64,000 bases of DNA, from positions 1,426,001 through 1,490,000 of the forward strand of contig NZ_CP110224.1 in NCBI RefSeq assembly GCF_026013645.1, in the 5' to 3' direction. The notes beneath the pieces were generated by a model that worked only from the letters and a program-made list of their open reading frames with translations, was not told the origin of the DNA and did not search any database. This DNA is from Virgibacillus natechei. Lineage in GTDB: Bacteria; Bacillota; Bacilli; Bacillales; Amphibacillaceae. Shown piece by piece: positions 1-64,000 of this stretch. Each line of letters begins with the position of its first letter. Within the stretch, counting starts at the first letter, position 1. The position numbers and the translations under genes are program-made.

Positions 1-9
1 GTGTGGCAT
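1..9 (-). CDS. 5' end of a gene running off the left edge
   Basis: On the minus strand a strong ribosome binding site (AAAAGGAGG, about positions 16-24) is followed by an ATG whose first base is position 9. Only three codons (Met-Pro-His) lie in the window. It follows the DsbA-family gene by about 20 bases in the same direction, so it is probably the third gene of the HxlR-DsbA operon. The product cannot be identified. Confidence 0.55.
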
Positions 10-28
10 CGGTATCCTCCTTTTGTAA

Positions 29-952
29 TTAATTTTTCACTATATATGTTTCCCCTAAAATTTCCTTCGCTTGATAACCATTTGATGAAAGCTCTTTTTC
101 AACCAGTGCGTTAACACCCGTCTTTTCAACATCGTACATGACTTCTATCTCTTTTGAAAATAGAAGTTTTTCTTTTTCAAGCAAGCTAGAAAGGGGTGGT
201 TGTTGGCTTGGTTGTAGCTCTTCTGCATTCAGTATTTGTTTTAGTCCTGTCACATAGTTTTCCAATGAGCGAGCGCCGACAATCTTTACGCCTTTATTCT
301 GCTCATTTACCATGACAATGGTTGGAAAACCTCTAGCACCAAGGTTTGCAGCAAGAGCGAAATCTTCATTTAATAATTGCTGTCCGCTTGGTAGTTCCGC
401 TTCATTAACAATTTCTTCTCCATCAAGCCCAAGCTTGCTTACGATTTCAACCAAAATTGATTTCTCTGCAATATTTTGATCAAATGCAAAGACTGCTTCC
501 CTCATGCGGCGTAAAAATACATGAGCTAAAGCCTCGTTTTGTTTTTGAATAACTTTAAATACGCGAGAAGGGGGATAGGAGGAGTGAACAGGGTTGTTAT
601 ACCAAAGTGTACCATCAATTGGCATACGGGTTTGTTCACCAACTTCTCTCCAGTGCCCGGCAACATCAGTTGGTCCATTAATTCCGTTTGCTGCATCAAC
701 AGTTCCACCATCCCATTTTTCTAACAATCCTCCCATAACCGTATGGAAGTTGAAGTAATCGCCATACTGCTCTACAAAACGACGAAGGACGGGTTCCATT
801 GCCCAGCAATGTGAGCATATCGGGTCTGTTACATAATAAAGATCAATCGTTTTCTTTGGTTTATTCAAATCAATTAACTCCATTTCTTCTTCTCCGGCTG
901 TACCACATACCCCTGTTTCTACGTCACAAATCATATTATCGCTGTTCGTCAA
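29..952 (-). CDS. DsbA-family (SpxH/FrnE-like) thiol oxidoreductase
   Basis: A thioredoxin-fold protein of about 307 residues. The active-site-like motif CSHCW lies near residue 47, and the cis-Pro loop 'RGFPTIV' lies near residue 210. An extra Cys pair (CDVETGVC) sits near the N-terminus. There is no signal peptide, so a cytoplasmic role is likely, as for the Spx adaptor SpxH/YjbH or FrnE-type proteins. The start is uncertain: TTG at 952 has a well-spaced GTGAGG site, whereas a GTG at 967 would extend it by five codons but has a poor site. It overlaps or abuts the HxlR-family gene just upstream, so the two are probably co-transcribed and thiol/redox controlled. A role in disulfide isomerisation or Spx turnover is inference from the family. 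Confidence 0.85.
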   Translation of the reverse strand: MTNSDNMICDVETGVCGTAGEEEMELIDLNKPKKTIDLYYVTDPICSHCWAMEPVLRRFVEQYGDYFNFHTVMGGLLEKWDGGTVDAANGINGPTDVAGHWREVGEQTRMPIDGTLWYNNPVHSSYPPSRVFKVIQKQNEALAHVFLRRMREAVFAFDQNIAEKSILVEIVSKLGLDGEEIVNEAELPSGQQLLNEDFALAANLGARGFPTIVMVNEQNKGVKIVGARSLENYVTGLKQILNAEELQPSQQPPLSSLLEKEKLLFSKEIEVMYDVEKTGVNALVEKELSSNGYQAKEILGETYIVKN

Positions 953-953
953 T

Positions 954-1304
954 TTATTTTTCCTCACTTTCTATTGGAAGTTCTACATCCATGTAGTGCT
1001 GTGCCCATTCCTGAAGTGGTTTAAGACTTTCGGCCAGGGAGTTTCCTTTTTCTGTTAGCTCATAAGAAATGGTAACAGGTGACCCAGTTTCCACTAATTT
1101 TTCAACTAATTCATCTTCTTCAAGCTCGGAAAGCTTCATTGATAGTGCTCTAGATGTAATCCCTGTCAAGTCACGCTTTATATCAGAGAAATGTGCGGTA
1201 TGATCCTTGCATAAAGACAAGTAATGGATGAGTTGACCATTCCACTTTTTCCCCAATATTTTGAAGGAAGCTTCAATATAAGGACAAACGTTCACTTCTA
1301 CCAC
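954..1304 (-). CDS. HxlR-family transcriptional regulator
   Basis: 116 residues, the usual length for HxlR winged-helix regulators. The N-terminal 'CPYIEASFKILGKKWNG' carries the conserved Cys and the K-W pair of the family, followed by the helix-turn-helix 'ITSRALSMKLSELEEDELVEK' region. Members such as HypR, QorR and YodB sense thiol or quinone stress through this Cys. It is the first gene of a minus-strand operon with the DsbA-family gene, a pairing that fits control of thiol homeostasis. The effector and the operator are not visible. Confidence 0.9.
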   Translation of the reverse strand: MVEVNVCPYIEASFKILGKKWNGQLIHYLSLCKDHTAHFSDIKRDLTGITSRALSMKLSELEEDELVEKLVETGSPVTISYELTEKGNSLAESLKPLQEWAQHYMDVELPIESEEK

Positions 1305-1491
1305 CTCTTTATAATAAGTTTACCAGATATAAAAAATATATCAAGTATAAAATATATACTATTTGTTTCTAATTTCTAATAATACCAGTGAACAGTGAAT
1401 TTAATTAAACGATTTATCATGAATCGAAGTACATTCCTAAACAGAATGCATAGGATATTTTATAAATTTGTGAAGCGAATGAGCAAGTACT

Positions 1492-1959
1492 ATGTATCCA
1501 TATCATTATTACGTAAACGCATCAATGTATGACCCAGGCTTTATGTTAAGAGACCATCAAGGTAATGGTCAGTAAGTAATTGAAGCTATACTTGCTAGTG
1601 TAAAAGGGGAAGCTACGGCCATTGATTTTTATAGTCGGTTAGCCAATTTTGCGCCAAATCAAGAGGATAGAAATGAGATTCTTCATGCTGTAGAAGATGA
1701 AAAATCCCATTTAAAACAATTTACTGATTTGTATATTACACTTACTGGAAGTCAGCCTATGTATGAAGTAGATAACGTTACATTTAATTCTTATAGAGAA
1801 GGATTACAAAAGGCTTATGAAAGAGAAGTAGGGAATTATTATGAAGCATATCGACAAAGCTATTTACGTTCGCAATATTCACCTTTTTGAGATGTGTTCT
1901 GGAGGGCATGTAATGATAAGGTAGAACATGCTAAACGATTTGGTTTTTTAGTTAGGTAG
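1492..1959 (+). pseudogene. Ferritin-like domain protein, two in-frame stops
   Basis: Reading from ATG 1492 gives a continuous ferritin-like sequence of about 155 codons interrupted by TAA at 1573 and TGA at 1888. Between them it reads GEATAIDFYSRLANFAP, HAVEDEKSHLKQF and TGSQPMYEV, with the E...ExxH iron-ligand pattern intact. After the second stop it resumes with 'DKVEHAKRFGFLVR' and ends at a natural TAG (1957). There is no frameshift, which suggests recent inactivation or stop read-through. The family is common in Bacillaceae as small ferritin-like proteins of unknown function. A rho-independent terminator follows. Confidence 0.8.
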
Positions 1960-2005
1960 CCACCAGCGTTGAATATCCAGATAGAATACCATAGATAGAT
2001 ATAAA

Positions 2006-2046
2006 AATAACGTATAGGTGAACAATCACCTTATACGTTATTTTTT
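2006..2046 (+). terminator. Rho-independent terminator
   Basis: Inverted repeat AATAACGTATAGGTG / CACCTTATACGTTATT with a six-base loop and a T run on the plus strand. It ends the ferritin-like pseudogene transcript and may also work in the reverse direction. Confidence 0.8.
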
Positions 2047-2136
2047 GGTAGATAAGAAAGTATAAAAACTTTCTTACTGCATAAGTGCAACTAAGGCTAT
2101 CGCCATAAAGCTTGGCGATAAGTCAAGTTTTCTAAT
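2047..2136 (+). repeat. Two-hairpin dispersed repeat, copy A1
   Basis: Hairpin 1 is TAAGAAAGT/ACTTTCTTA. A linker GCATAAGTGCAACTAAGGCT follows, then hairpin 2 TATCGCCA/TGGCGATA, ending in GTTTTCTAAT. It is nearly identical in layout to the copy at 7855-7943, with hairpin 2 preserved by paired base changes. Diverged copies lie at 6902-6972 and 9561-9630. Confidence 0.75.
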
Positions 2137-2155
2137 ATTTGATTAAACGTAATAG

Positions 2156-3043
2156 TTACGTTATGGAAGCGTCGTAGATTTTTTTAACCGAATCTTTTAA
2201 TAATGCATGGAATTCCTCATCTGTTTGATTGGCATTTAAAGGTTCAGATAAAGCTCTTGAGAAGCTTGCAATCAAGTTGTGATTTGCTGCTAACTTTTCA
2301 TTTGCTTCTTCAAGTGGGTAACCACCGGAAAGTGCTACAACTCTTATAACTCTTGGATGCTCAATTAACTCTTTGTAGAAGTTATCCACGGTTGGAATGG
2401 AAATTTTGATCATAACATTCTCATTTTCACCTAATTTATCCAACTGCTTTACCATTTCTTCTTTTAAGAGTTCCTCGGATTTTTCTTTTTCTTTACTATT
2501 AATATCTACTTCTGGCTCGATAATTGGAACTAAACCAGCAGCAAGGATTTGTTTACCTACTTCAAATTGTTGGTCAACAACTTTCTTAATGCCTTCAGGA
2601 TTTGCTTCTTTTATAACAGAACGCATTTTAGTTCCAAATATATTTTTTTCATTTGCTCTCGTTAACAATGCATCTAAGCCTGGATTAGGTTTCATTAATT
2701 GAACACCTTCAGTTTCTTCTGCTAGTCCTTTATCGATTTTTAAGAAGGGAACGATGCCTTTCTTTTCCCATAAATAATCTGCTGAAAAAAGGCCCTCGAT
2801 TTTATTGTCCATTGTTTGTTCGAATAAAATTGCACCGAGAATAGAATCAGAACTGAAAGCAGGGGAGGTAATAATACGTGTTCTCATTTCATGAACGAGA
2901 TCAAACATTTTCTCCTCACCGGAATAGGAATCTTCTGGAATACCATAAAGGGCTAATGCTTTTGGTGTACTACCACCACTTTGGTCGAGTGCTGCAATAA
3001 AACCTTGTTCATTTTTCATAAAATCTAATTGCTCTTTTTTCAT
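2156..3043 (-). CDS. fda: Fructose-bisphosphate aldolase class I
   Basis: 295 residues, typical of the bacterial class I (Schiff-base) aldolase seen in staphylococci and Bacillaceae. The N-terminus has '[16 protein letters not shown]', the conserved substrate-binding 'ALDQSGGS' segment. Later come '[12 protein letters not shown]', '[10 protein letters not shown]' and '[14 protein letters not shown]'. It interconverts fructose-1,6-bisphosphate with the two triose phosphates in the cytoplasm. The start has an AAGGAG site at good spacing. It is a single gene with no metabolic partner nearby. Confidence 0.93.
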
Positions 3044-3323
3044 TATGCCAACTCCTTATATAATTTTGGTGAAAGTCACCTATGTTATCAAAATCCAAAC
3101 TAACGTAACCCTACATCAACAGTATATCAGTGTGAATTCTAAACTACAAAAAGAAGGCATTAAAGTGAACGAGTGTGATTACACTTTTCTCATGTACTGC
3201 TATAGGAAGGTAGGAGGGGCGTTTAACCTCCCATTCTAATCCGTTACATTTGTAACTACCGACTTGGATAAGCGATTGCTATACTATCAAATATAATGAA
3301 AACAATTTTGGAGGATATTATTT

Positions 3324-4268
3324 ATGCTGATTGCAGAGATGAGCAACATTGTGAAGCGATATGGAAGTTCGAGGGTACTTGATCACGTGGATATTGTGAT
3401 TGATGAGGGCGAAATTCTAGGACTACTTGGACCTAATGGGGCAGGAAAAACAACGCTGATTCATTCGTTGGCAGGTTTAATTAAAACAGATTCAGGTGAA
3501 ATAAAGGTGTTCAATGAAGAGCTACAACGGAACTTAAGCACCATCAAATCTAAAATAGGGCTCGTCACACAGGAGGTTACGGTATTTGAGGATTTGACTG
3601 CTAGAGAAAACTTGGAATTCTTTGGCGGAATATATGGTTTACGTGGCGAAGAACTTAAAAAACGGGTGGAAGAGACGCTTCGTTTTGTAGGGCTAATGGA
3701 TCGGGCCAAGCAGCTTCCGACTAAGTTCTCTGGAGGTATGAAGCGGAGGTTAAATATTGCTTGTGCATTGGTGCATGAGCCAAAACTCATCATTATGGAT
3801 GAGCCGACAGTTGGGATCGACCCACAATCGAGAAATCATATTCTCGAATCCATTCGTAAGCTTCAACAGAATGGGACAACGATTCTTTATACAACGCATT
3901 ATATAGAGGAAGTCCAGGCTATTGCCTCCAGAGTGGTGGTTATGGATCAAGGGCATGTCATCGCAGAAGGAACCGTCGATGAGCTGGTGGAAAATATTCA
4001 ACATGAAGAGAAAGTTCAATTGGAAGTAGAGGAAGGATCTGAGGAATTAGCAGAGCAGCTGCAGAAGATTAACGGAGTAAAACAGGTTATACGGAACGGG
4101 GATCGGTTTTCGATTATTTCACGAACGGGATCAGGAAACTTGGATAGAGTATTGACGGTGGCAAAATCTACTGGTGGTGTGAAATCGATAAATGTAGAAA
4201 AACCTACGCTTGAGGATGTGTTTTTAACATTAACCGGTAAAACGCTTCGCGATAGAGAGGATAATTAA
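3324..4268 (+). CDS. ABC transporter ATP-binding protein (LnrL/drug-efflux type)
   Basis: 314 residues. Walker A is GPNGAGKTT near residue 38, the signature is FSGGMKRRL near 138, Walker B is 'LIIMDEPTVGID', and the H-loop is 'YTTHY'. The C-terminal third matches the CcmA/DrrA-type extension of export ATPases. It is followed by two permeases (1-base gap, then a 4-base overlap) and a DesK/LiaS-type two-component pair. The gene content is that of the B. subtilis linearmycin module lnrJKLMN (yfiJKLMN), so export of, or resistance to, a membrane-active antibiotic is likely. The exact substrate is not shown by sequence. The start has a GGAGGATATT site. Confidence 0.9.
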   Translation: MLIAEMSNIVKRYGSSRVLDHVDIVIDEGEILGLLGPNGAGKTTLIHSLAGLIKTDSGEIKVFNEELQRNLSTIKSKIGLVTQEVTVFEDLTARENLEFFGGIYGLRGEELKKRVEETLRFVGLMDRAKQLPTKFSGGMKRRLNIACALVHEPKLIIMDEPTVGIDPQSRNHILESIRKLQQNGTTILYTTHYIEEVQAIASRVVVMDQGHVIAEGTVDELVENIQHEEKVQLEVEEGSEELAEQLQKINGVKQVIRNGDRFSIISRTGSGNLDRVLTVAKSTGGVKSINVEKPTLEDVFLTLTGKTLRDREDN

Positions 4269-4269
4269 T

Positions 4270-5007
4270 ATGTTTTTGAAATTAACATGGTTTGCAGGAA
4301 AACGAATGCTCCGTGGTTATATTGGGCTTGTCTTTCTGATGTTGCTCCCGTTAGCTATTATTACGGTGAATGGCTTTGCCATGGGAGATATGGTAGTGGA
4401 TGATAGTGGCCGACGGGGAATGGACGTCATAGCAGTTGGAATAGTGATTGGATTTCAGCTTGTCGGTGGGTTTTATACGATGGAATATATGAAAGAAGAC
4501 TTGTTTACTAACTTCAGGTGGAGAATGCAGTCGCTACCTTTGAAACTACACGTCTATGCTTATTCTATTTTAACCGCTAGTACGCTGTTCAGTGCAATAA
4601 ACGGTTTTGTTATCGTGTTGTTCACGCATTGGGTGTATGGAGTGGAGTGGGGGAATATTGGCTGGGTCGTTCTTGTTCTCATACTGGTATCCCTTATTTC
4701 GCAAATGGTATTTTTAACAGCTGTACTCGGATTTCGTAAGTATCGATTTGCTGAATTGACAGGATACGCCTATGTGTTCATCTTTATGATTTTAGCGGGT
4801 TACTTTTTCGTACCGATTCCGGATGCAGCTATTTTTGATGTGATCAACAAGTATCTGAATCCTCTTGCATTGGGGGAAACAGCAATTGTAAACGTGATGA
4901 TGGGTGAGGATATTAGTGAGGCAGTATGGAGTGCTGGATTACTCTTACTAGGGTCGGTAATCATTGGACTCATTGCCATGCTTATTGGAAGGAGGAGACT
5001 TGTATGA
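4270..5007 (+). CDS. ABC-2 type transporter permease 1
   Basis: 245 residues with about six predicted membrane helices, the layout of ABC-2 export permeases. It begins one base after the ATPase stop and its last codon overlaps the next permease start (ATGA), so translation is coupled. Soluble motifs are not informative. Together with the next gene it forms the membrane channel of the 3.3-7.6 kb export module (LnrM-like position). Confidence 0.82.
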   Translation: MFLKLTWFAGKRMLRGYIGLVFLMLLPLAIITVNGFAMGDMVVDDSGRRGMDVIAVGIVIGFQLVGGFYTMEYMKEDLFTNFRWRMQSLPLKLHVYAYSILTASTLFSAINGFVIVLFTHWVYGVEWGNIGWVVLVLILVSLISQMVFLTAVLGFRKYRFAELTGYAYVFIFMILAGYFFVPIPDAAIFDVINKYLNPLALGETAIVNVMMGEDISEAVWSAGLLLLGSVIIGLIAMLIGRRRLV

Positions 5008-5687
5008 CGATTTTTGCATTTGCGCTCAAGCGAAGCTTTCGTAAGCTGATTAATATTGTGCTTCTAGGTGGACTTCCTATTATTTTCGTGTTTCTTCCAG
5101 ATAATGGAGTCTATACGTTGCCTATCGGGTATCAGTTTTATGGCATTTTACTATTGTTTACTTCCGCAAAACTAGTCAGTATGATGTTAGATGACCGAGT
5201 TTCGGGTGCTTTGCTTCGTATCGGTGCTTCTCCCGTGACTCATTTGCAATATTTATGGCAGAATCTGCTCGCTTATTCGCTTCTGCTTATTCTGCAAAGT
5301 GGTGCAATGATTATTGGTGGTATGTTATATGGACATACACTGCATGAACCAGGTCTTCTCTTCTTGCTTTATGCTGTGTTTTCTCTTACCGCTATTAGCT
5401 TTTCTTTAGCTTGGTTTGCTTTGTTTCGACATAAGGAGACAGCTTTTAGTATCTTGTTTGGACTGATTATACTCATCTCGATGGCTGGTGGCTTGTTCTG
5501 GCCAATCGATTTGATGCCGGATATCATGCAGAAGCTGGTTATGGTACTTCCAACGTATTGGTTAGCAGAAGCACAATTTATTTTGGTGGGGAGTGGTGAT
5601 TTATCCGACCTGTTTATCCCCATTGGCTTTTTGCTTCTCTTTACCGTGATTTTTTTACTCGGGGGAAGCAAGCGGAGAATTTCCTGA
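5004..5687 (+). CDS. ABC-2 type transporter permease 2
   Basis: About 227 residues with six hydrophobic helices. The chosen ATG (5004) follows GGAGGAG and overlaps the preceding stop. An upstream in-frame extension to 4926 overlaps the previous gene and is rejected. The segment 'ILISMAGGLFWPIDLMPDIM' followed by 'LPTYWLAEAQ' is typical of the late helices of drug-export ABC-2 permeases. It is the second channel subunit (LnrN-like position). Confidence 0.82.
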   Translation: MTIFAFALKRSFRKLINIVLLGGLPIIFVFLPDNGVYTLPIGYQFYGILLLFTSAKLVSMMLDDRVSGALLRIGASPVTHLQYLWQNLLAYSLLLILQSGAMIIGGMLYGHTLHEPGLLFLLYAVFSLTAISFSLAWFALFRHKETAFSILFGLIILISMAGGLFWPIDLMPDIMQKLVMVLPTYWLAEAQFILVGSGDLSDLFIPIGFLLLFTVIFLLGGSKRRIS

Positions 5688-5719
5688 AATGGCATGGTAT
5701 ACTAAAGAGGATATTTCTA

Positions 5720-5775
5720 CGATGAAGTTTGATATCGCAAAGTAAAACTTCATTCAGTGGGGCACCCGTTTAACT
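5720..5775 (+). repeat. Hairpin plus ATTCAGTGGGG repeat, copy 1
   Basis: An inverted repeat ATGAAGTTT/AAACTTCAT is followed directly by CATTCAGTGGGGCACCCG. A second copy with an unrelated hairpin but the same CATTCAGTGGGG tail lies at 33008-33050. It sits between the permease and the histidine kinase, so it may attenuate transcription between transporter and sensor. Confidence 0.45.
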
Positions 5776-5801
5776 GCCATAAAGTAAGGATGATTAAAAC
5801 C

Positions 5802-6920
5802 ATGGACAAATCAAATTTCACGTTACTACGGGGAACGACAATTTTTCGTGTCATTTTTATTATGTTTTTATTGGCTCTATGGCTGAATGGAGATGCCGCT
5901 ATAGAAGCCTTTTTACTGATTATGATATTGAGTACGATGGTAGTCGTAAGGTGGCGTTTTGAGCCTCCGGGTTGGACGGTTTTAGTAGACCAGCTTGCGT
6001 GTATTCTTGTGATCCCGTTTTGGCCGCAAGCCTGGCTGGGTATGACTTTACCTTTGTTCGAATCCGCTTTGAAAGGAAAAGCTTTGTACAGTATTCCGCT
6101 CCTTTTGGTAGGTGCGTCCTTTGCAATTCCTTCCATATTTACAGTGTTTTTTCTTCTCCTTTCGCTTGGATTGGGGTGGCTGATTAAGGAAACGACCGTT
6201 TTAGTGAGAAACTTACAAAAAGAAGCGGATCAGGATCGGCAGGATCGGTATGAATTAGAAAAGTTAAAAGGCGATCTTCTCGAAGCTAATATTAAGACTG
6301 CTTATATGGCAGAACTTACTGAACGTACGCGTATAGCTCGGGACTTACATGATCATGTGGGTCATGAGTTAACCGGAGCGACTCTAGCTCTGCAAGCCTT
6401 TGAGCAGTTGTGGAAAGAAGACAACGCAAAGGCGGAAGAAGTGTTTAGACAGGTGAGTGAAAGACTGAATGATAGTGTCACTCATTTACGAGAAACAGTG
6501 CATAATACGAAGTCGGATATCACGATGGGAAGTAGCCGCCTGGAAAAGATTTGCGAAGCCTACCAAGCATGCGATGTGACCTGGCAGGCGGATGGCGATA
6601 CAATGAGAGTTCCTGTGTATATATGGGGGATTTTAGAGCCTGTATTAAAGGAAGCTCTCACCAATGTGTCCCGCCACTCGAATGCTAATCATGTCGATGT
6701 TTTCTTGGATGTAAGCAAGAAAATTGTGAGATTACATGTATCTGACAATGGGAAAACAAAACACACAAGTGAGGCGGGTATTGGAATACGAAATTTACAA
6801 ACCCGAGCGAAGGCAGTGGGTGGAAATATTTCCTTCTCTTCTTCTGATAGAGGCTTTCAGCTTGTCTGTGTATTGCCGTTAGAAAGTAATCATATCTTTT
6901 CGGCAGATAAGAAAGCATAG
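5802..6920 (+). CDS. Sensor histidine kinase (NarL-partner, DesK/LnrJ type)
   Basis: About 372 residues. Four to five N-terminal helices (residues 5-130) are followed by a short coiled linker, then a HisKA_3 dimerisation domain with the phospho-acceptor in 'RIARDLHDHVGHEL' near residue 185. A HATPase domain follows, with the N-box 'EALTNVSRHSNA' and G-box 'DNG...GIGIRNL'. No large extracellular sensor is present, as in intramembrane-sensing kinases that monitor cell-envelope drugs. ATG 5802 is chosen with GTAAGGATG upstream; ATG 5790 and GTG 5757 are alternatives. The last codons overlap a repeat hairpin (6902). Its partner is the response regulator 67 bases downstream. Confidence 0.88.
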   Translation: MDKSNFTLLRGTTIFRVIFIMFLLALWLNGDAAIEAFLLIMILSTMVVVRWRFEPPGWTVLVDQLACILVIPFWPQAWLGMTLPLFESALKGKALYSIPLLLVGASFAIPSIFTVFFLLLSLGLGWLIKETTVLVRNLQKEADQDRQDRYELEKLKGDLLEANIKTAYMAELTERTRIARDLHDHVGHELTGATLALQAFEQLWKEDNAKAEEVFRQVSERLNDSVTHLRETVHNTKSDITMGSSRLEKICEAYQACDVTWQADGDTMRVPVYIWGILEPVLKEALTNVSRHSNANHVDVFLDVSKKIVRLHVSDNGKTKHTSEAGIGIRNLQTRAKAVGGNISFSSSDRGFQLVCVLPLESNHIFSADKKA

Positions 6921-6972
6921 AACTTTCTTACGGCTTGTTAACTGGTTAAAACTGTCACGTCTTCGAAAAAGA
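6902..6972 (+). repeat. Two-hairpin dispersed repeat, diverged copy A4
   Basis: GATAAGAAAG...CTTTCTTAC hairpin followed by a degraded linker and 'CTGTCACG'. It resembles the copies at 2047 and 7855. It supplies the last codons and stop of the kinase gene and ends 15 bases before the response-regulator start. Confidence 0.5.
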
Positions 6973-6987
6973 AAGGAGCTCCCATTC

Positions 6988-7599
6988 ATGAAAATAATGA
7001 TTGTCGATGACGATGCCTTGGTGTGTCAAAGCTTAGAAGTGCTTTTTTCTCGTGAAGCGGATATGGAAGTTTCTGCGATAGCAAGTGATGGAAAAGAAGC
7101 AATCGATGTATGCTTGAATAATTTGCCAGACGTAATTTTAATGGATATTCAGATGCCAAACATGGATGGTATACAGGCAACAAGAGAGATTAAGAGAAGA
7201 TGGGAACAGGTGAGGATTATGATGCTGACTACATTTAAGGATGAAGATAATATTCGGTTGGCATTGCGGGCAGGGGCAGAAGGCTATATGCTGAAATCAA
7301 CACCGGCCACGAATATGGCGCAGCAGATCAGAGTGCTGGTGTCAGGCTCGTCTGTGTTAGATGCGGATGTGCTAAAAACAATTACTAGGAACCAGGACTC
7401 GTCTGAGGATATGAAAATCCTGACCAACCGGGAACAAGACATTCTTGAACTCATCGCTCAAGGGCATTCCAATAAGGAAATTGCATCGCAGTTGTTTATC
7501 AGTGAAGGAAGAGTACGTAATACCCTGTCTATTGTTTTAAGTAAGCTGGATCTACGTGATCGCACCCAACTTGCTATTTATTATTGGAAACGTAATTGA
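6988..7599 (+). CDS. Response regulator, NarL/LuxR family
   Basis: 203 residues. The receiver domain (1-120) has the acidic pocket 'IVDDD', the phospho-Asp in 'VILMDIQMPNMDG' near residue 53, and the conserved Lys in 'GYMLKST'. The LuxR-type helix-turn-helix (about 140-200) reads LTNREQDILELIAQGHSNKE and continues to 'GRVRNTLS'. The RBS AAAGGAGCTCCC is good. It forms a two-component system with the kinase just upstream and most likely switches on the adjacent ABC exporter. Confidence 0.92.
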   Translation: MKIMIVDDDALVCQSLEVLFSREADMEVSAIASDGKEAIDVCLNNLPDVILMDIQMPNMDGIQATREIKRRWEQVRIMMLTTFKDEDNIRLALRAGAEGYMLKSTPATNMAQQIRVLVSGSSVLDADVLKTITRNQDSSEDMKILTNREQDILELIAQGHSNKEIASQLFISEGRVRNTLSIVLSKLDLRDRTQLAIYYWKRN

Positions 7600-7600
7600 G

Positions 7601-7635
7601 AGCCTCTCGTTGGAATAAAGCGGGAGGTTTTTTGA
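7601..7635 (+). terminator. Terminator of the exporter/two-component operon
   Basis: Stem CCTCTCG...CGGGAGG followed by six T, immediately after the response-regulator stop. Confidence 0.75.
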
Positions 7636-7854
7636 CTAATTTTCCCTTTACAAAATTATACAAACTCCAGAACTGTCAGTACTTCCGATTATTTATCATA
7701 ACGGGGGCTGTTTTTTTGAATATGAATGAAGATGGATAACTTTCTATCTATTGTCACATCATATAGCTAACACATTCCAACATATCTTCAGCATTTAAAT
7801 TGTTTTATCTAACCAATTATTGGTAATATACTGGAGTCGAATCATTTTTATTTT
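7636..7854. other. Intergenic, no gene seen
   Basis: AT-rich DNA between the response regulator terminator and the A2 repeat upstream of the YitT gene. I see no coding signal. A promoter for the YitT gene is likely here or within the repeat but no clear -35/-10 pair stands out. Confidence 0.5.
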
Positions 7855-7943
7855 GGCAGTTAAGAAAGCACACTCATATTTCTTACTGCATAAGTGCAAC
7901 TAAGGCTGTCACTGAAAAGCTTGGTGACACCCAATTTTTCTAA
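7855..7943 (+). repeat. Two-hairpin dispersed repeat, copy A2
   Basis: Hairpin TAAGAAA/TTTCTTA, shared linker TGCATAAGTGCAACTAAGGC, then hairpin TGTCAC/GTGACA. The second stem differs from copy A1 (TATCGCC/GGCGATA) by paired changes. It ends in TTTTTCTAAT about 50 bases before the YitT start. Confidence 0.75.
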
Positions 7944-7993
7944 TAAAAAGCGTTTTTGAGATATGCTTTAATCTCAAAAGGAGGTGCGATTTA

Positions 7994-8869
7994 ATGAAAC
8001 AAATTACTTTAATAATTATTGGGACTTTGTGTATTGCATTAGGAACAACATTATTAGCTATACCAAATCAACTCGCTGATGGAGGCGTAATTGGTATATC
8101 ATTACTTCTGTATTATGCATTTGATTTTTCGCCGGGTATCTTACTTTTTATAAGCTTTGTGGTTTTAATTGGGGTAAGTGTTAAATATCTCCCTCGTCAC
8201 ATGGTATATAAAAGCCTTATTAATGTACCGCTCTTATCCTTACTTATTTTTCTTACAGAAGATCTAGGTCAGCCCCTTGGCGATCCTCTAGTTGCTGCAA
8301 TATTTGCAGGTGTTATTATCGGTAGTGGATTTGGTTTAATTATTCAAGCCGGTAGCTCAATTGGAGGCACATCTATTATTGGGTTGATGTTTAACCAGAA
8401 ATTTGGTTGGGATGTTGTACTTGTAACATTTGTTCTTGATATCTTAATTGTATTGGCTGGCGTATTTATTATCGGTCCTCTCTATATGATGTACACTGTA
8501 GTTGCGTTGTTTGTAGGCAAAATTGCTAGTGATTATGTATTAAGTGGATTTGATGCAAAGAAAGCAGTTAATATTATTTCGACTAGAAGTATAGATATAT
8601 CCAAACGAATTACAAATGATATGGCGTCGAGTGCAACTGTATTTGAAGGTTACGGTGGCTATTCAGAAGAGAGTAGAAAATCTGTCTATGTGGTTGTACG
8701 TTCACCAAGAATTTTATCTTTGAAGCGATTGATTCGAGAAATTGATCCAGATGCATTTGTTGTGGTACACAATGTTAAAGATGTTTCGGGAGGGACTTTC
8801 TTTGCGACACCTTCCATGGACGACAAGGTTGAAATAGAAGAAGGTTTTTATGATTATGAAGGTATCTAA
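7994..8869 (+). CDS. YitT-family membrane protein (DUF161/DUF2179)
   Basis: 291 residues. Five or six N-terminal membrane helices (1-200) contain the repeated 'GGTSIIGL' and 'ADGGVIGISLLLYY' segments of DUF161. A soluble C-terminal DUF2179 domain (about 205-285) includes 'RSVYVVV'-like strand 'RKSVYVVVRSPRILSL' and 'DPDAFVVVHNVKDVSGG'. The RBS is AAAGGAGG. Bacilli carry several paralogues of unknown transport function. It is monocistronic, with a hairpin after it. Confidence 0.9.
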   Translation: MKQITLIIIGTLCIALGTTLLAIPNQLADGGVIGISLLLYYAFDFSPGILLFISFVVLIGVSVKYLPRHMVYKSLINVPLLSLLIFLTEDLGQPLGDPLVAAIFAGVIIGSGFGLIIQAGSSIGGTSIIGLMFNQKFGWDVVLVTFVLDILIVLAGVFIIGPLYMMYTVVALFVGKIASDYVLSGFDAKKAVNIISTRSIDISKRITNDMASSATVFEGYGGYSEESRKSVYVVVRSPRILSLKRLIREIDPDAFVVVHNVKDVSGGTFFATPSMDDKVEIEEGFYDYEGI

Positions 8870-8897
8870 CATTAGAACTTTAGATAAGCGTGTATAA

Positions 8898-8943
8898 GAC
8901 AATGGTAATCCACTACTAGGGAGAAAAGTGGATTCCTATTGTC
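8898..8943 (+). terminator. Stem-loop after YitT gene
   Basis: Long imperfect stem GACAAT..AATCCAC / GTGGATT..ATTGTC. It lacks a strong T run, so it may be a weak terminator or mRNA 3' end. Confidence 0.5.
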
Positions 8944-8984
8944 TCTATTCTATCCTTATTAAAAATCAAGCACGGTCAACTTGC

Positions 8985-9195
8985 ATAAATAGTAGTGGTG
9001 CAGGAACAAATTTTTGGTACGATTACCAAACGCACCCATCCTGAACGCCTGCGCTGTAACGATGGTCAACCCAGACCTTACTATTGAAAGTGAAATCAGT
9101 GCGATTGTATGAAGTGCGACGGAAAAATTGAGTATGTAGAGCGCTATTCAAGTGATCTGACTTCCGAAAATAGAATGTTTGTGCTACAATGAAAA
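8985..9195 (+). pseudogene. Possible gene remnant with zinc-ribbon-like Cys motif
   Basis: One frame shows a coherent low-quality reading with 'EQIFGTITKRTHPERLRC', then two stops, then 'NQCDCMKCDGKIEYVERYSS' before another stop. The CxCxxC cluster and KR-rich start look protein-like, but no family is recognised. It lies in an 800-base region lacking intact genes. Confidence 0.25.
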
Positions 9196-9199
9196 TAGT

Positions 9200-9560
9200 C
9201 TTGGCAAACTTGGAAAAGATTGCGTGCTAGTTTAAGAGACTATACTTTGATTCCAGAAAAATACAACGTTAGACCCCACATCCTAAGATAGTGTTATCTC
9301 AGTAAACGATATTATTTTCACCAATCAATCAGGATCACTTCCTAAAACACTTATAAGAAAAAAGAAGTAAAAATTGATATAAATCAAATCATTTTAATTA
9401 AAAACGGTATACGATATAATTACAAGTTATAGACAGAATAGCTTAAGCTAGATTTCTATCAGGAATCTATCAGGAACACTAAACAGGTAGCTTATTTTAA
9501 AGAGAAAGTGAAGGGAGCAATTGGATGAAGAATACAGCCAGAACTTAACTTTAGCTAATA
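9200..9560. other. Intergenic, no gene seen
   Basis: AT-rich sequence between the remnant and the A3 repeat. It contains a short tandem duplication TCTATCAGGAA(TC)TATCAGGAA near 9457-9477. No open frame of note and no clear operator for the downstream dps gene was recognised. Confidence 0.4.
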
Positions 9561-9630
9561 GAAGTATAAGACATTCCTATGTATAAGTGCGGGCTCTGGC
9601 ATTCACTGAAAGCCACGTTTTCTAATAACA
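9561..9630 (+). repeat. Two-hairpin dispersed repeat, degraded copy A3
   Basis: 'AGTATAAGACATTCCTATG', 'TATAAGTGC', 'CACTGAAAGCCACG' and 'TTTTCTAATAACA' align in order with the copy at 7855, with hairpin 1 mostly lost. It ends about 45 bases before dps. Confidence 0.45.
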
Positions 9631-9675
9631 TACTGCGGAATAACAATATGAAACTAAAAAATGGAGGAATCACAA

Positions 9676-10173
9676 ATGACTGAACATAATCACGATCAGC
9701 CTAACGCAACAGCTGCTTCTGAGGTAAATCATTTAATTGCAAACCAGGGAATATTATTTGTAAAACTTCATCAATATCATTGGCATGTACAAGGGCCGCA
9801 CTTCTTCACTTTACATGAAAAATTTGAAGAACTTTATAACGAATCTAATCAATACTTCGATGCATTTGCAGAAAGGTTAATCGTAATCGGGGAACGACCT
9901 TATTCTACACTAGCAGAATATTTAGAGCATGCATCTATTTCCGAAGAAACATATGAAACTAAAATTCCAGCGGAAAAAATGGTAAGTAATCTAGTAAATG
10001 ATTACCGCACCATACGAGATGGAACAGACAAAGCAATTGAATTGGCTGCTAAAGAAGGGGATAATGTAACGGAGGATATGTTGGTGGGCTACAAAGAAAG
10101 CCTTGATAAAAATATTTGGATGTTACAAGCTTATCTTGGAAATGATGCGCTTGAAGGACAAGGTGACGAATAA
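9676..10173 (+). CDS. dps: Dps-family ferritin-like DNA-protection protein
   Basis: 165 residues, the usual Dps length. The ferroxidase-site residues of the family appear in 'LHQYHWHVQGPHFFTLHEKFEELYN', where the H, H and D/E ligands lie at the subunit interface, plus 'DAFAERLIVIGERP'. It stores iron by oxidising Fe(II) with peroxide and protects DNA. ATG 9676 is chosen because GGAGGA lies eight bases upstream; the in-frame ATG at 9661 lies before that site. A strong terminator follows. PerR or SigB control is usual in Bacillus, but no clear operator was seen. Confidence 0.9.
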   Translation: MTEHNHDQPNATAASEVNHLIANQGILFVKLHQYHWHVQGPHFFTLHEKFEELYNESNQYFDAFAERLIVIGERPYSTLAEYLEHASISEETYETKIPAEKMVSNLVNDYRTIRDGTDKAIELAAKEGDNVTEDMLVGYKESLDKNIWMLQAYLGNDALEGQGDE

Positions 10174-10224
10174 GATCAACTGAACTTACTGCAGGTAGCC
10201 GGTTTTTTACGAAATAGAATACAT

Positions 10225-10260
10225 AAAAATCCCAGAACAAAGATTTGTTCAGGGATTTTT
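10225..10260 (+). terminator. Terminator after dps
   Basis: AAAAATCCCAGAACAAA / TTTGTTCAGGGATTTTT with a two-base loop. It is symmetrical and may work both ways. Confidence 0.8.
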
Positions 10261-10391
10261 ATGTATAATAACCAGTATAGGCGCCGGACCTTGTGCTTTC
10301 CGTTTTGAAATTTAAAATAAAAAACAGTTCTTTTCAATCTAGTTCTCAAATAGGTTTTAAGTATGAGCAATTAAGAAAGGAAGGGATCTAT

Positions 10392-10823
10392 ATGCAATTT
10401 TATTACGGAACACAAATGCCTCTTCGCGTACTGGACGAAGCCGAGTTTTGGAAGGAGCAGGAGGAAGAGCACACTGTTGTCATTCGGGAGATTGTTTCAG
10501 ATTTGGAACCTGAATATGTTAAAGCGCTGGAACAGTGGGAAAAGGAATTAGCTGAGACTCGCAGGCGTGTGTTCCGGTACATGGAAACAGCCACACGAAC
10601 GAAAGGAGATTTTTCTCAAGCACTGACTCAGGATTTGATTCAACTTGTCAATCACTGTCTTGAACAAAGCCAGAAGTACATTGCTTTTTGCAACATGTTG
10701 ATTGATGAGAGTCAACCAATAAGTTCCAACCCAACTGCGGTGGTGGTCATGAAACATATCATTGATGAATCGGAGTATTTTATTGGTATTGCTCAAACTA
10801 TTCTATATGATAAATCAATTTAA
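10392..10823 (+). CDS. DUF2935-like protein
   Basis: About 143 residues, predicted all-helical. 'LDEAEFWKEQEEEHTVVIREIV' and a later 'MKHIIDESEYFIGI' carry the E/H-rich pattern of DUF2935 (ferritin-like helical bundle, possibly metal binding). Start ATG 10392 follows GAAAGGAAGGG at good spacing; the upstream extension to 10293 has no site. Function unknown. Its place after dps may point to iron or oxidative stress, which is inference only. Confidence 0.8.
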   Translation: MQFYYGTQMPLRVLDEAEFWKEQEEEHTVVIREIVSDLEPEYVKALEQWEKELAETRRRVFRYMETATRTKGDFSQALTQDLIQLVNHCLEQSQKYIAFCNMLIDESQPISSNPTAVVVMKHIIDESEYFIGIAQTILYDKSI

Positions 10824-10983
10824 TGGCATCCGAAAAGAAGTCATCCCCTCAAGGAATATGAAGGACGATAGCCCAAATGATTAAATTATCAAACATCAAT
10901 TGAGTGTTTTATAGAACATGTGGGAAAAGATATGGTGTCTCGCTTAATTTGACAAATCATAGATATAAAATACACTACTCACT

Positions 10984-11023
10984 AAAAAATCGAGCTTGGA
11001 AATCCTCCAAACTCGTTTTTTTA
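10984..11023 (-). terminator. Bidirectional terminator between DUF2935 gene and putP
   Basis: AAAAAATCGAGCTTGGA / TCCAAACTCGTTTTTTT. T runs on both strands allow it to end the convergent transcripts. Confidence 0.8.
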
Positions 11024-11042
11024 ATATTTCCAACAAGTCAGT

Positions 11043-12524
11043 CTATTTTTCATGATGAACAATATCAAGTGTTTCATCAAATTCACGGTTAATTTCCTGG
11101 TTTGGTTTATATGTCATTAAACTAACAACAACTCCTACGATTAAACATAATAAGAATCCTGGTACAATTTCATAAAGGTAGCTGGATAGGTTTGAGGTTC
11201 CCCAAACGAATACCGTAACCGCACCTACAATCATGCCCCAAAGTGCTCCGGCGCCTGTGAACTTTTTCCAATACAAGGCTAAGATAATAACAGGACCAAA
11301 CGCAGCTCCAAATCCTGCCCATGCAAATGATACAAGACCGAGAATTGTTTCATTTTGTTGCCAGGCAAAAATCATAGCAACGAAAGATATAGCTAAAACA
11401 GCGATACGGCTTAGGTTTACTAACTGTTTTTGACTAGCATCTGTTTTAAATACCGCTTTATAAATATCTTCTACCAATGCAGATGATGTAACAAGCAGTT
11501 GGGAAGAAACGGTACTCATAATTGCTGCGATGACAGCTGCAAGCATTATTCCTGCAATAAATGGATGGAAGATAATTTGGCCTAATGAAATAAAGATGGC
11601 TTCCGGATCAGTTAGCGTAACATCGGGATTTTGCTGAAAGTAAGCAACCCCAACTAAAGCGGTAGCACCTGCCCCGAGTAAGGAAAGAAACATCCAGCCG
11701 ATGCCAATTTTTCTTGCTTTTTTCGTTTCTTTTACAGATGAAATTGCCATAAAACGTATAATAATATGCGGTTGACCAAAATACCCAAGTCCCCATGCTA
11801 AGGAAGAGATAACCCCAGTTGCTGTGGCAGTGGCGAAAAAGCTAAGTAACGTTGGGTCTACTTCTCTAATGGTGTTTGCAGTTTCTCCAAGCCCTCCTGT
11901 TAAAAACAAACCAAAAATGGGAATTAGAATAAGAGCCAAAAACATCATAGTTCCCTGAACGACATCCGTCACACTTACGGCTAGAAAGCCTCCAATAAAT
12001 GTGTAAGCAATTGTCACAGATGCAACGATTAAGAGACCGGTATGATAGTTATAACCAAACGAACTTTCAAAGAAAACCCCACCAGCTACCAATCCCGATG
12101 AAACATAGAATGTGAAATAAAGTAAAATAATAATCCCTGATACGATTCGTAAAACTTTTGAGTTATTTTTAAAACGATTGTCAAAAAAACTTGGGATCGT
12201 AATCGAGTTATTTGCTACCTGTGTGTAAGCGCGAAGTCTTGGTGCGATCAATAACCAATTTGCCCATGCACCTATCAGCAACCCAATACCCATCCATGCT
12301 TCTACAAGACCTGAAACATAAATCGCTCCAGGTAGTCCCATCAATAACCATTGTGACATGTCTGAGGCACCTGCACTAAGTGCGGATGTTGTAGCATTCA
12401 GTTTACGACCGCCAAGCATGTAGTCATCCAGATTACTTGTTTTGCGGTATCCATATACGCCAATTCCAATCATAGCAGCTAAATAAACAATAATTGCAAT
12501 AAGTTGAAATGTATGATCAGCCAT
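11043..12524 (-). CDS. putP: Sodium/proline symporter
   Basis: 493 residues with about 13 membrane helices, the size and layout of PutP in the SSS family. Family signatures include 'SAGASDMSQWLLMGLPGAIY' (Na+ and proline site, helix 2), 'GSLAWGLGYFGQPHI'-like 'SLAWGLGYFGQPHII' and the 'FAWAGFGAAFGPV' signature. It imports proline with Na+, either as nutrient or as osmolyte. It is monocistronic here and far from the proline catabolic genes at 53.6-56.3 kb, so it may serve osmoprotection (OpuE-like) instead. The start at 12524 has a GGGGGAAAC site. Confidence 0.92.
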   Translation of the reverse strand: MADHTFQLIAIIVYLAAMIGIGVYGYRKTSNLDDYMLGGRKLNATTSALSAGASDMSQWLLMGLPGAIYVSGLVEAWMGIGLLIGAWANWLLIAPRLRAYTQVANNSITIPSFFDNRFKNNSKVLRIVSGIIILLYFTFYVSSGLVAGGVFFESSFGYNYHTGLLIVASVTIAYTFIGGFLAVSVTDVVQGTMMFLALILIPIFGLFLTGGLGETANTIREVDPTLLSFFATATATGVISSLAWGLGYFGQPHIIIRFMAISSVKETKKARKIGIGWMFLSLLGAGATALVGVAYFQQNPDVTLTDPEAIFISLGQIIFHPFIAGIMLAAVIAAIMSTVSSQLLVTSSALVEDIYKAVFKTDASQKQLVNLSRIAVLAISFVAMIFAWQQNETILGLVSFAWAGFGAAFGPVIILALYWKKFTGAGALWGMIVGAVTVFVWGTSNLSSYLYEIVPGFLLCLIVGVVVSLMTYKPNQEINREFDETLDIVHHEK

Positions 12525-12577
12525 CCTGTTTCCCCCTTATATGTATGATATTTATTTTAAGTGTGTTTTACAGTGCG

Positions 12578-12756
12578 TGTTCAAAATGAGGATAAAAAGG
12601 ACCGAGAAGTTCAAGGCGGCGTAGTTTTTGAGCAGCGGAGAAACAAGCCAACGAGCTTCCACAGGATGTGGTGACTTCTGCGTTGCCCACAGGACCTGGG
12701 CGATTTTAGCAGAAGCTCCCCCTAGACGTGTCATTTTTACCGGACTTTTTGAACAA
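12578..12756 (-). repeat. MITE-like element, copy 1
   Basis: Ends in terminal inverted repeats GTTCAAAA... and ...CTTTTTGAAC. Internal segments 'GGACCGAGAAGTTCAAGGCG' and 'TGTCATTTTTACCGGAC' match the reverse complement of 60735-60883. The middle parts of the two copies differ in length and sequence. It has no coding capacity. It lies upstream of putP and downstream (3' side) of the vWA gene. Confidence 0.75.
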
Positions 12757-12911
12757 ACTCCTACACACGTATTTTAACGTTATCTATAATATCATTCTAT
12801 ACTGGAGGACGCGACTTCATTCTTTTAAGGCAATAAGAGTTTTGCGTGCTTCCCAACGCATGCTGAATTTGTGCTACAACCGGGGAAGAAAAAGAATTGT
12901 CCCTATGCTAC

Positions 12912-14831
12912 TTAGATCGTCCGCAATAGCAATTTCTTCAATAGTGGTGCGAAATGTTCGGGTAATTCGTCAACACTTGGTATCATTAAACGTTCTTTTC
13001 CGTAAATGTTTTTCATGGTTAGATCTTCTCTTTCGTCGATTTCCCCGTCTGCTAAGAACATGCCAATGACGTCGATTCCTTTTTTACGTGCTTCAGATAC
13101 AGCGACATTCGTATCGATAATTCCATTTTGATCATAGTTTGCTGCAGCTGGCTCTCCGTCTGAGAAAACGAGCAGGAATTTGTGTTTTTCTCTTCTGGCT
13201 GCTAATTCCTCTGTAATGATGCGTATACTAAAGCCATCCCGATTATCTTCCTCTGGCTCAAGCTGCATAATTCTAGCTCCTCTGTTTTGATAAAAGGAAT
13301 CTGTGAAGGAATGGATGTTATGGAAGTAATTTGGTTGATAACTTTCCTTTACGTCATTTGCATCCTCCCAGAAACCGATAATGGAGTGGGGGATCTTCAG
13401 CTGATTCAATACTTCATGAAATAGAATGATTCCTTTTTTTGTCTCGTCCATTTTATTGTGCATGGAAGCGGAACAGTCTACCAACAGGGTGAAGACGGCA
13501 TCAATTTCTTTTGATTCTTCGTTTTTCTTATAAAATAACCTTGGATTTTCGTCCGTGATAGCAGGAAGTAATTTTTTCGACAGGCGACCCATGACTAAAT
13601 CTTTTCGTGGCGCATTCCTTTTATGTTCTAGGACTTTTTCTATGGTTGAAGCGAGTTTTCGTTTGTGTGATTGGATTGTATTGACAGCTTTCTGGTAAGT
13701 GACGTGATCCTCCCTAGATGGTGACTCGGCCTTTTTTACAATCGCAACGGCATGTTTATTTTCCTCGCCATACACAGGTTTGTTTGTTTGATTTCCTTCG
13801 GATGCCCCTTGTTTCTCCAATGATTCGCTTTCCGAGTAGTCATTATTTTTACTTTGTCCAGATTGGCCTTGAATCGTTCCCATAGCTTGATCCCCATCTT
13901 CCGTTTCTCTCGCTCCACCGCCCATGATACTTGTCTTTGTGCCAACTTCTAAGTCAAATTGCAGAAAAGTTTGCTTCCTGTCATTGTTTTGATTTTCTGT
14001 ATGCCACGTCGAAAATTGCTCATCAAAATATTCATTATTCTCGTTATCGACATCTTCCTGATCGTCATTTGCCAGTTCATCTGTACGCGTTAACTCGTCA
14101 AATAATGTATTTCGTTCATAATTTTCTATATGAGCAATCGGAAAGGAAAAATAGACATTGATCATATCCGAATAGGCCTCTTCTAATTGAATCAAGATTT
14201 GTTCCGCAATCCTTGTTGTATCATTTGTGCTTTTTGCTTCAAATGAGCTGTAAATCAGCGGTTTTAATTTTTCTAAACGCAGAAGCTGTTGCTCATTTGC
14301 TCTTGGAAAAGTAGGGTCTGGTTTATCGGCCTGAAGTACCAAATAGATGAGACAAAACAATTCATCGAGCGGGTAGCTTTTTGTCACGTTTGTAGTTAAT
14401 TGTGTCTGAAAGTAGTGCTTCAGGTAATTTGTCCGAGTAGCGAAATCTTTTTTTGTACCAGGTCGATTCTTTTTTATGATTTCTTCCAGCCGTAAATCCT
14501 CTAGCAAGGTAAAGAGTTGAGTAGCAAATCTTGACAGGCTTGATTGGTTTGTCTCTTTTAAATAGGCTTTCATGATGGGAAGATGGGAATATTTTAATGT
14601 CCCAATCGTTCGTAAAAACACATCCGTTTTATATCCATTTTCCTTCTTCTCCTGGCTGTTAATATCCCAAAAATGGCTGCCGGTCACTTTTTTATCGCTT
14701 ATATCAATAAACGAGCCATACTTATATTCAAATTTTAAATCAGGGTTATTCGATAATATAGTGGATAAGTCTTGTAATTGTAGAAAAAGGTCGGTATCTA
14801 TCTTGGAATCATCCCAGCGATTGTATTTCAT
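12912..14831 (-). CDS. vWA-domain protein (NorD/YojO-like)
   Basis: About 639 residues. The N-terminal half is helical, followed by a low-complexity acidic and Gln/Asn-rich linker (about 300-380). The C-terminal von Willebrand A domain has the MIDAS motif DCSAS in 'FTLLVDCSASMHNKM' and later 'LLVFSDGEPAAANY'. B. subtilis YojO and denitrifier NorD share this design. With the MoxR ATPase upstream it should form a MoxR-vWA pair that remodels or inserts cofactors into a target enzyme. Start 14831 has AAAGGAGG; a longer frame to 14975 lacks a site. No nitric oxide reductase gene lies in the window, so the client is unknown. Confidence 0.87.
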   Translation of the reverse strand: MKYNRWDDSKIDTDLFLQLQDLSTILSNNPDLKFEYKYGSFIDISDKKVTGSHFWDINSQEKKENGYKTDVFLRTIGTLKYSHLPIMKAYLKETNQSSLSRFATQLFTLLEDLRLEEIIKKNRPGTKKDFATRTNYLKHYFQTQLTTNVTKSYPLDELFCLIYLVLQADKPDPTFPRANEQQLLRLEKLKPLIYSSFEAKSTNDTTRIAEQILIQLEEAYSDMINVYFSFPIAHIENYERNTLFDELTRTDELANDDQEDVDNENNEYFDEQFSTWHTENQNNDRKQTFLQFDLEVGTKTSIMGGGARETEDGDQAMGTIQGQSGQSKNNDYSESESLEKQGASEGNQTNKPVYGEENKHAVAIVKKAESPSREDHVTYQKAVNTIQSHKRKLASTIEKVLEHKRNAPRKDLVMGRLSKKLLPAITDENPRLFYKKNEESKEIDAVFTLLVDCSASMHNKMDETKKGIILFHEVLNQLKIPHSIIGFWEDANDVKESYQPNYFHNIHSFTDSFYQNRGARIMQLEPEEDNRDGFSIRIITEELAARREKHKFLLVFSDGEPAAANYDQNGIIDTNVAVSEARKKGIDVIGMFLADGEIDEREDLTMKNIYGKERLMIPSVDELPEHFAPLLKKLLLRTI

Positions 14832-14960
14832 TCTTGGATCCTCCTTTCTCAGATCAAGTTTGCATTTTTCGGAATTTAAAATAAGGCTGTTTTCTAAAAT
14901 ATGGTTGCTTTGGTATGAAAGATATAAAATGCGACATATTTTGATATGCTTGTTAATCCA

Positions 14961-15077
14961 CCGCTCCGGAAACACTTCGCTTTCCGCGGGGGGCTGATGA
15001 GCCTCCTCGAGCTAGCGCACTTCGGTGTCTCATCTAGGCCTCTGCTCCCGCAGGAGTCTTCGTGTGTTTCCTTCGCT
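14961..15077 (+). repeat. CGCTTTCCGCGGG-type intergenic repeat, copy 1
   Basis: About 117 bases with imperfect end symmetry: GGAAACACTTCGCTTTCCGC at the left, CGTGTGTTTCCTTCGCT at the right. 'GAGCCTCCTCG', 'GTGTCTCA' and 'GGAGTCT' are shared in order with 20660-20778. Repeats of this type are widespread in Bacillaceae. It splits the MoxR and vWA genes, and could act as a terminator or attenuator between them. Confidence 0.75.
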
Positions 15078-15235
15078 ATTGTTTTGGTTACTACCGCTAA
15101 AAAACATTCGTAAGCAATATTCAAAACGAATTATCTCACCAGCCCGGAACGATCCCGGACGGCGAGTATTGCACATAATGTCGCAGTTCCTATCAACTGA
15201 GAAGAGCTAAAAGCAACAATCCTTATGAAAAGAGC

Positions 15236-16111
15236 CTAAAACAATGTGTCTGCTAAATTTTTCACAAATTCTCTCTCGCGTTCTTCATCCAGTTTATCCA
15301 CGATTGTTCTTAGAATCGCGCGTCTGGGCGGGATAAGAACACTTAGATCACAAGCATCGAGCAACGCACGGATGGATGCAGCATCTTCGGATAGTTTTCC
15401 TTGAGACACAGCACGGACGAGATCCGTGGACAAGGTGACGAATAAGTCAATTGTAGTTTTGTTCTGTAACCTTGTATTTGATTGAATCAATTCCTTTAAT
15501 TGTTCTCCTTCAATATATGGCACATCAATGACGATAAAACGGTTTTTCAATGCTTCATTCAATGGGACAGTGCCAACATAACCTTCGTTGATCGCAGCAA
15601 TGACATTAAAGCCTTCTTTCGCTGTGATGATTTCGTTAGTAAATGGATTGGTAATTGTTCTTCGGTAATCAAGAACACCGTTAATAAGTGGCAAAGTTTC
15701 AGGTTTGGCCATATTAACCTCATCAATATAGAGGAAGGTTCCATCTTTCATCGCGCTCGTAACGGGACCTGGCACAAATTCAATCACTTGTTTGTCTTGC
15801 TCATATGCCAGTGTTTTAAATCCCATTAAGCTTTCTGCATCAAGATCGACCGAGCAGTTGACACTAAACATGGGTTGATGGAATAAGTTCGATAGTGTTT
15901 CAGCGAACTTTGTTTTTCCAGCGCCTGTGGGACCTTTCAGTAAAACATTTTTCCCCATGCTAAGCGCCGAAATTGCGTCGATTAATAGATCGATATGAGG
16001 CGGAACATAACCACCTTGCGAGATTAATTCTTGAAATGTATTATCGCCAGTTCGTTGACTTGACTTCAAAATTTCAGATATATTTTCAGGAAGATTATAG
16101 TTTGTGTGCAT
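15236..16111 (-). CDS. MoxR-family AAA+ ATPase (NorQ/YojN-like)
   Basis: About 291 residues. Walker A GPTGAGKTK lies near residue 65, Walker B is 'FLYIDEVNMA', and sensor 1 is 'VIAAINEG', followed by an Arg-finger region and a C-terminal lid. Start ATG 16111 follows AAAGGAG; a longer frame to 16144 would begin inside a dispersed repeat and is rejected. Partnered with the vWA gene 404 bases downstream, it should act as a chaperone-type ATPase in enzyme maturation, as NorQ does for nitric oxide reductase. Confidence 0.9.
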   Translation of the reverse strand: MHTNYNLPENISEILKSSQRTGDNTFQELISQGGYVPPHIDLLIDAISALSMGKNVLLKGPTGAGKTKFAETLSNLFHQPMFSVNCSVDLDAESLMGFKTLAYEQDKQVIEFVPGPVTSAMKDGTFLYIDEVNMAKPETLPLINGVLDYRRTITNPFTNEIITAKEGFNVIAAINEGYVGTVPLNEALKNRFIVIDVPYIEGEQLKELIQSNTRLQNKTTIDLFVTLSTDLVRAVSQGKLSEDAASIRALLDACDLSVLIPPRRAILRTIVDKLDEEREREFVKNLADTLF

Positions 16112-16132
16112 TGGTAAACTCCTTTCATTTGA

Positions 16133-16163
16133 GGTGCCTGTCACTTCCCGCTATTTGTCGAAT
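16133..16163 (+). repeat. GTGCCTGTCACTTCCCG repeat, copy R1
   Basis: GGTGCCTGTCACTTCCCG + CTATTTGTCGAAT. It lies directly upstream of the MoxR start and at the left border of the HbpS/FdhA duplication unit. Its flanking sequence (about 80 bases to its right) is shared with copy R2 at 17052. Confidence 0.8.
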
Positions 16164-16365
16164 GTAGGTAAGTATAGATTTGTACATCATTAAAATCAAG
16201 CTTAAAGTTACGGTTGTAGACCTCTACGGGTATTAATCATACGTTATTTACTAAACAAATGCGAAACTTAGGTATTCGAGGTAAAAAAGTTCTAGTGTGT
16301 ATTTCTTGAATGTGTAATAGCTGAAATTGAAGGTGAGAGGTAAACCAACAGAGTTTGAATACATT

Positions 16366-16406
16366 AAAAAACGTTGAAGTCACTCATAGTAAGGACCTCA
16401 ACGTTT
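16366..16406 (-). terminator. Terminator after HbpS-like gene 1
   Basis: Minus strand: AACGTTGAGGTC...GACTTCAACGTT then TTTT. A diverged copy follows HbpS-like gene 2 (17524-17560). Confidence 0.75.
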
Positions 16407-16463
16407 TGGTTTTTGCTAAATTAATTAGTTATACTTGATTACGAGTCGACTCGGATGCCACGG

Positions 16464-16898
16464 TTACTTCTGTTTACTATACCGCACTTTTAGATTTTCA
16501 AAGGCTCTTACTGCTGCCTGGGCAACTTGAACATCCTGTGCAACAGCACCGCCACTGGCACCAACAGCCCCTACAACTTTGCCGTCCTTCTCTAACGGAA
16601 AGCCGCCGCCGAAAATCACAATTCGCCCATCATTGGTTGTATTTAATCCGTATAAATCAGCGTTCGGAACAGTCAATTCCTCTAGGTCAGATGTTGGCAT
16701 TTTCAGTGCCACAGAAGTCCATGCTTTATTTTGCGCGATATCGATACTAGCTAACCAAGCGTCATCCATACGATGTGTTGCTACCAGATTTCCACCATCG
16801 TCTAAAACGGAAATGACCATAGAAACATCAATCTCGTTAGCTTCTTTTTCAGCAGCTTTAATAAGATGCTTAGCTACCTCTAAATTTAGTTTACTCAT
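16464..16898 (-). CDS. HbpS/GlcG-like (DUF336) protein, copy 1
   Basis: 144 residues, single HbpS-like domain. Family features are 'ISVLDDGGNLVATHRMDDA', 'KAWTSVALKMPT' and 'GGGFPLEKDGKVVGAVGASGG'. Members bind haem or corrinoid-like ligands (HbpS) or accompany glycolate, propanediol and aldehyde metabolism (GlcG, PduO C-domain). It is about 90 percent identical by eye to the protein at 17634-18050 but has a different, longer C-terminus (KVRYSKQK). The start follows GGGAGGAATTT. It is the distal gene of a duplicated FdhA-HbpS unit; the role in formaldehyde metabolism is inferred from neighbours. Confidence 0.88.
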   Translation of the reverse strand: MSKLNLEVAKHLIKAAEKEANEIDVSMVISVLDDGGNLVATHRMDDAWLASIDIAQNKAWTSVALKMPTSDLEELTVPNADLYGLNTTNDGRIVIFGGGFPLEKDGKVVGAVGASGGAVAQDVQVAQAAVRAFENLKVRYSKQK

Positions 16899-16948
16899 TA
16901 TAAATTCCTCCCAATTTAAAATAATGAGATAATTTACATTAAAAAAAA

Positions 16949-16990
16949 TTACCCCGACGAGCCGTGTGGATCATTAATGAACTTCTTTGT
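16949..16990 (-). pseudogene. 3'-terminal remnant of a second fdhA
   Basis: The minus strand reads TKKFINDPHGSSG-stop, matching the FdhA C-terminus (KKFVIDPHGSLS-stop at 18099). The spacing to the following HbpS-like start is also alike. It shows that the tandem duplication once included fdhA, of which about 1.2 kb has been lost from this unit. Confidence 0.75.
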
Positions 16991-17051
16991 AATACAGTTT
17001 TCTCCTAAGAATTAAGTCAATGTCTGCATTATATGGAACTATTATGGCTAT

Positions 17052-17079
17052 GGTGCCTACTTTCCGCTATTTGTCGAAT
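17052..17079 (+). repeat. GTGCCTGTCACTTCCCG repeat, copy R2
   Basis: GGTGCCT, a three-base deletion, then ACTTTCCGCTATTTGTCGAAT. It marks the left border of the second duplication unit; the following 80 bases match those after R1 at about 75 percent. Confidence 0.75.
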
Positions 17080-17523
17080 GTAAGTAATTATATATTTGTA
17101 CATCTTTCAAAACCAATCTAAAAATTATGGTCTTCAGTCTACATGATACATAGTTATTTATCACTCACGCCTCACACTTATATGTTGTAGATGTTGATAT
17201 TGAAGTTGAGTATACTATCAGAAGGTATCCACAAAATGGGTTAAGTAAAGTAAACGGGTGAGAATGCAGTTTTGGACGTTGTAGTATAATTTACTTGGTA
17301 TTATAGAACTTTACTTGAAATAAATAAATGGTAATTTTGCCCATTAACAAACTATATAAAAAAAGCGGCAGGGAATTACCAATCTGAGAGAGTATTTTAT
17401 AAATTGCACATTCTATACAAAGAGATACATCAGTTAGTCTATCAAACAAATACAATGACGATACGATTGAAACACTCAAAAAACTTGGAATTATTGAACC
17501 TGTAAAGGTCAATCAATCCATTA
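17080..17523. other. Intergenic remnant region inside the duplication
   Basis: Sequence between R2 and the terminator of HbpS-like gene 2. Plus-strand fragments such as 'NDDTIETLKKLGIIEPVKVN' near 17440-17515 look like a decayed protein end, but no family is recognised and stops interrupt every frame. Confidence 0.3.
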
Positions 17524-17560
17524 AAAAGCCTTGAAGTCCTTATAGTAAGGACCTCAACAC
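17524..17560 (-). terminator. Terminator after HbpS-like gene 2
   Basis: Minus-strand stem TTGAGGTCCTTA/TAAGGACTTCAA followed by GGCTTTTTAA. It is the duplicate of the terminator at 16366. Confidence 0.7.
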
Positions 17561-17633
17561 TTTGTTTTTGTTAAAATTAATTAGTTAGACTTGATTGCGA
17601 TTTGGTGTCACGGTTACTTCTGCCATTAAGCAC

Positions 17634-18050
17634 TCACTTTTCCAGGTTTTCAAAGGCTTTTACTGCTGCTTGGGCAACTTGAACATCCTGTGCAACAGCA
17701 CCGCCACTAACACCAACAGCTCCTATAACTTTCCCATCCTTCTCTAACGGAAAGCCGCCGCCGAAAAGCACAATTCGCCCGTCATTAGTTGTATTTAGTC
17801 CGTATAAATCAGCGTTTGGAACAGCCGCTTCCTCTAGGGAAGATGTTGGCATTTTCAGCGCGACAGAAGTCCATGCCTTATTTGGTGCGATGTCGATACT
17901 AGCTAACCAAGCGTCATCCATGCGATGTGTTGCCACCAGATTTCCACCATCGTCTAAAACGGAAATGACCATAGAAACATCAATCTCTTTAGATTCTTTT
18001 TCAGCAGCTTTAATAAGTTGCTCAGCTACCTCTAAATTTAGTTTACACAT
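17634..18050 (-). CDS. HbpS/GlcG-like (DUF336) protein, copy 2
   Basis: About 138 residues. It shares the DUF336 motifs of copy 1, and the C-terminus is shorter (KAFENLEK). Start 18050 is chosen because it aligns with copy 1 and keeps the same GGGAGGAATTTAT spacing; ATG 18053 is directly in front. It lies 48 bases after fdhA and is surely co-transcribed with it. The family often accompanies oxidoreductases acting on small alcohols and aldehydes; a scavenging or cofactor-binding role is inference. Confidence 0.88.
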   Translation of the reverse strand: MCKLNLEVAEQLIKAAEKESKEIDVSMVISVLDDGGNLVATHRMDDAWLASIDIAPNKAWTSVALKMPTSSLEEAAVPNADLYGLNTTNDGRIVLFGGGFPLEKDGKVIGAVGVSGGAVAQDVQVAQAAVKAFENLEK

Positions 18051-18098
18051 CATAAATTCCTCCCAATTTGAAATAGTAAGTTAATTTATTTTAAAAAT

Positions 18099-19313
18099 TT
18101 AACTTAACGAACCATGTGGATCAATAACGAATTTCTTTGCAACGCCGCCATCAAATTCTTTATAACCTGCAGGTGCTTCATCCAGAGAAATGACCGTTGC
18201 ATTTACAGCTTTCGCAATTTGCGCCTTGCCACTTAAAATGGATTGCATTAAATTTCTATGGTATTTCATTACTGGGGTTTGCCCAGTAACAAATGTATGT
18301 GCTTTTGCAAAACCTAAACCGAAGCGGATTTTTAACGAACCTTCTTGTGCATCTTTATCATCTGCACCTGGATCACCAGTTACATAGAGTCCTGGAATCC
18401 CTAAACGTCCCCCAGCCCGAGTGACACCCATGACGGAGTTTAATACAGTGGCAGGGGCTTCACCGGCGTTTTCTCCATGACCGCTTGCCTCAAAACCGAC
18501 CGCATCAATCGCACAATCCACTTCTGGTTCCCCTAATACTTGCTCGATTTGTTCCTCAAGATTAGCATGTTCTCTTAAGTTTACCGTTTCACAGCCAAAG
18601 CTTCTTGCCTGTGCTAACCTTTCTTCGATTAAGTCACCTACAATTACTACTGAAGCTCCGAGTAATTGTGCCGAGTGTGCAGCAGCCAAACCAACAGGAC
18701 CTGCTCCCGCTACATAAACAATTGAACCTGGTTTTACACCTGCACTTACCGCTCCGTGATATCCAGTTGGAAAAATATCAGAAAGCATGGTTAAATCAAG
18801 AATATTTTCCATAGCCTGATCTTTATCCGGAAACTTCAAAAGTTGAAAATCAGCATATGGAACCATAACGTATTCGGATTGACCACCAACCCATCCGCCC
18901 ATATCAACATAACCGTACGCTGAACCAGGACGATCTGGATTTACATTTTGGCAAATATGTGTATCCTGCTGCTTACAGTTTCTACAGCGTCCACAAGCAA
19001 TATTAAACGGAACCGATACAATATCACCCTTCTTCATAAATTCAACATCACGACCCACTTCCACAACCTCACCCGTAATTTCATGACCAAGCACTAGCCC
19101 GCTTGGTGCGGTCGTCCTTCCTCGAACCATATGTTGGTCACTTCCGCAAATGTTCGTCGTTATCACCTTTAAAATTACCCCGTGTTCACATTTACGTCCA
19201 ACGTTTAATGGGTTAACACCAGCTCCGTCTTTTAGAATGAGCTCTGGGAAACCGATATCTTCCACATCGACCTTTCCTGGTCTCTTATAGACGACACCTT
19301 TGTTGGCTACCAT
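18099..19313 (-). CDS. fdhA: Glutathione-independent formaldehyde dehydrogenase
   Basis: About 404 residues, zinc-dependent medium-chain dehydrogenase of the Pseudomonas putida FDH type. Catalytic zinc ligands are in ICGSDQH and GHEITGEV. Four structural-zinc Cys lie in 'CGRCRNCKQQDTHIC', and the Rossmann motif is 'GAGPVGLAAAHSA'. The family-typical long insert 'DRPGSAYGYVDMGGWVGGQ' is present. It oxidises formaldehyde to formate with NAD+, without glutathione. Start 19313 follows AGGAGGAATAG; an 18-base longer start exists. In this cluster it should remove formaldehyde released by demethylation of dimethylglycine and sarcosine. Confidence 0.92.
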   Translation of the reverse strand: MVANKGVVYKRPGKVDVEDIGFPELILKDGAGVNPLNVGRKCEHGVILKVITTNICGSDQHMVRGRTTAPSGLVLGHEITGEVVEVGRDVEFMKKGDIVSVPFNIACGRCRNCKQQDTHICQNVNPDRPGSAYGYVDMGGWVGGQSEYVMVPYADFQLLKFPDKDQAMENILDLTMLSDIFPTGYHGAVSAGVKPGSIVYVAGAGPVGLAAAHSAQLLGASVVIVGDLIEERLAQARSFGCETVNLREHANLEEQIEQVLGEPEVDCAIDAVGFEASGHGENAGEAPATVLNSVMGVTRAGGRLGIPGLYVTGDPGADDKDAQEGSLKIRFGLGFAKAHTFVTGQTPVMKYHRNLMQSILSGKAQIAKAVNATVISLDEAPAGYKEFDGGVAKKFVIDPHGSLS

Positions 19314-19509
19314 ATCTATTCCTCCTATCATTTTAACCGCTGTTTAATGAAAAATTATCATAATTGTAGATATGATTTTCTTTTCTCCCTTCATTAGGAT
19401 TGGAAAGTATTCTAGGATGTTTTTTTAGTTACCACTATCATAGCTCTAGTTTTTCATCAGGTAAAATAGCTAATATTGATGTTTGTTATCTGTAAAAATG
19501 ATACCAATT

Positions 19510-20442
19510 TTAATGATCTTTCTGTAAAGGGATAGGTTCATCATCTGTAACATTAAATCTCGGATTGGTTAATGGAGGATGGCCTATATTTGTGAATTCA
19601 TTTATCGTTTCGATGAACTTCTCCACCGTGTTTGTTAAATAGGCGTCTGCTCGCCTAATAAACACAGTTGAAATGTTACTATATTTATTAGGAATGGTGT
19701 GACATTGTATGAGTCCTTCTAATTCTAGATGGCTGACTGCAGATTGGGGGACTAGGCTGATTCCAAGCCCAGATACAACGCTTCCCAAAATCGTTTCTAA
19801 TGTACCGAATTCCATCACTTTCGCATTAAACACCCCCTCATCACGAAGCCAGGTTTCTAAGCGTTCACGGTAACTGCAACCCGAATTAAAAACGAGAAGG
19901 GGCCTGTTTTTTATGTTGTCAAAGTGGGTGTTTTTATTAACGTCAGATATTAAAACTAATTTTTCTTGAAAAACGTCAACTTGTTCCATATCCGGGTGTG
20001 TACCAAATCCTGTAACAAAGGCACCGTCCAGTTTACATTTCAAAATTTGATTGATAAGATCCTTTGTCACACCAATTTTTAGTGATAAATCTACGTTGGG
20101 GTATTTTCTATGATAGTTGGATAAAATCGTTGGGAGTTTCATAACGGTTTCAACTGTCCCGATCTCAAGGGAGCCTGAAGGGTTGTCAGAATCCTGGAAT
20201 GCTTTATTCGTCTTGTCTACCATGAATAAAATCTTCTCAGTGTAAGATAAAAGTTTTTTCCCTTCTGAGTTCAATGTTGTTCCACGACTGTGTCGATGAA
20301 ATAATTGGGTTTGCAAATTTGACTCTAATGACTTTATTCTAGCTGTTACATGGGATTGAACATAACTTAGTTCATTTGCTGCTTTACTTATGCTTCCATT
20401 TTGTGCAACGCTTTGAAAAATAAGCAAGTCTTTAATTTCCAT
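19510..20442 (-). CDS. LysR-family transcriptional regulator
   Basis: About 310 residues. The N-terminal winged helix-turn-helix reads 'LLIFQSVAQNGSISKAANEL' and 'SHVTARIKSLESNL', and a LysR effector domain fills residues 90-295. Start 20442 has GGAGGGGTT upstream; a 23-codon longer frame lacks a site. It is transcribed away from the region whose copy sits upstream of the dimethylglycine dehydrogenase gene (20500-20594 and 24246-24337). It is therefore the likely regulator of the methyl-amine genes on both sides. The inducer is unknown. Confidence 0.9.
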   Translation of the reverse strand: MEIKDLLIFQSVAQNGSISKAANELSYVQSHVTARIKSLESNLQTQLFHRHSRGTTLNSEGKKLLSYTEKILFMVDKTNKAFQDSDNPSGSLEIGTVETVMKLPTILSNYHRKYPNVDLSLKIGVTKDLINQILKCKLDGAFVTGFGTHPDMEQVDVFQEKLVLISDVNKNTHFDNIKNRPLLVFNSGCSYRERLETWLRDEGVFNAKVMEFGTLETILGSVVSGLGISLVPQSAVSHLELEGLIQCHTIPNKYSNISTVFIRRADAYLTNTVEKFIETINEFTNIGHPPLTNPRFNVTDDEPIPLQKDH

Positions 20443-20499
20443 TTGGAACCCCTCCAATAATTCGATTCGATTATAAATTTTCAATGAATCAGTGAAAAT

Positions 20500-20594
20500 G
20501 ATACAAGACATCTTTTCTAATCATTATGCAATAAGGCAATTTTATTTTATAATATATTTAAATATTAAACAAATCTTAATTATTGCAGTAATAT
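20500..20594 (+). repeat. Left copy of ~92-base diverged direct repeat
   Basis: Contains CATCTTTTCTAATCATT, CAATAAGGC, TTAAATATT and ACAAAT in the same order and spacing as 24246-24337 (roughly 75 percent identity). The pair brackets the GC-rich insert with the MetF-like and GcvT-like genes. As the upstream region of the LysR gene it probably holds the regulator's operator. Confidence 0.7.
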
Positions 20595-20659
20595 ACCTAG
20601 GGGCTTTAGATAAAAGCTTCATAATCAAAGGGAATTCCGAAGTTGATGTTATTTAAAAC

Positions 20660-20778
20660 CCGCTCAGGAAATATACTTCGCTTTCCACGGGCGGCTGGTG
20701 AGCCTCCTCGTGCTAACGCACTCCGGGGTCTCACCTATGCCTTTCCTCCCGTTGGAGTCTACGTATATTTCCTCCGCT
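20660..20778 (+). repeat. CGCTTTCCGCGGG-type intergenic repeat, copy 2
   Basis: CGCTCAGGAAATATACTTCG at the left and CGTATATTTCCTCCGCT at the right, with the shared interior 'GGTGAGCCTCCTCG', 'GGGGTCTCACC' and 'TTGGAGTCT'. Same orientation as the copy at 14961. Confidence 0.75.
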
Positions 20779-20919
20779 AAACGGTGTATCATTCGTCTAT
20801 AGAGTTGATAATTTTTACTTTTGTCCAAGGCTCCTAGTAATTTAATTTATTTATATTCACCTTTGTGATAGCAGCCACTATTCATATTGAAAGGATGAGT
20901 TTACCTTATTTAGCGGTAA

Positions 20920-20982
20920 CTGTTCAGGTGGGGTTCTATAAAGTCTGCACAAATAGAGGTGCAGTGGGGGGGACCTGAACAG
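20920..20982. other. Nested inverted repeat downstream of MetF-like gene
   Basis: Outer stem CTGTTCAGGT/ACCTGAACAG and inner stem CTGCAC/GTGCAG. No T run follows. The motif GTGCAGTGGG also appears in the hairpin at 22199-22230, so both structures belong to the same insert. Nothing else is seen between 20783 and 21056. Confidence 0.5.
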
Positions 20983-21056
20983 GTACGTGTGATTTGCATG
21001 CTATTACGATAGCAAATAATGCATTATCAGCCATATTTTGATAGTACAAATTGTAC

Positions 21057-21102
21057 AAAACAAGTAAACTCATACCAGATGTTTATGGTATGAGATTACT
21101 TG
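21057..21102 (-). terminator. Terminator after MetF-like gene
   Basis: CAAGTAA.CTCATACC/GGTATGAG.TTACTTG stem. On the minus strand it is followed by TTTTG, so it ends the MetF-like/GcvT-like transcript. Confidence 0.65.
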
Positions 21103-21228
21103 TATGGTCAAAGACATAAGGGGATAAATCAAGTGACTTCTGAGAACTGGAGATGAATTGGATAGCCGTAGCGTTTCATGAGACAGGCGCAAAAAAACGG
21201 ATAGGCTTGTACGTCATATGTGGTATGG

Positions 21229-22047
21229 CTATACACTTCCCACTTTTTTAAGGGTGTCCAGTTCGTTAAACGTGTAAATGTGAAAGCCTGCGATACAAAA
21301 GTCTGATTCATTTAAGTACGGGGTGTAGGCGTTTACCAAATCGCCAGGATCATAGCCGCGCATCAGCTTCCTCGACAACTTCAGATTTTTTCTGAGGAAG
21401 CGGAGTGAATCAGTGACACCGATACGGGGGGCGATGCGAAGTAATTTATCCAATTTCACGGGACCTGGGATGCCCAGATAGCACGGCAATCGAAGACCGG
21501 ATGCGCGCTGTTGCTGCAGCCAGGCAAGGACCTGCTCGGGATCAAAGCACATTTGTGTCACGGCATAATCTGCAAGGGAGGCTTTTGCTGCAAAGTCCTG
21601 ATTGAGTGTTTCTGTCTCGATATGCAGGTGACCTTCCGGATACGCAGGAATACCGATGCGATGCGGCCTGTTTTCGTGTGTAGCCAAAGACTGCACTAAT
21701 TCAAGGCCATGATCATACGGACCCAGTTGTTTTTCCTGATCCCCTCCAATGATAAATACTTCGTGCATATCATGATCAGCGAGGCGATCAAGCACCGTAT
21801 TAAGATGTTCTTCACTTCGGATCATCCGCGCTGCAATATGGGGAATAACCTTAGCGAAATGTGGTGCTAATGCAATTGATTTGTCGATCGTAGCATCGAT
21901 CCCATTCGTCGGTGAGCAGGTGATTGTCAACGTGGCATGGGAAGGAAGTGCCGCAGTGGCCCGTTCAACGATATCCTTAGCGGGTATGAGCTCAAAGCGG
22001 GGGCCCCCCGTTTGGTTGAACAGAGCCGCTGAAGATTGCTGATCCAT
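21229..22047 (-). CDS. MetF-like methylenetetrahydrofolate reductase
   Basis: About 272 residues, a TIM-barrel of the MTHFR family. Early 'RFELIPAKD' stands where MetF has FEFFPPK-type sequence. 'LTITCSPTNGIDATIDKS', 'IPHIAARMI', 'EVFIIGGD' and the CxxP-like 'VTQMCFDPEQV' follow the family order. It interconverts 5-methyl- and 5,10-methylene-THF with a flavin. It is divergent from housekeeping MetF, and lies just downstream of a GcvT-like methyltransferase in a GC-rich block, as in THF-dependent O-demethylase loci (ligM-metF). The likely role is re-oxidation of methyl-THF made by that partner. Start 22047 has AGTAGGG nine bases upstream; 22056 and 22122 are alternatives. Confidence 0.82.
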   Translation of the reverse strand: MDQQSSAALFNQTGGPRFELIPAKDIVERATAALPSHATLTITCSPTNGIDATIDKSIALAPHFAKVIPHIAARMIRSEEHLNTVLDRLADHDMHEVFIIGGDQEKQLGPYDHGLELVQSLATHENRPHRIGIPAYPEGHLHIETETLNQDFAAKASLADYAVTQMCFDPEQVLAWLQQQRASGLRLPCYLGIPGPVKLDKLLRIAPRIGVTDSLRFLRKNLKLSRKLMRGYDPGDLVNAYTPYLNESDFCIAGFHIYTFNELDTLKKVGSV

Positions 22048-22198
22048 TATGGTCATCCCTACTTTCTTTTTAATATGATCAATATAAGGAAAGCCACATG
22101 ACCTCTGTAATAGAGCCGTCATGATTTTGTCAATTTCTCTAACGATCAGTGGCCAAAATGCCTTACAAGCGATTCAATTCTCAGGCAGCGAAATATAT

Positions 22199-22230
22199 GT
22201 GCAGTGGGTCTGCAAACAGACCCACTGCAC
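22199..22230. other. Perfect 14-bp hairpin between GcvT-like and MetF-like genes
   Basis: GTGCAGTGGGTCTG, loop CAAA, CAGACCCACTGCAC, with no mismatch and no T run. It begins 10 bases downstream of the GcvT-like stop and may stabilise that mRNA or reduce MetF-like expression. Confidence 0.7.
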
Positions 22231-22239
22231 TAGATATTA

Positions 22240-23541
22240 TCACGTCTCAAGCTTTCGGCCGGTTTGGGTATATCCCGTCCCTGGGTTTTCAGAAGGCTTG
22301 AACGGCGTCTGCGCAACCTCCCCCGGAACACGTCCGATGGCGTATGGTTCGGGCAGGTGTACTTCAAGCTTGGTCCCAATCATACTGAATAAGTTGGGCA
22401 GCATTGCGTAACCAATGTTGCACCCCTGGTTCGGCGAATAGAAGGCAGAGGTGACATAGCCGATCGGCTCCGCGCCGCCTTCTGCGTAGACCATATAGAA
22501 ATCTGCTGGATACCAATCGATTTTATCGCCGCCGAATTTCAGCCCGACTAGCTTTTTAGTAACACCTTCGTTCTCAATGCGGGTTAGGGCTTCTTTGCCG
22601 ATAAAGTGGTCTTTGGTCAGATCCACTTGCCACCTTAAGCCCACTTGGTATGGGTTGGTCTCTTGGTCCATATCCTGTCCATAGGAAAGGATTCCCGCTT
22701 CAAGCCGCCGTATATGGCCTGGAGCAATCACTTTTAGATTATGTGGTTCACCCGCCTCAAGGAGAGGATACCAGAACTTTTCGGCGTTGATACTGGCATT
22801 ATAGAGATAAATCTCAAAGCCTGCTTCACCCGAGAAACCCGTGCGGGACACGATGACGGGGCAATCGTTCACTTCCCCCTCCATCAGCCCGTAGTAAGGA
22901 ACGTCATGAATACGCTTGCCAAATAAATCGACCATGAATGATGTTGATTTTGGCCCTTGAATTTGTACGGGAGACACATCGATTTCGCGTACGGTGCAAT
23001 CAAAGTTGTTCATGATATTAAGCGCCTGAAGCCACAGCGACACGTCGCTGTCGGATAAAGAGAACCAAAACTCATCTTCATGCGGACGAAGAAGAACCGG
23101 ATCATTGATGATGCCGCCTTCATCATTGCATAAAATAACGTAGCGTGCTTTTCCTGTCTTGACTTTATCGACTGAGCGCGTGATCGCCAAGTCCACCAGC
23201 TTTGGGGCATCAGGGCCTTTCACCTGGATTTGTCGCTCTACCGCTACATTCCAAAGCGTGACGTGTTCGGTGAGATATTCGTATTCCTTGAGGAGACCGC
23301 CCTCCTCCATCGGGACATAGGCACGCGGGTGGTACATGTTGTTGTAAACCGTATAGCACCATGCCCCGGCTTCTTCGGAAAGGTGCCAGAATGGAGACTT
23401 GCGCACTCTTTGCGATATAAGCATGCGTGAGCCATTATCTCCGCTTTGACGCAGATTGGTCGGGACGTGTCTTTGCGCGCCCCCTTCCTCGAGATCATTA
23501 GACGTTTTGAACTTTGATACAGGTGTTTCTTCAATAGCCAT
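22240..23541 (-). CDS. GcvT/DmdA/LigM-like THF-dependent methyltransferase
   Basis: About 433 residues. An N-terminal extension of 40-50 residues is followed by the GcvT fold. 'LTEHVTLWNVAVERQIQVKG' and 'TRSVDKVKTGKARYVILCND' match the early folate-binding core. Later come 'GFSGEAGFEIYL', 'GHIRRLEAGILSYGQDMD', 'GLRWQVDLTKDHFIGKEAL' and the GCV_T_C end domain. It transfers a methyl or methylene group from an N-, O- or S-methyl substrate to THF. No gcvP or gcvH lies nearby, so it is not the glycine-cleavage T protein. The substrate is unknown; glycine betaine is a plausible guess from context. The start has AAGGAGGAAATC. GC content is visibly higher than in flanking genes. Confidence 0.85.
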   Translation of the reverse strand: MAIEETPVSKFKTSNDLEEGGAQRHVPTNLRQSGDNGSRMLISQRVRKSPFWHLSEEAGAWCYTVYNNMYHPRAYVPMEEGGLLKEYEYLTEHVTLWNVAVERQIQVKGPDAPKLVDLAITRSVDKVKTGKARYVILCNDEGGIINDPVLLRPHEDEFWFSLSDSDVSLWLQALNIMNNFDCTVREIDVSPVQIQGPKSTSFMVDLFGKRIHDVPYYGLMEGEVNDCPVIVSRTGFSGEAGFEIYLYNASINAEKFWYPLLEAGEPHNLKVIAPGHIRRLEAGILSYGQDMDQETNPYQVGLRWQVDLTKDHFIGKEALTRIENEGVTKKLVGLKFGGDKIDWYPADFYMVYAEGGAEPIGYVTSAFYSPNQGCNIGYAMLPNLFSMIGTKLEVHLPEPYAIGRVPGEVAQTPFKPSENPGTGYTQTGRKLET

Positions 23542-24245
23542 ACCGATTTCCTCCTTTTCGTTATAAAGGAATATAATTCCCAATCTCGTAAACGGTACTT
23601 TCCTGAATGATCGGCATTTGAATTCGGCACTTGCCACCGCCACCGGAACCCCAAACGTTCAATCTATCAGAAACGTGGTAACACCCCAGACCACCCATAA
23701 GCGACTAGTGAAATTTTGATATCAGCCCCGTATCATTGATTTCGCGTATCATACCCCCTTTACGTATTAAAAATTGTTTCTTAATTCTGAACTGAAAATC
23801 AATTGCTTAATAAAGCGCATACATTACAGGTTATGATGACATACACGCGTTGTGCCTATGCATCACATAATATATCATTAAAGTTTAGGCCGCATTGTCC
23901 TTTTCATATTTCTGGCTTCTGAACAAACACTTCGGTAACATTTTTATTCCCATCAGTGTAGTGGCAATCGGTTACATAAAATTCTGAATACAGCCAGACA
24001 GTGGATGATTTTAAGTTCTGCGCAAGAGTTATCCTAATTTTGCTAAAAGTAAATATTTTATTTAACGCAAATATATTAGAAACCCAGGCTGATGTCAAGA
24101 TATTATTTTAAAATATTTTTGATAGTCGTTTTAAGCAAAATCTATATCAATAAATTTCGGAGGGATGCGTTAGTTGACGTATGGTAAATAGGCTCCACGG
24201 TTCCCTGTACGATATTCCTTCAAATTACCACCGTTCAGTTTTCGT
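23542..24245. other. Divergent intergenic region, no intact gene
   Basis: About 700 bases between the GcvT-like gene and the right copy of the flanking repeat. GC content drops sharply after about 23760, which marks the edge of the GC-rich insert. A short minus-strand frame at 23904-24098 has no ribosome site or family match. Confidence 0.5.
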
Positions 24246-24337
24246 GATATAAGCCATCTTTTCTAATCATTTTACAATAAGGCGATCCTGTTTTAAAATA
24301 ATTTTAAATATTCAACAAATGAAAATAGTTGTAATAT
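24246..24337 (+). repeat. Right copy of ~92-base diverged direct repeat
   Basis: Counterpart of 20500-20594, same orientation. It lies about 220 bases upstream of the dimethylglycine dehydrogenase-like gene and should contain its regulatory region. Confidence 0.7.
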
Positions 24338-24557
24338 TGGAAATAAAAGTTGTGATTTGGTTTACGATGAAATTTTAAATGACTATTCGGGATTGAAAAA
24401 TAACAGCAAGTGCTATTTCGATTTGGAAACGGTTGCATATACATGTAACTAAAAATTACAAAACAACCGTGGATATGAACAGAATTAAGAATCACAAAAT
24501 ATGTTGGATAGCAATCAAATTTGTCATTGTTATTCAGAAAAATGGGGATGGGTGATT

Positions 24558-26984
24558 ATGGAACAAAAAAGAATTGTGATCATTGGTGCTGGTGTCGTTG
24601 GATGTAGTACTGCTTATTATTTAAACAAAATGGGCCAACAAGATATCACAGTCATCGATCAAGGTCCTCTGTTTGAAACAGGGGGTTCGACTTCTCACGC
24701 TCCAGGACTTGTTGCACAGCTTAATTTTTCGAAATTGCTTACAGCATTTGCTTCACAAACGGTTGCAGATTTTACAGAGTTGGGTGACGGAGAACGGCCT
24801 TCTTATTATCCAGTGGGTAGTTTAGAGTTAGCTAGAACACCGGAACGTCTAAATGATTTAAAGCGGAAGGCAGGGGCAGGGAAATCATGGGGGATAGAGG
24901 CACATGTACTTTCGCCGAAAGAATGCAAGGAAAAGAATCCCGTTATTAATCCGGATACGATTCTAGGAGGATTGTATGTACCAACAGATGGAATTGCTAA
25001 GCCCCTTCGTGCTATAAACAGAATGGCAGATTTCTCTAAGTCTTGTGGTACGAAGTTTTACGGTAATACAGAAGTAACCGGGATTAACATGATAGACGAT
25101 CAAGTTAAAGGAGTAGAAACAAGTATTGGAGATTTTGAAGCAGACCTGGTCATTTGTTGTGCGGGTTTTTGGGGGCCACAAATAGGAGAAATGGCAGGTG
25201 TAACCATTCCTCTTCAGCCCATTGCACACCAATATATATTTTCAAATGATATACCTGAGTTAGCTGGAGAGTCGGAAGAAGTAACATCTCCAATTATTAG
25301 GGATTTGGATAGTTCCATGTACTATCGCCAAGTGTTTAATAGCATAGGAATTGGTTCTTATCAACATGAAGCATTACCTATTGAGATAAGTGAGGTTTCT
25401 AAATATGGTGAAAGTGCGGATATGCCGTCAATCAAGCCGTTTACACCCGAACATTTTCTTGGCAAGCCCTGGAAAGATGCGCAAAATCTAATACCTGGAC
25501 TAAAAGAGGCAGGACGGAAAAGAGGGATAAACGGAATCTTTTCGTTTACACCGGATGGAATGCCATTATTAGGTGAATCAGAAAAAATACGAGGATTTTG
25601 GGTTGCTGAAGCAGTTTGGATAACACACTCAGCGGGTGTTGGTAAACAAATGGCTGAATGGATTATAAACGGTGCTCCAACCCTTGATTTGGAACTGTGC
25701 GATATTAATCGTTTTGATTCTTATGCGCAAAGTCCGACTTATTATAAACCGCGTTCAAAAGAAGACTATGAAAAGGTATATGATATTCACCATCCGTTTG
25801 AGACACCTGCCACATCACGCAATATGCGGATCATCCCATATTATATACGCCAGCAGACATTGGGGGCTTTTTTTAATGAAAGTCTAGGATGGGAACAGCC
25901 ACAATGGTATGAAGCTAATGAATCACTTACTGAAAGGTATGAAAATAGGATTATTAAACGCGACGGCTGGCAAGCGCGCTATTGGTCACCGATTATTGAA
26001 GCGGAACATCTGCATATACAAGAACATGCCGGCCTATATGATGTAACGGCAATGAATAAACGACTGGAAATCAGTGGTGAAGATGCACTTACATTTCTAC
26101 AAACACTTACAACAAGCAATATCGATATTTCTATCGGCAGTATGACAAATGCTTTAATGCTGCATGAATTAGGAGGAATTAAAGATAAAATCACAATCAT
26201 TCGCAAAGATAATCAAACATTCATTATTCTTTGTACAAGTGCGGTAGAAGCAAACTGGATACAAAAACATGTCTGGAAATCAGGTGAAATAGTCATCCAG
26301 GATAAAACAGCAAGCACGTGCGGTCTAGGTATCATAGGGCCAGGGGCTAGAGATGTCATGCAGTCCATTGATCCTCAAGTATTTGCCGAAGGCGCATGGG
26401 AAGCGAAACAAGTGAAGGAAATTTATATCAACAATATACCGGTTCTAGCAGCATTCGACTCTAAATGTGGTTTGGAGTATTGGGAGTTTTTTACTACGAA
26501 TGATCAAGGCTTACCACTTTGGGATGTACTCTATCAAGCAGGGCAGGCCAATGAGCTAATTGCGGTTGGAGACCGTGCCCTTGAAAGCTTGCGTATTGAA
26601 TCACAGACATTAAGGTACGGAAAAGACTTTTGGAGTGAGCATAACCCATACGAGATTAATCTGAATGCATGGATTGATCTGACGAAAGATTTCATTGGAA
26701 AAAAAGCTTTAATCGAACGTGGTAAAAAAGGTCCCAATCTCGTATCGTCAACACTTGTTCTCGATCAACCGGATAAGGTAGTTATGGGCCATGAACCTGT
26801 TATGAACAATGGAAAAACAGCTGGTTTTGTCACAAGTGCAGGCTTTAGCTACAGTCTGGGAAGGGGAATTGTCACTGCCTTGTTAGATCCCAAGGCTTTG
26901 GAAAACGATACGGAATGGAATATTGAATATTTTGGACAAAAAATCAGTGCCACAGTTCTCCAAAAACATAATATAATCACATAG
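24558..26984 (+). CDS. Dimethylglycine dehydrogenase/oxidase-like FAD-folate enzyme
   Basis: 808 residues, the size of two-domain dimethylglycine dehydrogenases and oxidases. An N-terminal DAO domain (1-370) has the dinucleotide motif 'IIGAGVVGCSTAYYLNKMG' and 'GGSTSHAPGL', where the His is the usual covalent FAD site. A linker FAO_M domain follows, then GcvT folate-binding domains (about 430-800) with 'GLYDVTAMNKRLEISGEDAL' and 'WIDLTKDFIGKKALI'. The enzyme removes one N-methyl group from dimethylglycine, giving sarcosine, with methylene-THF or formaldehyde as C1 product. Start 24558 has GGGATGGGTG upstream; the longer frame to 24501 is poor. A sarcosine dehydrogenase role cannot be excluded. 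Confidence 0.88.
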   Translation: MEQKRIVIIGAGVVGCSTAYYLNKMGQQDITVIDQGPLFETGGSTSHAPGLVAQLNFSKLLTAFASQTVADFTELGDGERPSYYPVGSLELARTPERLNDLKRKAGAGKSWGIEAHVLSPKECKEKNPVINPDTILGGLYVPTDGIAKPLRAINRMADFSKSCGTKFYGNTEVTGINMIDDQVKGVETSIGDFEADLVICCAGFWGPQIGEMAGVTIPLQPIAHQYIFSNDIPELAGESEEVTSPIIRDLDSSMYYRQVFNSIGIGSYQHEALPIEISEVSKYGESADMPSIKPFTPEHFLGKPWKDAQNLIPGLKEAGRKRGINGIFSFTPDGMPLLGESEKIRGFWVAEAVWITHSAGVGKQMAEWIINGAPTLDLELCDINRFDSYAQSPTYYKPRSKEDYEKVYDIHHPFETPATSRNMRIIPYYIRQQTLGAFFNESLGWEQPQWYEANESLTERYENRIIKRDGWQARYWSPIIEAEHLHIQEHAGLYDVTAMNKRLEISGEDALTFLQTLTTSNIDISIGSMTNALMLHELGGIKDKITIIRKDNQTFIILCTSAVEANWIQKHVWKSGEIVIQDKTASTCGLGIIGPGARDVMQSIDPQVFAEGAWEAKQVKEIYINNIPVLAAFDSKCGLEYWEFFTTNDQGLPLWDVLYQAGQANELIAVGDRALESLRIESQTLRYGKDFWSEHNPYEINLNAWIDLTKDFIGKKALIERGKKGPNLVSSTLVLDQPDKVVMGHEPVMNNGKTAGFVTSAGFSYSLGRGIVTALLDPKALENDTEWNIEYFGQKISATVLQKHNIIT

Positions 26985-27212
26985 TAGTAGTTTATGGTGG
27001 TGACATACTCCGGGACGCCCAGGTTTTCTAGCTATAAAGAATACTGACTTTTGAAAGGAGTCATAGCGGGAAAATAAGGCATCACTTTTAATACAGAGCG
27101 GTCGTTTTCATGAACCAGTAGTGACGCGACCCGGGGTGAGCATTATATTCTTGTTCTAAAAGAAGATAGGCTGAAACAAGAATGACTATATTCTATTATA
27201 AGGGGACTATTT
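26985..27212. other. Intergenic, possible leader
   Basis: About 230 bases with moderate GC and the segments CCGGGACGCCC and GCGACCCGGGG, but no recognised riboswitch or terminator. Confidence 0.3.
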
Positions 27213-28271
27213 ATGTTTAGAATACTAAAAATTGCTGGTGCTGTTATAGGGGTTGTTATAGGCGCTGGTTATGCATCAGGGCAAGAAGTATTACAATATT
27301 TCACAAGTTTCGGCCATAAAGGCACTTATGCAGCAATTTTAGCAACCGCCTTATTAGCATATATGGGAATGATTATGGCGAATGTTGGGAGCCGTCTGAG
27401 GGCAACATCACATAGGACAGCCATCTATCAAATTAGCGGTCGTCATCTAGGCATGGTGATAGACGGTATCATTATATTCACTTTATTTGGTACCGGAGTG
27501 CTTATGATGGCTGGTGCAGGATCTACGCTTAATCAACAGTTTGGATTACCAGTTTTTGTTGGCAGTTTAATAATGGCTGTTATTGTTGCAATTTCTATGA
27601 TGCTTAAGGTCGAAAAAGTCATTTCTGTCATTGCAAGTGTTACACCACTCTTACTTCTATTTGCTATATTCATTTTTATTTACAGTTTAAGCACGATGGA
27701 GATGTCTTTTGCAGAGCTTAAGCCAATTGCAGAAAGTCAAGACAAACCATTTTCTAACTGGATCGTAGCCGCAGTAAACTATGCTTCTTTATGCGTGGCT
27801 TTGGGAGTTTCAATGACATTTGTTATAGGTGGGGCAGAAAAAAATTCACGTATTGCAGCAATTAGCGGGTTACTCGGCGGACTTGGTATAGGAATCATGG
27901 TTACCCTTGCCCACTTAGCAATTTTCTCCCAAGTAAATGTCGTTGCATCATTCGACTTGCCATTACTGAAGATTGTTGAAGATATTTCGCCATTACTTGC
28001 ATTTTTGTATTCTATTGTTTTGTTTGGAATGATCTTCAATTCAGTTCTTGGTATGTTTTATAGTTTTATTGCTAGATTTTTTAAAATGGGTACAAATAAG
28101 TCGAATATTGCAACCATCATGGCTTTAGCAATTGGATTTGCTTTAAGTTTTGTTGGATTTACTACTTTAGTATCTAAGTTTTATACGCTTGTAGGTTATT
28201 TGGGTTTATTACTAATGATCATTCTTATCTACGCGCCTTTTAAACTAAAACGTTCAGAACAAAAAGGTTAA
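27213..28271 (+). CDS. YkvI-family membrane transporter
   Basis: 352 residues with about ten membrane helices. The N-terminus 'IAGAVIGVVIGAGYASGQEV' is the signature of YkvI-type proteins, distant relatives of the APC/LeuT-fold carriers, with the unwound-helix 'GAGYASGQE' in helix 1. The substrate is unknown. Its place between dimethylglycine dehydrogenase and sarcosine oxidase suggests uptake of a methylated glycine such as dimethylglycine or sarcosine. Confidence 0.85.
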   Translation: MFRILKIAGAVIGVVIGAGYASGQEVLQYFTSFGHKGTYAAILATALLAYMGMIMANVGSRLRATSHRTAIYQISGRHLGMVIDGIIIFTLFGTGVLMMAGAGSTLNQQFGLPVFVGSLIMAVIVAISMMLKVEKVISVIASVTPLLLLFAIFIFIYSLSTMEMSFAELKPIAESQDKPFSNWIVAAVNYASLCVALGVSMTFVIGGAEKNSRIAAISGLLGGLGIGIMVTLAHLAIFSQVNVVASFDLPLLKIVEDISPLLAFLYSIVLFGMIFNSVLGMFYSFIARFFKMGTNKSNIATIMALAIGFALSFVGFTTLVSKFYTLVGYLGLLLMIILIYAPFKLKRSEQKG

Positions 28272-28427
28272 TTGAAGGGGGATAAAATAAGTTAAAGAAG
28301 AAACTATTTTATGCTTATCATAACGGATGTATTATGAAGGTGAGCAAATATTTTATTTTAGGTGCAAATCTAGCTTTTAAAGACCTAAAAAAACAGATCT
28401 AAACATAATATACAAGGAGGAATTTGA

Positions 28428-29606
28428 ATGACAAAACATTATGACGTGATAGTAGTTGGTGCTGGTTCAATGGGAATGGCTGCTGGGTATTATTTAGCAA
28501 AACAAGGAGTTAAAGTATTACTTGTTGATTCTTTTGATCCGCCGCATGATAAGGGCAGTCACTATGGTGATACCCGAATTATTCGTCATGCTTACGGGGA
28601 AGGAAGAGAATATGTTCCGCTTGCTCTTCGCTCTCAAGTGTTATGGGATGAGCTAGAAAAAAAGACACATCACAAAATATTCATGCAAACTGGCGCCATG
28701 GGGTTTGGTAAAAAAGGAGATGCTCCCTTTATTGATGAAGGGATTGCCAGTGGAAAAGAATATAATCTGGAAGTTGAACACTATACTGGGGCAGAGCTGA
28801 AGGAACATTATCCAGGGTTGCAAATTCCCGATGATTATGATTCCTTTTATGAGCCAAAGTCAGGATTCTTATTTAGCGAAAATTGTATCCAGGCTTATCG
28901 AGATTTAGCGGAACACCATGGAGCCGAATTTTCAATAAACGACCCGGTTAGAGATATTGAAGCGTATGATGATTCTGTGAAAGTGATTACAGAAAAAGGT
29001 GCATTTACCGCCGATAAGTTAGTGATTAGTGCCGGATCTTGGAGTGGAAAAATAACATCTAAAGTTGGTCTTGATCTGCCACTTATTCCGACTCGTCAAC
29101 CTGTGGCTTGGTTTGAAGCTGATGAATCATTATTTAATGCAAACGCCTTTCCCACTTTCATGGTTGAAATTCCAAATGGTGAAAACAGAGCAATATATTA
29201 CGGCTTTCCAAGCTTTGGTGGGTGTGGAGTAAAGGTAGGAAGGCATGAATATGTTGATGCCATTAACCCGGATACAATGAACCGTGAATTCGGATCCAAT
29301 GCAAACGACGAAGGCCATATACGCGAGTTCCTGGATAAGTTCATGCCTAAAGCATCCGGAGCGTTAAAGAATGGAGTAATCTGCATGTATACAAGAACCC
29401 CAGATGGTCACTTTATTATTGATAAACATCCGGAACACTCCCATATATCGATTGCTGCCGGGTTTTCAGGACATGGATTCAAGTTTGCGAGTGTTGTAGG
29501 GGAAATTTTATCACAATTAGCCGTGTCGGGCGAAACCGATCATGATATTTCAATCTTTAGGATAAACCGACCAAGTTTGCAGGAATCGAGTGTAACAAAA
29601 AATTAG
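28428..29606 (+). CDS. soxA: Monomeric sarcosine oxidase
   Basis: 392 residues, very like Bacillus monomeric sarcosine oxidase throughout. The FAD motif is 'VIVVGAGSMGMAAGYYLAKQ', substrate and flavin residues lie in 'GDTRIIRHAYGEGREYVPL', and the covalent FAD Cys is in 'GVICMYTRTPDGHF', followed by 'AAGFSGHGFKFASVVGEIL'. It oxidises sarcosine to glycine, formaldehyde and H2O2. The start follows AAGGAGGAATTTG. It is a separate transcription unit by spacing, but functionally continues the dimethylglycine dehydrogenase step. Confidence 0.95.
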   Translation: MTKHYDVIVVGAGSMGMAAGYYLAKQGVKVLLVDSFDPPHDKGSHYGDTRIIRHAYGEGREYVPLALRSQVLWDELEKKTHHKIFMQTGAMGFGKKGDAPFIDEGIASGKEYNLEVEHYTGAELKEHYPGLQIPDDYDSFYEPKSGFLFSENCIQAYRDLAEHHGAEFSINDPVRDIEAYDDSVKVITEKGAFTADKLVISAGSWSGKITSKVGLDLPLIPTRQPVAWFEADESLFNANAFPTFMVEIPNGENRAIYYGFPSFGGCGVKVGRHEYVDAINPDTMNREFGSNANDEGHIREFLDKFMPKASGALKNGVICMYTRTPDGHFIIDKHPEHSHISIAAGFSGHGFKFASVVGEILSQLAVSGETDHDISIFRINRPSLQESSVTKN

Positions 29607-29894
29607 AGGAAAGAATCAATTACGCTGGTCGAGTAGGGGTTTTCGATTTCAAGGATCAAACGCGCGGAACGCTCATAATCTTTTAAACTGAGGTTTCAAC
29701 AGGCCAACTAAATATAATGCCGAATAGAGAGTTCCTCTGTCTATGGTGTTCAATAGATTAATAAGCGTTAGTAAATCAACATATATTATGACTCACGTAC
29801 CACTAAAGCTGTCAAGAAGTTAGTAAAAGAATGAATTGATCCAATAATTATATATACTATGTATAATATACGGAAAATAAGGTGGTGACGCTAA
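29607..29894. other. Intergenic, nothing recognised
   Basis: 288 bases between soxA and sdaAB. No glycine riboswitch, terminator or repeat was recognised. A -10-like TATAAT (29868-29873) precedes the sdaAB RBS by about 10 bases. Confidence 0.35.
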
Positions 29895-30557
29895 ATGAGG
29901 TATAGTTCAGTTTTTGATATTATAGGTCCAGTTATGATCGGTCCATCAAGTTCACATACGGCGGGAGCAGCCCGTATCGGTAAAGCAGCTCGGAATTTAT
30001 TTGGCAAAGAGCCTAAATGGGCAAAAATACATCTCTATGAATCGTTTGCCAAAACCTATAAAGGGCACGGCACAGACTTTGCTTTAGCGGGCGGTTTATT
30101 AGGATTCGAAACGGATGACACGCGAATGAGTAAAGCCCTTGAAATCGCTTCAGAAAAAGGTGTGAAAATCGAATTCGTAGAAGACAGTGCAAAAGCAGAC
30201 CACCCAAATACAGCACGGCTCATTATTGGTAATGATACAGAAAGGCTGGAACTTTCCGGTATTTCGATTGGTGGCGGAAAAGTGGAAATCACGGAGCTGA
30301 ATGGATTTGAACTACGGTTGTCGGGAAATTATCCAGCGATTTTAATTATGCATAATGACCGGTTTGGGGCCATTGCTTCTGTTACGAAGATATTGGCAAA
30401 ACATGAAATAAATATAGGACATATGGAAGTTAACCGTAAAGATGTAGGGGAAGAGGCATTGATGGTTATCGAGGTAGATCAGAATGTTGAAGATCCTGTT
30501 CTAAAAGAATTAGAGTGCGCTGATCATATTATCCAGATTTCAAAAATTGCTAATTGA
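29895..30557 (+). CDS. sdaAB: L-serine dehydratase, beta subunit
   Basis: 220 residues. The beta-subunit domain opens with 'VFDIIGPVMIGPSSSHTAGA'. A C-terminal ACT domain (about 145-220) reads 'NYPAILIMHNDRFGAIASVT'. With the alpha subunit it forms the [4Fe-4S] dehydratase that turns L-serine into pyruvate and ammonia. The start has GGTGGTGACGC upstream. It lies 25 bases from sdaAA. Confidence 0.94.
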   Translation: MRYSSVFDIIGPVMIGPSSSHTAGAARIGKAARNLFGKEPKWAKIHLYESFAKTYKGHGTDFALAGGLLGFETDDTRMSKALEIASEKGVKIEFVEDSAKADHPNTARLIIGNDTERLELSGISIGGGKVEITELNGFELRLSGNYPAILIMHNDRFGAIASVTKILAKHEINIGHMEVNRKDVGEEALMVIEVDQNVEDPVLKELECADHIIQISKIAN

Positions 30558-30582
30558 TCTTTGAAAGGAGGGGGTTTACGAG

Positions 30583-31458
30583 ATGTTTAGAACAGTTGCT
30601 GAGTTAGTGGAGACTGCTGAGAAGGAAAATATTTTGCTATCTGAAGTTATGATTCGCCAGGAAATCGATGTTAAAAACAAATCACGTGCCGAAGTATTCA
30701 CAGAAATGGAAAAAAACCTGGAAGTCATGGAAAATGCTATAGGGGATGCATTAAAAGGCGTGCAGTCCGTAACAGGATTAACAGGCGGCGATGCCGTACT
30801 CATTCAAAAGTACATGAAGGAAAAGACACCATTATCCGGAAATTTAATGATGGACGCTGTCAGCAAAGCAATGGGGACAAATGAAGTAAATGCAGCAATG
30901 GGCACAATTTGTGCTACTCCCACTGCCGGAAGCGCTGGTTGTGTACCAGGAACGCTTTTTGCAGTGAAAGATCAGTTAAATCCTACACGTGAACAAATGA
31001 TTCGTTATTTATTCACATCAGGGGCATTTGGGTTTGTTGTTGCTAATAATTCGTTTATCTCCGGGGCAGCGGGAGGTTGTCAGGCGGAGGTAGGATCAGC
31101 TGGTGCGATGGCCTCTGCTGCAATCGTCGAAATGGCAGGGGGCAGCCCGCAGCAGTCTGCTGATGCGTTTGCCATTACACTGAAAAACATGCTGGGTTTA
31201 GTATGCGATCCAGTAGCGGGACTGGTTGAAGTTCCTTGCGTTAAGCGTAATGCAGCAGGTTCATCACTTGCAATCGTATCCGCTGATTTGGCACTGGCTG
31301 GTGTAACAAGCAGAATTCCTTGTGATGAAGTAATCGGGGCAATGTACCGCATTGGTAAACAAATGCCATCCAGCTTGCGCGAAACTGGGGAAGGTGGGCT
31401 TGCAGACACTCCAACAGGCCGTTTATTAAAAGAAAAAATGTTTGGAATGTCCATATAG
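30583..31458 (+). CDS. sdaAA: L-serine dehydratase, alpha subunit
   Basis: 291 residues. The family core shows 'GTICATPTAGSAGCVPGTL', 'GGCQAEVGSAGAMASAA', and 'GLVCDPVAGLVEVPCVKRN'. These contain the Cys residues that hold the [4Fe-4S] cluster. The RBS is AAAGGAGGGGG. In this locus it completes the route glycine plus methylene-THF to serine to pyruvate, provided glycine hydroxymethyltransferase is supplied elsewhere in the genome. Confidence 0.94.
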   Translation: MFRTVAELVETAEKENILLSEVMIRQEIDVKNKSRAEVFTEMEKNLEVMENAIGDALKGVQSVTGLTGGDAVLIQKYMKEKTPLSGNLMMDAVSKAMGTNEVNAAMGTICATPTAGSAGCVPGTLFAVKDQLNPTREQMIRYLFTSGAFGFVVANNSFISGAAGGCQAEVGSAGAMASAAIVEMAGGSPQQSADAFAITLKNMLGLVCDPVAGLVEVPCVKRNAAGSSLAIVSADLALAGVTSRIPCDEVIGAMYRIGKQMPSSLRETGEGGLADTPTGRLLKEKMFGMSI

Positions 31459-31479
31459 AGAGTACGACGCCTGTGCGGG

Positions 31480-31503
31480 GGTGCCTGTCATTTCCCGCTA
31501 TTT
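31480..31503 (+). repeat. GTGCCTGTCACTTCCCG repeat, truncated copy R3
   Basis: GGTGCCTGTCATTTCCCGCT + ATTT, where the usual GTCGA end is replaced by the betaine-binding-protein remnant. The repeat edge and the pseudogene breakpoint coincide. Confidence 0.75.
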
Positions 31504-31505
31504 AC

Positions 31506-31680
31506 AAGTATACCAGGTTTTGGATTCATTTTATTGGACACCTGAAGATATGGAGCAAGTAATGTGAGATAGTATATTTCTGAAGGTACATCTCCGGAAG
31601 ATGCTGCGGCGGCATGGGTAGAAGCAAATGATGACAAGGTTGCTGAATGGACGAAAAATAATAAAAACCCACTATTTTAA
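31506..31680 (+). pseudogene. 3' remnant of glycine-betaine-binding protein (OpuAC/ProX type)
   Basis: Frame fragments read 'FYWTPEDMEQVM', then a stop and frameshift, then 'EGTSPEDAAAAWVEANDDKV' and 'AEWTKNN' to a TAA at 31678. This is the C-terminal pattern of OpuAC-type substrate-binding proteins, where W-TPEDM and WVxxNxxxVxxW are typical. All upstream sequence is missing. It suggests that a betaine ABC importer once stood next to the betaine-degradation genes. Confidence 0.65.
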
Positions 31681-31732
31681 ATGTGGCTTGCAGAGAAATT
31701 ATTTTCCCGCAAGCTTTTTCTTTCATTTAGTC

Positions 31733-32524
31733 TTACTGATGGCTCACTTGAAGCGTCATCCATGCTCGATCATAATGCCAGTCAACGTTAACATTTTTTT
31801 CAAAGAAATCCGTTAAACGCGCGCTATTTAATACTTCTTCCCTCTTTCCCTCAGCAAATATTGTCCCTTGCCGGAGTAACAGGGTATGACTGAATACCGG
31901 GAGAATTTCTTCAATATGATGCGTCACAAATAAAATAGTTGGTCCATTTTTTTGCGTAGCCAGTTGCTGTATCGTGTTTAGCAAATCTTCACGAGTAATG
32001 AAATCAAGCCCATTTGTCGGCTCATCCAGGATAAGTAATTCCGGTTCAGCCATCAAAGCTCTTGCAATTAAAATCTTTTGTTTTTCTCCTTGAGAACAGG
32101 TTTCGTATGTACGATCAAGCAGATGACTGCAGGCTAATTCATCCATTAATTGAATAGCTTGTTCATAATCCGCTTCTGTCGGATCTTCATATAATCCAAT
32201 CGAAGCGTATTTTCCGCTTACAATCATATCTTGTGTCCGTTGCATAGAACGAATTCTCTCCTCTAAAGAAGAACTAACCCAGCCGATTGATTTTCGCAGT
32301 TGGCGGATATCTGTCTTGCCAAACGGCTGACCTAATACATTGATTTTTCCAGTTGTCGGCCAAATATAACCATTCAACATGTTCAGCACAGTTGTTTTTC
32401 CGGATCCGTTAAGACCAAGTAGCGCCCAGTGCTGACCTTTTGTAACCTCCCAGTTAATATCTTCCAAAATCTTCTTTCCATCTCTTCTCCAGAAAACATC
32501 TTGCATCGTGATAATACTTTCCAT
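31733..32524 (-). CDS. Lone ABC transporter ATP-binding protein (YlmA-like)
   Basis: 263 residues. Walker A is GLNGSGKTT near residue 36, the signature is CSQGEKQK (an SQGEKQ variant instead of SGGQ), Walker B is 'LLILDEPTNGLD', and the H-loop is 'FVTHH'. There is no permease or binding protein nearby. The B. subtilis YlmA family has this form. A non-transport or orphan role is possible. The start is preceded by AGAGGCGATATAC, a moderate site. Confidence 0.82.
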   Translation of the reverse strand: MESIITMQDVFWRRDGKKILEDINWEVTKGQHWALLGLNGSGKTTVLNMLNGYIWPTTGKINVLGQPFGKTDIRQLRKSIGWVSSSLEERIRSMQRTQDMIVSGKYASIGLYEDPTEADYEQAIQLMDELACSHLLDRTYETCSQGEKQKILIARALMAEPELLILDEPTNGLDFITREDLLNTIQQLATQKNGPTILFVTHHIEEILPVFSHTLLLRQGTIFAEGKREEVLNSARLTDFFEKNVNVDWHYDRAWMTLQVSHQ

Positions 32525-32627
32525 GTATATCGCCTCTTTATTCTTAATTATTCATTTAAATATATCAATTTTTCGAATAAAATAATAGAATAGTGATTTT
32601 TTATCCGATAAGATGTAGTGCCTGTCA

Positions 32628-32666
32628 CTTCCCGCTATTTGTCGAATGAATATTCTTGACTAAAAG
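32628..32666 (+). repeat. GTGCCTGTCACTTCCCG repeat, copy R4
   Basis: GTGCCTGTCACTTCCCGC + TATTTGTCGAATGAATATTC + TTGACTAAAAG. The TTGACT tail is shared with copies R6 and R8, so the full unit is nearer 50 bases. Confidence 0.8.
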
Positions 32667-32746
32667 CCTCCTCGATGATACATAATACGAAAAATAGCAG
32701 GAATAATAAATGTAGGTTTGCACAACGATCAAAATGGAGGTATTTT

Positions 32747-33019
32747 ATGGGACAGAACTTACATCAACAACTACAACAAGCTAGTCAACAACTTCACGAG
32801 GCTCAAGAGACAGCTCGACAGGCACAAGGCTCAGATGCCCAATTGTTGCAACAAGCACAGCAACAGTTGCTACAAGTAGAACAGGGATTACAAAACGCAC
32901 AGGAGGAATCAGGGTCTGAAGCAACGGAGAACCCACAATTTCAGCAAGCTTATGAACAGTTGCACGATACACGTCAACAACTGCAAGAAGCACAGCAAAA
33001 TAACAGCGATGTTTTATAA
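32747..33019 (+). CDS. Small Gln-rich coiled-coil protein, unknown
   Basis: 90 residues, about one third Gln with many Ala, Leu and Glu. Heptad-like units such as 'LHQQLQQASQQLHEAQETAR' and 'LHDTRQQLQEAQQN' predict a long helix or coiled coil. There is no signal peptide and no Cys. ATG 32747 follows ATGGAGGTATTTT. The stop lies inside a hairpin of a dispersed repeat. I do not recognise a family; a spore, stress or surface-associated role would be a guess. Confidence 0.72.
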   Translation: MGQNLHQQLQQASQQLHEAQETARQAQGSDAQLLQQAQQQLLQVEQGLQNAQEESGSEATENPQFQQAYEQLHDTRQQLQEAQQNNSDVL

Positions 33020-33050
33020 AATAAAACGTCATTCAGTGGGGGTTTCAACG
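33008..33050 (+). repeat. Hairpin plus ATTCAGTGGGG repeat, copy 2
   Basis: GATGTTTTA/TAAAACGTC hairpin followed by ATTCAGTGGGGGTTT. Same design as 5720-5775. It overlaps the last codons of the Gln-rich gene. Confidence 0.45.
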
Positions 33051-33115
33051 CACAAATGTTTTCGACGGGGTGGTTACTACCTGTTAAACTGGGATAAATG
33101 TGAAGAATAGTAAAT

Positions 33116-33155
33116 GAAGCTTCTTTTTCCGATTTAGGAAAGGGAGCTTCTTTTT
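33116..33155 (+). terminator. Terminator after Gln-rich gene
   Basis: GAAGCTTCTTTTTCC/GGAAAGGGAGCTTC stem (with G-T pairs) and TTTTT. Between it and 33376 only AT-rich DNA is seen. Confidence 0.7.
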
Positions 33156-33376
33156 CGTTTGGTCCTTGCTCACTATTCAAATGGAATTTTAAAGTTTAGT
33201 GACCTATAAGGAGGGGGATTATATTTTCAGGGATAAAAGCAACATGGTGTTCCTTTGATAAACATATGATTTGTGAAGCACTCCTTTAAGGAATAATATA
33301 TAGATGAGATGTACGAGTAAATAAAATCAAGCTAAATATCGAGCATTGTAACGATAAATATGAGGGAGAAATGTAA

Positions 33377-34378
33377 ATGTCAAGGATACAAATACCGTTA
33401 TCGGTTTTAAATTTAGCGCCTATTCGCCAAGGAGAGGGTCCAAAAGAAGCCATTGATTCAATGATCGATTTGGCTCAAGCTACAGAAAAGATGGGGTATA
33501 CACGATATTGGATTGCGGAACATCATAATACGCCGACATTAGTGAGTTCAGCTACTTCCATATTGATTAAACATACCCTGGAGCACACTGAATCCATACG
33601 CGTTGGATCTGGGGGAATTATGCTGCCTAATCATTCCCCGTTGGTTGTAGCCGAACAATTTGGAACGATGGCAACGATTTATCCGGATCGATTAGACTTG
33701 GGACTTGGCAGGGCACCTGGTACAGACATGCTAACTGCCGATGCTCTAAGGCGATCTCAAAATGATTCGGTTTATACATTTCCTGAGGATGTAAAAACTT
33801 TACTTAAGCATTTTGGACCAGATGAAGTTCAAGGTTTTGTAAAAGCCCATCCAGGTGTTGATACGAATGTTCCGATTTATGTCCTTGGTTCTTCGACAGA
33901 TTCAGCTGTATTGGCTGCTAAATTAGGATTGCCGTATGTATTCGCTTCTCACTTTGCCCCAAAACATATGGAAGAAGCTATTTCCATTTATCGGAGTCAA
34001 TTTAACCCATCAGAGTACTTAGACGCGCCTTATATGACGGTCTGTTTGAATGTGATTGCAGCTGATAGTGATGAAGAAGCAAAATTTGAATCGACAACCA
34101 TGCATCAATTTTTCTTGAATATAATACGTGGCTCCCAATCGCCGTTAAGTCCTCCTGTTGAAAACATGGATCAACTTTGGGATTCGCGTGAGAAAGAAGC
34201 GGCTTCATCAATGTCAAGCATGATTCTGACAGGAAGTAAAGATTCGGTACGTGAACAATTGACCCGTTTCCAGGAAAAATATGATGTGGATGAAATCATG
34301 GCCATATCATATATGTATGACAAGGACAAACAAAAACGATCTTACGAAATCTTAAAAGAAGTCGTAGACGGAAAATAA
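33377..34378 (+). CDS. LLM-class flavin-dependent oxidoreductase 1 (YwcH-like)
   Basis: 333 residues, a luciferase-like TIM barrel. The N-terminus '[20 protein letters not shown]' and '[18 protein letters not shown]', '[20 protein letters not shown]' and '[13 protein letters not shown]' form the hallmark of the MsnO8/YwcH branch. Members use FMNH2 and oxygen on unidentified substrates. It is monocistronic with GAGGGAGAAATG upstream, and two other LLM enzymes occur in the window (35042 and 61800). Confidence 0.9.
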
Positions 34379-34400
34379 ATAACTTATATCCGGGGAGTGA

Positions 34401-34429
34401 GGTGCCTGTCACTTCCCGGTATTTGTCGA
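34401..34429 (+). repeat. GTGCCTGTCACTTCCCG repeat, copy R5
   Basis: GGTGCCTGTCACTTCCCG + GTATTTGTCGA, lying 23 bases after the first LLM gene stop, with a TTTTTGATTAAGG tail like R4. Confidence 0.8.
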
Positions 34430-34481
34430 CCAAGTATTTTTGATTAAGGGCTAGTTTTGTGATTTGGAAGCACCAACTAGT

Positions 34482-34829
34482 TTACATGCTCTTTTTATTT
34501 AATTTATTCATCTTGTGTAACGTGTGTTTCGTTCCCCATTCATGCATGGCTTCTAAAATTGGTTCCAAGCTCCGGCCATATTCAGAAATGGAATACTCAA
34601 CTTTTGGCGGAACCTGTGGGTATACAACGCGCTCTATAATGTCTTCATCCTCAAGTTCTCGTAACTGCTTTGTCAACATCTTCTGCGTGATTCCAGGCAT
34701 GCTGCGTTTAAGCTCGCTGAATCTTTTCGTACCTTCCTGCAATAGGTATAGTAAGATAATGGGTTTCCATTTCCCTACTAAAATGCCTAATGCATCTTCC
34801 ACACGACATAAGTCCGGCTGCTTGTCCAT
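34482..34829 (-). CDS. HxlR-family transcriptional regulator 2
   Basis: 115 residues. 'CRVEDALGILVGKWKPIILL' holds the conserved Cys and GKW, then 'ELKRSMPGITQKMLTKQLRE'. It is divergent from the LLM/FMN-reductase operon at 35042-36683, so it most likely controls that operon in response to quinones, aldehydes or similar electrophiles. The start follows GGAGGAGATAAA. Confidence 0.9.
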   Translation of the reverse strand: MDKQPDLCRVEDALGILVGKWKPIILLYLLQEGTKRFSELKRSMPGITQKMLTKQLRELEDEDIIERVVYPQVPPKVEYSISEYGRSLEPILEAMHEWGTKHTLHKMNKLNKKSM

Positions 34830-35041
34830 TTTATCTCCTCCATGGTATCTTTTTGTATACTATGCCACTTAAAAGTGCGTACTTCCTAATTAAATTAATA
34901 TATTCTATAATAGCATTAAGTTGGATATTAGGAAACATGGCATTCGTTATAGGGGTTTTTTAAATAAAGTTTTATACCTCTATCTGCCAAGAAAGTAAAT
35001 GAAAAATAGAATAAAGTATATAATGAAAGGTTGGTCAGTAA

Positions 35042-36097
35042 ATGGAAAAATATCGTTTAGATCCAAGCAAAGGAATGGAGTTCGGGCTTTATACATTAGG
35101 TGATCATTTACCAGATCCTGGTACAGCAGAGCGGATTTCCCCGCAGCAACGTATTCGTGAGTTAATAGAATTAGCACAGCATGCTGAGCAGGCAGGTATC
35201 GATTTTTTTAGTGTAGGAGAAAGTCACCAAGAATATTTCGTAACGCAAGCACATTCGGTTGTTTTATCGGCAATAGCCCAGGCAACCGAAAAGATTAAAA
35301 TCTCAAGCTCTTCTACGATTATCAGTACTTCGGATCCAGTGCGTGTGTACGAAGATTTTGCGACAATTGATTTAATTTCAGGAGGGCGTGCTGAAATTGT
35401 TGCTGGTCGTGCATCACGAGTAGGTCTCTATGATTTATTGGGCTATGATCTTCGTGATTACGAGGAATTATATGAAGAAAAATTTGATTTATTACGTAAA
35501 ATTAATGAAGAGGAAGTGGTCAACTGGAGTGGACAATTCCGCCCAGCTCTAAATGATGCAAAAGTTCTTCCGCGCCCACTAAATGGTTCGCTCCCGATTT
35601 GGCGTGCAGTCGGTGGAACACCTGCTAGTGCGATCAAGGCGGGCTATGCTGGCGTTCCGATGTATATGGCTCATTTAGGTGGTCCGGTCAGTGTCTTTAA
35701 GCGAACGGTTGATGCTTATCGCGAAGCGGCCCAACAAAGCGGATTTGACCCATCTGAATTACCAGTTGCAACGGCAGGCTTTTTTTATGCGGCTGAGAGT
35801 TCTCAACAGGCTCTTAGAGAAATGTATCCCCATATTAATGAGGGGATGAAGCGAACGAATGGACAAGGCTTTCCAAAACAGAACTTTGCACAGGGGGCAG
35901 ATCCGCGTAGTGTTATGAACATTGGTAGTCCACAGGAAATAATTGAAAAAATTCTTTACCAGCACGAACAATTCGGTCATCAACGGTATATCGCACAAAT
36001 GGATTTCGGTGGGATGCCTTTTGATAAATTAATGAAAAATATTGAGCTGATTGGTAATGAAATTCTACCAGCAATTAAAAAATATACGGCAAAATAA
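35042..36097 (+). CDS. LLM-class flavin-dependent oxidoreductase 2
   Basis: 351 residues, luciferase-like monooxygenase fold. 'MEFGLYTLGDHLPDP', 'HAEQAGIDFFSVGESH', 'TEKIKISSSSTIISTSDPVR', and 'GGRAEIVAGRAS' are family positions for FMN binding. It is followed after 19 bases by an FMN reductase that would supply FMNH2, giving a two-component monooxygenase. The substrate is unknown. The HxlR gene next to it suggests a reactive or toxic compound. Confidence 0.88.
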   Translation: MEKYRLDPSKGMEFGLYTLGDHLPDPGTAERISPQQRIRELIELAQHAEQAGIDFFSVGESHQEYFVTQAHSVVLSAIAQATEKIKISSSSTIISTSDPVRVYEDFATIDLISGGRAEIVAGRASRVGLYDLLGYDLRDYEELYEEKFDLLRKINEEEVVNWSGQFRPALNDAKVLPRPLNGSLPIWRAVGGTPASAIKAGYAGVPMYMAHLGGPVSVFKRTVDAYREAAQQSGFDPSELPVATAGFFYAAESSQQALREMYPHINEGMKRTNGQGFPKQNFAQGADPRSVMNIGSPQEIIEKILYQHEQFGHQRYIAQMDFGGMPFDKLMKNIELIGNEILPAIKKYTAK

Positions 36098-36116
36098 TTA
36101 GGAGTTGAATAAATAA

Positions 36117-36683
36117 ATGAAGGTTGTCGGATTATCGGGTTCGAAAGTCGGTACGAAAACAAGAACGGCGCTGGACTACACCATTAAATCAGTTACTGAA
36201 AACTATCCAGCGACGCAAACGACATTAATTGATTTAGCAGATTTTGATATTCAATTCAGTGATGGTCGCAATTATCTAGAATATGAAGGCGATACAAAAT
36301 ATGTCTTGCAAAGCCTAATGGAAGCAGATGCCATTATTATGGGGACACCGATTTTTCAGGCGTCCATACCGGCCACATTGAAGAACATATTTGATTTACT
36401 TCCAGAGAACGCATTTCGCGATAAAGTTGTCAGCATGCTTGTAACAGCAGGCTCACCGAAGCATTATTTAATTGTGGAACAACAATTAAAACCTATCTTG
36501 GGTTATATGAAAGCGCAAATTGTTCAGACATATTTATTTATTGAGGAAAAGGATTTCCATCGAAAAGAAATCACAAATGATGATGTGTTATTCCGAATCG
36601 ATCGATTGGTTGAGGATACCATTTTATTAACAGAAACATATAAGCAAATTCGTGAAGCCAAAGAAGCAGAATATGATTTTTAA
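36117..36683 (+). CDS. NADPH-dependent FMN reductase
   Basis: 188 residues, flavodoxin-like SsuE/FMN_red family. 'VVGLSGSKVGTKTRTALDY' is the FMN-phosphate loop and 'AIIMGTPIFQASIPATLKN' the second flavin-binding loop. It should deliver reduced FMN to the LLM enzyme just upstream. The RBS is TTAGGAGTTG. A second family member is at 61220. Confidence 0.9.
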   Translation: MKVVGLSGSKVGTKTRTALDYTIKSVTENYPATQTTLIDLADFDIQFSDGRNYLEYEGDTKYVLQSLMEADAIIMGTPIFQASIPATLKNIFDLLPENAFRDKVVSMLVTAGSPKHYLIVEQQLKPILGYMKAQIVQTYLFIEEKDFHRKEITNDDVLFRIDRLVEDTILLTETYKQIREAKEAEYDF

Positions 36684-36685
36684 AA

Positions 36686-36725
36686 GAAGGCTTGTGGCAA
36701 ATTCGCCGCAAGCCTTCTTTTAGTA
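36686..36725 (+). terminator. Terminator of LLM/FMN-reductase operon
   Basis: GAAGGCTTGTGGC / GCCGCAAGCCTTC with a 6-base loop and TTTT. Confidence 0.85.
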
Positions 36726-36846
36726 GTATAAATTTTCTTATTGCTCATTGGCTAATACGTTACCCCTCGAAAAAAACAACTATTTCTTCGTGTGATGCAT
36801 GTTGGCTTAGTTTTACTTATCCTGGATGTTGTATGTGGGTTTTGGC

Positions 36847-36923
36847 TTTGACCACTTGTCGATAAGCCAAGTGGTCAAAAGTCAAGAATATCCGTTCGAC
36901 AAATAACGGGAAGTGACAGGCAC
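36847..36923 (-). repeat. GTGCCTGTCACTTCCCG repeat, extended copy R6 with 12-bp hairpin
   Basis: On the minus strand GTGCCTGTCACTTCCCGT + TATTTGTCGAACGGATATTC + TTGACTTTTGACCACTTGG, ending in a perfect stem TTTGACCACTTG/CAAGTGGTCAAA. Past its left edge (36924-36938) a partial inverted copy (TTTCCGCGGTATTTA) abuts it head to head. It is the only copy on the minus strand and the longest. Confidence 0.75.
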
Positions 36924-36935
36924 TTTCCGCGGTAT

Positions 36936-37403
36936 TTATTCTATGTCTTCTTGTAAACGCTGAAAGCCTTCTTGATGAAGATAATCAGTCGCAGCGTTAT
37001 AAGTTGCATAACTTCCGTCCAACATATCTCCTGCATAAATATTCCATGCATTAAAATCTAGATCATGAACTATTTTAAGGGTTTCATTTTCAGCATTCAC
37101 CCATGTTTCTTCAAAAGGGTTTGATTCACGTAGAGACGTGATAGATTCTTTTATCACTTTACGAAGCTCTCGTTCTGTAAAATTTCGGATGTTGACCATC
37201 CCTTTAGAATCAATTGTGTAGTTATCATTTATCTGTTCAGCATATACAAATCCGTTTCCGTTTGGGTGCAGTCGATAGACCACAATTTTCTTGTCGAATA
37301 CACTCTCTTCGAAATGGAAATTGATACGGCCAAGGGATATATCGTTTCGTTGTAATTCAGGAAAGGATTCAATAATAGTTAACTTCTCTTCAAATGTAAG
37401 CAT
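36936..37403 (-). CDS. Conserved protein of unknown function
   Basis: 155 residues, soluble, acidic, with no recognised domain. Features are 'RLHPNGNGFVYAEQIND' and 'NIRNFTERELRKVIKESITS', and a C-terminal 'DLDFNAWNIYAGDMLDGSYA'. The start at 37403 has ATGGAGGTAAC upstream. It stands alone, bracketed by two GTGCCTGTCAC repeats (R6 and R7), which could mark a small mobile or rearranged segment. Confidence 0.75.
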   Translation of the reverse strand: MLTFEEKLTIIESFPELQRNDISLGRINFHFEESVFDKKIVVYRLHPNGNGFVYAEQINDNYTIDSKGMVNIRNFTERELRKVIKESITSLRESNPFEETWVNAENETLKIVHDLDFNAWNIYAGDMLDGSYATYNAATDYLHQEGFQRLQEDIE

Positions 37404-37460
37404 GTTACCTCCATATAAACTGTTATTTAACGCTCCAAGCTATTGTACCACTTCCTGGGG

Positions 37461-37489
37461 GGTGCCTGTCACTTCCCGATATTTGTCGA
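37461..37489 (+). repeat. GTGCCTGTCACTTCCCG repeat, copy R7
   Basis: GGTGCCTGTCACTTCCCG + ATATTTGTCGA. It lies between the unknown gene and the BCCT carrier. Confidence 0.8.
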
Positions 37490-37685
37490 GCGATTTTGCT
37501 TGCTTAGAAGAAGTTTTGTGGATGTGAGTATCTGCTACTTTCTATTTTTATTTGTGTATTTTCGCTTTGATTAAGTTTTACAGGTTTATTCATGTGGTAA
37601 TAAGCAAGTATATTGTAAAAAGGGAGTGATCTTCTTAAAAACAGTGGAATACTTACTTTTTCAAATATAATTGGAGGGGTCTTTA

Positions 37686-39251
37686 ATGAGTAAGAAAAGT
37701 AAAGGGGCGAGTAAAAGGGGATTAATAGATTACAAAATTTTTGTCCCATCTTTACTTATTATTATCGCAATCAGTATTCCTTTCTCCATGTATGAAGATG
37801 AGTCCTTTCATTTGTTGAATAGCATTTTTGCTCAGATTGTGGATCTATTTTCATGGGGTTACATATGGTATGCCATTATACTGGTTGCCGCAGGGTTGTA
37901 TCTGTCATTCTCCAAGTACGGGGATGTTGTTTTAGGTGATCCGACAGAGAAGCCGAGGTTCACATTATTTGAATATTCCTCGATATTAATTGCAATGGGG
38001 CTAGGATCCACCATTATGCGGACAGGGATGACTGAATGGGCCAATATCGCAGTTGATCCGCCGTTTGGCGCGGAAGCTGGTTCGGCTGATGCATTATTAT
38101 GGGGAAATGCATATAGCATGTTCATGTGGAGCTTCCAGGTGTTTGCCATCTTTGTTATGGCAGCACCCGCAATGGGTTATATTTTGCATGTTCGGAAGAA
38201 ACCATTTATGCGAATATCCGAGGCATGTCGTGTTATTTTTGGAGATAAGTTTACGGATGGTCTAGGCGGCACGATACTGGATATTATCTTTCTAGTTAGC
38301 ATACTCTCAGGTGCTGCTGTTACCTTAGGGTTGGGAACCCCTATTGTGACCTATAATTTAGCTGAAATATTCAACATCGAGATTACATTTGGCTTAACAT
38401 TGATCGTGACCATTGTATGGGTATTTCTATTCTCCATCAGTGCTTATTTAGGAATAGAAAGAGGTATCAAACGATTAAGTACCTTTAATATGTACCTTGC
38501 TGGCGGGTTTGCTATATTCATCATGATAGTGGGGCCTGGTATATTCATCCTTAATTACTTTACAGACACTGTCGGCTTCCTGTTATCGAATTATGTCGAT
38601 ATATCCCTTTACACGAACGCTTTAGATATGGGTGGAACCACACATATGGAAAGCAATACTATATTTTGGTTTGCCTATAGCGCTACATGGGCTATGCTGC
38701 ACAGTATATTTGCTGCAAAAATATCCCGGGGCAGGACCATAAGAGAAATGATATTAACATATTTATTAGCTCCCACGCTTATTTCTTGGGTAGCAACAGG
38801 GATACTTGGAGGTCTTGGTGTACACAGGTATCTAACTGGAGAAGTTTCTGTATTGGAGGTTGTACAGGAAGATGCTATGGCAGTCATACCAGAAATATTG
38901 AGTTCGTTGCCTTTTTCTACTATTGCACTTGTAGTCTTTGTTATCATTGCGATGATTTTCATGGTTACGACATTGGACTCGACAACGTATACAATTGCAT
39001 CTTATACAGGTACCAAGAATATGAGTGTAGCAGAACCTTCCAAGCATCTGCGGTTAATTGTTGCAGCCATCATAACTGTACTTGCTCTGGCCTTGCTGAG
39101 AATAGGTGGTCTGGCTCCACTGGAAGTTCTTTCCGGGATCATGGGAATACCGATCATTGTTATCCAGTTCCTTACCATCTACGCTGCAAAGAAAATGATG
39201 GATGAGGATAAGGCATGGATAAATAATGTGAGGAATAAAAAAGAGAAGTAA
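37686..39251 (+). CDS. Divergent BCCT-family transporter
   Basis: 521 residues with 12 predicted helices. The charged block 'AAKISRGRTIREM' is the conserved BCCT segment after helix 8. However, the helix-8 signature (normally WTxFYWxWW) reads 'NTIFWFAYSATWAML', and the Gly-rich helix-3 segment (normally GMGIG) reads 'IAMGLGSTIMRTG'. It is therefore BCCT by fold but probably not a standard betaine or choline carrier. ATG 37686 follows TTGGAGGGG. Its exact substrate is unknown. Confidence 0.85.
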   Translation: MSKKSKGASKRGLIDYKIFVPSLLIIIAISIPFSMYEDESFHLLNSIFAQIVDLFSWGYIWYAIILVAAGLYLSFSKYGDVVLGDPTEKPRFTLFEYSSILIAMGLGSTIMRTGMTEWANIAVDPPFGAEAGSADALLWGNAYSMFMWSFQVFAIFVMAAPAMGYILHVRKKPFMRISEACRVIFGDKFTDGLGGTILDIIFLVSILSGAAVTLGLGTPIVTYNLAEIFNIEITFGLTLIVTIVWVFLFSISAYLGIERGIKRLSTFNMYLAGGFAIFIMIVGPGIFILNYFTDTVGFLLSNYVDISLYTNALDMGGTTHMESNTIFWFAYSATWAMLHSIFAAKISRGRTIREMILTYLLAPTLISWVATGILGGLGVHRYLTGEVSVLEVVQEDAMAVIPEILSSLPFSTIALVVFVIIAMIFMVTTLDSTTYTIASYTGTKNMSVAEPSKHLRLIVAAIITVLALALLRIGGLAPLEVLSGIMGIPIIVIQFLTIYAAKKMMDEDKAWINNVRNKKEK

Positions 39252-39255
39252 GTAA

Positions 39256-39281
39256 GGTGCCCACTTCCCGATATTTGTCGA
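39256..39281 (+). repeat. GTGCCTGTCACTTCCCG repeat, copy R8
   Basis: GGTGC + CCACTTCCCGATATTTGTCG (three bases missing) with the GATGTTCTTGACTGTAAG tail. It begins five bases after the BCCT stop codon. Confidence 0.75.
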
Positions 39282-39442
39282 GCGGATGTTCTTGACTGTA
39301 AGAAAATGTTGTGATAAAAATAAAATTACTGCAGTTTTTTTGAGTACTGAGATCTTTTGAATTTAGTTTTTGGGTGTACAAACAGTAAAGTTATGTTAAA
39401 CTAGCCACCAATTCAATTGTGTATGAGGAAAGGAGAATAATT

Positions 39443-40210
39443 TTGAGTAAAAAATGGTTATTAAGTTTATCATTTGCCGTACTGGTATTTGTAATGGTAG
39501 CATGCGGTGATGAAGACGAGACAGCTGAAGATAATAATGAAACAGAAGAACCTGAAATGGAAGAGCCTGCTGAACAGCCAGAAATGCCTGAGCCTGATTT
39601 AGAAGGTGTTCCTGATGTTGTTGCAGAGGTAAATGGAGAAGAAATACCAAGAGATGAATTTGAAGCTACTTACCAAGGGCAGTTTCAGCAAGCAATGATG
39701 CAAGCACAAATGTCAGGTCAAGAGATTGACCAGGATCAATTAAAAGAACAGGTTGCTGAAAGCATGATTGGAACAGAACTTCTTGTGCAAGAAGCTGACA
39801 ACGCAGGTTTTGACGCGTCAGAAGAAGAGATGGATGAGACACTAGATGAATTAATAGAAATGAATCAGCTTGAATCCAGAGAAGAATTCATGTCTGCTAT
39901 GGAACAACAAGGTATGGGTGAAGAAGAAGTGATGGATCAGGTAGAATTGCAAGTAAAATTAGATAAGCTTATTACTAGCGAGGCTGGTGACACGGAACCA
40001 ACGGAAGAAGAGGTAGAAGAATTTTATGAACAGTTTGCAGCCCAACAAGAGGAAATGGGTGGAGCAGAAGGTGAAGAAGTAGAAGTCCCATCTTTTGATG
40101 AACTCAAACCAGAACTTGAACAAGAATTAAGGAACCAAAAAGAAGGGGAAGCATCTCAAGTACTTGTTGAGAACCTTCGTGAAGAGGCAGACGTCACGAA
40201 TCACTTGTAA
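39443..40210 (+). CDS. SurA_N-type peptidyl-prolyl isomerase-like lipoprotein
   Basis: About 255 residues. A signal peptide with lipobox 'LVFVMVACG' ends near residue 19. An acidic Glu/Pro-rich linker (to about residue 55) leads into a SurA_N chaperone-like domain with 'VAEVNGEEIPRDEFEATYQG', 'LKEQVAESMIGTELLVQEAD' and long Gln/Glu-rich helices. No parvulin rotamase domain is present, which separates it from PrsA. Start is TTG (39443) with AAAGGAGAATAAT. It probably helps folding of exported proteins at the membrane; the high acidity fits a halotolerant lifestyle. Confidence 0.85.
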   Translation: MSKKWLLSLSFAVLVFVMVACGDEDETAEDNNETEEPEMEEPAEQPEMPEPDLEGVPDVVAEVNGEEIPRDEFEATYQGQFQQAMMQAQMSGQEIDQDQLKEQVAESMIGTELLVQEADNAGFDASEEEMDETLDELIEMNQLESREEFMSAMEQQGMGEEEVMDQVELQVKLDKLITSEAGDTEPTEEEVEEFYEQFAAQQEEMGGAEGEEVEVPSFDELKPELEQELRNQKEGEASQVLVENLREEADVTNHL

Positions 40211-40227
40211 GGAGGTGCTTGTAAGGA

Positions 40228-40257
40228 GGTGCCTGTCACTTCCCGTTATTTGTCGAA
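40228..40257 (+). repeat. GTGCCTGTCACTTCCCG repeat, copy R9
   Basis: GGTGCCTGTCACTTCCCG + TTATTTGTCGAAT, preceded by a short duplication of GTAAGGAGGTGC (40207 and 40221). It follows the lipoprotein stop. Confidence 0.8.
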
Positions 40258-40273
40258 TGAATGGTATTAAATA

Positions 40274-40318
40274 AGAGGAGTCTTGTGGATGAAATTCTAC
40301 AAGGCTCTTTTTTTTGTT
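40274..40318 (+). terminator. Terminator after the SurA_N-like lipoprotein gene
   Basis: Stem of GAGTCTTGT and ACAAGGCTC with an AT-rich loop, followed by eight T. The next 270 bases hold no gene. Confidence 0.75.
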
Positions 40319-40595
40319 ACGTTTACTTTATTATTGCTGCATTCTCAGCATTTTAATATGCAGGTCCTGTTTTTTAGCAGGAAACTGTCCCTCCTTTGTT
40401 GAATAGATTAATTGTAAATAGGTTTATTAAAATGGAAGTTTTTTTGCAATTGAAGCTAAGATCATTCATGGAAGAATATGACTGTTTATTCATTAAAAAC
40501 CAACCCAAAATTTATTAAGTCGTGTCGCAATGTTTCTGGATAAGTCGGAAATACTAATGATGAAAGCCTTAAGTTACTTATAGGGAGACATCATT

Positions 40596-41213
40596 ATGAA
40601 AAAAGGAATTATTGCTGTCATTGTTTATGGAACCATTTTATTCATTGCTTTTTTGTATCGTGAACCTTTGTTGACTTGGCTAGATGAAAGTGATTTATCG
40701 CAACTTCCATTTATGTTTTTTTTAGCCATTTTTTTTGGCGTTATCCCTGTTATTCCTTTTAGTGTCTTTGCTGGAATAATGGGGGCGAAATATGGAGTTT
40801 GGATTGGTGCAATTATTAATTGGACAGGATCAATTGGGGCCTCCGCTATTTTCTTCTTGCTTGCCCGTTACTTTTTTGTCCGTCAATTCCAACGATTTAT
40901 TTCAAGGTATAAAAAGGTTAAGAAATTTGATTATATTATTAGTCAAAATGCGTTCATAGCGGTCTTATTTAGTCGGATGATTCCAATTGTACCTCCGCCT
41001 GTAATAAATATTTATTCTGGGTTAAGTACTATGTTATTCAGTACTTATATGGCTGCAACAGCTCTCGGCCAAATTCCTGGTATGATTGTGTATGCCTACT
41101 TAGGAAACCAATTATTTACTTCGTTTCAATTCTTTTTTTTAGGTATCTCTATTTATTTAGGATACGTGCTCCTTGTGATCCTTATCTATCGATGGTGGTA
41201 TAAAAGGTTTTAG
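40596..41213 (+). CDS. TVP38/TMEM64-family (VTT-domain) membrane protein
   Basis: 205 residues with five or six hydrophobic segments. The VTT core appears in 'FFGVIPVIPFSVFAGIMGAK' (first reentrant loop) and 'FSRMIPIVPPPVINIYSGLS' (second). DedA and TVP38 relatives act as lipid flippases or scramblases. It is a single gene, with GGGAGACATC upstream. The substrate is not predictable. Confidence 0.85.
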   Translation: MKKGIIAVIVYGTILFIAFLYREPLLTWLDESDLSQLPFMFFLAIFFGVIPVIPFSVFAGIMGAKYGVWIGAIINWTGSIGASAIFFLLARYFFVRQFQRFISRYKKVKKFDYIISQNAFIAVLFSRMIPIVPPPVINIYSGLSTMLFSTYMAATALGQIPGMIVYAYLGNQLFTSFQFFFLGISIYLGYVLLVILIYRWWYKRF

Positions 41214-41477
41214 GGATGATACTTGTAAAACAAAACAAATAAAAGAAATCACTTCCTATTTAATTGAATCTACCCTACCTAATCCAATAACCATTCCCCT
41301 CCCATCACTTATATGAGACAGCCACAAGCACAGTTCTTGTTTTCAATATATACCAAATATCCTGAGGCTCATTATGCAAAATCAGTTAGTATTGAGTTTT
41401 AAAATTTAGCTTCCAGTCCTTTGCAATGAACCTTTTATTTTCCAACTTTTTGGACATCCTAATAGTGGGTGAATAAA

Positions 41478-41765
41478 ATGAAGGCGAATGAAAATGATTA
41501 TAATAAATACAGTGAGGCAATCGACCGCATTCAAGAAGGAAATGAGACGATGATAGAATTGTTCAATGAACTTGAAGGCGATGATCCGATGATAAAGTTT
41601 GATAATGGGGTTATGGAAACTATTGAACGTGCAAAGAAAAAATACGGCGATGATATGGTTGATAAAAAATTGAATAATGTTGTACGGGAAATGCTTTCAT
41701 GGCTAGATTTAGAAGATGTTGATATCGATTTAGAGGAAGGGGAAAAAGAGGATGACCAATCGTAA
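41478..41765 (+). CDS. Small acidic protein, unknown
   Basis: About 95 residues, highly charged, mostly helical. It has 'IDRIQEGNETMIELFNEL' near the start and an Asp/Glu-rich end ('LDLEDVDIDLEEGEKEDDQS'). ATG 41478 follows GTGGGTGAATAAA. It could be a cytoplasmic adaptor or be expressed under salt stress, but no family is recognised. Confidence 0.6.
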   Translation: MKANENDYNKYSEAIDRIQEGNETMIELFNELEGDDPMIKFDNGVMETIERAKKKYGDDMVDKKLNNVVREMLSWLDLEDVDIDLEEGEKEDDQS

Positions 41766-41858
41766 ATAAATAGGCATATTTTTTTCACTTGAAAAGGAAC
41801 TGAAGTTCGTATATAATTAAATTAGAACAAATGTTTCGATCATAAGGAGGTCTAGAAA

Positions 41859-42074
41859 ATGAAAGGTTTGCTAACTCGTTCTGTTGAAAGCAAAGAAAAA
41901 ATGGTGATCTTCTATATCGATAGTAGGGGTCAGGTTACCCAGCGCTATATTCGAGTGCTACAGGTGAACGATGGATTAATCCTTGCTTATTGTTATTATC
42001 GTAAGGAGGTAAGAGTGTTTAAGTTAGATAATATTCTTTCAGCTGGACCGATCAAAAAACGAGTGGGGGCGTAA
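41859..42074 (+). CDS. Small WYL-like protein
   Basis: 71 residues. 'MVIFYIDSRGQVTQRYIRVL' and 'LAYCYYRKEVRVFKLDNILS' follow the strand pattern and the Y-C-x-x-R...R-x-F-x-L-D-x-I core of WYL domains, but without a DNA-binding part. It overlaps no gene and ends two bases before the YolD-like gene, so the two form an operon. The RBS is AAGGAGGTCTAG. A free-standing WYL-like ligand sensor is inference. Confidence 0.7.
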   Translation: MKGLLTRSVESKEKMVIFYIDSRGQVTQRYIRVLQVNDGLILAYCYYRKEVRVFKLDNILSAGPIKKRVGA

Positions 42075-42076
42075 TA

Positions 42077-42385
42077 ATGAATGATCGCGGTACGATGAAA
42101 TGGACGTCTTTAATGTTGCCTGAGCATATTGCATTATTAAATGATATGTGGGAAGAGGGGAAACATCAAGAAAATCCGATTCTCGATGAACAAAAATTAA
42201 TGGAAATCAACTCGCAACTACAACGAGCCATTCATAATGACTTAACGATTGAGGTTAAACATAATGCGGGACGTGATTATCTTACTAAAAAAGGTAAACT
42301 ACATAAAGTTGATAACGTTAGTTTACAACTGGATGATCACACAGAAATCAAATTGGATAATGTGCTCGATGTGTATATAGATTAA
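42077..42385 (+). CDS. YolD-like protein
   Basis: 102 residues. 'NDRGTMKWTSLMLPEHIALL' is the characteristic N-terminus of the YolD family (DRGxxKWxxxMLPEH). YolD homologues usually lie next to Y-family DNA polymerases (uvrX/dinB-like) and may modulate translesion synthesis. Here the polymerase is absent and the partner is a WYL-like mini protein. The start is next to GTGGGGGCG. Confidence 0.85.
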   Translation: MNDRGTMKWTSLMLPEHIALLNDMWEEGKHQENPILDEQKLMEINSQLQRAIHNDLTIEVKHNAGRDYLTKKGKLHKVDNVSLQLDDHTEIKLDNVLDVYID

Positions 42386-42425
42386 TCCCTTCATGATCCA
42401 TTTTATTAAATAGTATATAGTAAAG

Positions 42426-42466
42426 ATAAAGAAGGCAAGCCTCTTATTCAGGCTTGCCTTCTTTAT
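42426..42466. terminator. Bidirectional terminator, YolD and S1-domain genes
   Basis: AAAGAAGGCAAGCCT / AGGCTTGCCTTCTTT with a seven-base loop. It ends the two convergent transcripts. Confidence 0.85.
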
Positions 42467-42482
42467 AGGGTGCGGAGTTAGT

Positions 42483-42914
42483 TTATCCGCGTCTTCCACC
42501 TCTACCGCCACGTTTGGTTTCGGTGCTGCGTTTTAATGTAGATAAATTTTCTTCACTAGTCTTTAAAAAGTTAGCCATTTTATCTTCAAAAGATTCTTTC
42601 TTAAAATTATTTCTTGAACGATTATCTTTGGAGTTCCTATTGTCTCTCCCTTGCCGCTCTTGGCGTTTTGCCTCTGGCGGTTTATCTATTGCTTTTTTGA
42701 TCGATAAAGCTATTTTTCCCTCTTTTTCACTTATGATTTTTACTTCAACTTGGTCACCCTTTGTAAGATGATCATTTACATCTTTTACATAGCTATCAGC
42801 TACCTCACTGATGTGCACAAGTCCTGTTGTGCCGCCTGGCATTTCCACAAACGCTCCAAAATTAGTGATGCCTGTTACTTTACCTTGTACCTTGCTTCCT
42901 ACTTCAATTGCCAA
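42483..42914 (-). CDS. S1 RNA-binding domain protein (YugI/CvfD-like)
   Basis: 143 residues. An S1 domain (1-75) is complete: 'VGSKVQGKVTGITNFGAFVE' and 'GLVHISEVADSYVKDVND'. A basic Arg/Lys/Asn-rich tail follows, ending in 'RGGRGGRRG'. It matches general stress protein 13, a translation-related RNA-binding protein linked to ribosomes in Bacillus. The start follows GAGGGGGAACT. Confidence 0.9.
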   Translation of the reverse strand: MAIEVGSKVQGKVTGITNFGAFVEMPGGTTGLVHISEVADSYVKDVNDHLTKGDQVEVKIISEKEGKIALSIKKAIDKPPEAKRQERQGRDNRNSKDNRSRNNFKKESFEDKMANFLKTSEENLSTLKRSTETKRGGRGGRRG

Positions 42915-43128
42915 AGAAGTTCCCCCTCAATAGTGATAAACCACTTTATTATAGCAAATTAGAAGTAGATTATCAATGGTATAAATTTTTAAGTTTACCG
43001 ATTTTACTGCAGTTTAACGGGAAAGTAAACCCCACCATAAAATGGAATTAGGATAAAAATTTTAGGTGTGGATAACTGCTCGTAAGCATTAATAATCTTT
43101 TAGAAAGCAGCAATTCAAAAAATGGGCA

Positions 43129-43157
43129 TTGACACTATATTAACTAATCGTTATTAT
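43129..43157 (+). promoter_or_regulatory. SigA-type promoter of the YeeE/YedE gene
   Basis: TTGACA (43129-43134), 17-base spacer, TATTAT (43152-43157), about 48 bases before the start codon. Confidence 0.65.
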
Positions 43158-43204
43158 GAATAAAGTAATTCCGATAATTTTTATCAGAAAAGGGTGATTT
43201 TGAA

Positions 43205-44464
43205 ATGGGGACATCAACAACTATAGTTCAACCTATAAATGAAGTAGAAGATCCGGTGGAAAAAAGACCAGATTTAAATAACCCGCAAATGCCACTAATA
43301 ATTGGTGGATTAATTGTTGGGGCGATATTGATGATTTATCTAATGTTTACGCAAGATATGGTTCAGCCTTTGCTACTTGTAATCGGCTTGTTACTTGGAT
43401 ACACATTATTCCATGCACGTTTTGGGTTTACATCGGCATTTCGTAGGCTTGCGTCTGTCGGAAATGGGCAAGCGGTACGTTCGCACATGTTAATGTTAGC
43501 AGTTGCAGTTACGTTATTTGCTCCAATCCTAGCATTTGGTTTTTCATTCTTTGGAGGAGAGGTTGCCGGTTATGTATCACCAATTGGTGTGAGTCTGGTA
43601 GTGGGGGCCTTTATGTTTGGAATAGGAATGCAACTTGGAGGTGGCTGTGCTTCTGGTACGCTTTTTGCGGTCGGATCAGGACGAACTGTCATGTTTATAA
43701 CGCTATTATTCTTTATTGTTGGTTCCGTAATAGGGGCTAGGCATCTACCATTCTGGACGGAAGATTTACCAGCATTTGAACCTGTTTCTCTAGCAACCAC
43801 TACTGGATTTGGTTATGGTGGTGCTTGGGTACTATCCATTGCATTGTTCGGTTTAATTACCTGGATTACTTTAGTAGTAGAGAAAAAGAAAAAGCCACCC
43901 AAAATGGCTGCTGTACCTTCAGCAACAGGTTGGAAGAGGATTTTTCGCGGATCTTGGCCACTGTTCGCAGCAGCAATTGTATTAGCTGTTCTTAATGCTT
44001 TAACGTTAATGGTGCGCGGTGAGCCTTGGGGTGTTACATCAGCCTTTGCGTTGTGGGGATCAAAAGTAGCACAGTTCATCGGAATCGATGTAGCGAGCTG
44101 GGGATATTGGCAAGGTGAAAATGCAGCAGTATTAGAAGCATCCATCTTCACTGACTCAACAACCGTATTGAACTTGGGAGTTATCCTTGGTGCATTTCTG
44201 GCATCAGCAGCAGGCGGACTTTTTAAGTTTACGAATATCAACCTAAAAAATGTAGCAGCTGCTGTTATTGGAGGGGTGCTCATGGGGTATGGTGCCCGCC
44301 TTGCATTTGGTTGTAATATCGGCGCATACTTCGGTGGTATTGCATCCTTTAGTTTACATGGATATCTTTGGGGAATCCTGGCATTAGCTGGAACCTTTTT
44401 AGCACTATACCTAAGGCCGCTCTTTGGATTATCGGTGCCAAAATCAAAAGATTCATTCTGTTAA
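43205..44464 (+). CDS. YeeE/YedE-family sulfur (thiosulfate) transporter
   Basis: 419 residues with 9-11 helices and an internal repeat. Conserved Cys loops are 'LGGGCASGTLFAVG' and 'LAFGCNIGAYFGGIASFSLH', the thiosulfate-relay cysteines described for TsuA. It probably imports thiosulfate or a related reduced sulfur compound. No TusA-like partner is next to it. A terminator lies at 44480-44513. Confidence 0.9.
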   Translation: MGTSTTIVQPINEVEDPVEKRPDLNNPQMPLIIGGLIVGAILMIYLMFTQDMVQPLLLVIGLLLGYTLFHARFGFTSAFRRLASVGNGQAVRSHMLMLAVAVTLFAPILAFGFSFFGGEVAGYVSPIGVSLVVGAFMFGIGMQLGGGCASGTLFAVGSGRTVMFITLLFFIVGSVIGARHLPFWTEDLPAFEPVSLATTTGFGYGGAWVLSIALFGLITWITLVVEKKKKPPKMAAVPSATGWKRIFRGSWPLFAAAIVLAVLNALTLMVRGEPWGVTSAFALWGSKVAQFIGIDVASWGYWQGENAAVLEASIFTDSTTVLNLGVILGAFLASAAGGLFKFTNINLKNVAAAVIGGVLMGYGARLAFGCNIGAYFGGIASFSLHGYLWGILALAGTFLALYLRPLFGLSVPKSKDSFC

Positions 44465-44479
44465 CGAATGAAAAACTCA

Positions 44480-44513
44480 TCACCATGCGAAGAACGTGCA
44501 TGGTGATTTTTAT
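44480..44513 (+). terminator. Terminator after YeeE/YedE gene
   Basis: CACCATGC..GCATGGTG stem with a trailing TTTTT. Confidence 0.75.
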
Positions 44514-44658
44514 GCTATAAATGCGGTTTAGGTGTCAAATTCACTATCGACTTGTCTATAATTTCCAGTATAATGAACATAGTCAGCTTTTGTATATGTT
44601 ATTCTTGTAAGAGGATCCTATATATAAGTCGTATAATTTGAAGAAGTGAGGGTCCTTA

Positions 44659-46104
44659 ATGAGTGAAGCAAGTTTTGAGGAGTATAAAATAAGTGATGAA
44701 ATAAAAAGAGCACTTGACGTGTTGAAATATAAAACACCTACAGAGGTGCAACGCGAAGTAATACCACGGGCGATGGAGCGTGAAGACCTTGTCGTGAAAT
44801 CTCAAACAGGAACTGGGAAGACTGCATCCTTTGCGATACCTATTAGTGAAATGATGGAATGGGAAGAAAAAAAGCCGCAAACTTTGGTACTTACTCCAAC
44901 TAGAGAGCTCGCTGTTCAAGTGCGAGAAGATTTCACGAACATTGGTCGGTTTAAACGGATCAAAGCTACAGCGGTGTATGGCAAAGACCCTTTTGCAAAA
45001 CAAAAGGAGGAATTGAAACAAAAAACACATGTAGTCGTTGGTACTCCTGGACGTGTGCAGGATCATATTGATAGAGAAACATTGAATTTGGATGAGGTAA
45101 AGTATCTTGTTATAGATGAAGCAGATGAAATGCTTAATATGGGGTTTATTAAGGAAGTAGAAACGATAATAAATGAACTTCCGTCAAACAGAATTACGAT
45201 GGTATTCTCAGCTACTTTACCTAAAGATGTTGAAAATCTCTGCCACAAATACATGAAAAATCCCTCTCCTATTGAAATTGCTGCTACTGGGATAACAACA
45301 AATACAATTAAACATCGTTTAGTCGAAGCAAAGGAAGAAGCGAAAATTTCACTTCTAAAAGACGTAACGGTTGTTGAAAACCCAGATAGCTGCATTATTT
45401 TTTGCAGAACCAAGAATCACGTGGATATATTATATAGCGAATTAGAGGATTCTGGTTACCCTTGCGAAAAATTGCATGGTGGATTAGAGCAAGAGGATAG
45501 ATTTTCGGTGATGGATGGTTTCAAAACAGGGAATTTCCGTTATCTCATCGCAACAGATGTTGCTGCTAGAGGAATTGATATTGATAACGTGACGCTTATC
45601 ATCAACTATGATGTTCCTGTAGAAAAAGAGAGTTATGTTCACCGAACGGGAAGAACTGGGCGTGTCGGTAATGAGGGGAAAGCCATTACCTTTGCGACAA
45701 CCTCTGAAGCAAAATATGTAAAAGCAATTGAAAGATACATCGGCTTTGACATTCCATTAGTGGAAGCTCCTGGTCGTCAGGAAGTTGCTCGTGAAAAAGC
45801 AGCGTTTGAAGAGAAAATCAAGGGACGTCGCGTTGTTAAGAATAATAAAACGGAACGAATCAATAAAAATATTACGAAACTCCACTTTGGTGGAGGAAAA
45901 AAGAAGAAGATTCGAGCGGTCGATTTTGTGGGAACGATAGCGAATATTCCAGGTGTAACAGCAGATGACATCGGGATTATTGATATCCACGACACGTTCT
46001 CCTATGTGGACATATTAAATGGCAAGGGATCCGTCGTTTTACAGGCAATGGAGGATACCACAATCAAAGGGAAGAAACTAAAAGTTAGTCAAGCGATTAA
46101 GTAG
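44659..46104 (+). CDS. dbpA: DEAD-box RNA helicase DbpA/YxiN-like
   Basis: 481 residues. Motif I is 'SQTGTGKT' near 54, Ia 'PTRELAVQV', II 'VIDEADEM', III 'SAT', V '[12 protein letters not shown]', VI 'HRTGRTGR'. The C-terminal DbpA-type RRM (about 405-480) reads '[19 protein letters not shown]' and '[13 protein letters not shown]'. It acts on 23S rRNA hairpin 92 during 50S assembly in B. subtilis and E. coli. The start has GAAGTGAGGG upstream; the gene is monocistronic. Confidence 0.93.
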
Positions 46105-46189
46105 GGGAAAAGGACGATTATGCGCGTCATATTCGTCCCTTATTTAATTTATAATTGAAAAAAGAGTTGAAAAGGAGTTCATATACGAA

Positions 46190-46381
46190 ATGAAATATTT
46201 AAAATCCCAAATGAATAAGTTGGTCAAAGATAATAATGAATTGCAAAAGAAACTAAAGGAAATGATGGCTGAGCATGACCTTGAGAAGGAATATGCCCTG
46301 AAAGCACTATATCACGCAGAAGTAGCTGATGGTGGAAAGTATCAAGCAGCATATCGAGAATTAGACTCGCCCAAGAAGTGA
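46190..46381 (+). CDS. Small coiled-coil protein, unknown
   Basis: 63 residues, mostly helix: 'KSQMNKLVKDNNELQKKLKE' then 'EYALKALYHAEVADGGKYQA'. AAAAGGAGTTCATATACGAA precedes the ATG, so it is probably translated. The function is unknown. Confidence 0.65.
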   Translation: MKYLKSQMNKLVKDNNELQKKLKEMMAEHDLEKEYALKALYHAEVADGGKYQAAYRELDSPKK

Positions 46382-46540
46382 GTTCCATAGCTATTTACTT
46401 CTCCGAAACTTAAGGTGGATTTTTCACCTTGATTTTGGTTTGAACTCTTTCAGTGTTTGTTTAATAAAGAAAAGCATAACATGCCAAAAAAGCCTTGCAT
46501 CTGTGATGACAAGACTCTTAAAAACGACTTAAGAATAAAT

Positions 46541-47419
46541 CTATAATTGTTCCCAGCGCGCTCTATCAACCCCAAATAACATCCATGGTGACGGCAACTC
46601 GAATGGATGATGATGGGGGAGAGAATGTGCTTCCTCCTTAGTTAGATCCATCCAGATGTAGGTATCATCTCCAGTTTCTTTCTTTAATTTGTGATAATCA
46701 TTTGAAATTGTTTCCCATAATCCTTTTTGTGAAGCGAAATCATTCCATGGATAGACTGCATGCAAGTAATGGTTTTTCTTTTGGTCATTCTTTGTGATAA
46801 CAAAGCGCGTTTTATCATCATTTTCATAGAACGACCATTTCTTTAGATCCTCTTCTTGAAATAAATTCGTTGCACCTGGAAAAGGATAATAACATTCATA
46901 CGGGAAGATCGCTGCTGTTTTTACATACGTTTGTTCAACCCAGTCCTTTTTCTTTTGTAGATCGGTAATAGAATTCCAAGGCTTTGCACCAGACTCGAGG
47001 GAGGAGGTATCCTTTGTTGTAGCATTATGTAATGTTACGTAATTGGTTAACCTGTTTTTCTCCATCACACGTTGTGCCGATCTATTATGTTCTTCTGTGT
47101 TTGCCCCTACCCATTGAATATCATTTTGCTGAAAAGCTGTGTGTATCATATGAGACATCAAGGATGTTGAAAAACCGTTCCCCTTATATCGGCGATCACT
47201 TCTAAGTCTCCCTAACATTGCATAATTTTTTGCGTAAACAGTGTATCCACCCATACTGACGAGCTGGCCTTCCTGGAATACGCCAAATAAGCAATTAGGT
47301 TCTACCACAAGTCGTTCAAATATGTTCTTTACATAATCGTCTTCAATCCCAGTGTCCAAAGCTTCTACTTGAGGGTAGTCATCGTATTGTAAAAGCCGAA
47401 TCGTAATAGTTGTATCCAT
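46541..47419 (-). CDS. GNAT-family N-acetyltransferase
   Basis: About 292 residues. The GNAT fold is in the first 140: 'RLLQYDDYPQVEALDTGIED', 'GVFQEGQLVSMGGYTVYA', and the acetyl-CoA loop region 'DRRYKGNGFSTSLMSHMI'. The C-terminal half is a second unassigned domain ending in a Trp-rich stretch. Start 47419 has GGGGAGTGAG; a 20-codon longer frame lacks a site. The substrate is unknown. Confidence 0.82.
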   Translation of the reverse strand: MDTTITIRLLQYDDYPQVEALDTGIEDDYVKNIFERLVVEPNCLFGVFQEGQLVSMGGYTVYAKNYAMLGRLRSDRRYKGNGFSTSLMSHMIHTAFQQNDIQWVGANTEEHNRSAQRVMEKNRLTNYVTLHNATTKDTSSLESGAKPWNSITDLQKKKDWVEQTYVKTAAIFPYECYYPFPGATNLFQEEDLKKWSFYENDDKTRFVITKNDQKKNHYLHAVYPWNDFASQKGLWETISNDYHKLKKETGDDTYIWMDLTKEEAHSLPHHHPFELPSPWMLFGVDRARWEQL

Positions 47420-47571
47420 ATGTAACTCACTCCCCGACAAATATTTATTTTTACACCATGTCTTATTCATTATAAACATTTTTAAAAGATACTTAAAATG
47501 TAATATACTATTTTAATCTCCTTCTAGAAGGAAAAGGTTTACAATTCACAGTGACAGGGTGGTGAACAACG

Positions 47572-47601
47572 TTGACGCTTTCAAAATAAGTGTGCTATAC
47601 T
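47572..47601 (+). promoter_or_regulatory. Promoter of the iron ABC transporter
   Basis: TTGACG (47572-47577), 18-base spacer, TATACT (47596-47601). Confidence 0.65.
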
Positions 47602-47611
47602 TTATCTTTAG

Positions 47612-47626
47612 TGATAATCATTCTCA
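47612..47626 (+). promoter_or_regulatory. Fur box
   Basis: TGATAATCATTCTCA matches the Bacillus Fur operator TGATAATNATTATCA at 13 of 14 defined positions. It lies 11 bases downstream of the -10, so bound Fur would block transcription initiation or elongation when iron is plentiful. Confidence 0.8.
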
Positions 47627-47705
47627 ACTAATTTTTAATAATTCTAAATAAGAAATTCAATATATACTGATAGATGAGAATAATCAATCGGTCTGGGAGG
47701 TAGGA

Positions 47706-48767
47706 ATGATGAGTTTTATTCAACTTGAGAATATAACGAAACATTTTAAAGGCGGAGAGAAGCCTGCGGTTAACTCACTTCAATTAAATATCGAAAAAGG
47801 CGAGATTATCACGTTGCTCGGACCAAGTGGTTGTGGTAAAACGACAACGTTACGTATGATCGCAGGATTTGAGAATCCATCTGAAGGATCGCTACACATT
47901 GATGGGAAAGAAGTTTATAGTGATAGTCGTACCCTCCCTCCGGAAAAGCGTGGTATTGGAATGGTATTTCAGGACTATGCTCTATTTCCTCATATGTCGA
48001 TTCTGAAAAATGTAATGTTCGGTTTAAACAAATGGAGTATAAAGGCAAAGAAACAACGTGCCGCTGAAGTACTGGAACTGGTTGGTTTAGAGGAGTATGC
48101 GCATCGTTACCCAACTGAACTTTCTGGTGGACAGCAGCAACGAATCGCTCTAGCTAGAGCCTTGGCCCCTCGACCGAACGTTGTTTTAATGGATGAGCCA
48201 TTTAGTAACCTCGATGCTAGCCTAAGGGAAAAGATGCGTTTTGACGTGACAAACATATTAAGGAAAACAAATACAACGGCAATTATAGTCACGCACGACC
48301 AAAAGGATGCTTTCGCTGTATCAAATAGAGTAGTTGTTATGAACGACGGACTTATTCAACAAATAGCTACGCCGAAAGAAATGTATCGCTGTCCGAAGAA
48401 CTGTTTCGTAGCTCAGTTTGTTGGAAAGACAAATTTATTAACGGGCACAATGGATACAGATTTAAAGAATATCCATACACATATTGGCAAAGTATCTTTA
48501 CCGACGGAATGGCAGGAACATTTGGATACGGTTAAGGTTTCGGTTCGCCCTGAAGGTTGTCGGCTCTCAGAAGAGGGAGCGCACTGCGGTCAGGTTGAAC
48601 GTGTTACCTATGGTGGAGAGTTTCAGGAACTTTATGTTCGACTCCCTGGTAAACAAGGGTTAACGGGAGAGCCTATGCTTATTAACGCTCCCGTTGAAAA
48701 AGATGTTGAAGTAGGTACAATGGTCTCATTTGATATAACACCTGAATTGGTTGCATTAGTAGAGTAG
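47706..48767 (+). CDS. fbpC: Fe(III) ABC transporter, ATP-binding protein
   Basis: 353 residues. Walker A GPSGCGKTT near residue 41, signature LSGGQQQR, Walker B 'VVLMDEPFSNLDASLREKM', H-loop 'IVTHDQ'. A C-terminal TOBE-like regulatory part covers 240-353. It is the ATPase of the FbpABC/FutABC ferric transporter with the two genes downstream, and stands behind a Fur box. The start follows TGGGAGGTAGG; ATG 47709 is an alternative. Confidence 0.88.
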   Translation: MMSFIQLENITKHFKGGEKPAVNSLQLNIEKGEIITLLGPSGCGKTTTLRMIAGFENPSEGSLHIDGKEVYSDSRTLPPEKRGIGMVFQDYALFPHMSILKNVMFGLNKWSIKAKKQRAAEVLELVGLEEYAHRYPTELSGGQQQRIALARALAPRPNVVLMDEPFSNLDASLREKMRFDVTNILRKTNTTAIIVTHDQKDAFAVSNRVVVMNDGLIQQIATPKEMYRCPKNCFVAQFVGKTNLLTGTMDTDLKNIHTHIGKVSLPTEWQEHLDTVKVSVRPEGCRLSEEGAHCGQVERVTYGGEFQELYVRLPGKQGLTGEPMLINAPVEKDVEVGTMVSFDITPELVALVE

Positions 48768-48935
48768 GTGGTTTAGCGACTACTTCGATTGGTGGAGGTA
48801 GTTGCCTTTTTATTAGATTAAAAGTATGTATAAACAATGATTCCTTATTTATAATTATTACAAATAAGATTATCTAAGTCAATAGATTTCTTATAGTTAA
48901 TAATTATCTTTACATAAAAGACGGGAGAACTTAAA

Positions 48936-50012
48936 ATGAAAAAAATTCTTATGTTTACGCTGTTAGCTCTATCTTTTGGAGCTTTAGCAGCATGTGGTGG
49001 AAATAACGGTGAAGCTGATAATGATACGGGTAATAATCAAGGCGAAGTGGAGGAACTAGATGGTGAACTTATCGTTTACTCATCACGTAATGAAACGTTT
49101 GTACAAGATTTATTAGATAAATTTACGGAAGATACTGGTGTGGAAGTAAGAGCGCTTCACGGTGCAGAGCCTCTCCAAATACAAGAGGAGGCGGGTAATG
49201 TTCAAGCAGATATATTTATTTCCAATGATATAGGGGCTTTGGAATACTTGAATCAACAAGATTTGCTGGAAGGTTATGAACCAGAAAATGTAGAAAGTAT
49301 TGATGAAGAATATCGAGCGGAAAATAATGAATGGTTTGCTATATCTGCAAGAGCCCGTGGCTTTATTTATAATAAAGACATGATAGCTGAAGACGAAATG
49401 CCAACAAAAATGGATGATCTCTTGGATCCAGAGTGGTCTGAAGTAGATAATGGTTATGCGATTACTCGTGGTGGGAACGGCGGTATGATCGGAAACGTAT
49501 CTGCGCTGCGCTATGAATGGGGTGACGAACGAACTTCTGATTGGATAATGTCTATCCAAGAAAATGCAGCAGGGATCCTGGATGGTCATGGGGACATTCG
49601 AAGAGCTGTAGGGGCTGGTGAGCATGCTTTTGGACTAGTGAATAACTATTATTACCACCAGCAGCTTGAAGAACCAACTAATAATAATGTGGGATTTATT
49701 TACCCGGATCAAGCTGAAGGTGAAATGGGAGCTATTGCAAACGCTGCAGGTTTAGGAATGGTATCAGGTGGTCCTAATGAAGAGAATGCTCATGCATTTA
49801 TAGACTGGATATTGGAAGAAGAAAACCAACTAGCATTTGTGGGTGAATCGCTGGAAGTTCCAATTAACCCGGATCTAGAACCACCATTTGAGGAAGCTGT
49901 TTCATTTAGTGAATTAAATGTGCAAGATATGCCATTGGAAGAGCTTGGGAATTATTTTGAGGATACACGAACAATTATTGAAGAATCAGGGTTAGATTTA
50001 GAATTAAGATAA
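48936..50012 (+). CDS. fbpA: Fe(III) ABC transporter, substrate-binding lipoprotein
   Basis: 358 residues. The signal peptide ends at lipobox 'FGALAACGG' near residue 20, followed by an Asn/Asp/Glu-rich linker. The mature part is a periplasmic-type iron-binding protein with 'LIVYSSRNETFVQDLLDKF' and Tyr ligands in 'NNYYYHQQL'. It is lipid-anchored in a Gram-positive membrane. The ATPase precedes it by 170 bases, the permease follows. Confidence 0.88.
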   Translation: MKKILMFTLLALSFGALAACGGNNGEADNDTGNNQGEVEELDGELIVYSSRNETFVQDLLDKFTEDTGVEVRALHGAEPLQIQEEAGNVQADIFISNDIGALEYLNQQDLLEGYEPENVESIDEEYRAENNEWFAISARARGFIYNKDMIAEDEMPTKMDDLLDPEWSEVDNGYAITRGGNGGMIGNVSALRYEWGDERTSDWIMSIQENAAGILDGHGDIRRAVGAGEHAFGLVNNYYYHQQLEEPTNNNVGFIYPDQAEGEMGAIANAAGLGMVSGGPNEENAHAFIDWILEEENQLAFVGESLEVPINPDLEPPFEEAVSFSELNVQDMPLEELGNYFEDTRTIIEESGLDLELR

Positions 50013-50094
50013 CGTGTTTTTTGATTGTGCAGGCTAACAGGCTGACATAGCCTATGCTAAAAAGCTAGCTGCGTTTTTCTATAGGAGAGGGCAT

Positions 50095-51780
50095 ATGAGA
50101 CGTAACAGGGACAGTCGAAATAAACAACATGATCAACAGAATGCCAAGGTTGGAGGTGAAAAATCTCCAGCCATTCTTCGTTTTGTCAATCGGAAATGGA
50201 TAGATATATGGAACGGTAATCCGCCTGGCACTATATTGTTATTTATTGGCTTACTTGTAGCTTTAATTATGTCTGTACCCGTAATTTATGTGGTATGGAG
50301 ATCTATTGCTGCAGGTGCGGATAGTTGGACCCGTTTATTAGGGGACCGAATTCCTGAACTTCTTTGGAATACACTGTCACTTACCGCTGCTGTAACTTTC
50401 TTTGCCATTAGTATTGGTGTTTCGTTGGCTTGGGTTGTCGTGCGAACCGATTTGCCAGGGAAGAAATTTTGGCAATGGATGATGGCTTTACCGCTTGTTA
50501 TTCCTCCGTACGTTGGTGCCGTTACCTACATTATTGTATTTGGACCGAGTGGTTGGGTAGCCGATATATGGGGGGAAGCAACGTGGCTGACTAGTATTCT
50601 AGGAGATTATCCTCTAAATATTTACTCTTTTTGGGGGGCTTTTTTGGTCTTAACGATGTTTACTTATCCCTATGTATTTTTAATTGCTAGTGCTTCATTA
50701 CGAAAAATGAATCGGAACTTTGAGGAAGTAGCTAGATCTCAAGGCATGACGACATCTCAAGTTTTCTTCAAGGTAAATCTACCTTTATTAAGGCCGGCCA
50801 TTGGAGCTGGCGCTATCCTTATTTCGCTTTACGTATTGTCAGACTTTGGCGCGGTTGCCATGTTGCGTTATGTGACCTTTACTTCTGCCATCTACTTTCA
50901 ACAGGCAGGTTTTGATATTGAATCAGCATCGGTTCTTAGTTTAGTGCTTATATTATTAACGATATTTATTTTATGGATAGAAGCGTATACACGAAAGAAA
51001 AATAAATTTTATCAAACATCAAACACATTTAAAGAGCCAGAAACGTTACGATTAGGTAAATGGAAGCCATTGGCAGTGGTTTTTGTCGTTTCCATTTTTA
51101 GTGTGGCAGTCGTTCTTCCGATTGCTGTACTCGTTTATTGGACAGTCGTAGGTGCCACTATGGGAGTGATTGATGAGCGTTTCTTTGAATTTGCCTGGAA
51201 CAGTATTAAGGTGTCTGGATTAGCGGCGATCTTATGTATGATTTTAGCTACTCCAATCATTTACTTGAAGTCACGCCATCCTTCCTTGATATCGCAAGCA
51301 ATTGATAAATTAAGTTACGCAGGATATGCGCTGCCGGGTGTCATTGTTGCTTTAGGAATGGTATTCATCTTTAATAATCATATTCCAGCACTTTACAATA
51401 CATTTTACATGATTGCGATCGCTTTTGTGGTCAGGTTCTTACCACAAGCCATGCAATCGGGAGAGGCTTCATTGAGCCTGGTGTCTCCAAGGATAGATGA
51501 AGCAGCAAGAAGTTTGGGCTATCCTGCTTGGAAAGTAATGATTAAGGTAATTATTCCAACAATCCTACCAGGAATATTAGCTGGTGGAGCACTCGTGTTT
51601 GTAAGCTCTATTAAAGAATTACCTGCTACGTTGATGCTAAGGCCGCCTGGTTTTGATACGCTTGCTGTCCGGGTGTATTATGAGGCTTCAGAGGCAATTT
51701 ATCATCAAGCAGCACCTGGAGCTTTGTTAATCGTACTAGTGTCGATCATACCGTTGCATTATTTATTAAGAAAATATTAG
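50095..51780 (+). CDS. fbpB: Fe(III) ABC transporter, permease
   Basis: 561 residues with 12 helices in two fused permease domains. Two EAA loops are 'EEVARSQGMTTSQVFFKVNL' and 'DEAARSLGYPAWKVMIKVII'. This fused layout is typical of FbpB/FutB. The start has AGGAGAGGGCAT upstream. Confidence 0.9.
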   Translation: MRRNRDSRNKQHDQQNAKVGGEKSPAILRFVNRKWIDIWNGNPPGTILLFIGLLVALIMSVPVIYVVWRSIAAGADSWTRLLGDRIPELLWNTLSLTAAVTFFAISIGVSLAWVVVRTDLPGKKFWQWMMALPLVIPPYVGAVTYIIVFGPSGWVADIWGEATWLTSILGDYPLNIYSFWGAFLVLTMFTYPYVFLIASASLRKMNRNFEEVARSQGMTTSQVFFKVNLPLLRPAIGAGAILISLYVLSDFGAVAMLRYVTFTSAIYFQQAGFDIESASVLSLVLILLTIFILWIEAYTRKKNKFYQTSNTFKEPETLRLGKWKPLAVVFVVSIFSVAVVLPIAVLVYWTVVGATMGVIDERFFEFAWNSIKVSGLAAILCMILATPIIYLKSRHPSLISQAIDKLSYAGYALPGVIVALGMVFIFNNHIPALYNTFYMIAIAFVVRFLPQAMQSGEASLSLVSPRIDEAARSLGYPAWKVMIKVIIPTILPGILAGGALVFVSSIKELPATLMLRPPGFDTLAVRVYYEASEAIYHQAAPGALLIVLVSIIPLHYLLRKY

Positions 51781-51782
51781 AA

Positions 51783-51828
51783 AAACGGGTGTCTCTACTG
51801 TAACGAAGCAATTATTAGACACCCGTTA
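51783..51828. terminator. Terminator between fbpB and sigma-54 activator
   Basis: ACGGGTGTCT / AGACACCCGT stem with a long AT-rich loop. It lies between convergent genes. Confidence 0.6.
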
Positions 51829-51877
51829 CTTATAGAACAATACACTATTAGATTTATAATGTTGCCTTACAATCCTA

Positions 51878-53245
51878 TCAAATCCTGTATTTCCTCAATT
51901 TACTATATAGCGTAACCCTGGAAATGCCTAACTGATTAGCGGCTGCTGTTTTGTTTCCATTATGTTGCTCCAGCGCCTCTTCAATTCGCTTTTTCTCCAT
52001 CGCTTCCTTTTCCTGGACTAAAGAATGATTGTTGGCTGTCTCTGCTAGATTACTAGGAGCAGAACTACTATGGAAAAAACTTAATAGATCCTGCTTTTTG
52101 ATCACGGATTCTTCCGATAGGATAATTACGCGTTCGATCAGATTTCGTAGTTCTCGGACATTACCTGGCCACTGATATTGGAAAAGGGCTTCAACCGCGT
52201 CTTTCTCAAGTGTTGGCATAGGCACTTCATATTGGACGGAGAATTGTTTAAGAAATAATTTTGCCAATTCTGGAACGTCGTTGAGTCGCTGTCTTAATGG
52301 AGGCATAGTTAGTTGAATAACGTTTAGCCGATAAAATAAATCGGAACGGAATTGTTTCTCAACCATTTGCTGCTCCAGATTCTGATTCGTTGCTGCTATA
52401 AAGCGGACATTTATCGGTTTTCCAGAAGAGCTACCGACTTTATAAATAATGGATTCCTGTAGCACGCGAAGAAGCTTTACCTGCATATCCAGTGGCAGTT
52501 CCGCGACTTCATCGAGGAATAGGGTGCCGCCATTTGCCATCTCAATTTTCCCTGTTTTTCCTTTTCTCTCTGCACCTGTAAATGCACCACCTTCATAGCC
52601 AAACAATTCACTTTCAAATAAGGCTTCTGGTATGGCTCCACAGTTAACAGGGATGAAAGGACCTTCTTTGCGTGGGCTTGCCTCGTGAATCGCCCTTGCT
52701 ACTATTTCTTTTCCTGTTCCACTCTCACCAAGAACCAGTGTTGTGGCGTCTGTTTTAGCAGCTTTACGTGCTAGTTGAATCGTTTGCTGTAACGGAAGGC
52801 TGTTTCCTTTTAGTCTTGAAAAAGGGTTTTCTTCTGTGTCCGTATAAACTTTTTGTCTTAATTCATTTAATTCCGTAGATGTAGTTAACAAGTTGTCGTT
52901 TAATTTTACAATTTGTGTAATATCCCGTTCTACGGATATGGATCCGATTAATTCGTTATTAGTTGTGAATATAGGGGAAGCATTGACGACTACATGTTTA
53001 TCTTTGCGTGGGCGATGATAGGTACCTTGAACAGGTTTCTTCGTGTCAAGCACTTTTAAAACCATTAAATCATCGTCATGGAAAAAATTTGTTATCTGCT
53101 CCTGTATAATGTCAGACTCCTTAATGTTATAGGTTTGAACAGCAGCTTCATTCCAAAATATTACTTCTTTATGTTGATTAATAATGGTTATTGCATCATC
53201 CTCCATTGATAGAACAGCATCTAGATAATTGCTTGCATTCTTCAT
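51878..53245 (-). CDS. Sigma-54-dependent activator (PAS, AAA+, Fis)
   Basis: 455 residues. A PAS domain (about 8-110) is followed by the sigma-54 AAA+ core with Walker A 'GESGTGKE', the GAFTGA loop in '[11 protein letters not shown]', and '[20 protein letters not shown]'. A Fis-type helix-turn-helix ends the protein ('[20 protein letters not shown]'). It has the layout of B. subtilis RocR. It is divergent from the P5C dehydrogenase gene, whose upstream region carries a sigma-54 promoter and a 22-base palindrome, so it surely activates that operon, probably in response to a proline or arginine breakdown product. Confidence 0.93.
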
Positions 53246-53292
53246 TAAGATCCCCCCATCAAAATTTCAAAGTGTAAACATAATTGTAAGCC

Positions 53293-53314
53293 ATATTTAC
53301 AGTGTTGTAAATAT
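53293..53314. promoter_or_regulatory. Palindrome, putative enhancer (UAS) for the sigma-54 activator
   Basis: ATATTTACA-GTGT-TGTAAATAT, a perfect 9-4-9 inverted repeat about 105 bases upstream of the sigma-54 promoter. A related half-site pair (TGTAAACATAATTGTAAG) lies just before it. Confidence 0.7.
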
Positions 53315-53419
53315 AGTTAACACATAATCCAGAATGTATCTTATAGATGAAATGATTAAAGGAACCTTGAATCGTTGCGCTGTTAACAATCGAATGATAT
53401 AAAGTCAGAAGAAGATGAA

Positions 53420-53436
53420 TTGGCATGGAATTTGCA
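53420..53436 (+). promoter_or_regulatory. Sigma-54 (-24/-12) promoter
   Basis: TTGGCATGGAATTTGCA has the GG-N10-GC spacing required by SigL. It stands about 157 bases upstream of the P5C dehydrogenase start codon. Confidence 0.82.
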
Positions 53437-53593
53437 TAATAAATATAGAAGAGATTATTTTGAAAGCGTTTAATAATTTTTTAGTCAGCATACGTGCAGG
53501 CTTTTATACTCGCCATTAAAGGCTTGGAATAGGCAGTTTCTAGTAATCTCTTTTATGTGTAACGTGATAAACAAATTCAAGGAGGTTTTTATA

Positions 53594-55141
53594 TTGGTTT
53601 TACCATTTATACATGAACCATTTACTGATTTTAAGGATGAAACGAATCAAAAAGAATTTGAGGCGGCACTCAAGAAAGTGAAAAGTGAGTTAGGCAAAGA
53701 CTATCCATTGGTTATTAATGGTGAAAAAATTTACACGGATGATAAGTTGGTATCTGTTAACCCTTCAAATAAAAATCAAGTAGTTGGAAGCGTTTCTAAA
53801 GCAACAACGCAACATGTGGATCAGGCTATGAAAGCGGCAAATGAGGCACTTAAAACATGGAGAACATGGACACCTGAAGAACGCGCTGAAGTCCTATATA
53901 GAGCGGCAGCCATTGTTCGTCGCAGGAAGCATGAGTTTTCTGCATGGTTAGTGTATGATGCAGGCAAACCTTGGGATCAGGCTGATGGAGATACAGCTGA
54001 AGGTATCGATTTCATGGAATATTACGCTCGTGAAATGGTTGAACTAGGCAAAGGAAAAGAAATTAATGATCGTGTAGGTGAAAATAATACGTATTTCTAT
54101 CAACCAATGGGACCAGGTGTAACGATTCCACCATGGAACTTTGCGTTTGCTATTGTATGTGGAACTACAGTTGCACCAATAGTTGCAGGTAATCCAGTAT
54201 TACTAAAACCGTCTGAAAATACGCCAGTAATTGCTTATAAACTAGTGGAGGCACTAGAAGAAGCTGGTCTGCCAAAAGGTGTTCTAAGTTTTGTGCCAGG
54301 TGACCCTAAAGAAATCGGTGATTACCTTGTTGATCATCCGCAAACTCATTTTGTGAACTTTACTGGTTCGCGTGCAACAGGTGTCCGAATTATGGAACGC
54401 GCTGCGAAAGTACAGGAAGGCCAGAATTTCCTGAAACGTGTAGTCGCTGAAATGGGTGGTAAAGATACGATCATTGTTGATAATGATGCAGATCTTGATT
54501 TAGCTGCGGATTCAATCGTGAATTCTGCTTTTGGTTTCTCTGGTCAGAAATGTTCTGCTTGTTCAAGAGCCATTATTCATAAAGATGTTTATGATGAAGT
54601 GTTGGAGAAATCTATTGAACTAACGAAAGCATTAACAGTGGGCAATACAAGTGAAGATAATGTGTACATGGGGCCTGTTGTTAATCAAAAACAATTAGAA
54701 AAAATCCGAGATTATATTGAAGTAGGTAAGGATGAGGGAGTGCTTGCCTACGGAGGAGAAACGGATGATTCGGAAGGATATTTTGTGCATCCGACAATCT
54801 TTAAAGACTTAGATCCAAAAGCAAGAATCATGCAGGAAGAGATTTTTGGCCCAGTAGTTGGATTTACCAAAGCAGAAAACTTTGATGAGTTACTTGATAT
54901 TGCGAATAATACAGAATATGGATTAACTGGTGCTGTTATTTCGAATAACCGTTCACATTTAAATCGTGCTCGTTATGAATTTCATGTTGGTAATCTTTAT
55001 TTCAATCGTGGATGCACGGCAGCAATTGTTGGTTATCAGCCGTTTGGTGGATTCAAAATGTCTGGTACGGACTCAAAAGCAGGCGGGCCGGATTACTTGC
55101 AACATTTCCTAGAAGCTAAAACAGTAACAGAAAAATTTTAA
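53594..55141 (+). CDS. rocA: 1-pyrroline-5-carboxylate dehydrogenase
   Basis: 515 residues, the exact size of RocA/PutC in Bacillus. The N-terminus '[20 protein letters not shown]' is typical. The catalytic Cys is in '[13 protein letters not shown]' and the general-base Glu in 'VAEMGGKDT'. The NAD site includes '[11 protein letters not shown]'. It oxidises glutamate semialdehyde to glutamate. The start is TTG (53594) after GGAGGTTTTTATA. Followed by proline dehydrogenase, it makes glutamate from proline. Confidence 0.93.
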
Positions 55142-55279
55142 TAAAATGATATAGAACTCGTTGTGGCATCAGAATTCCTGTTGCCGCAACTCTTTATCTA
55201 GACTTCATGTTCATGGAAAAGATGTTTAGGTATCCATGAAGGAGAAATTTCCTTTAAACATCTAAAAGGAGATGCTGAG

Positions 55280-56284
55280 ATGTCCAATCTAACAAGAGAT
55301 TTTTTCATAGGTTTGTCCAATAATGAATATTTAAATAAAACTGCAAAAAAATGGGGATTCCGACTGGGCGCAGACAAGTTTGTTGCTGGTACTAATATTG
55401 AAAGCGTTACAAATATTGTTAAAGAGCTGAACAGCCATGGTATCACTTGCACACTCGATCGCTTGGGAGAATTTGTATCCGAACGAGAAGAGGCTACTGA
55501 AGCGAAAGAGGGATGCATCAATCTCTTAGAAAAAATAAAATCAGAAAATTTAAATTGTCATGTGTCGATAAAGTTAACCCAATTAGGATTAGATATTGAC
55601 GAGAATTTTTGCGTGAACAATATGCAAGAAATTTTGCAGGTTGCGAATGCATACAATATATTTATTAATATTGATATGGAGGACTATGCGCGTTATGAAC
55701 AAACCTTCGATGTCCTTCATATTTTAAGAAAAGAATATGATAATATTGGCACGGTGATACAGTCCTATCTTCATCGCACAGAATCAGATTTGGATCAATT
55801 ACAGGATGTACGACTTAGATTGGTGAAGGGGGCTTATAAAGAAAGCGAAAAAGTTGCTTATCAAGATAAAAAGAAGATCGACCGTAATTTCATCCAGTTG
55901 GCTAAAACAAGGCTACTTGGGCGAACTTTCACCTCGATTGCAACGCATGATCACCATTTAATTGAGGAATTAATAGATTTTATCCGTGCCAACAATATTG
56001 ATCAAGAGATGTTCGAATTTCAGATGCTCTATGGCTTTAGAAATGATATGCAATATAGTTTGGCAGAGGAAGGCTACAATTTCTGTACGTATATACCATT
56101 TGGCATAGACTGGTTTGGGTATTTTATGCGCCGAATGGCAGAGCGTCCGCAAAACATTAATTTGGTTATGAAGGACACACTTTATACGAAAGATAACAAG
56201 CTGAAGAAAAAGCCGGTTATAGCTGGTGGAGTTGCTGCTATCTTGTTCGTGTTGTTGTTATGGAAAAGGAAAAAGAATAAATGA
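55280..56284 (+). CDS. putB: Proline dehydrogenase with C-terminal membrane tail
   Basis: 334 residues. The ProDH barrel shows 'CHVSIKLTQLGL', 'RLRLVKGAYKESEK', and the C-terminal signature 'GIDWFGYFMRRMAERPQNIN'. Bacillus homologues (PutB, FadM) end near residue 305. Here a basic stretch is followed by 'PVIAGGVAAILFVLLLW' and KRKKNK, a single membrane helix with a positive end, unusual for the family. It oxidises proline to P5C and passes electrons to quinone, so a membrane tail makes sense. The RBS is AAAAGGAG; a hairpin (55224-55263) sits just before it. Confidence 0.9.
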   Translation: MSNLTRDFFIGLSNNEYLNKTAKKWGFRLGADKFVAGTNIESVTNIVKELNSHGITCTLDRLGEFVSEREEATEAKEGCINLLEKIKSENLNCHVSIKLTQLGLDIDENFCVNNMQEILQVANAYNIFINIDMEDYARYEQTFDVLHILRKEYDNIGTVIQSYLHRTESDLDQLQDVRLRLVKGAYKESEKVAYQDKKKIDRNFIQLAKTRLLGRTFTSIATHDHHLIEELIDFIRANNIDQEMFEFQMLYGFRNDMQYSLAEEGYNFCTYIPFGIDWFGYFMRRMAERPQNINLVMKDTLYTKDNKLKKKPVIAGGVAAILFVLLLWKRKKNK

Positions 56285-56314
56285 GAAAATGAGAGGATTG
56301 AATGTTAGCAAAGA

Positions 56315-56352
56315 ATAACCCTAGGTGTGCTCTCGGGCAAAACCTAGGGTTA
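56315..56352 (+). terminator. Stem-loop after proline dehydrogenase
   Basis: AACCCTAGGT / ACCTAGGGTT with a 17-base loop and no T run. It may be an mRNA 3' stabiliser or weak terminator. Confidence 0.5.
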
Positions 56353-56582
56353 AACTATATATATACATAGATCGCAATAGGTTGCTTTACATTTATAGCA
56401 CCTATACACGATTGTTGGTATTTCTAGGTCTGGTATTAGGATATATTTGGCATATTGGGAACGTCGGTAAACTTTTAACTGGTAAAATATCATACTCTAA
56501 AATGTGTAAAGTATAAGGAAAGTATTCCATTAATCTGTTATCATGGATAGTGATAATGAATAGAATTATAGGGGGTTAACTT

Positions 56583-59318
56583 TTGGATGATAAAGGAAAC
56601 ATGAGTCAGCAACAAATAGAAAAATTTAAAAAGCTCGGTAGTCGTTTCGGCATTATTGTTGGGATACTGATCTTTCTTCTCGTAGTCGGAGTTATTGGGT
56701 TTCAATGGATTGTCGATTATATATGGATGGATTCGCTTGATTTCGGTAACGTGTATACTACCATTTTAGGCAGTAAAGTAATGCTTGGAGTAGTTGGTTT
56801 TATCTTATTTTCGGTAGTTACTTATTTCACGCTATTTTGGATAAGAAGGTCCTATACGAAACATTTTGATTCGCATCAACTGCCACCTATTATTCTGAAA
56901 CGGAAAATAATGAATGCTTTGCTTTTGGGAGTTGCGATTATTGCCGGAGCACTTGGAAGTTTAATTGTGCAAGGAGTTGGCTGGGAACCTGCCTTGAAAC
57001 TTTTAAACTATGCTTCATTTGGACAAACAGATCCGTATTTTAATATGGATATATCATTCTATATGTTTGTACTTCCATTCTTAGAGTTTATTGTATATCT
57101 ATTACTAGGTTTGGGAATCTTTTTCCTCATTGTGGAAGTTGGAGCGTATTCCGTTTTTAATATGTACAGAATGAGTCGTTCAGCTCAACTGCATATGGGA
57201 ATAACGCTAGGTATCATTGGGGTACTTTTGGCTTTTAATCACTTACTTGAGCCATATGGAACATTGTTGACGAATCAGGTAAACGTTTTTCAGCAGAGTG
57301 TCGTGCACGGATTAAGTTACACGGATAATTTAATTAACATACCAAGTTCTTATATATTGGCAGGAGTTGCAATTATCGGTACTGTTTGGGTGATTGTTGC
57401 TTTAGTAAGAGGGAAGCTTAATTCGATGCTAATTCCAATTGTGGCGTATGTCGTATTAGTAATTGCGGGGCAACTCGTATCTGCTGGTGTTCAGAATTTT
57501 GTCGTCTCACCAAATGAATTTTCCCAGGAAGAACAATATTTGGAGCATAACCTTAACTTTACGCAGGCTGCTTATGATCTAGATAATATAGAAGAAAGAG
57601 AAAATCCAGGGAATGATTCGTTGGATGAGGAAATGATAGAACGCAATGAATTGACGATGGATAATGTGCGGGTTAATGATTCTAGGCCGCTGCTTGATGT
57701 ATATAATCAATTGCAGACATTCCGTACGTATTATCAGTTTAATGATGTTGATATTGATCGGTATGAAATTGATGGTGAATATGAACAAGTCTTTATCGGT
57801 GCAAGAGAATTAAGTACGGAAGATTTACCTGAACAAGCACAGACATGGTTGAATCAAACGTTGAGATACACGCATGGATACGGGGTTACAATGAGCCATG
57901 TTAATGAGATAACGTCACAAGGTCAACCGGAATATATGCTGCAAAACGTTCCACCAGAAGGGGACCTGGATATAACTCGTCCACAGATTTACTTTGGGGA
58001 AGAGGATTATGGAAATGTAATTGTTAATAGTGAAGTCGATGAATTCGATTATCCTTCAGGTGACGAAAACATGACCAGTCGCTACGAAGAAGAAGCGGGA
58101 ATCCAGCTAAATGGAATGAATAGACTGCTGTTTTCATTGAATGAGGGTTCTTTCCGTATGTTAGTTTCCGATCAGGTGACTGGAGATAGCCAGTTTCTTG
58201 CAACAAGGAATATTATGGATCGTGTCAATCGAATTGCACCGTTTTTCGAATATGATCAAGACCCGTATATCTTTGTCAGAGATGACGGAAGTCTTGCCTG
58301 GATGCTCGATGCTTATTTAACGGCAGAAAGCTATCCGTATTCGGAGGGTTATGACGGCAATAATAATTACATTAGAAATTCAGTTAAAGTAACGATTGAT
58401 GCATATACCGGTGAGGTCGATTTCTATATAGCGAATCCGGATGACCCACTATTACAAACATATCACAATATGTTCCCGGAACTTTTTACAGAGGAAATTC
58501 CACAGGATGTACAGGCCCACTTCCGTTATCCTGAGAGACTCTTTACCATTCAGGCCTCGATGTACGGGACTTATCATATGTCTGATCTAGAAGTATTCTA
58601 TAATCGAGAAGATGTCTGGGAGTTCCCGACAGAGCTATACTTTGATGAAGATATTGAGATGGAGCCGTATTATGTTACGATGGAACTGCCTGAGTATGAG
58701 GAGGAAGAATTTATTCTGATGATGCCATTCACACCTCGAAACCGTCAGAATATGATTGCCTGGATGGGCGTGCGTAATGACGGGGAACATTATGGTGAAA
58801 AGTTTGTATATAATTTCCCTAAACAGAAAAACGTATATGGTCCACAGCAAATTGAAAATCGTATTAATCAAGATAGTAGGATTTCTCAAGAGTTGAACCT
58901 CTGGGCACAAGGTGGTTCAGAAGTTATACGTGGAAACTTGCTTGCTCTTCCGATTGAGGACACGGTCATGTATGTAGAGCCAATCTATATTGAGTCTTCC
59001 AATGAAACCTCACTGCCTGAAGTGAAACAGGTTGTCCTTGCTTATGAGGATCACATTGTCATGGAAGAAACATTTGATCAGTCTTTAGAACAAATGCTGA
59101 CACTCATTGATCCTGAAACCGAGGTTGATGAGGATCAAATAGATGAGGAAATCGAAGAATCAGAAGAGCCGACAGGGCCATCTATAGAATTAGAAGAGGA
59201 ATTAGAAGAGTTTTCAGGTCTGTTTAATGATTATCAAAATGCACTATCTGAAGGAAATTGGAATGAAGCTGCAGAAATTATGACAGAGCTTGAAACCAAA
59301 ATAAATGAATCAGAATAA
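56583..59318 (+). CDS. UPF0182-family large membrane protein
   Basis: 911 residues. Seven hydrophobic helices (about 20-330) are followed by a long extracellular part with UPF0182 motifs such as 'DNIRVNDSRP'-like 'MDNVRVNDSRPLLDVYNQLQ' and 'RYMLQNVPP'-like 'EYMLQNVPPEG'. The last 70 residues are extremely acidic. The function of the family is unknown. The start is TTG after ATAGGGGGTTAAC. It is monocistronic, and a T-rich hairpin follows at about 59330-59367. Confidence 0.88.
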   Translation: MDDKGNMSQQQIEKFKKLGSRFGIIVGILIFLLVVGVIGFQWIVDYIWMDSLDFGNVYTTILGSKVMLGVVGFILFSVVTYFTLFWIRRSYTKHFDSHQLPPIILKRKIMNALLLGVAIIAGALGSLIVQGVGWEPALKLLNYASFGQTDPYFNMDISFYMFVLPFLEFIVYLLLGLGIFFLIVEVGAYSVFNMYRMSRSAQLHMGITLGIIGVLLAFNHLLEPYGTLLTNQVNVFQQSVVHGLSYTDNLINIPSSYILAGVAIIGTVWVIVALVRGKLNSMLIPIVAYVVLVIAGQLVSAGVQNFVVSPNEFSQEEQYLEHNLNFTQAAYDLDNIEERENPGNDSLDEEMIERNELTMDNVRVNDSRPLLDVYNQLQTFRTYYQFNDVDIDRYEIDGEYEQVFIGARELSTEDLPEQAQTWLNQTLRYTHGYGVTMSHVNEITSQGQPEYMLQNVPPEGDLDITRPQIYFGEEDYGNVIVNSEVDEFDYPSGDENMTSRYEEEAGIQLNGMNRLLFSLNEGSFRMLVSDQVTGDSQFLATRNIMDRVNRIAPFFEYDQDPYIFVRDDGSLAWMLDAYLTAESYPYSEGYDGNNNYIRNSVKVTIDAYTGEVDFYIANPDDPLLQTYHNMFPELFTEEIPQDVQAHFRYPERLFTIQASMYGTYHMSDLEVFYNREDVWEFPTELYFDEDIEMEPYYVTMELPEYEEEEFILMMPFTPRNRQNMIAWMGVRNDGEHYGEKFVYNFPKQKNVYGPQQIENRINQDSRISQELNLWAQGGSEVIRGNLLALPIEDTVMYVEPIYIESSNETSLPEVKQVVLAYEDHIVMEETFDQSLEQMLTLIDPETEVDEDQIDEEIEESEEPTGPSIELEEELEEFSGLFNDYQNALSEGNWNEAAEIMTELETKINESE

Positions 59319-59329
59319 TTATTTCATAA

Positions 59330-59367
59330 AGAAGAAGTGCTCCATTAAATTGGAGTACTTCTTTTTT
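59330..59367 (+). terminator. Terminator after UPF0182 gene
   Basis: GAAGAAGTGCTCC..AAATTGGAGTACTTCTTTTTT stem-loop. Confidence 0.75.
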
Positions 59368-59394
59368 GCTTTTCAGATAGGATAGAAAATAGCC

Positions 59395-59709
59395 CTACTT
59401 TTCAAGTTCTATTTCAATATCAATCTCTTCTCCTATATCTTCCCAGTCCTCATTGGATGCACCACTGAAAATCAAACGAATCGATTCAATATCTTCTGCT
59501 TTGGAATTTTCTAGAATATAAAAGGACGATCCAGATTTCGTGACCGGACCGATGAATTCACCATCAATATGCTCGCTAAAGAACATATCAGGTTCTAATT
59601 GCTCACCGGTATTCGTAGTCAAAGTAGCTTGTGATGCATAAAATATAGTATCCTCTTCCCTTGTATTTTCAACTTCCATGTCTACTTGGATATATTCCAG
59701 TTCCTCTGT
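59395..59709 (-). pseudogene. Truncated DUF4352-like lipoprotein gene
   Basis: The minus-strand frame runs from a TAG at about 59714 through 'ITEELEYIQVDMEVENTREE' and 'FYASQATLTTNTGEQLEP' to the stop at 59395. This is the C-terminal part of a DUF4352-type extracellular domain (VxxxVENT...). No signal peptide or N-terminal domain is present and an in-frame stop precedes it. An ATG at 59679 could express 94 residues, but without a good RBS. Confidence 0.55.
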
Positions 59710-59798
59710 GATCTATGAATCTTTGTATGTATATGCTTGCTTTCTTTTATTAAGTGTGCCTATACTAGTATTTAGAAACTGAATATATAAGTAATTCG

Positions 59799-59877
59799 AC
59801 TAGGGGAGCATCTAAATGCTGAGAGATTAATTCGACCCTTTGAACCTGATCTAGATAACACTAGCGTAGGGAAGTGG
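59799..59877 (+). ncRNA. TPP riboswitch (THI box)
   Basis: Core elements are in order: AGGGGAGC, GCTGAGAG, GACCCTTTGAACCTGATCT and the closing CTAGCGTAGGGAAGTGG. Binding of thiamine pyrophosphate should favour the following terminator (59912-59946) and switch off tenA. Confidence 0.93.
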
Positions 59878-59911
59878 AACTGGCAATTTTTTGGTGAATA
59901 TTACTGTTGCT

Positions 59912-59946
59912 AAACCCATTCCTATTATACTAGTGATGGGTTTTTT
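59912..59946 (+). terminator. Riboswitch-controlled terminator
   Basis: AAACCCAT...ATGGGTTT with TTTTTT, between the TPP aptamer and tenA. Confidence 0.75.
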
Positions 59947-60048
59947 GTTATATTTGCTCTCTTACTCAAAAGAGGTGAGACCATTCTAAATCGATTCTTT
60001 AAAGCAGTCTAATTATAAACACGTTCTCAATAGAAAGGGGAATATATG

Positions 60049-60729
60049 ATGAGCAACTTATTTACGGATCAATTGTGGAAAAGAGTAGAACCAATTTGGA
60101 ATTCTTACTTGGAACATCCTTTTGTTAAAGGTATTGGTGAAGGATGGTTAGATCACGATAAATTTAAGCATTGGTTGAAACAGGACTATGTCTACTTGAT
60201 CGAGTACTCCCGTTTATTTGCCTTAGGAAGTGCCAAAGCGGACGATTTAAAAACAATGACAGCATTTGCGAAGCTTCTGTATGGTACGCTGGATATGGAA
60301 ATGGAATTGCATCGTGAATATGCTAGTAAATTTGGTATTTCAAATGATGAGCTTGAAGCAACTAGGCTGGGATCTACTACAACGGCGTATACCAGTTATA
60401 TGTTGAATGTATCTCAGCGTGGTGGAGTTGAAAATGTTGTGGCATCCGTACTTGCGTGTGCATGGAGTTATAACTTTATAGGAAAGGAACTTGCAAAATG
60501 GCCAGGAGCATTAGATCATGAATTTTTTGGTCGTTGGGTGAAAATGTATTCTTCTGATGAATTCACAAAAATAGCCGAGGATTGTAAGCATCTGATAAAT
60601 GAAATAACGAAAGGTAAACCGGAACGTGAATTAGCTATGTTAGAAGATATTGTGGTCAAAACAAGTTTATTTGAATATATGTTCTGGGATATGGCAGAAA
60701 GTAAAGAGGATTGGCCAATTAATTTATAA
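60049..60729 (+). CDS. tenA: Thiaminase II / aminopyrimidine aminohydrolase
   Basis: About 226 residues. The TenA fold shows 'PFVKGIGEGWLDHDKFKHWL', the catalytic Cys in 'ASVLACAWSYNFIGKEL', and the C-terminal 'TSLFEYMFWDMA' with the Glu acid. It hydrolyses degraded thiamine pyrimidines (salvage) or thiamine. It is controlled by the TPP riboswitch just upstream and has no thiamine neighbours, so it works as a stand-alone salvage gene. ATG 60046 is an alternative start. Confidence 0.93.
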   Translation: MSNLFTDQLWKRVEPIWNSYLEHPFVKGIGEGWLDHDKFKHWLKQDYVYLIEYSRLFALGSAKADDLKTMTAFAKLLYGTLDMEMELHREYASKFGISNDELEATRLGSTTTAYTSYMLNVSQRGGVENVVASVLACAWSYNFIGKELAKWPGALDHEFFGRWVKMYSSDEFTKIAEDCKHLINEITKGKPERELAMLEDIVVKTSLFEYMFWDMAESKEDWPINL

Positions 60730-60734
60730 GAGGA

Positions 60735-60883
60735 TGTTCAAAAAGTCCGGTAAAAATGACACATCGAATTTCTTCGTTGGCTTGCTTTTCCGTTGTTCAC
60801 GTATTAATTGCATACGTTCCACTACTCAAAGCTACGCCGCCTTGAACTTCTCGGTCCTTTTTATCCTCCTTTTTGAACACGCA
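60735..60883 (+). repeat. MITE-like element, copy 2
   Basis: Begins TGTTCAAAAAGTCCGGTAAA and ends CCTCCTTTTTGAACACGCA. Terminal inverted repeats are GTTCAAAAAG/CTTTTTGAAC. The right part is the reverse complement of 12578-12640. It lies six bases after the tenA stop. Confidence 0.8.
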
Positions 60884-60992
60884 TTATAAGTAAAAGTAAA
60901 TCTAAACGTCTCAAAATATCCTTTCGTAAAAACATAAAACCTACTTGACTTATCGGAATAATTAATATAGAGTGTATATTATAACTTAATAA

Positions 60993-61098
60993 TCTTATCA
61001 AGAGAAGCTGAGGGAGATGGCCCTATGACGCTTCAGCAACCTCTGACATTGTCAGGAAGGTGCTAATTCCACCAGGAGAAATCCTTGGGAGATAAGAG
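60993..61098 (+). ncRNA. SAM-I riboswitch (S-box)
   Basis: Classic core: CTTATCAAGAGAAGCTGAGG, GATGGCCCTATGA, CAGCAACCTC, AAGGTGCTAATTCC, and the closing GAGATAAGAG. It should shut off the downstream operon when S-adenosylmethionine is abundant. Confidence 0.95.
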
Positions 61099-61115
61099 CG
61101 GATAAATTAACAATC

Positions 61116-61156
61116 AAAAGCCCTCTTTTCTCAAAAAAAGAAAAGGGGGTTTTTTA
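61116..61156 (+). terminator. S-box terminator
   Basis: AAAAGCCCTCTTTTC / GAAAAGGGGGTTTTTT stem-loop immediately after the aptamer. Confidence 0.85.
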
Positions 61157-61219
61157 AGTTTTCAGCTCATTAAAGACAGGATAATCTTATAGAAAATAAA
61201 ACAAGAAAGGATGATCACC

Positions 61220-61771
61220 ATGGGTGAAATTGTTGTATTATCGGGAAGTCCTTCAGAATTTTCCCGTTCCGATCATGTGCTTAAATATTTAGGAACCTTA
61301 CTTAAACAGGAGAATTTTTCAGTGACACATATTTCGATCAAGGATGTGCCACAAGAAGATTTATTTTTAGGAAAGTTTGACAGCCCTGTTATTCAAGATA
61401 TAGCCACGTCAATCCAAAATGCTAGAGGAGTCATCGTGGGAACGCCAGTATACAAGGGAGCTTATTCAGGCGTCCTTAAAGCATTACTGGATATTCTGCC
61501 GGAAGATGTGCTCAAGCACACACCAGTGTTGCCACTAATGACAGGTGGAAGTCCCTCTCATTTACTGGCAATTGAGTATACATTGAAACCAGTATTAGCG
61601 ACATTAAAGGGGCAGAACTTGAAAGGGCTCTATTTACTTGATAGTCAAATTGATAAATATAAGGAACATCCTATTGTTGATGAGGAAATCTTACAGCGAA
61701 CGAAAAAGCAACTTTTTTATCTTATCGAATTAGTAAATAATCAAGCTAGTCTTGTTTCGATTTCGAAGTAA
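61220..61771 (+). CDS. NADPH-dependent FMN reductase (SsuE-like)
   Basis: About 183 residues. 'GEIVVLSGSPSEFSRSD' is the flavin-phosphate loop and 'GVIVGTPVYKGAYSGVLKAL' the second loop. It is under SAM-I riboswitch control and followed after 28 bases by an NtaA/SnaA-type monooxygenase to which it should supply FMNH2. ATG 61220 follows AAAGGATGATC at good spacing; ATG 61211 is an alternative. Confidence 0.9.
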   Translation: MGEIVVLSGSPSEFSRSDHVLKYLGTLLKQENFSVTHISIKDVPQEDLFLGKFDSPVIQDIATSIQNARGVIVGTPVYKGAYSGVLKALLDILPEDVLKHTPVLPLMTGGSPSHLLAIEYTLKPVLATLKGQNLKGLYLLDSQIDKYKEHPIVDEEILQRTKKQLFYLIELVNNQASLVSISK

Positions 61772-61799
61772 CAATCGAAAAATTAAAGGAGGCATATAG

Positions 61800-63176
61800 A
61801 TGGTAAAAAAGAGAATTTACCTGAATGCATTTGATATGAATACGCCTGGACATCAGTCACCTGGGTTATGGACCCACCCAGATGATGAGTCTTATCGTTA
61901 TAAGGATAGTGATTACTGGATAGAACTGGCTAAAATTTTAGAAAAAGGTCGGTTTGATGCGATTTTTCTTGCGGATGTGTTGGGAACGTATGATGTGTAT
62001 AACGGATCAAGGGATGCAGCTGTTAGTCAAGGGGCACAGGCTCCGGTCAATGATCCGTCACTCGTTGTTCCATTAATGGCAGCAGTAACGAAGCACCTTG
62101 GCTTTGGTGTGACAGCTTCTGTCACGCATGAGCACCCCTATACATTTGCTCGTCGTATAACGACATTGGATCATTTAACAAAGGGGCGTACCGGGTGGAA
62201 CATTGTTACTTCTTATTTAAAAAGTGCAGCAATCAATATGGGATTTGCGGATCAAGTTAAACATGATGAGCGATATGATATAGCTGCAGAATATTTAGAG
62301 GTTGTCTATAAGCTTTGGGAAGAAAGCTGGGAACACGATGCTGTTAAGGTGGATAAAGAAAAGGGTATTTATTCAGATCCTGACAAGGTTCATGATATCA
62401 ACCACGATGGAAAATACTTTAAAGTTCCAGGTGCACACTTAAGCGAGCCCTCTCCACAGCGCACACCTGTTATTTATCAAGCAGGGGCATCTGCGAAAGG
62501 TCGTGCATTTGCAGCTAAAAATGCGGAATGTGTGTTCATCGGTGCACCAACGATTTCCGCAACGAAAGATACGGTTGATAAATTGCATGCTGATATCGAG
62601 AAAGCTGGAAGATCACCAGAAGAAGTGAAAATCCTTACGATGTTCACACCAATAGTCGGACAAACGGAAGAAGAAGCGAACCGTAAATTTAATGATTATA
62701 AAAATCACATCAGCCAGGAAGGGGCATTTGCCCTATTTGGTGGATGGACCGGTATTGATCTATCCGAATACGACAAGGAAGAAAATTTACGCTATGTAGA
62801 GAGTGATGCGATTCAGTCTGCAGTAGAAAATCTCACGAAAATAGATCCTGATAAACCATCAACCGCAGAAGACATTAAAGATTTTGTAGGGATTGGCGGA
62901 ATGGGTCCTTATACCGTTGGGTCACCAGAACAAGTAGCTGATACGATGGAATCGTGGGTTAATGAAGCTGGAGTTGATGGTTTTAATATTGCATATGCAG
63001 TGACTCCAGGAACCTTTAAGGACTTTGTTGAATATGTAGTACCAATTCTTCAGGATAGAGGATTGGTTCAAAAAGAATATGAAGGAACAACACTAAGAGA
63101 TAGTTTATTTAGTCAAGGAGATCAATTGCCGGCACATCACCCTGGAAAAAATACGAAAGGCGTGCTGGTAACCTAA
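61800..63176 (+). CDS. NtaA/SnaA/DszA-family FMN-dependent monooxygenase
   Basis: 458 residues. 'NAFDMNTPGHQSPGLWTHPD', 'RFDAIFLADVLGTYDVYNGS', 'SVTHEHPYTFARRITTLDHL' and 'GRTGWNIVTSYLKSAAINMG' are the hallmark segments of the family. SAM-riboswitch control marks a sulfur-assimilation role, probably oxygenation of an organosulfur compound such as a sulfonate, thioether or N-acyl-S-alkylcysteine (CmoJ/YtnJ type). The exact substrate is not determined by sequence. Confidence 0.9.
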   Translation: MVKKRIYLNAFDMNTPGHQSPGLWTHPDDESYRYKDSDYWIELAKILEKGRFDAIFLADVLGTYDVYNGSRDAAVSQGAQAPVNDPSLVVPLMAAVTKHLGFGVTASVTHEHPYTFARRITTLDHLTKGRTGWNIVTSYLKSAAINMGFADQVKHDERYDIAAEYLEVVYKLWEESWEHDAVKVDKEKGIYSDPDKVHDINHDGKYFKVPGAHLSEPSPQRTPVIYQAGASAKGRAFAAKNAECVFIGAPTISATKDTVDKLHADIEKAGRSPEEVKILTMFTPIVGQTEEEANRKFNDYKNHISQEGAFALFGGWTGIDLSEYDKEENLRYVESDAIQSAVENLTKIDPDKPSTAEDIKDFVGIGGMGPYTVGSPEQVADTMESWVNEAGVDGFNIAYAVTPGTFKDFVEYVVPILQDRGLVQKEYEGTTLRDSLFSQGDQLPAHHPGKNTKGVLVT

Positions 63177-63385
63177 TATTTTCTAAAAAACACGAACACG
63201 AAAGGAAAAGGACCTGTACCACATAATCAGTGGGCAGGTTCTTTTTTATCTTCTAAGCGTGGAGATTTGACATCGAACCAATAAAACCGGTACACTGTAT
63301 TCAACAAAGTTGAATACAGATATATTGAGTTGAATAAGAATAGGTTTATAGAAGTGTAGATGCAATGTTATTATTTGATTTTTAT

Positions 63386-63399
63386 TGTAAGCGCATTCT
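63386..63399 (+). promoter_or_regulatory. Possible CcpA (cre) site
   Basis: TGTAAGCGCATTCT matches the cre consensus TGWAARCGYTWNCW except at one position. It lies about 70 bases upstream of the lyase start, so carbon catabolite control is plausible but unproven. Confidence 0.4.
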
Positions 63400-63469
63400 C
63401 ATTGTCTATGGAAGAAGTTACAGATTCATGTTGATGAATGGATTCACAAGTAACAGAGGAGGAGTAAGT

Positions 63470-64000
63470 ATGAGAAATTGGCCAGATTTTGTTGAGATAA
63501 AAGAAGTGTCACCTCGTGATGGCTTGCAGAATGAAAAAGGTTGGATTTCTACTGATGATAAGGTTGCTTGGATTAATATACTTTCAGATTCAGGTGTAAA
63601 GGAGATTGAATACTCGTCGTTTGTGCATCCAAAATGGATACCTAATCTGTCCGATGCACGGGAAGTTGGAAAGCAGATCAAAAGGAATCCGAATGTTTTC
63701 TATTCAGCACTTGTACCAAATATGAAAGGGCTTGAACATGCTTTGGAAGCTGGTATAGATGGCGCTTCGGTGTTCATGTCTGCTAGTGAGACGCATAATA
63801 AGAAAAACATTAATAAATCAATAGCAGAAACGTTTCCTGTGCTCCAGGAAGTTATTCAAGAGGCGAAACAAGAGAGAAAACGTGTAACGGGATATGTTTC
63901 AACCGTATTTGATTGTCCGTTTGAAGGGAAGGTTACACCAGCACAAGTCATCCGTGTTTGTGATCAATTGTTTGCGTATGGCGTTGACGATATATCGCTT
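63470..64000 (+). CDS. mvaB: Hydroxymethylglutaryl-CoA lyase, partial at right edge
   Basis: 177 codons are visible, the frame stays open. 'VEIKEVSPRDGLQNEKGWIS' is the HMG-CoA lyase entry motif, with the catalytic Arg-Asp. 'IEYSSFVHPKWIPNLSDARE' and 'PNMKGLEHALEAGIDGASVF' follow as expected. It splits HMG-CoA into acetyl-CoA and acetoacetate, the last step of leucine catabolism. AGAGGAGGAGTAAGT precedes the ATG. Confidence 0.93.
   Translation, partial: MRNWPDFVEIKEVSPRDGLQNEKGWISTDDKVAWINILSDSGVKEIEYSSFVHPKWIPNLSDAREVGKQIKRNPNVFYSALVPNMKGLEHALEAGIDGASVFMSASETHNKKNINKSIAETFPVLQEVIQEAKQERKRVTGYVSTVFDCPFEGKVTPAQVIRVCDQLFAYGVDDISL

Follow-up and report, generated by a model that had tools for sequence, protein, structure and literature searches.

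The GcvT-like and MetF-like genes lying side by side in the salt-loving bacterium Virgibacillus natechei probably encode, as far as sequence can tell, a glycine betaine:THF methyltransferase and a partner that re-oxidises the methyl-THF. The original prediction had put the pair forward as a betaine:THF demethylase, and this reading gains support from linkage to dimethylglycine oxidase/dehydrogenase (DMGDH) genes, from MetF-like neighbours, from the lack of DmdB/C/D at 150 bits or more at the loci compared, from the absence of hits to the classical first-step enzymes in this genome and from an apparent exchange of partners with GbcA-like oxygenases. It would appear to be a folate-dependent first demethylation of betaine by an enzyme type not known for this step; a 2025 paper (PMC12478193) credits this step in aerobes to GbcAB, Bhmt or MtgBCD, and our full-text literature search, with most subscription papers and bioRxiv preprints outside its scope, found no GcvT-like protein assigned to betaine:THF. 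We also consider it fairly likely that a whole, large GcvT-fold family of such methyltransferases offers one more way to demethylate betaine, needing no O2, cobalamin or homocysteine.

The gene pair and its cluster

The window, the whole stretch analysed, covers 64,000 nucleotides (contig NZ_CP110224.1, positions 1,426,001 to 1,490,000). As predicted, the pair stands on one strand, with GCV_T and MTHFR domains over cutoff. The GcvT-like gene lies in a 467-aa open reading frame with a GTG start (22240-23643, minus strand), and the 433 residues and coordinates first given for it (22240-23541) fit, because the internal ATG at 23541 has AAAGGAGG upstream. For the MetF-like gene, called at 21229-22122 (minus strand, 297 aa), the start is uncertain, and the ATG at 22047, with AGGG upstream and giving about 272 aa, looks better than 22122. 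Between the two genes is a strong hairpin (22199-22230, minus strand; z -5.05), with a 14-bp stem closed by a loop of 4 nt and a T tail that is weak. The divergent MetF-like protein passes Pfam MTHFR (PF02219, 39 bits with a gathering cutoff of 24), being the only PF02219 match in the genome, while it does not reach the classical MetF equivalog TIGR00676 (55 of 293.7); its nearest solved structure is 7xg9 (98.8 bits), which we take to be SYK-6 MetF.

The accompanying genes named in the original prediction are all recovered by family or structure matches. On the plus strand, a FAD and GcvT-domain fusion (24501-26984) is DMGDH-like by Pfam, solved-structure match and tree; none of the NCBIfam equivalogs among the 25 families listed names it, and the solved protein that best matches it over the full length, at 639 bits, is N,N-dimethylglycine oxidase, with DMGDH reaching 334. 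It is followed by a membrane protein (27213-28271) with no match in the family scan, a possible transporter and presumably YkvI-like, by a monomeric sarcosine oxidase or SolA-type amine oxidase (28428-29606), which passes the N-methyltryptophan oxidase cutoff (NF008425, 454.9 of 257) and misses that of soxA_mon (418.4 of 479.65), by the SdaAB pair of L-serine dehydratase beta (29895-30557) and alpha (30583-31458), both over their NCBIfam cutoffs, and by a BCCT transporter (37671-39251) that misses the equivalog cutoffs for both carnitine and betaine. On the minus strand are a glutathione-independent formaldehyde dehydrogenase (FdhA, 18099-19331), over its NCBIfam cutoff, and a LysR-type protein (19510-20511; Pfam/NCBIfam) that is a candidate regulator of the cluster. 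Neither gcvP nor gcvH families occur in the ten cluster ORFs scanned, in agreement with the prediction, and a separate gcvT is present elsewhere in the genome. An Rfam scan of 16000-42000 gave no match, and a viral_contigs scan found no relative.

Known first-step enzymes in the genome

Profile searches of the whole V. natechei genome find no BHMT (PF02574), no MtgB/MTTB (PF06253) and no full-length GbcA, the GbcA model NF058607 having a single match of 110.9 bits against a cutoff of 670. The predicted absence of GbcAB and BHMT thus holds in these searches, and the proposed search for gbcA, bhmt and mtgB homologues turns up no classical first step. The protein behind this match, a Rieske protein of 427 aa, was considered as GbcA and rejected, being a benzoate-dioxygenase-type alpha subunit by family score, with the adjoining 162-aa ORF read as the beta subunit; the other four PF00355 matches were assessed by the length of their ORFs (136, 128, 524 and 175 aa) and with the GbcA model, none of them passing it at E <= 1e-20. 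Meth_synt_2 has three matches in the genome.

The clade and its gene neighbourhoods

The GcvT-like protein passes Pfam GCV_T (145.5 bits) and GCV_T_C (45.7 bits) and belongs to the AMT superfamily. A plain GcvT reading was set aside, with the T-protein models below cutoff (PRK00389, 185.1 of 300; TIGR00528, 158.8 of 235.85) and Asn at the position of the GcvT catalytic Asp in 65 of 65 aligned clade rows, as in DmdA. We take this Asp to be D97 in E. coli numbering, and the title of 3a8k names a D97N mutant. The LigM and DesA models score far under their cutoffs (LigM 41.3 of 580; 45.1 of 800). In a quick tree with long-branch warnings, the clade of 65 rows is separate from DmdA (SH-aLRT 95); it is large and lies apart from DmdA, GcvT and the GcvT domain of DMGDH alike. 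By the tests run, the protein is neither LigM-type nor DmdA-type, its clade being placed as sister to the DmdA group. Members occur in Bacillota, Chloroflexota (including SAR202), Pseudomonadota (including a Pelagibacteraceae genome and SAR86), Actinomycetota, Gemmatimonadota, Acidobacteriota, Nitrospinota and haloarchaea.

Among the 47 genomes holding the GcvT-like gene, 36 have DMGDH within 10 kb of it, whereas the sizes of the genomes and their numbers of DMGDH genes would lead one to expect 0.46; for DmdA-related paralogues in the same genomes the count is 0 of 10. The remaining 11 include three (Geomicrobium, Enterovibrio and Halomonas) without any DMGDH at E <= 1e-60. In Geomicrobium a flavin oxidoreductase, presumably DgcA-like, might replace DMGDH; its highest score, with a mycofactocin OYE model, falls short of the cutoff. 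We further compared 81 loci, chosen by similarity and including related genomes that are not independent. With the window included, 35 have a MetF-like open frame within 500 nt of the GcvT-like gene, both genes sharing a strand in 30 of these, and in 45, some of which are short contigs, no MetF-like gene is seen; like the 11 genomes without a nearby DMGDH, these loci weigh against the betaine:THF reading. Eight loci (L061, L062, L069, L070, L075, L076, L077 and L080, the last from Pelagibacteraceae) carry SoxB-like, SoxA-like, (SoxG), DMGDH, MetF-like and GcvT-like genes in a single one-strand row, the SoxA domains and SoxG being verified for L077; these rows are candidates for all three demethylations together. 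GbdR-type regulators are present in 10 of the 81 loci (L035, the one scored, passes the cutoff for GbdR), Fhs in 14, choline dehydrogenase-like genes in four and gamma-butyrobetaine hydroxylase-like genes likewise in four, while BetA is over its cutoff at L083. In addition, two haloarchaeal plasmids hold the GcvT-like gene, MetF, GlyA, two FAD and GcvT fusions and a BCCT transporter within about 17 kb.

The lineage of the window's DMGDH points the same way. Among 299 genomes from the order to which the window belongs, five hold this DMGDH at E <= 1e-100; the GcvT-like gene is in the window's genome alone, and in the other four, all of one genus, a GbcA-like oxygenase lies some 1.3 kb away from the DMGDH gene. 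In the DMGDH tree the window's protein falls within the group having GbcA-like neighbours (SH-aLRT 95 and 100), and it is 64-65% identical to a Priestia DMGDH adjoining such an oxygenase. The GcvT/MetF pair thus seems to occupy the place of the GbcA-like oxygenase, an apparent partner swap. None of the oxygenases concerned reaches the GbcA cutoff of 670 (those scored have 221.5 to 411), and the case for a replacement across the order comes from a single other genus. Kocuria (G317), where a GbcA-like and a GcvT-like gene flank one DMGDH, also weighs against the reading.

Alternative functions

The protein might instead demethylate DMSP or MMPA like DmdA, as Sun et al. 2011 (PMC3160333) guess, for MMPA, of SAR11_1265/1264 while making no assignment. 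P. ubique DmdA is its closest solved sequence match (211 bits) and, as 3tfh, the top fold match of its model (TM 0.77/0.89), the DmdA model NF009133 gives 301.6 bits, and the Asn is common to both groups. Nevertheless the score is below the cutoff of 410 (an annotated Phaeobacter DmdA reaches 600.3), the clades are separate, and at the Trp described as DMSP-specific in PMC7487153, 64 of 65 clade rows have Phe, though the DmdA rows there have Trp in three and Tyr in two, both Roseobacter. Furthermore, DmdB/C/D at 150 bits or more are in none of the 81 loci, which show one weaker DmdB match; as a control, DmdB occurs in four of five DmdA-type plasmid loci, the query's locus being one of them, DmdC in the query's locus only, and DmdD there and weakly in one more. 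DmdA over its cutoff accompanies the GcvT-like gene in three of 50 genomes. We therefore reject a plain DmdA reading, and regard action on DMSP or MMPA as very improbable.

Also improbable, if not to the same degree, is an auxiliary aminomethyl or methylene transferase serving DMGDH or sarcosine oxidase, with MetF making methyl-THF for methionine and betaine entering via another enzyme. Methylene transfer is what proteins of the GcvT fold typically do, and the single MTHFR match and the three Meth_synt_2 matches would suit this scheme; against it, DMGDH has its own fused GcvT domain, the catalytic Asp is replaced in all 65 clade rows, and the GcvT-like/MetF pairing recurs across loci. It is unlikely too that the enzyme demethylates a quaternary ammonium compound other than glycine betaine, for instance proline betaine, carnitine or trigonelline, and lies beside DMGDH on account of a product that feeds the same C1 pathway. 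Such an activity would agree with the gamma-butyrobetaine hydroxylase-like genes and with two Brevibacterium genomes in which GbcA-like and GcvT-like genes each stand beside their own, separate DMGDH; the oxygenase rows in that comparison are those of RHO_P0122 only. GbcA is over cutoff in four of the 47 genomes and a full-length GbcA-like oxygenase is in five more, and in these nine the pair may therefore be redundant or otherwise employed. The recurrent neighbours, however, are DMGDH, sarcosine oxidase and C1-folate genes, together with the GbdR-type regulators and choline dehydrogenase-like genes, and the Priestia relative of the window's DMGDH adjoins a GbcA-like oxygenase; all these favour betaine.

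Proposed pathway and known systems

For the betaine:THF methyltransferase, we infer the following substrate, reaction and MetF direction. Having bound betaine and THF, the GcvT-like protein would transfer a single methyl group off the quaternary nitrogen onto N5 of THF, much as DmdA takes one from the DMSP sulfonium. The products would be dimethylglycine and 5-methyl-THF, and neither O2 nor homocysteine nor cobalamin would be needed. Running oxidatively, the MetF-like protein would convert 5-methyl-THF to 5,10-methylene-THF. Dimethylglycine would go to sarcosine and methylene-THF by the dimethylglycine oxidase/dehydrogenase, and sarcosine to glycine and formaldehyde by the monomeric sarcosine oxidase, the formaldehyde being oxidised by formaldehyde dehydrogenase. 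Glycine and methylene-THF would yield serine via GlyA, putative in this genome, and SdaAB would convert serine to pyruvate and ammonia.

The protein resembles DmdA in fold, expected folate acceptor, the Asn and an onium osmolyte as (proposed) methyl donor; unlike DmdA it has the features given above, DMGDH/MetF neighbours and a YHPR motif (Y70-R73), which falls in a low-confidence stretch of the structure model. H71, R73, H276 and Y344 are shared across the clade. The pairing of a GcvT-fold demethylase with MetF is shared with LigM/DesA of SYK-6 O-demethylation, along with the nearest solved MetF-like relative, whereas aromatic O-methyl substrates are a LigM/DesA feature. GbcAB, the Rieske betaine monooxygenase, is O2-dependent and yields formaldehyde. 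It shares the proposed step and, through GbcA-like oxygenases, the DMGDH lineage, but is not homologous and is not found in this genome by the above searches. The same net reaction, betaine + THF to dimethylglycine + methyl-THF, is that of MtgBCD with MetF2 in R. pomeroyi, where a metF paralogue lies downstream of mtgD (PMC12478193), and of Desulfitobacterium MtgA/MtgB; those systems are cobalamin-dependent and of PF06253. The SAR11_1265/1264 AMT-metF pair, called closely related to DmdA in PMC3160333, likewise joins a GcvT-like gene to metF; Pelagibacteraceae locus L080 has this clade beside MetF-like and DMGDH genes, and SAR11_1265 of HTCC1062 may belong to the same clade. SAR11 is credited with Bhmt in both papers (PMC3160333, PMC12478193), which counts against a betaine:THF reading of the clade.

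Implications

In many unrelated microbes, this GcvT-like gene family adjoins dimethylglycine-degrading genes. Among the osmolytes of saline water, glycine betaine is a common one. If the reading is true, cells could load its methyls directly onto folate, which would account for the use of betaine where a genome has none of GbcAB, Bhmt and MtgBCD. The gene, currently annotated merely as aminomethyltransferase or similar, would then serve as a marker. The finding offers a candidate function for the SAR11 metF-AMT pair of 2011, and would bear on the reliance of Pelagibacteraceae on Bhmt alone.

The gene pair and its surroundings

A 433-residue GcvT-like protein followed on the same strand by a MetF-like protein had been read from the window, and this reading is borne out. 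The GcvT-like frame (22240-23643, minus strand) gives 467 aa from a GTG start and 433 aa from an ATG at 23541, with AAAGGAGG immediately 5' of it; the product has the GCV_T and GCV_T_C domains, and the closest named proteins are those of halophilic Bacilli, namely Lentibacillus cibarius (86%), L. halophilus, Geomicrobium, Natribacillus and Salicibibacter. The MetF-like frame (21229-22122) comes after it on the same strand. Directly 3' of the GcvT-like stop is a perfect 14-bp hairpin with a 4-nt loop (22199-22230, minus strand; z -5.05), which may be an attenuator of MetF-like expression; as its T tail is weak, co-transcription of the two genes is plausible.

On the opposite strand, from 959 bases off the pair, lie a FAD + GcvT fusion (24501-26984; hereafter DMGDH), a membrane protein, a monomeric sarcosine oxidase, SdaB and SdaA, and the pair's strand also carries LysR and formaldehyde dehydrogenase genes, so that the ORF scan locates every neighbour originally named (dimethylglycine dehydrogenase, sarcosine oxidase, formaldehyde dehydrogenase and serine dehydratase). 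No NCBIfam equivalog naming the fusion is among the 25 families shown; its best solved full-length relative is N,N-dimethylglycine oxidase (639 bits, with DMGDH second at 334), which counts toward the betaine reading. Elsewhere in the window are two HbpS-like genes (PF03928; 16464-16898 and 17634-18053, minus strand), with two relatives in a Geomicrobium locus (L010), one each in L083 and L086, and a gene annotated heme-binding in the L091 cluster; two luciferase-like monooxygenases and a MsuE/SsuE-like FMN reductase (33377-36683, plus strand) are close to a BCCT gene.

The window (bases 1426001-1490000) belongs to a genome of 3.87 Mb in one contig. The original prediction held that neither GbcAB nor a BHMT-type enzyme is present, and proposed a genome search for gbcA, bhmt and mtgB homologues; this search finds no classical first step. 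Neither PF02574 (BHMT) nor PF06253 (MtgB) has a match in the genome, while among 14 control genomes the first search is positive in 9 and the second in 1. The best match to the GbcA model scores 110.9 bits, below the cutoff of 670; it is a benzoate-dioxygenase-like alpha subunit and was rejected as GbcA. The MetF-like gene is the single PF02219 match, i.e. the sole MTHFR match, genome-wide, and three GCV_T genes are present: a gcvT, the DMGDH and the GcvT-like gene. Meth_synt_2 matches in this genome are weak.

A family distinct from DmdA

A scan of genome contigs detects at least 577 relatives; the best 80 of these, two haloarchaeal plasmids and the window make up 83 target loci. On a family profile built from 32 relatives, all 83 score at least 527 bits, whereas DmdA-like paralogues do not exceed 385, DmdA scores 242-281 and GcvT-type rows score 189-193, and on these sequence scores the profile parts the family sharply from all three groups. 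A quick ML tree has 86 rows, among them the 65 of the 83 loci that are left once near-copies are removed; in it the target forms a single clade (SH-aLRT 95), and DmdA (5 rows) falls outside, as does a second DmdA-like group, although a long-branch warning makes the outer branching order unsure. The predicted structure (mean pLDDT 77.3) best matches DmdA 3tfh and T-proteins.

The column of the catalytic GcvT Asp holds Asn in 65/65 target, 5/5 DmdA and 8/8 DmdA-like rows; in the GcvT rows it holds Asp (2) or Glu (1). At the position of the Trp reported as DMSP-specific (PMC7487153), 64 of the 65 target rows carry Phe and one carries Trp; the DmdA-like group has Trp in 8/8, and DmdA Trp in three and Tyr in two. 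Y70, H71, P72, R73, Q193, H276, R278 and Y344 are invariant in all 65 target rows. Among them, H71, H276 and Y344 are absent from those positions in the other groups compared, Q193 and R278 also occur in the DmdA-like group, part of which has Y70 and R73 as well. We infer that the invariant residues make up a carboxylate and cation pocket, the structure model being poor at 63-72. At two MetF-like columns which we take to be the MTHFR catalytic Asp and Gln, D is found in 25 and Q in 29 of 36 rows, the window having both, so the MetF-like group is not uniform.

In a second DmdA-like group on Roseobacter plasmids (L093, 7968-12046; L095, 7971-12118), the gene is lined up with those for OsmC, an enoyl-CoA hydratase and an acyl-CoA synthetase; the L093 protein scores 371.4 bits, under the DmdA cutoff of 410, and both are candidate DMSP or MMPA demethylases.

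Neighbours of the family

The following counts refer to the target loci, which include the best 80 of at least 577 relatives. A DMGDH-cluster member is present in 54 of 83 loci, and by a stricter profile score of 850 bits DMGDH is in 51 of 81. A MetF-like gene is found in 36 of 81, of which 35 are within 500 nt of the GcvT-like frame, 30 of these 35 on the same strand. For other neighbours, counted at 150 bits or more in 81 loci with query proteins mostly drawn from those same loci, we find Fhs (14), heterotetrameric sarcosine oxidase alpha (14), GbdR-type AraC regulator (10), BCCT (6), ETF alpha (5), GMC/choline dehydrogenase-like (4), gamma-butyrobetaine hydroxylase-like (4) and GlyA (2). 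The L035 regulator clears the GbdR model (508.7 vs 480) and the L083 GMC protein the BetA model (799.2 vs 732.1), and the L083 ABC ATPase is narrowly under the choline model (476.6 vs 483.75). DmdB, DmdC and DmdD are found in none of the 81 loci at this threshold; one weaker DmdB match falls below it. Among five control DmdA-type plasmid loci, DmdB is in four, including the query's source; DmdC is in the source alone, and DmdD is in the source with one weak match in another of the loci, which makes these two controls weak.

To set the DMGDH linkage against chance, 47 genomes were searched, taken from the window and 47 of the 80 loci hand-chosen for longer contigs or wider taxonomy (L046 left out). 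DMGDH at E <= 1e-60 is detected in 44 of the 47, and not in Geomicrobium, Enterovibrio and Halomonas. In 36 of 47 genomes no more than 10 kb separates it from the GcvT-like gene, and in 18 of these no more than 1 kb, where the number expected, calculated from rounded genome sizes and the number of DMGDHs, is 0.46 for the 10-kb distance; kinship of the genomes inflates the 36, yet the DMGDH neighbours span several bacterial phyla and haloarchaea. DmdA-related paralogues of the same genomes have DMGDH nearby in 0 of 10 cases (two of the ten unplaced on the tree).

Apparent exchange with GbcA-like oxygenases

In the window's order, its DMGDH type (E <= 1e-100) is found in 5 of 299 genomes and the GcvT-like gene in one, the window's own. 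Each of the other four DMGDH genomes, all of a single genus, carries a GbcA-like Rieske oxygenase in place of the GcvT-like gene, about 1.3 kb from DMGDH and 82-84% identical to the Priestia query protein; a fifth, weaker oxygenase match is in a genome without the window-type DMGDH. In three of the four (G241, G166 and G192), the DMGDH match contains 1-2 stop codons. A Priestia megaterium plasmid has DMGDH (64% identical), solA, the oxygenase and BCCT, followed by gcv, sda and glyA genes. All scored oxygenases of this comparison are under the GbcA cutoff (221.5 to 411 vs 670). In a midpoint-rooted DMGDH tree (40 rows once near-copies were removed, six of them labelled GbcA-like), the Priestia plasmid, one of the four genomes and the window form a subgroup (100), which is nested in a group with GbcA-like neighbours (95), and the starred branches force at least two label changes. 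The nesting and the differing neighbours point to a single DMGDH lineage with two alternative partners, GcvT-like or GbcA-like oxygenase, as would be expected if both make dimethylglycine.

Discussion

Sun 2011 (PMC3160333) describes SAR11_1265, beside metF SAR11_1264, as closely related to dmdA and guesses an MMPA demethylase, and both genes are among those altered under sulphur limitation (PMC5069961). Mausz 2025 (PMC12478193) covers GbcAB, Bhmt and MtgBCD, with metF2 downstream of mtgD, and in its main text neither GcvT nor DmdA occurs. No GcvT-like protein assigned to betaine was found in the full-text papers searched, which include few subscription papers and no bioRxiv preprints.

Evidence against betaine comes in part from genomes holding both partners. 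GbcA is over the cutoff in 4 of the 47 genomes, and five further ones have full-length GbcA-like proteins at 382-411 bits. In Brevibacterium (G338 and G343), GbcA-like and GcvT-like genes each have a separate DMGDH, in two clusters per genome (L141 and L142 versus L150 and L151), one of GbcA-like and DMGDH and one of GcvT-like, MetF and DMGDH, which would mean either redundancy or a different substrate of the GcvT-like protein. Kocuria (G317) has one DMGDH with a GbcA-like gene on one side and the GcvT-like gene, 10.2 kb away, on the other. The missing DMGDH match in Geomicrobium, Enterovibrio and Halomonas and the variable MetF-like columns also count against the betaine reading. On the whole, the observation of the original prediction is sound, its betaine inference is the best available, and glycine betaine is probably the substrate of the GcvT-like protein.
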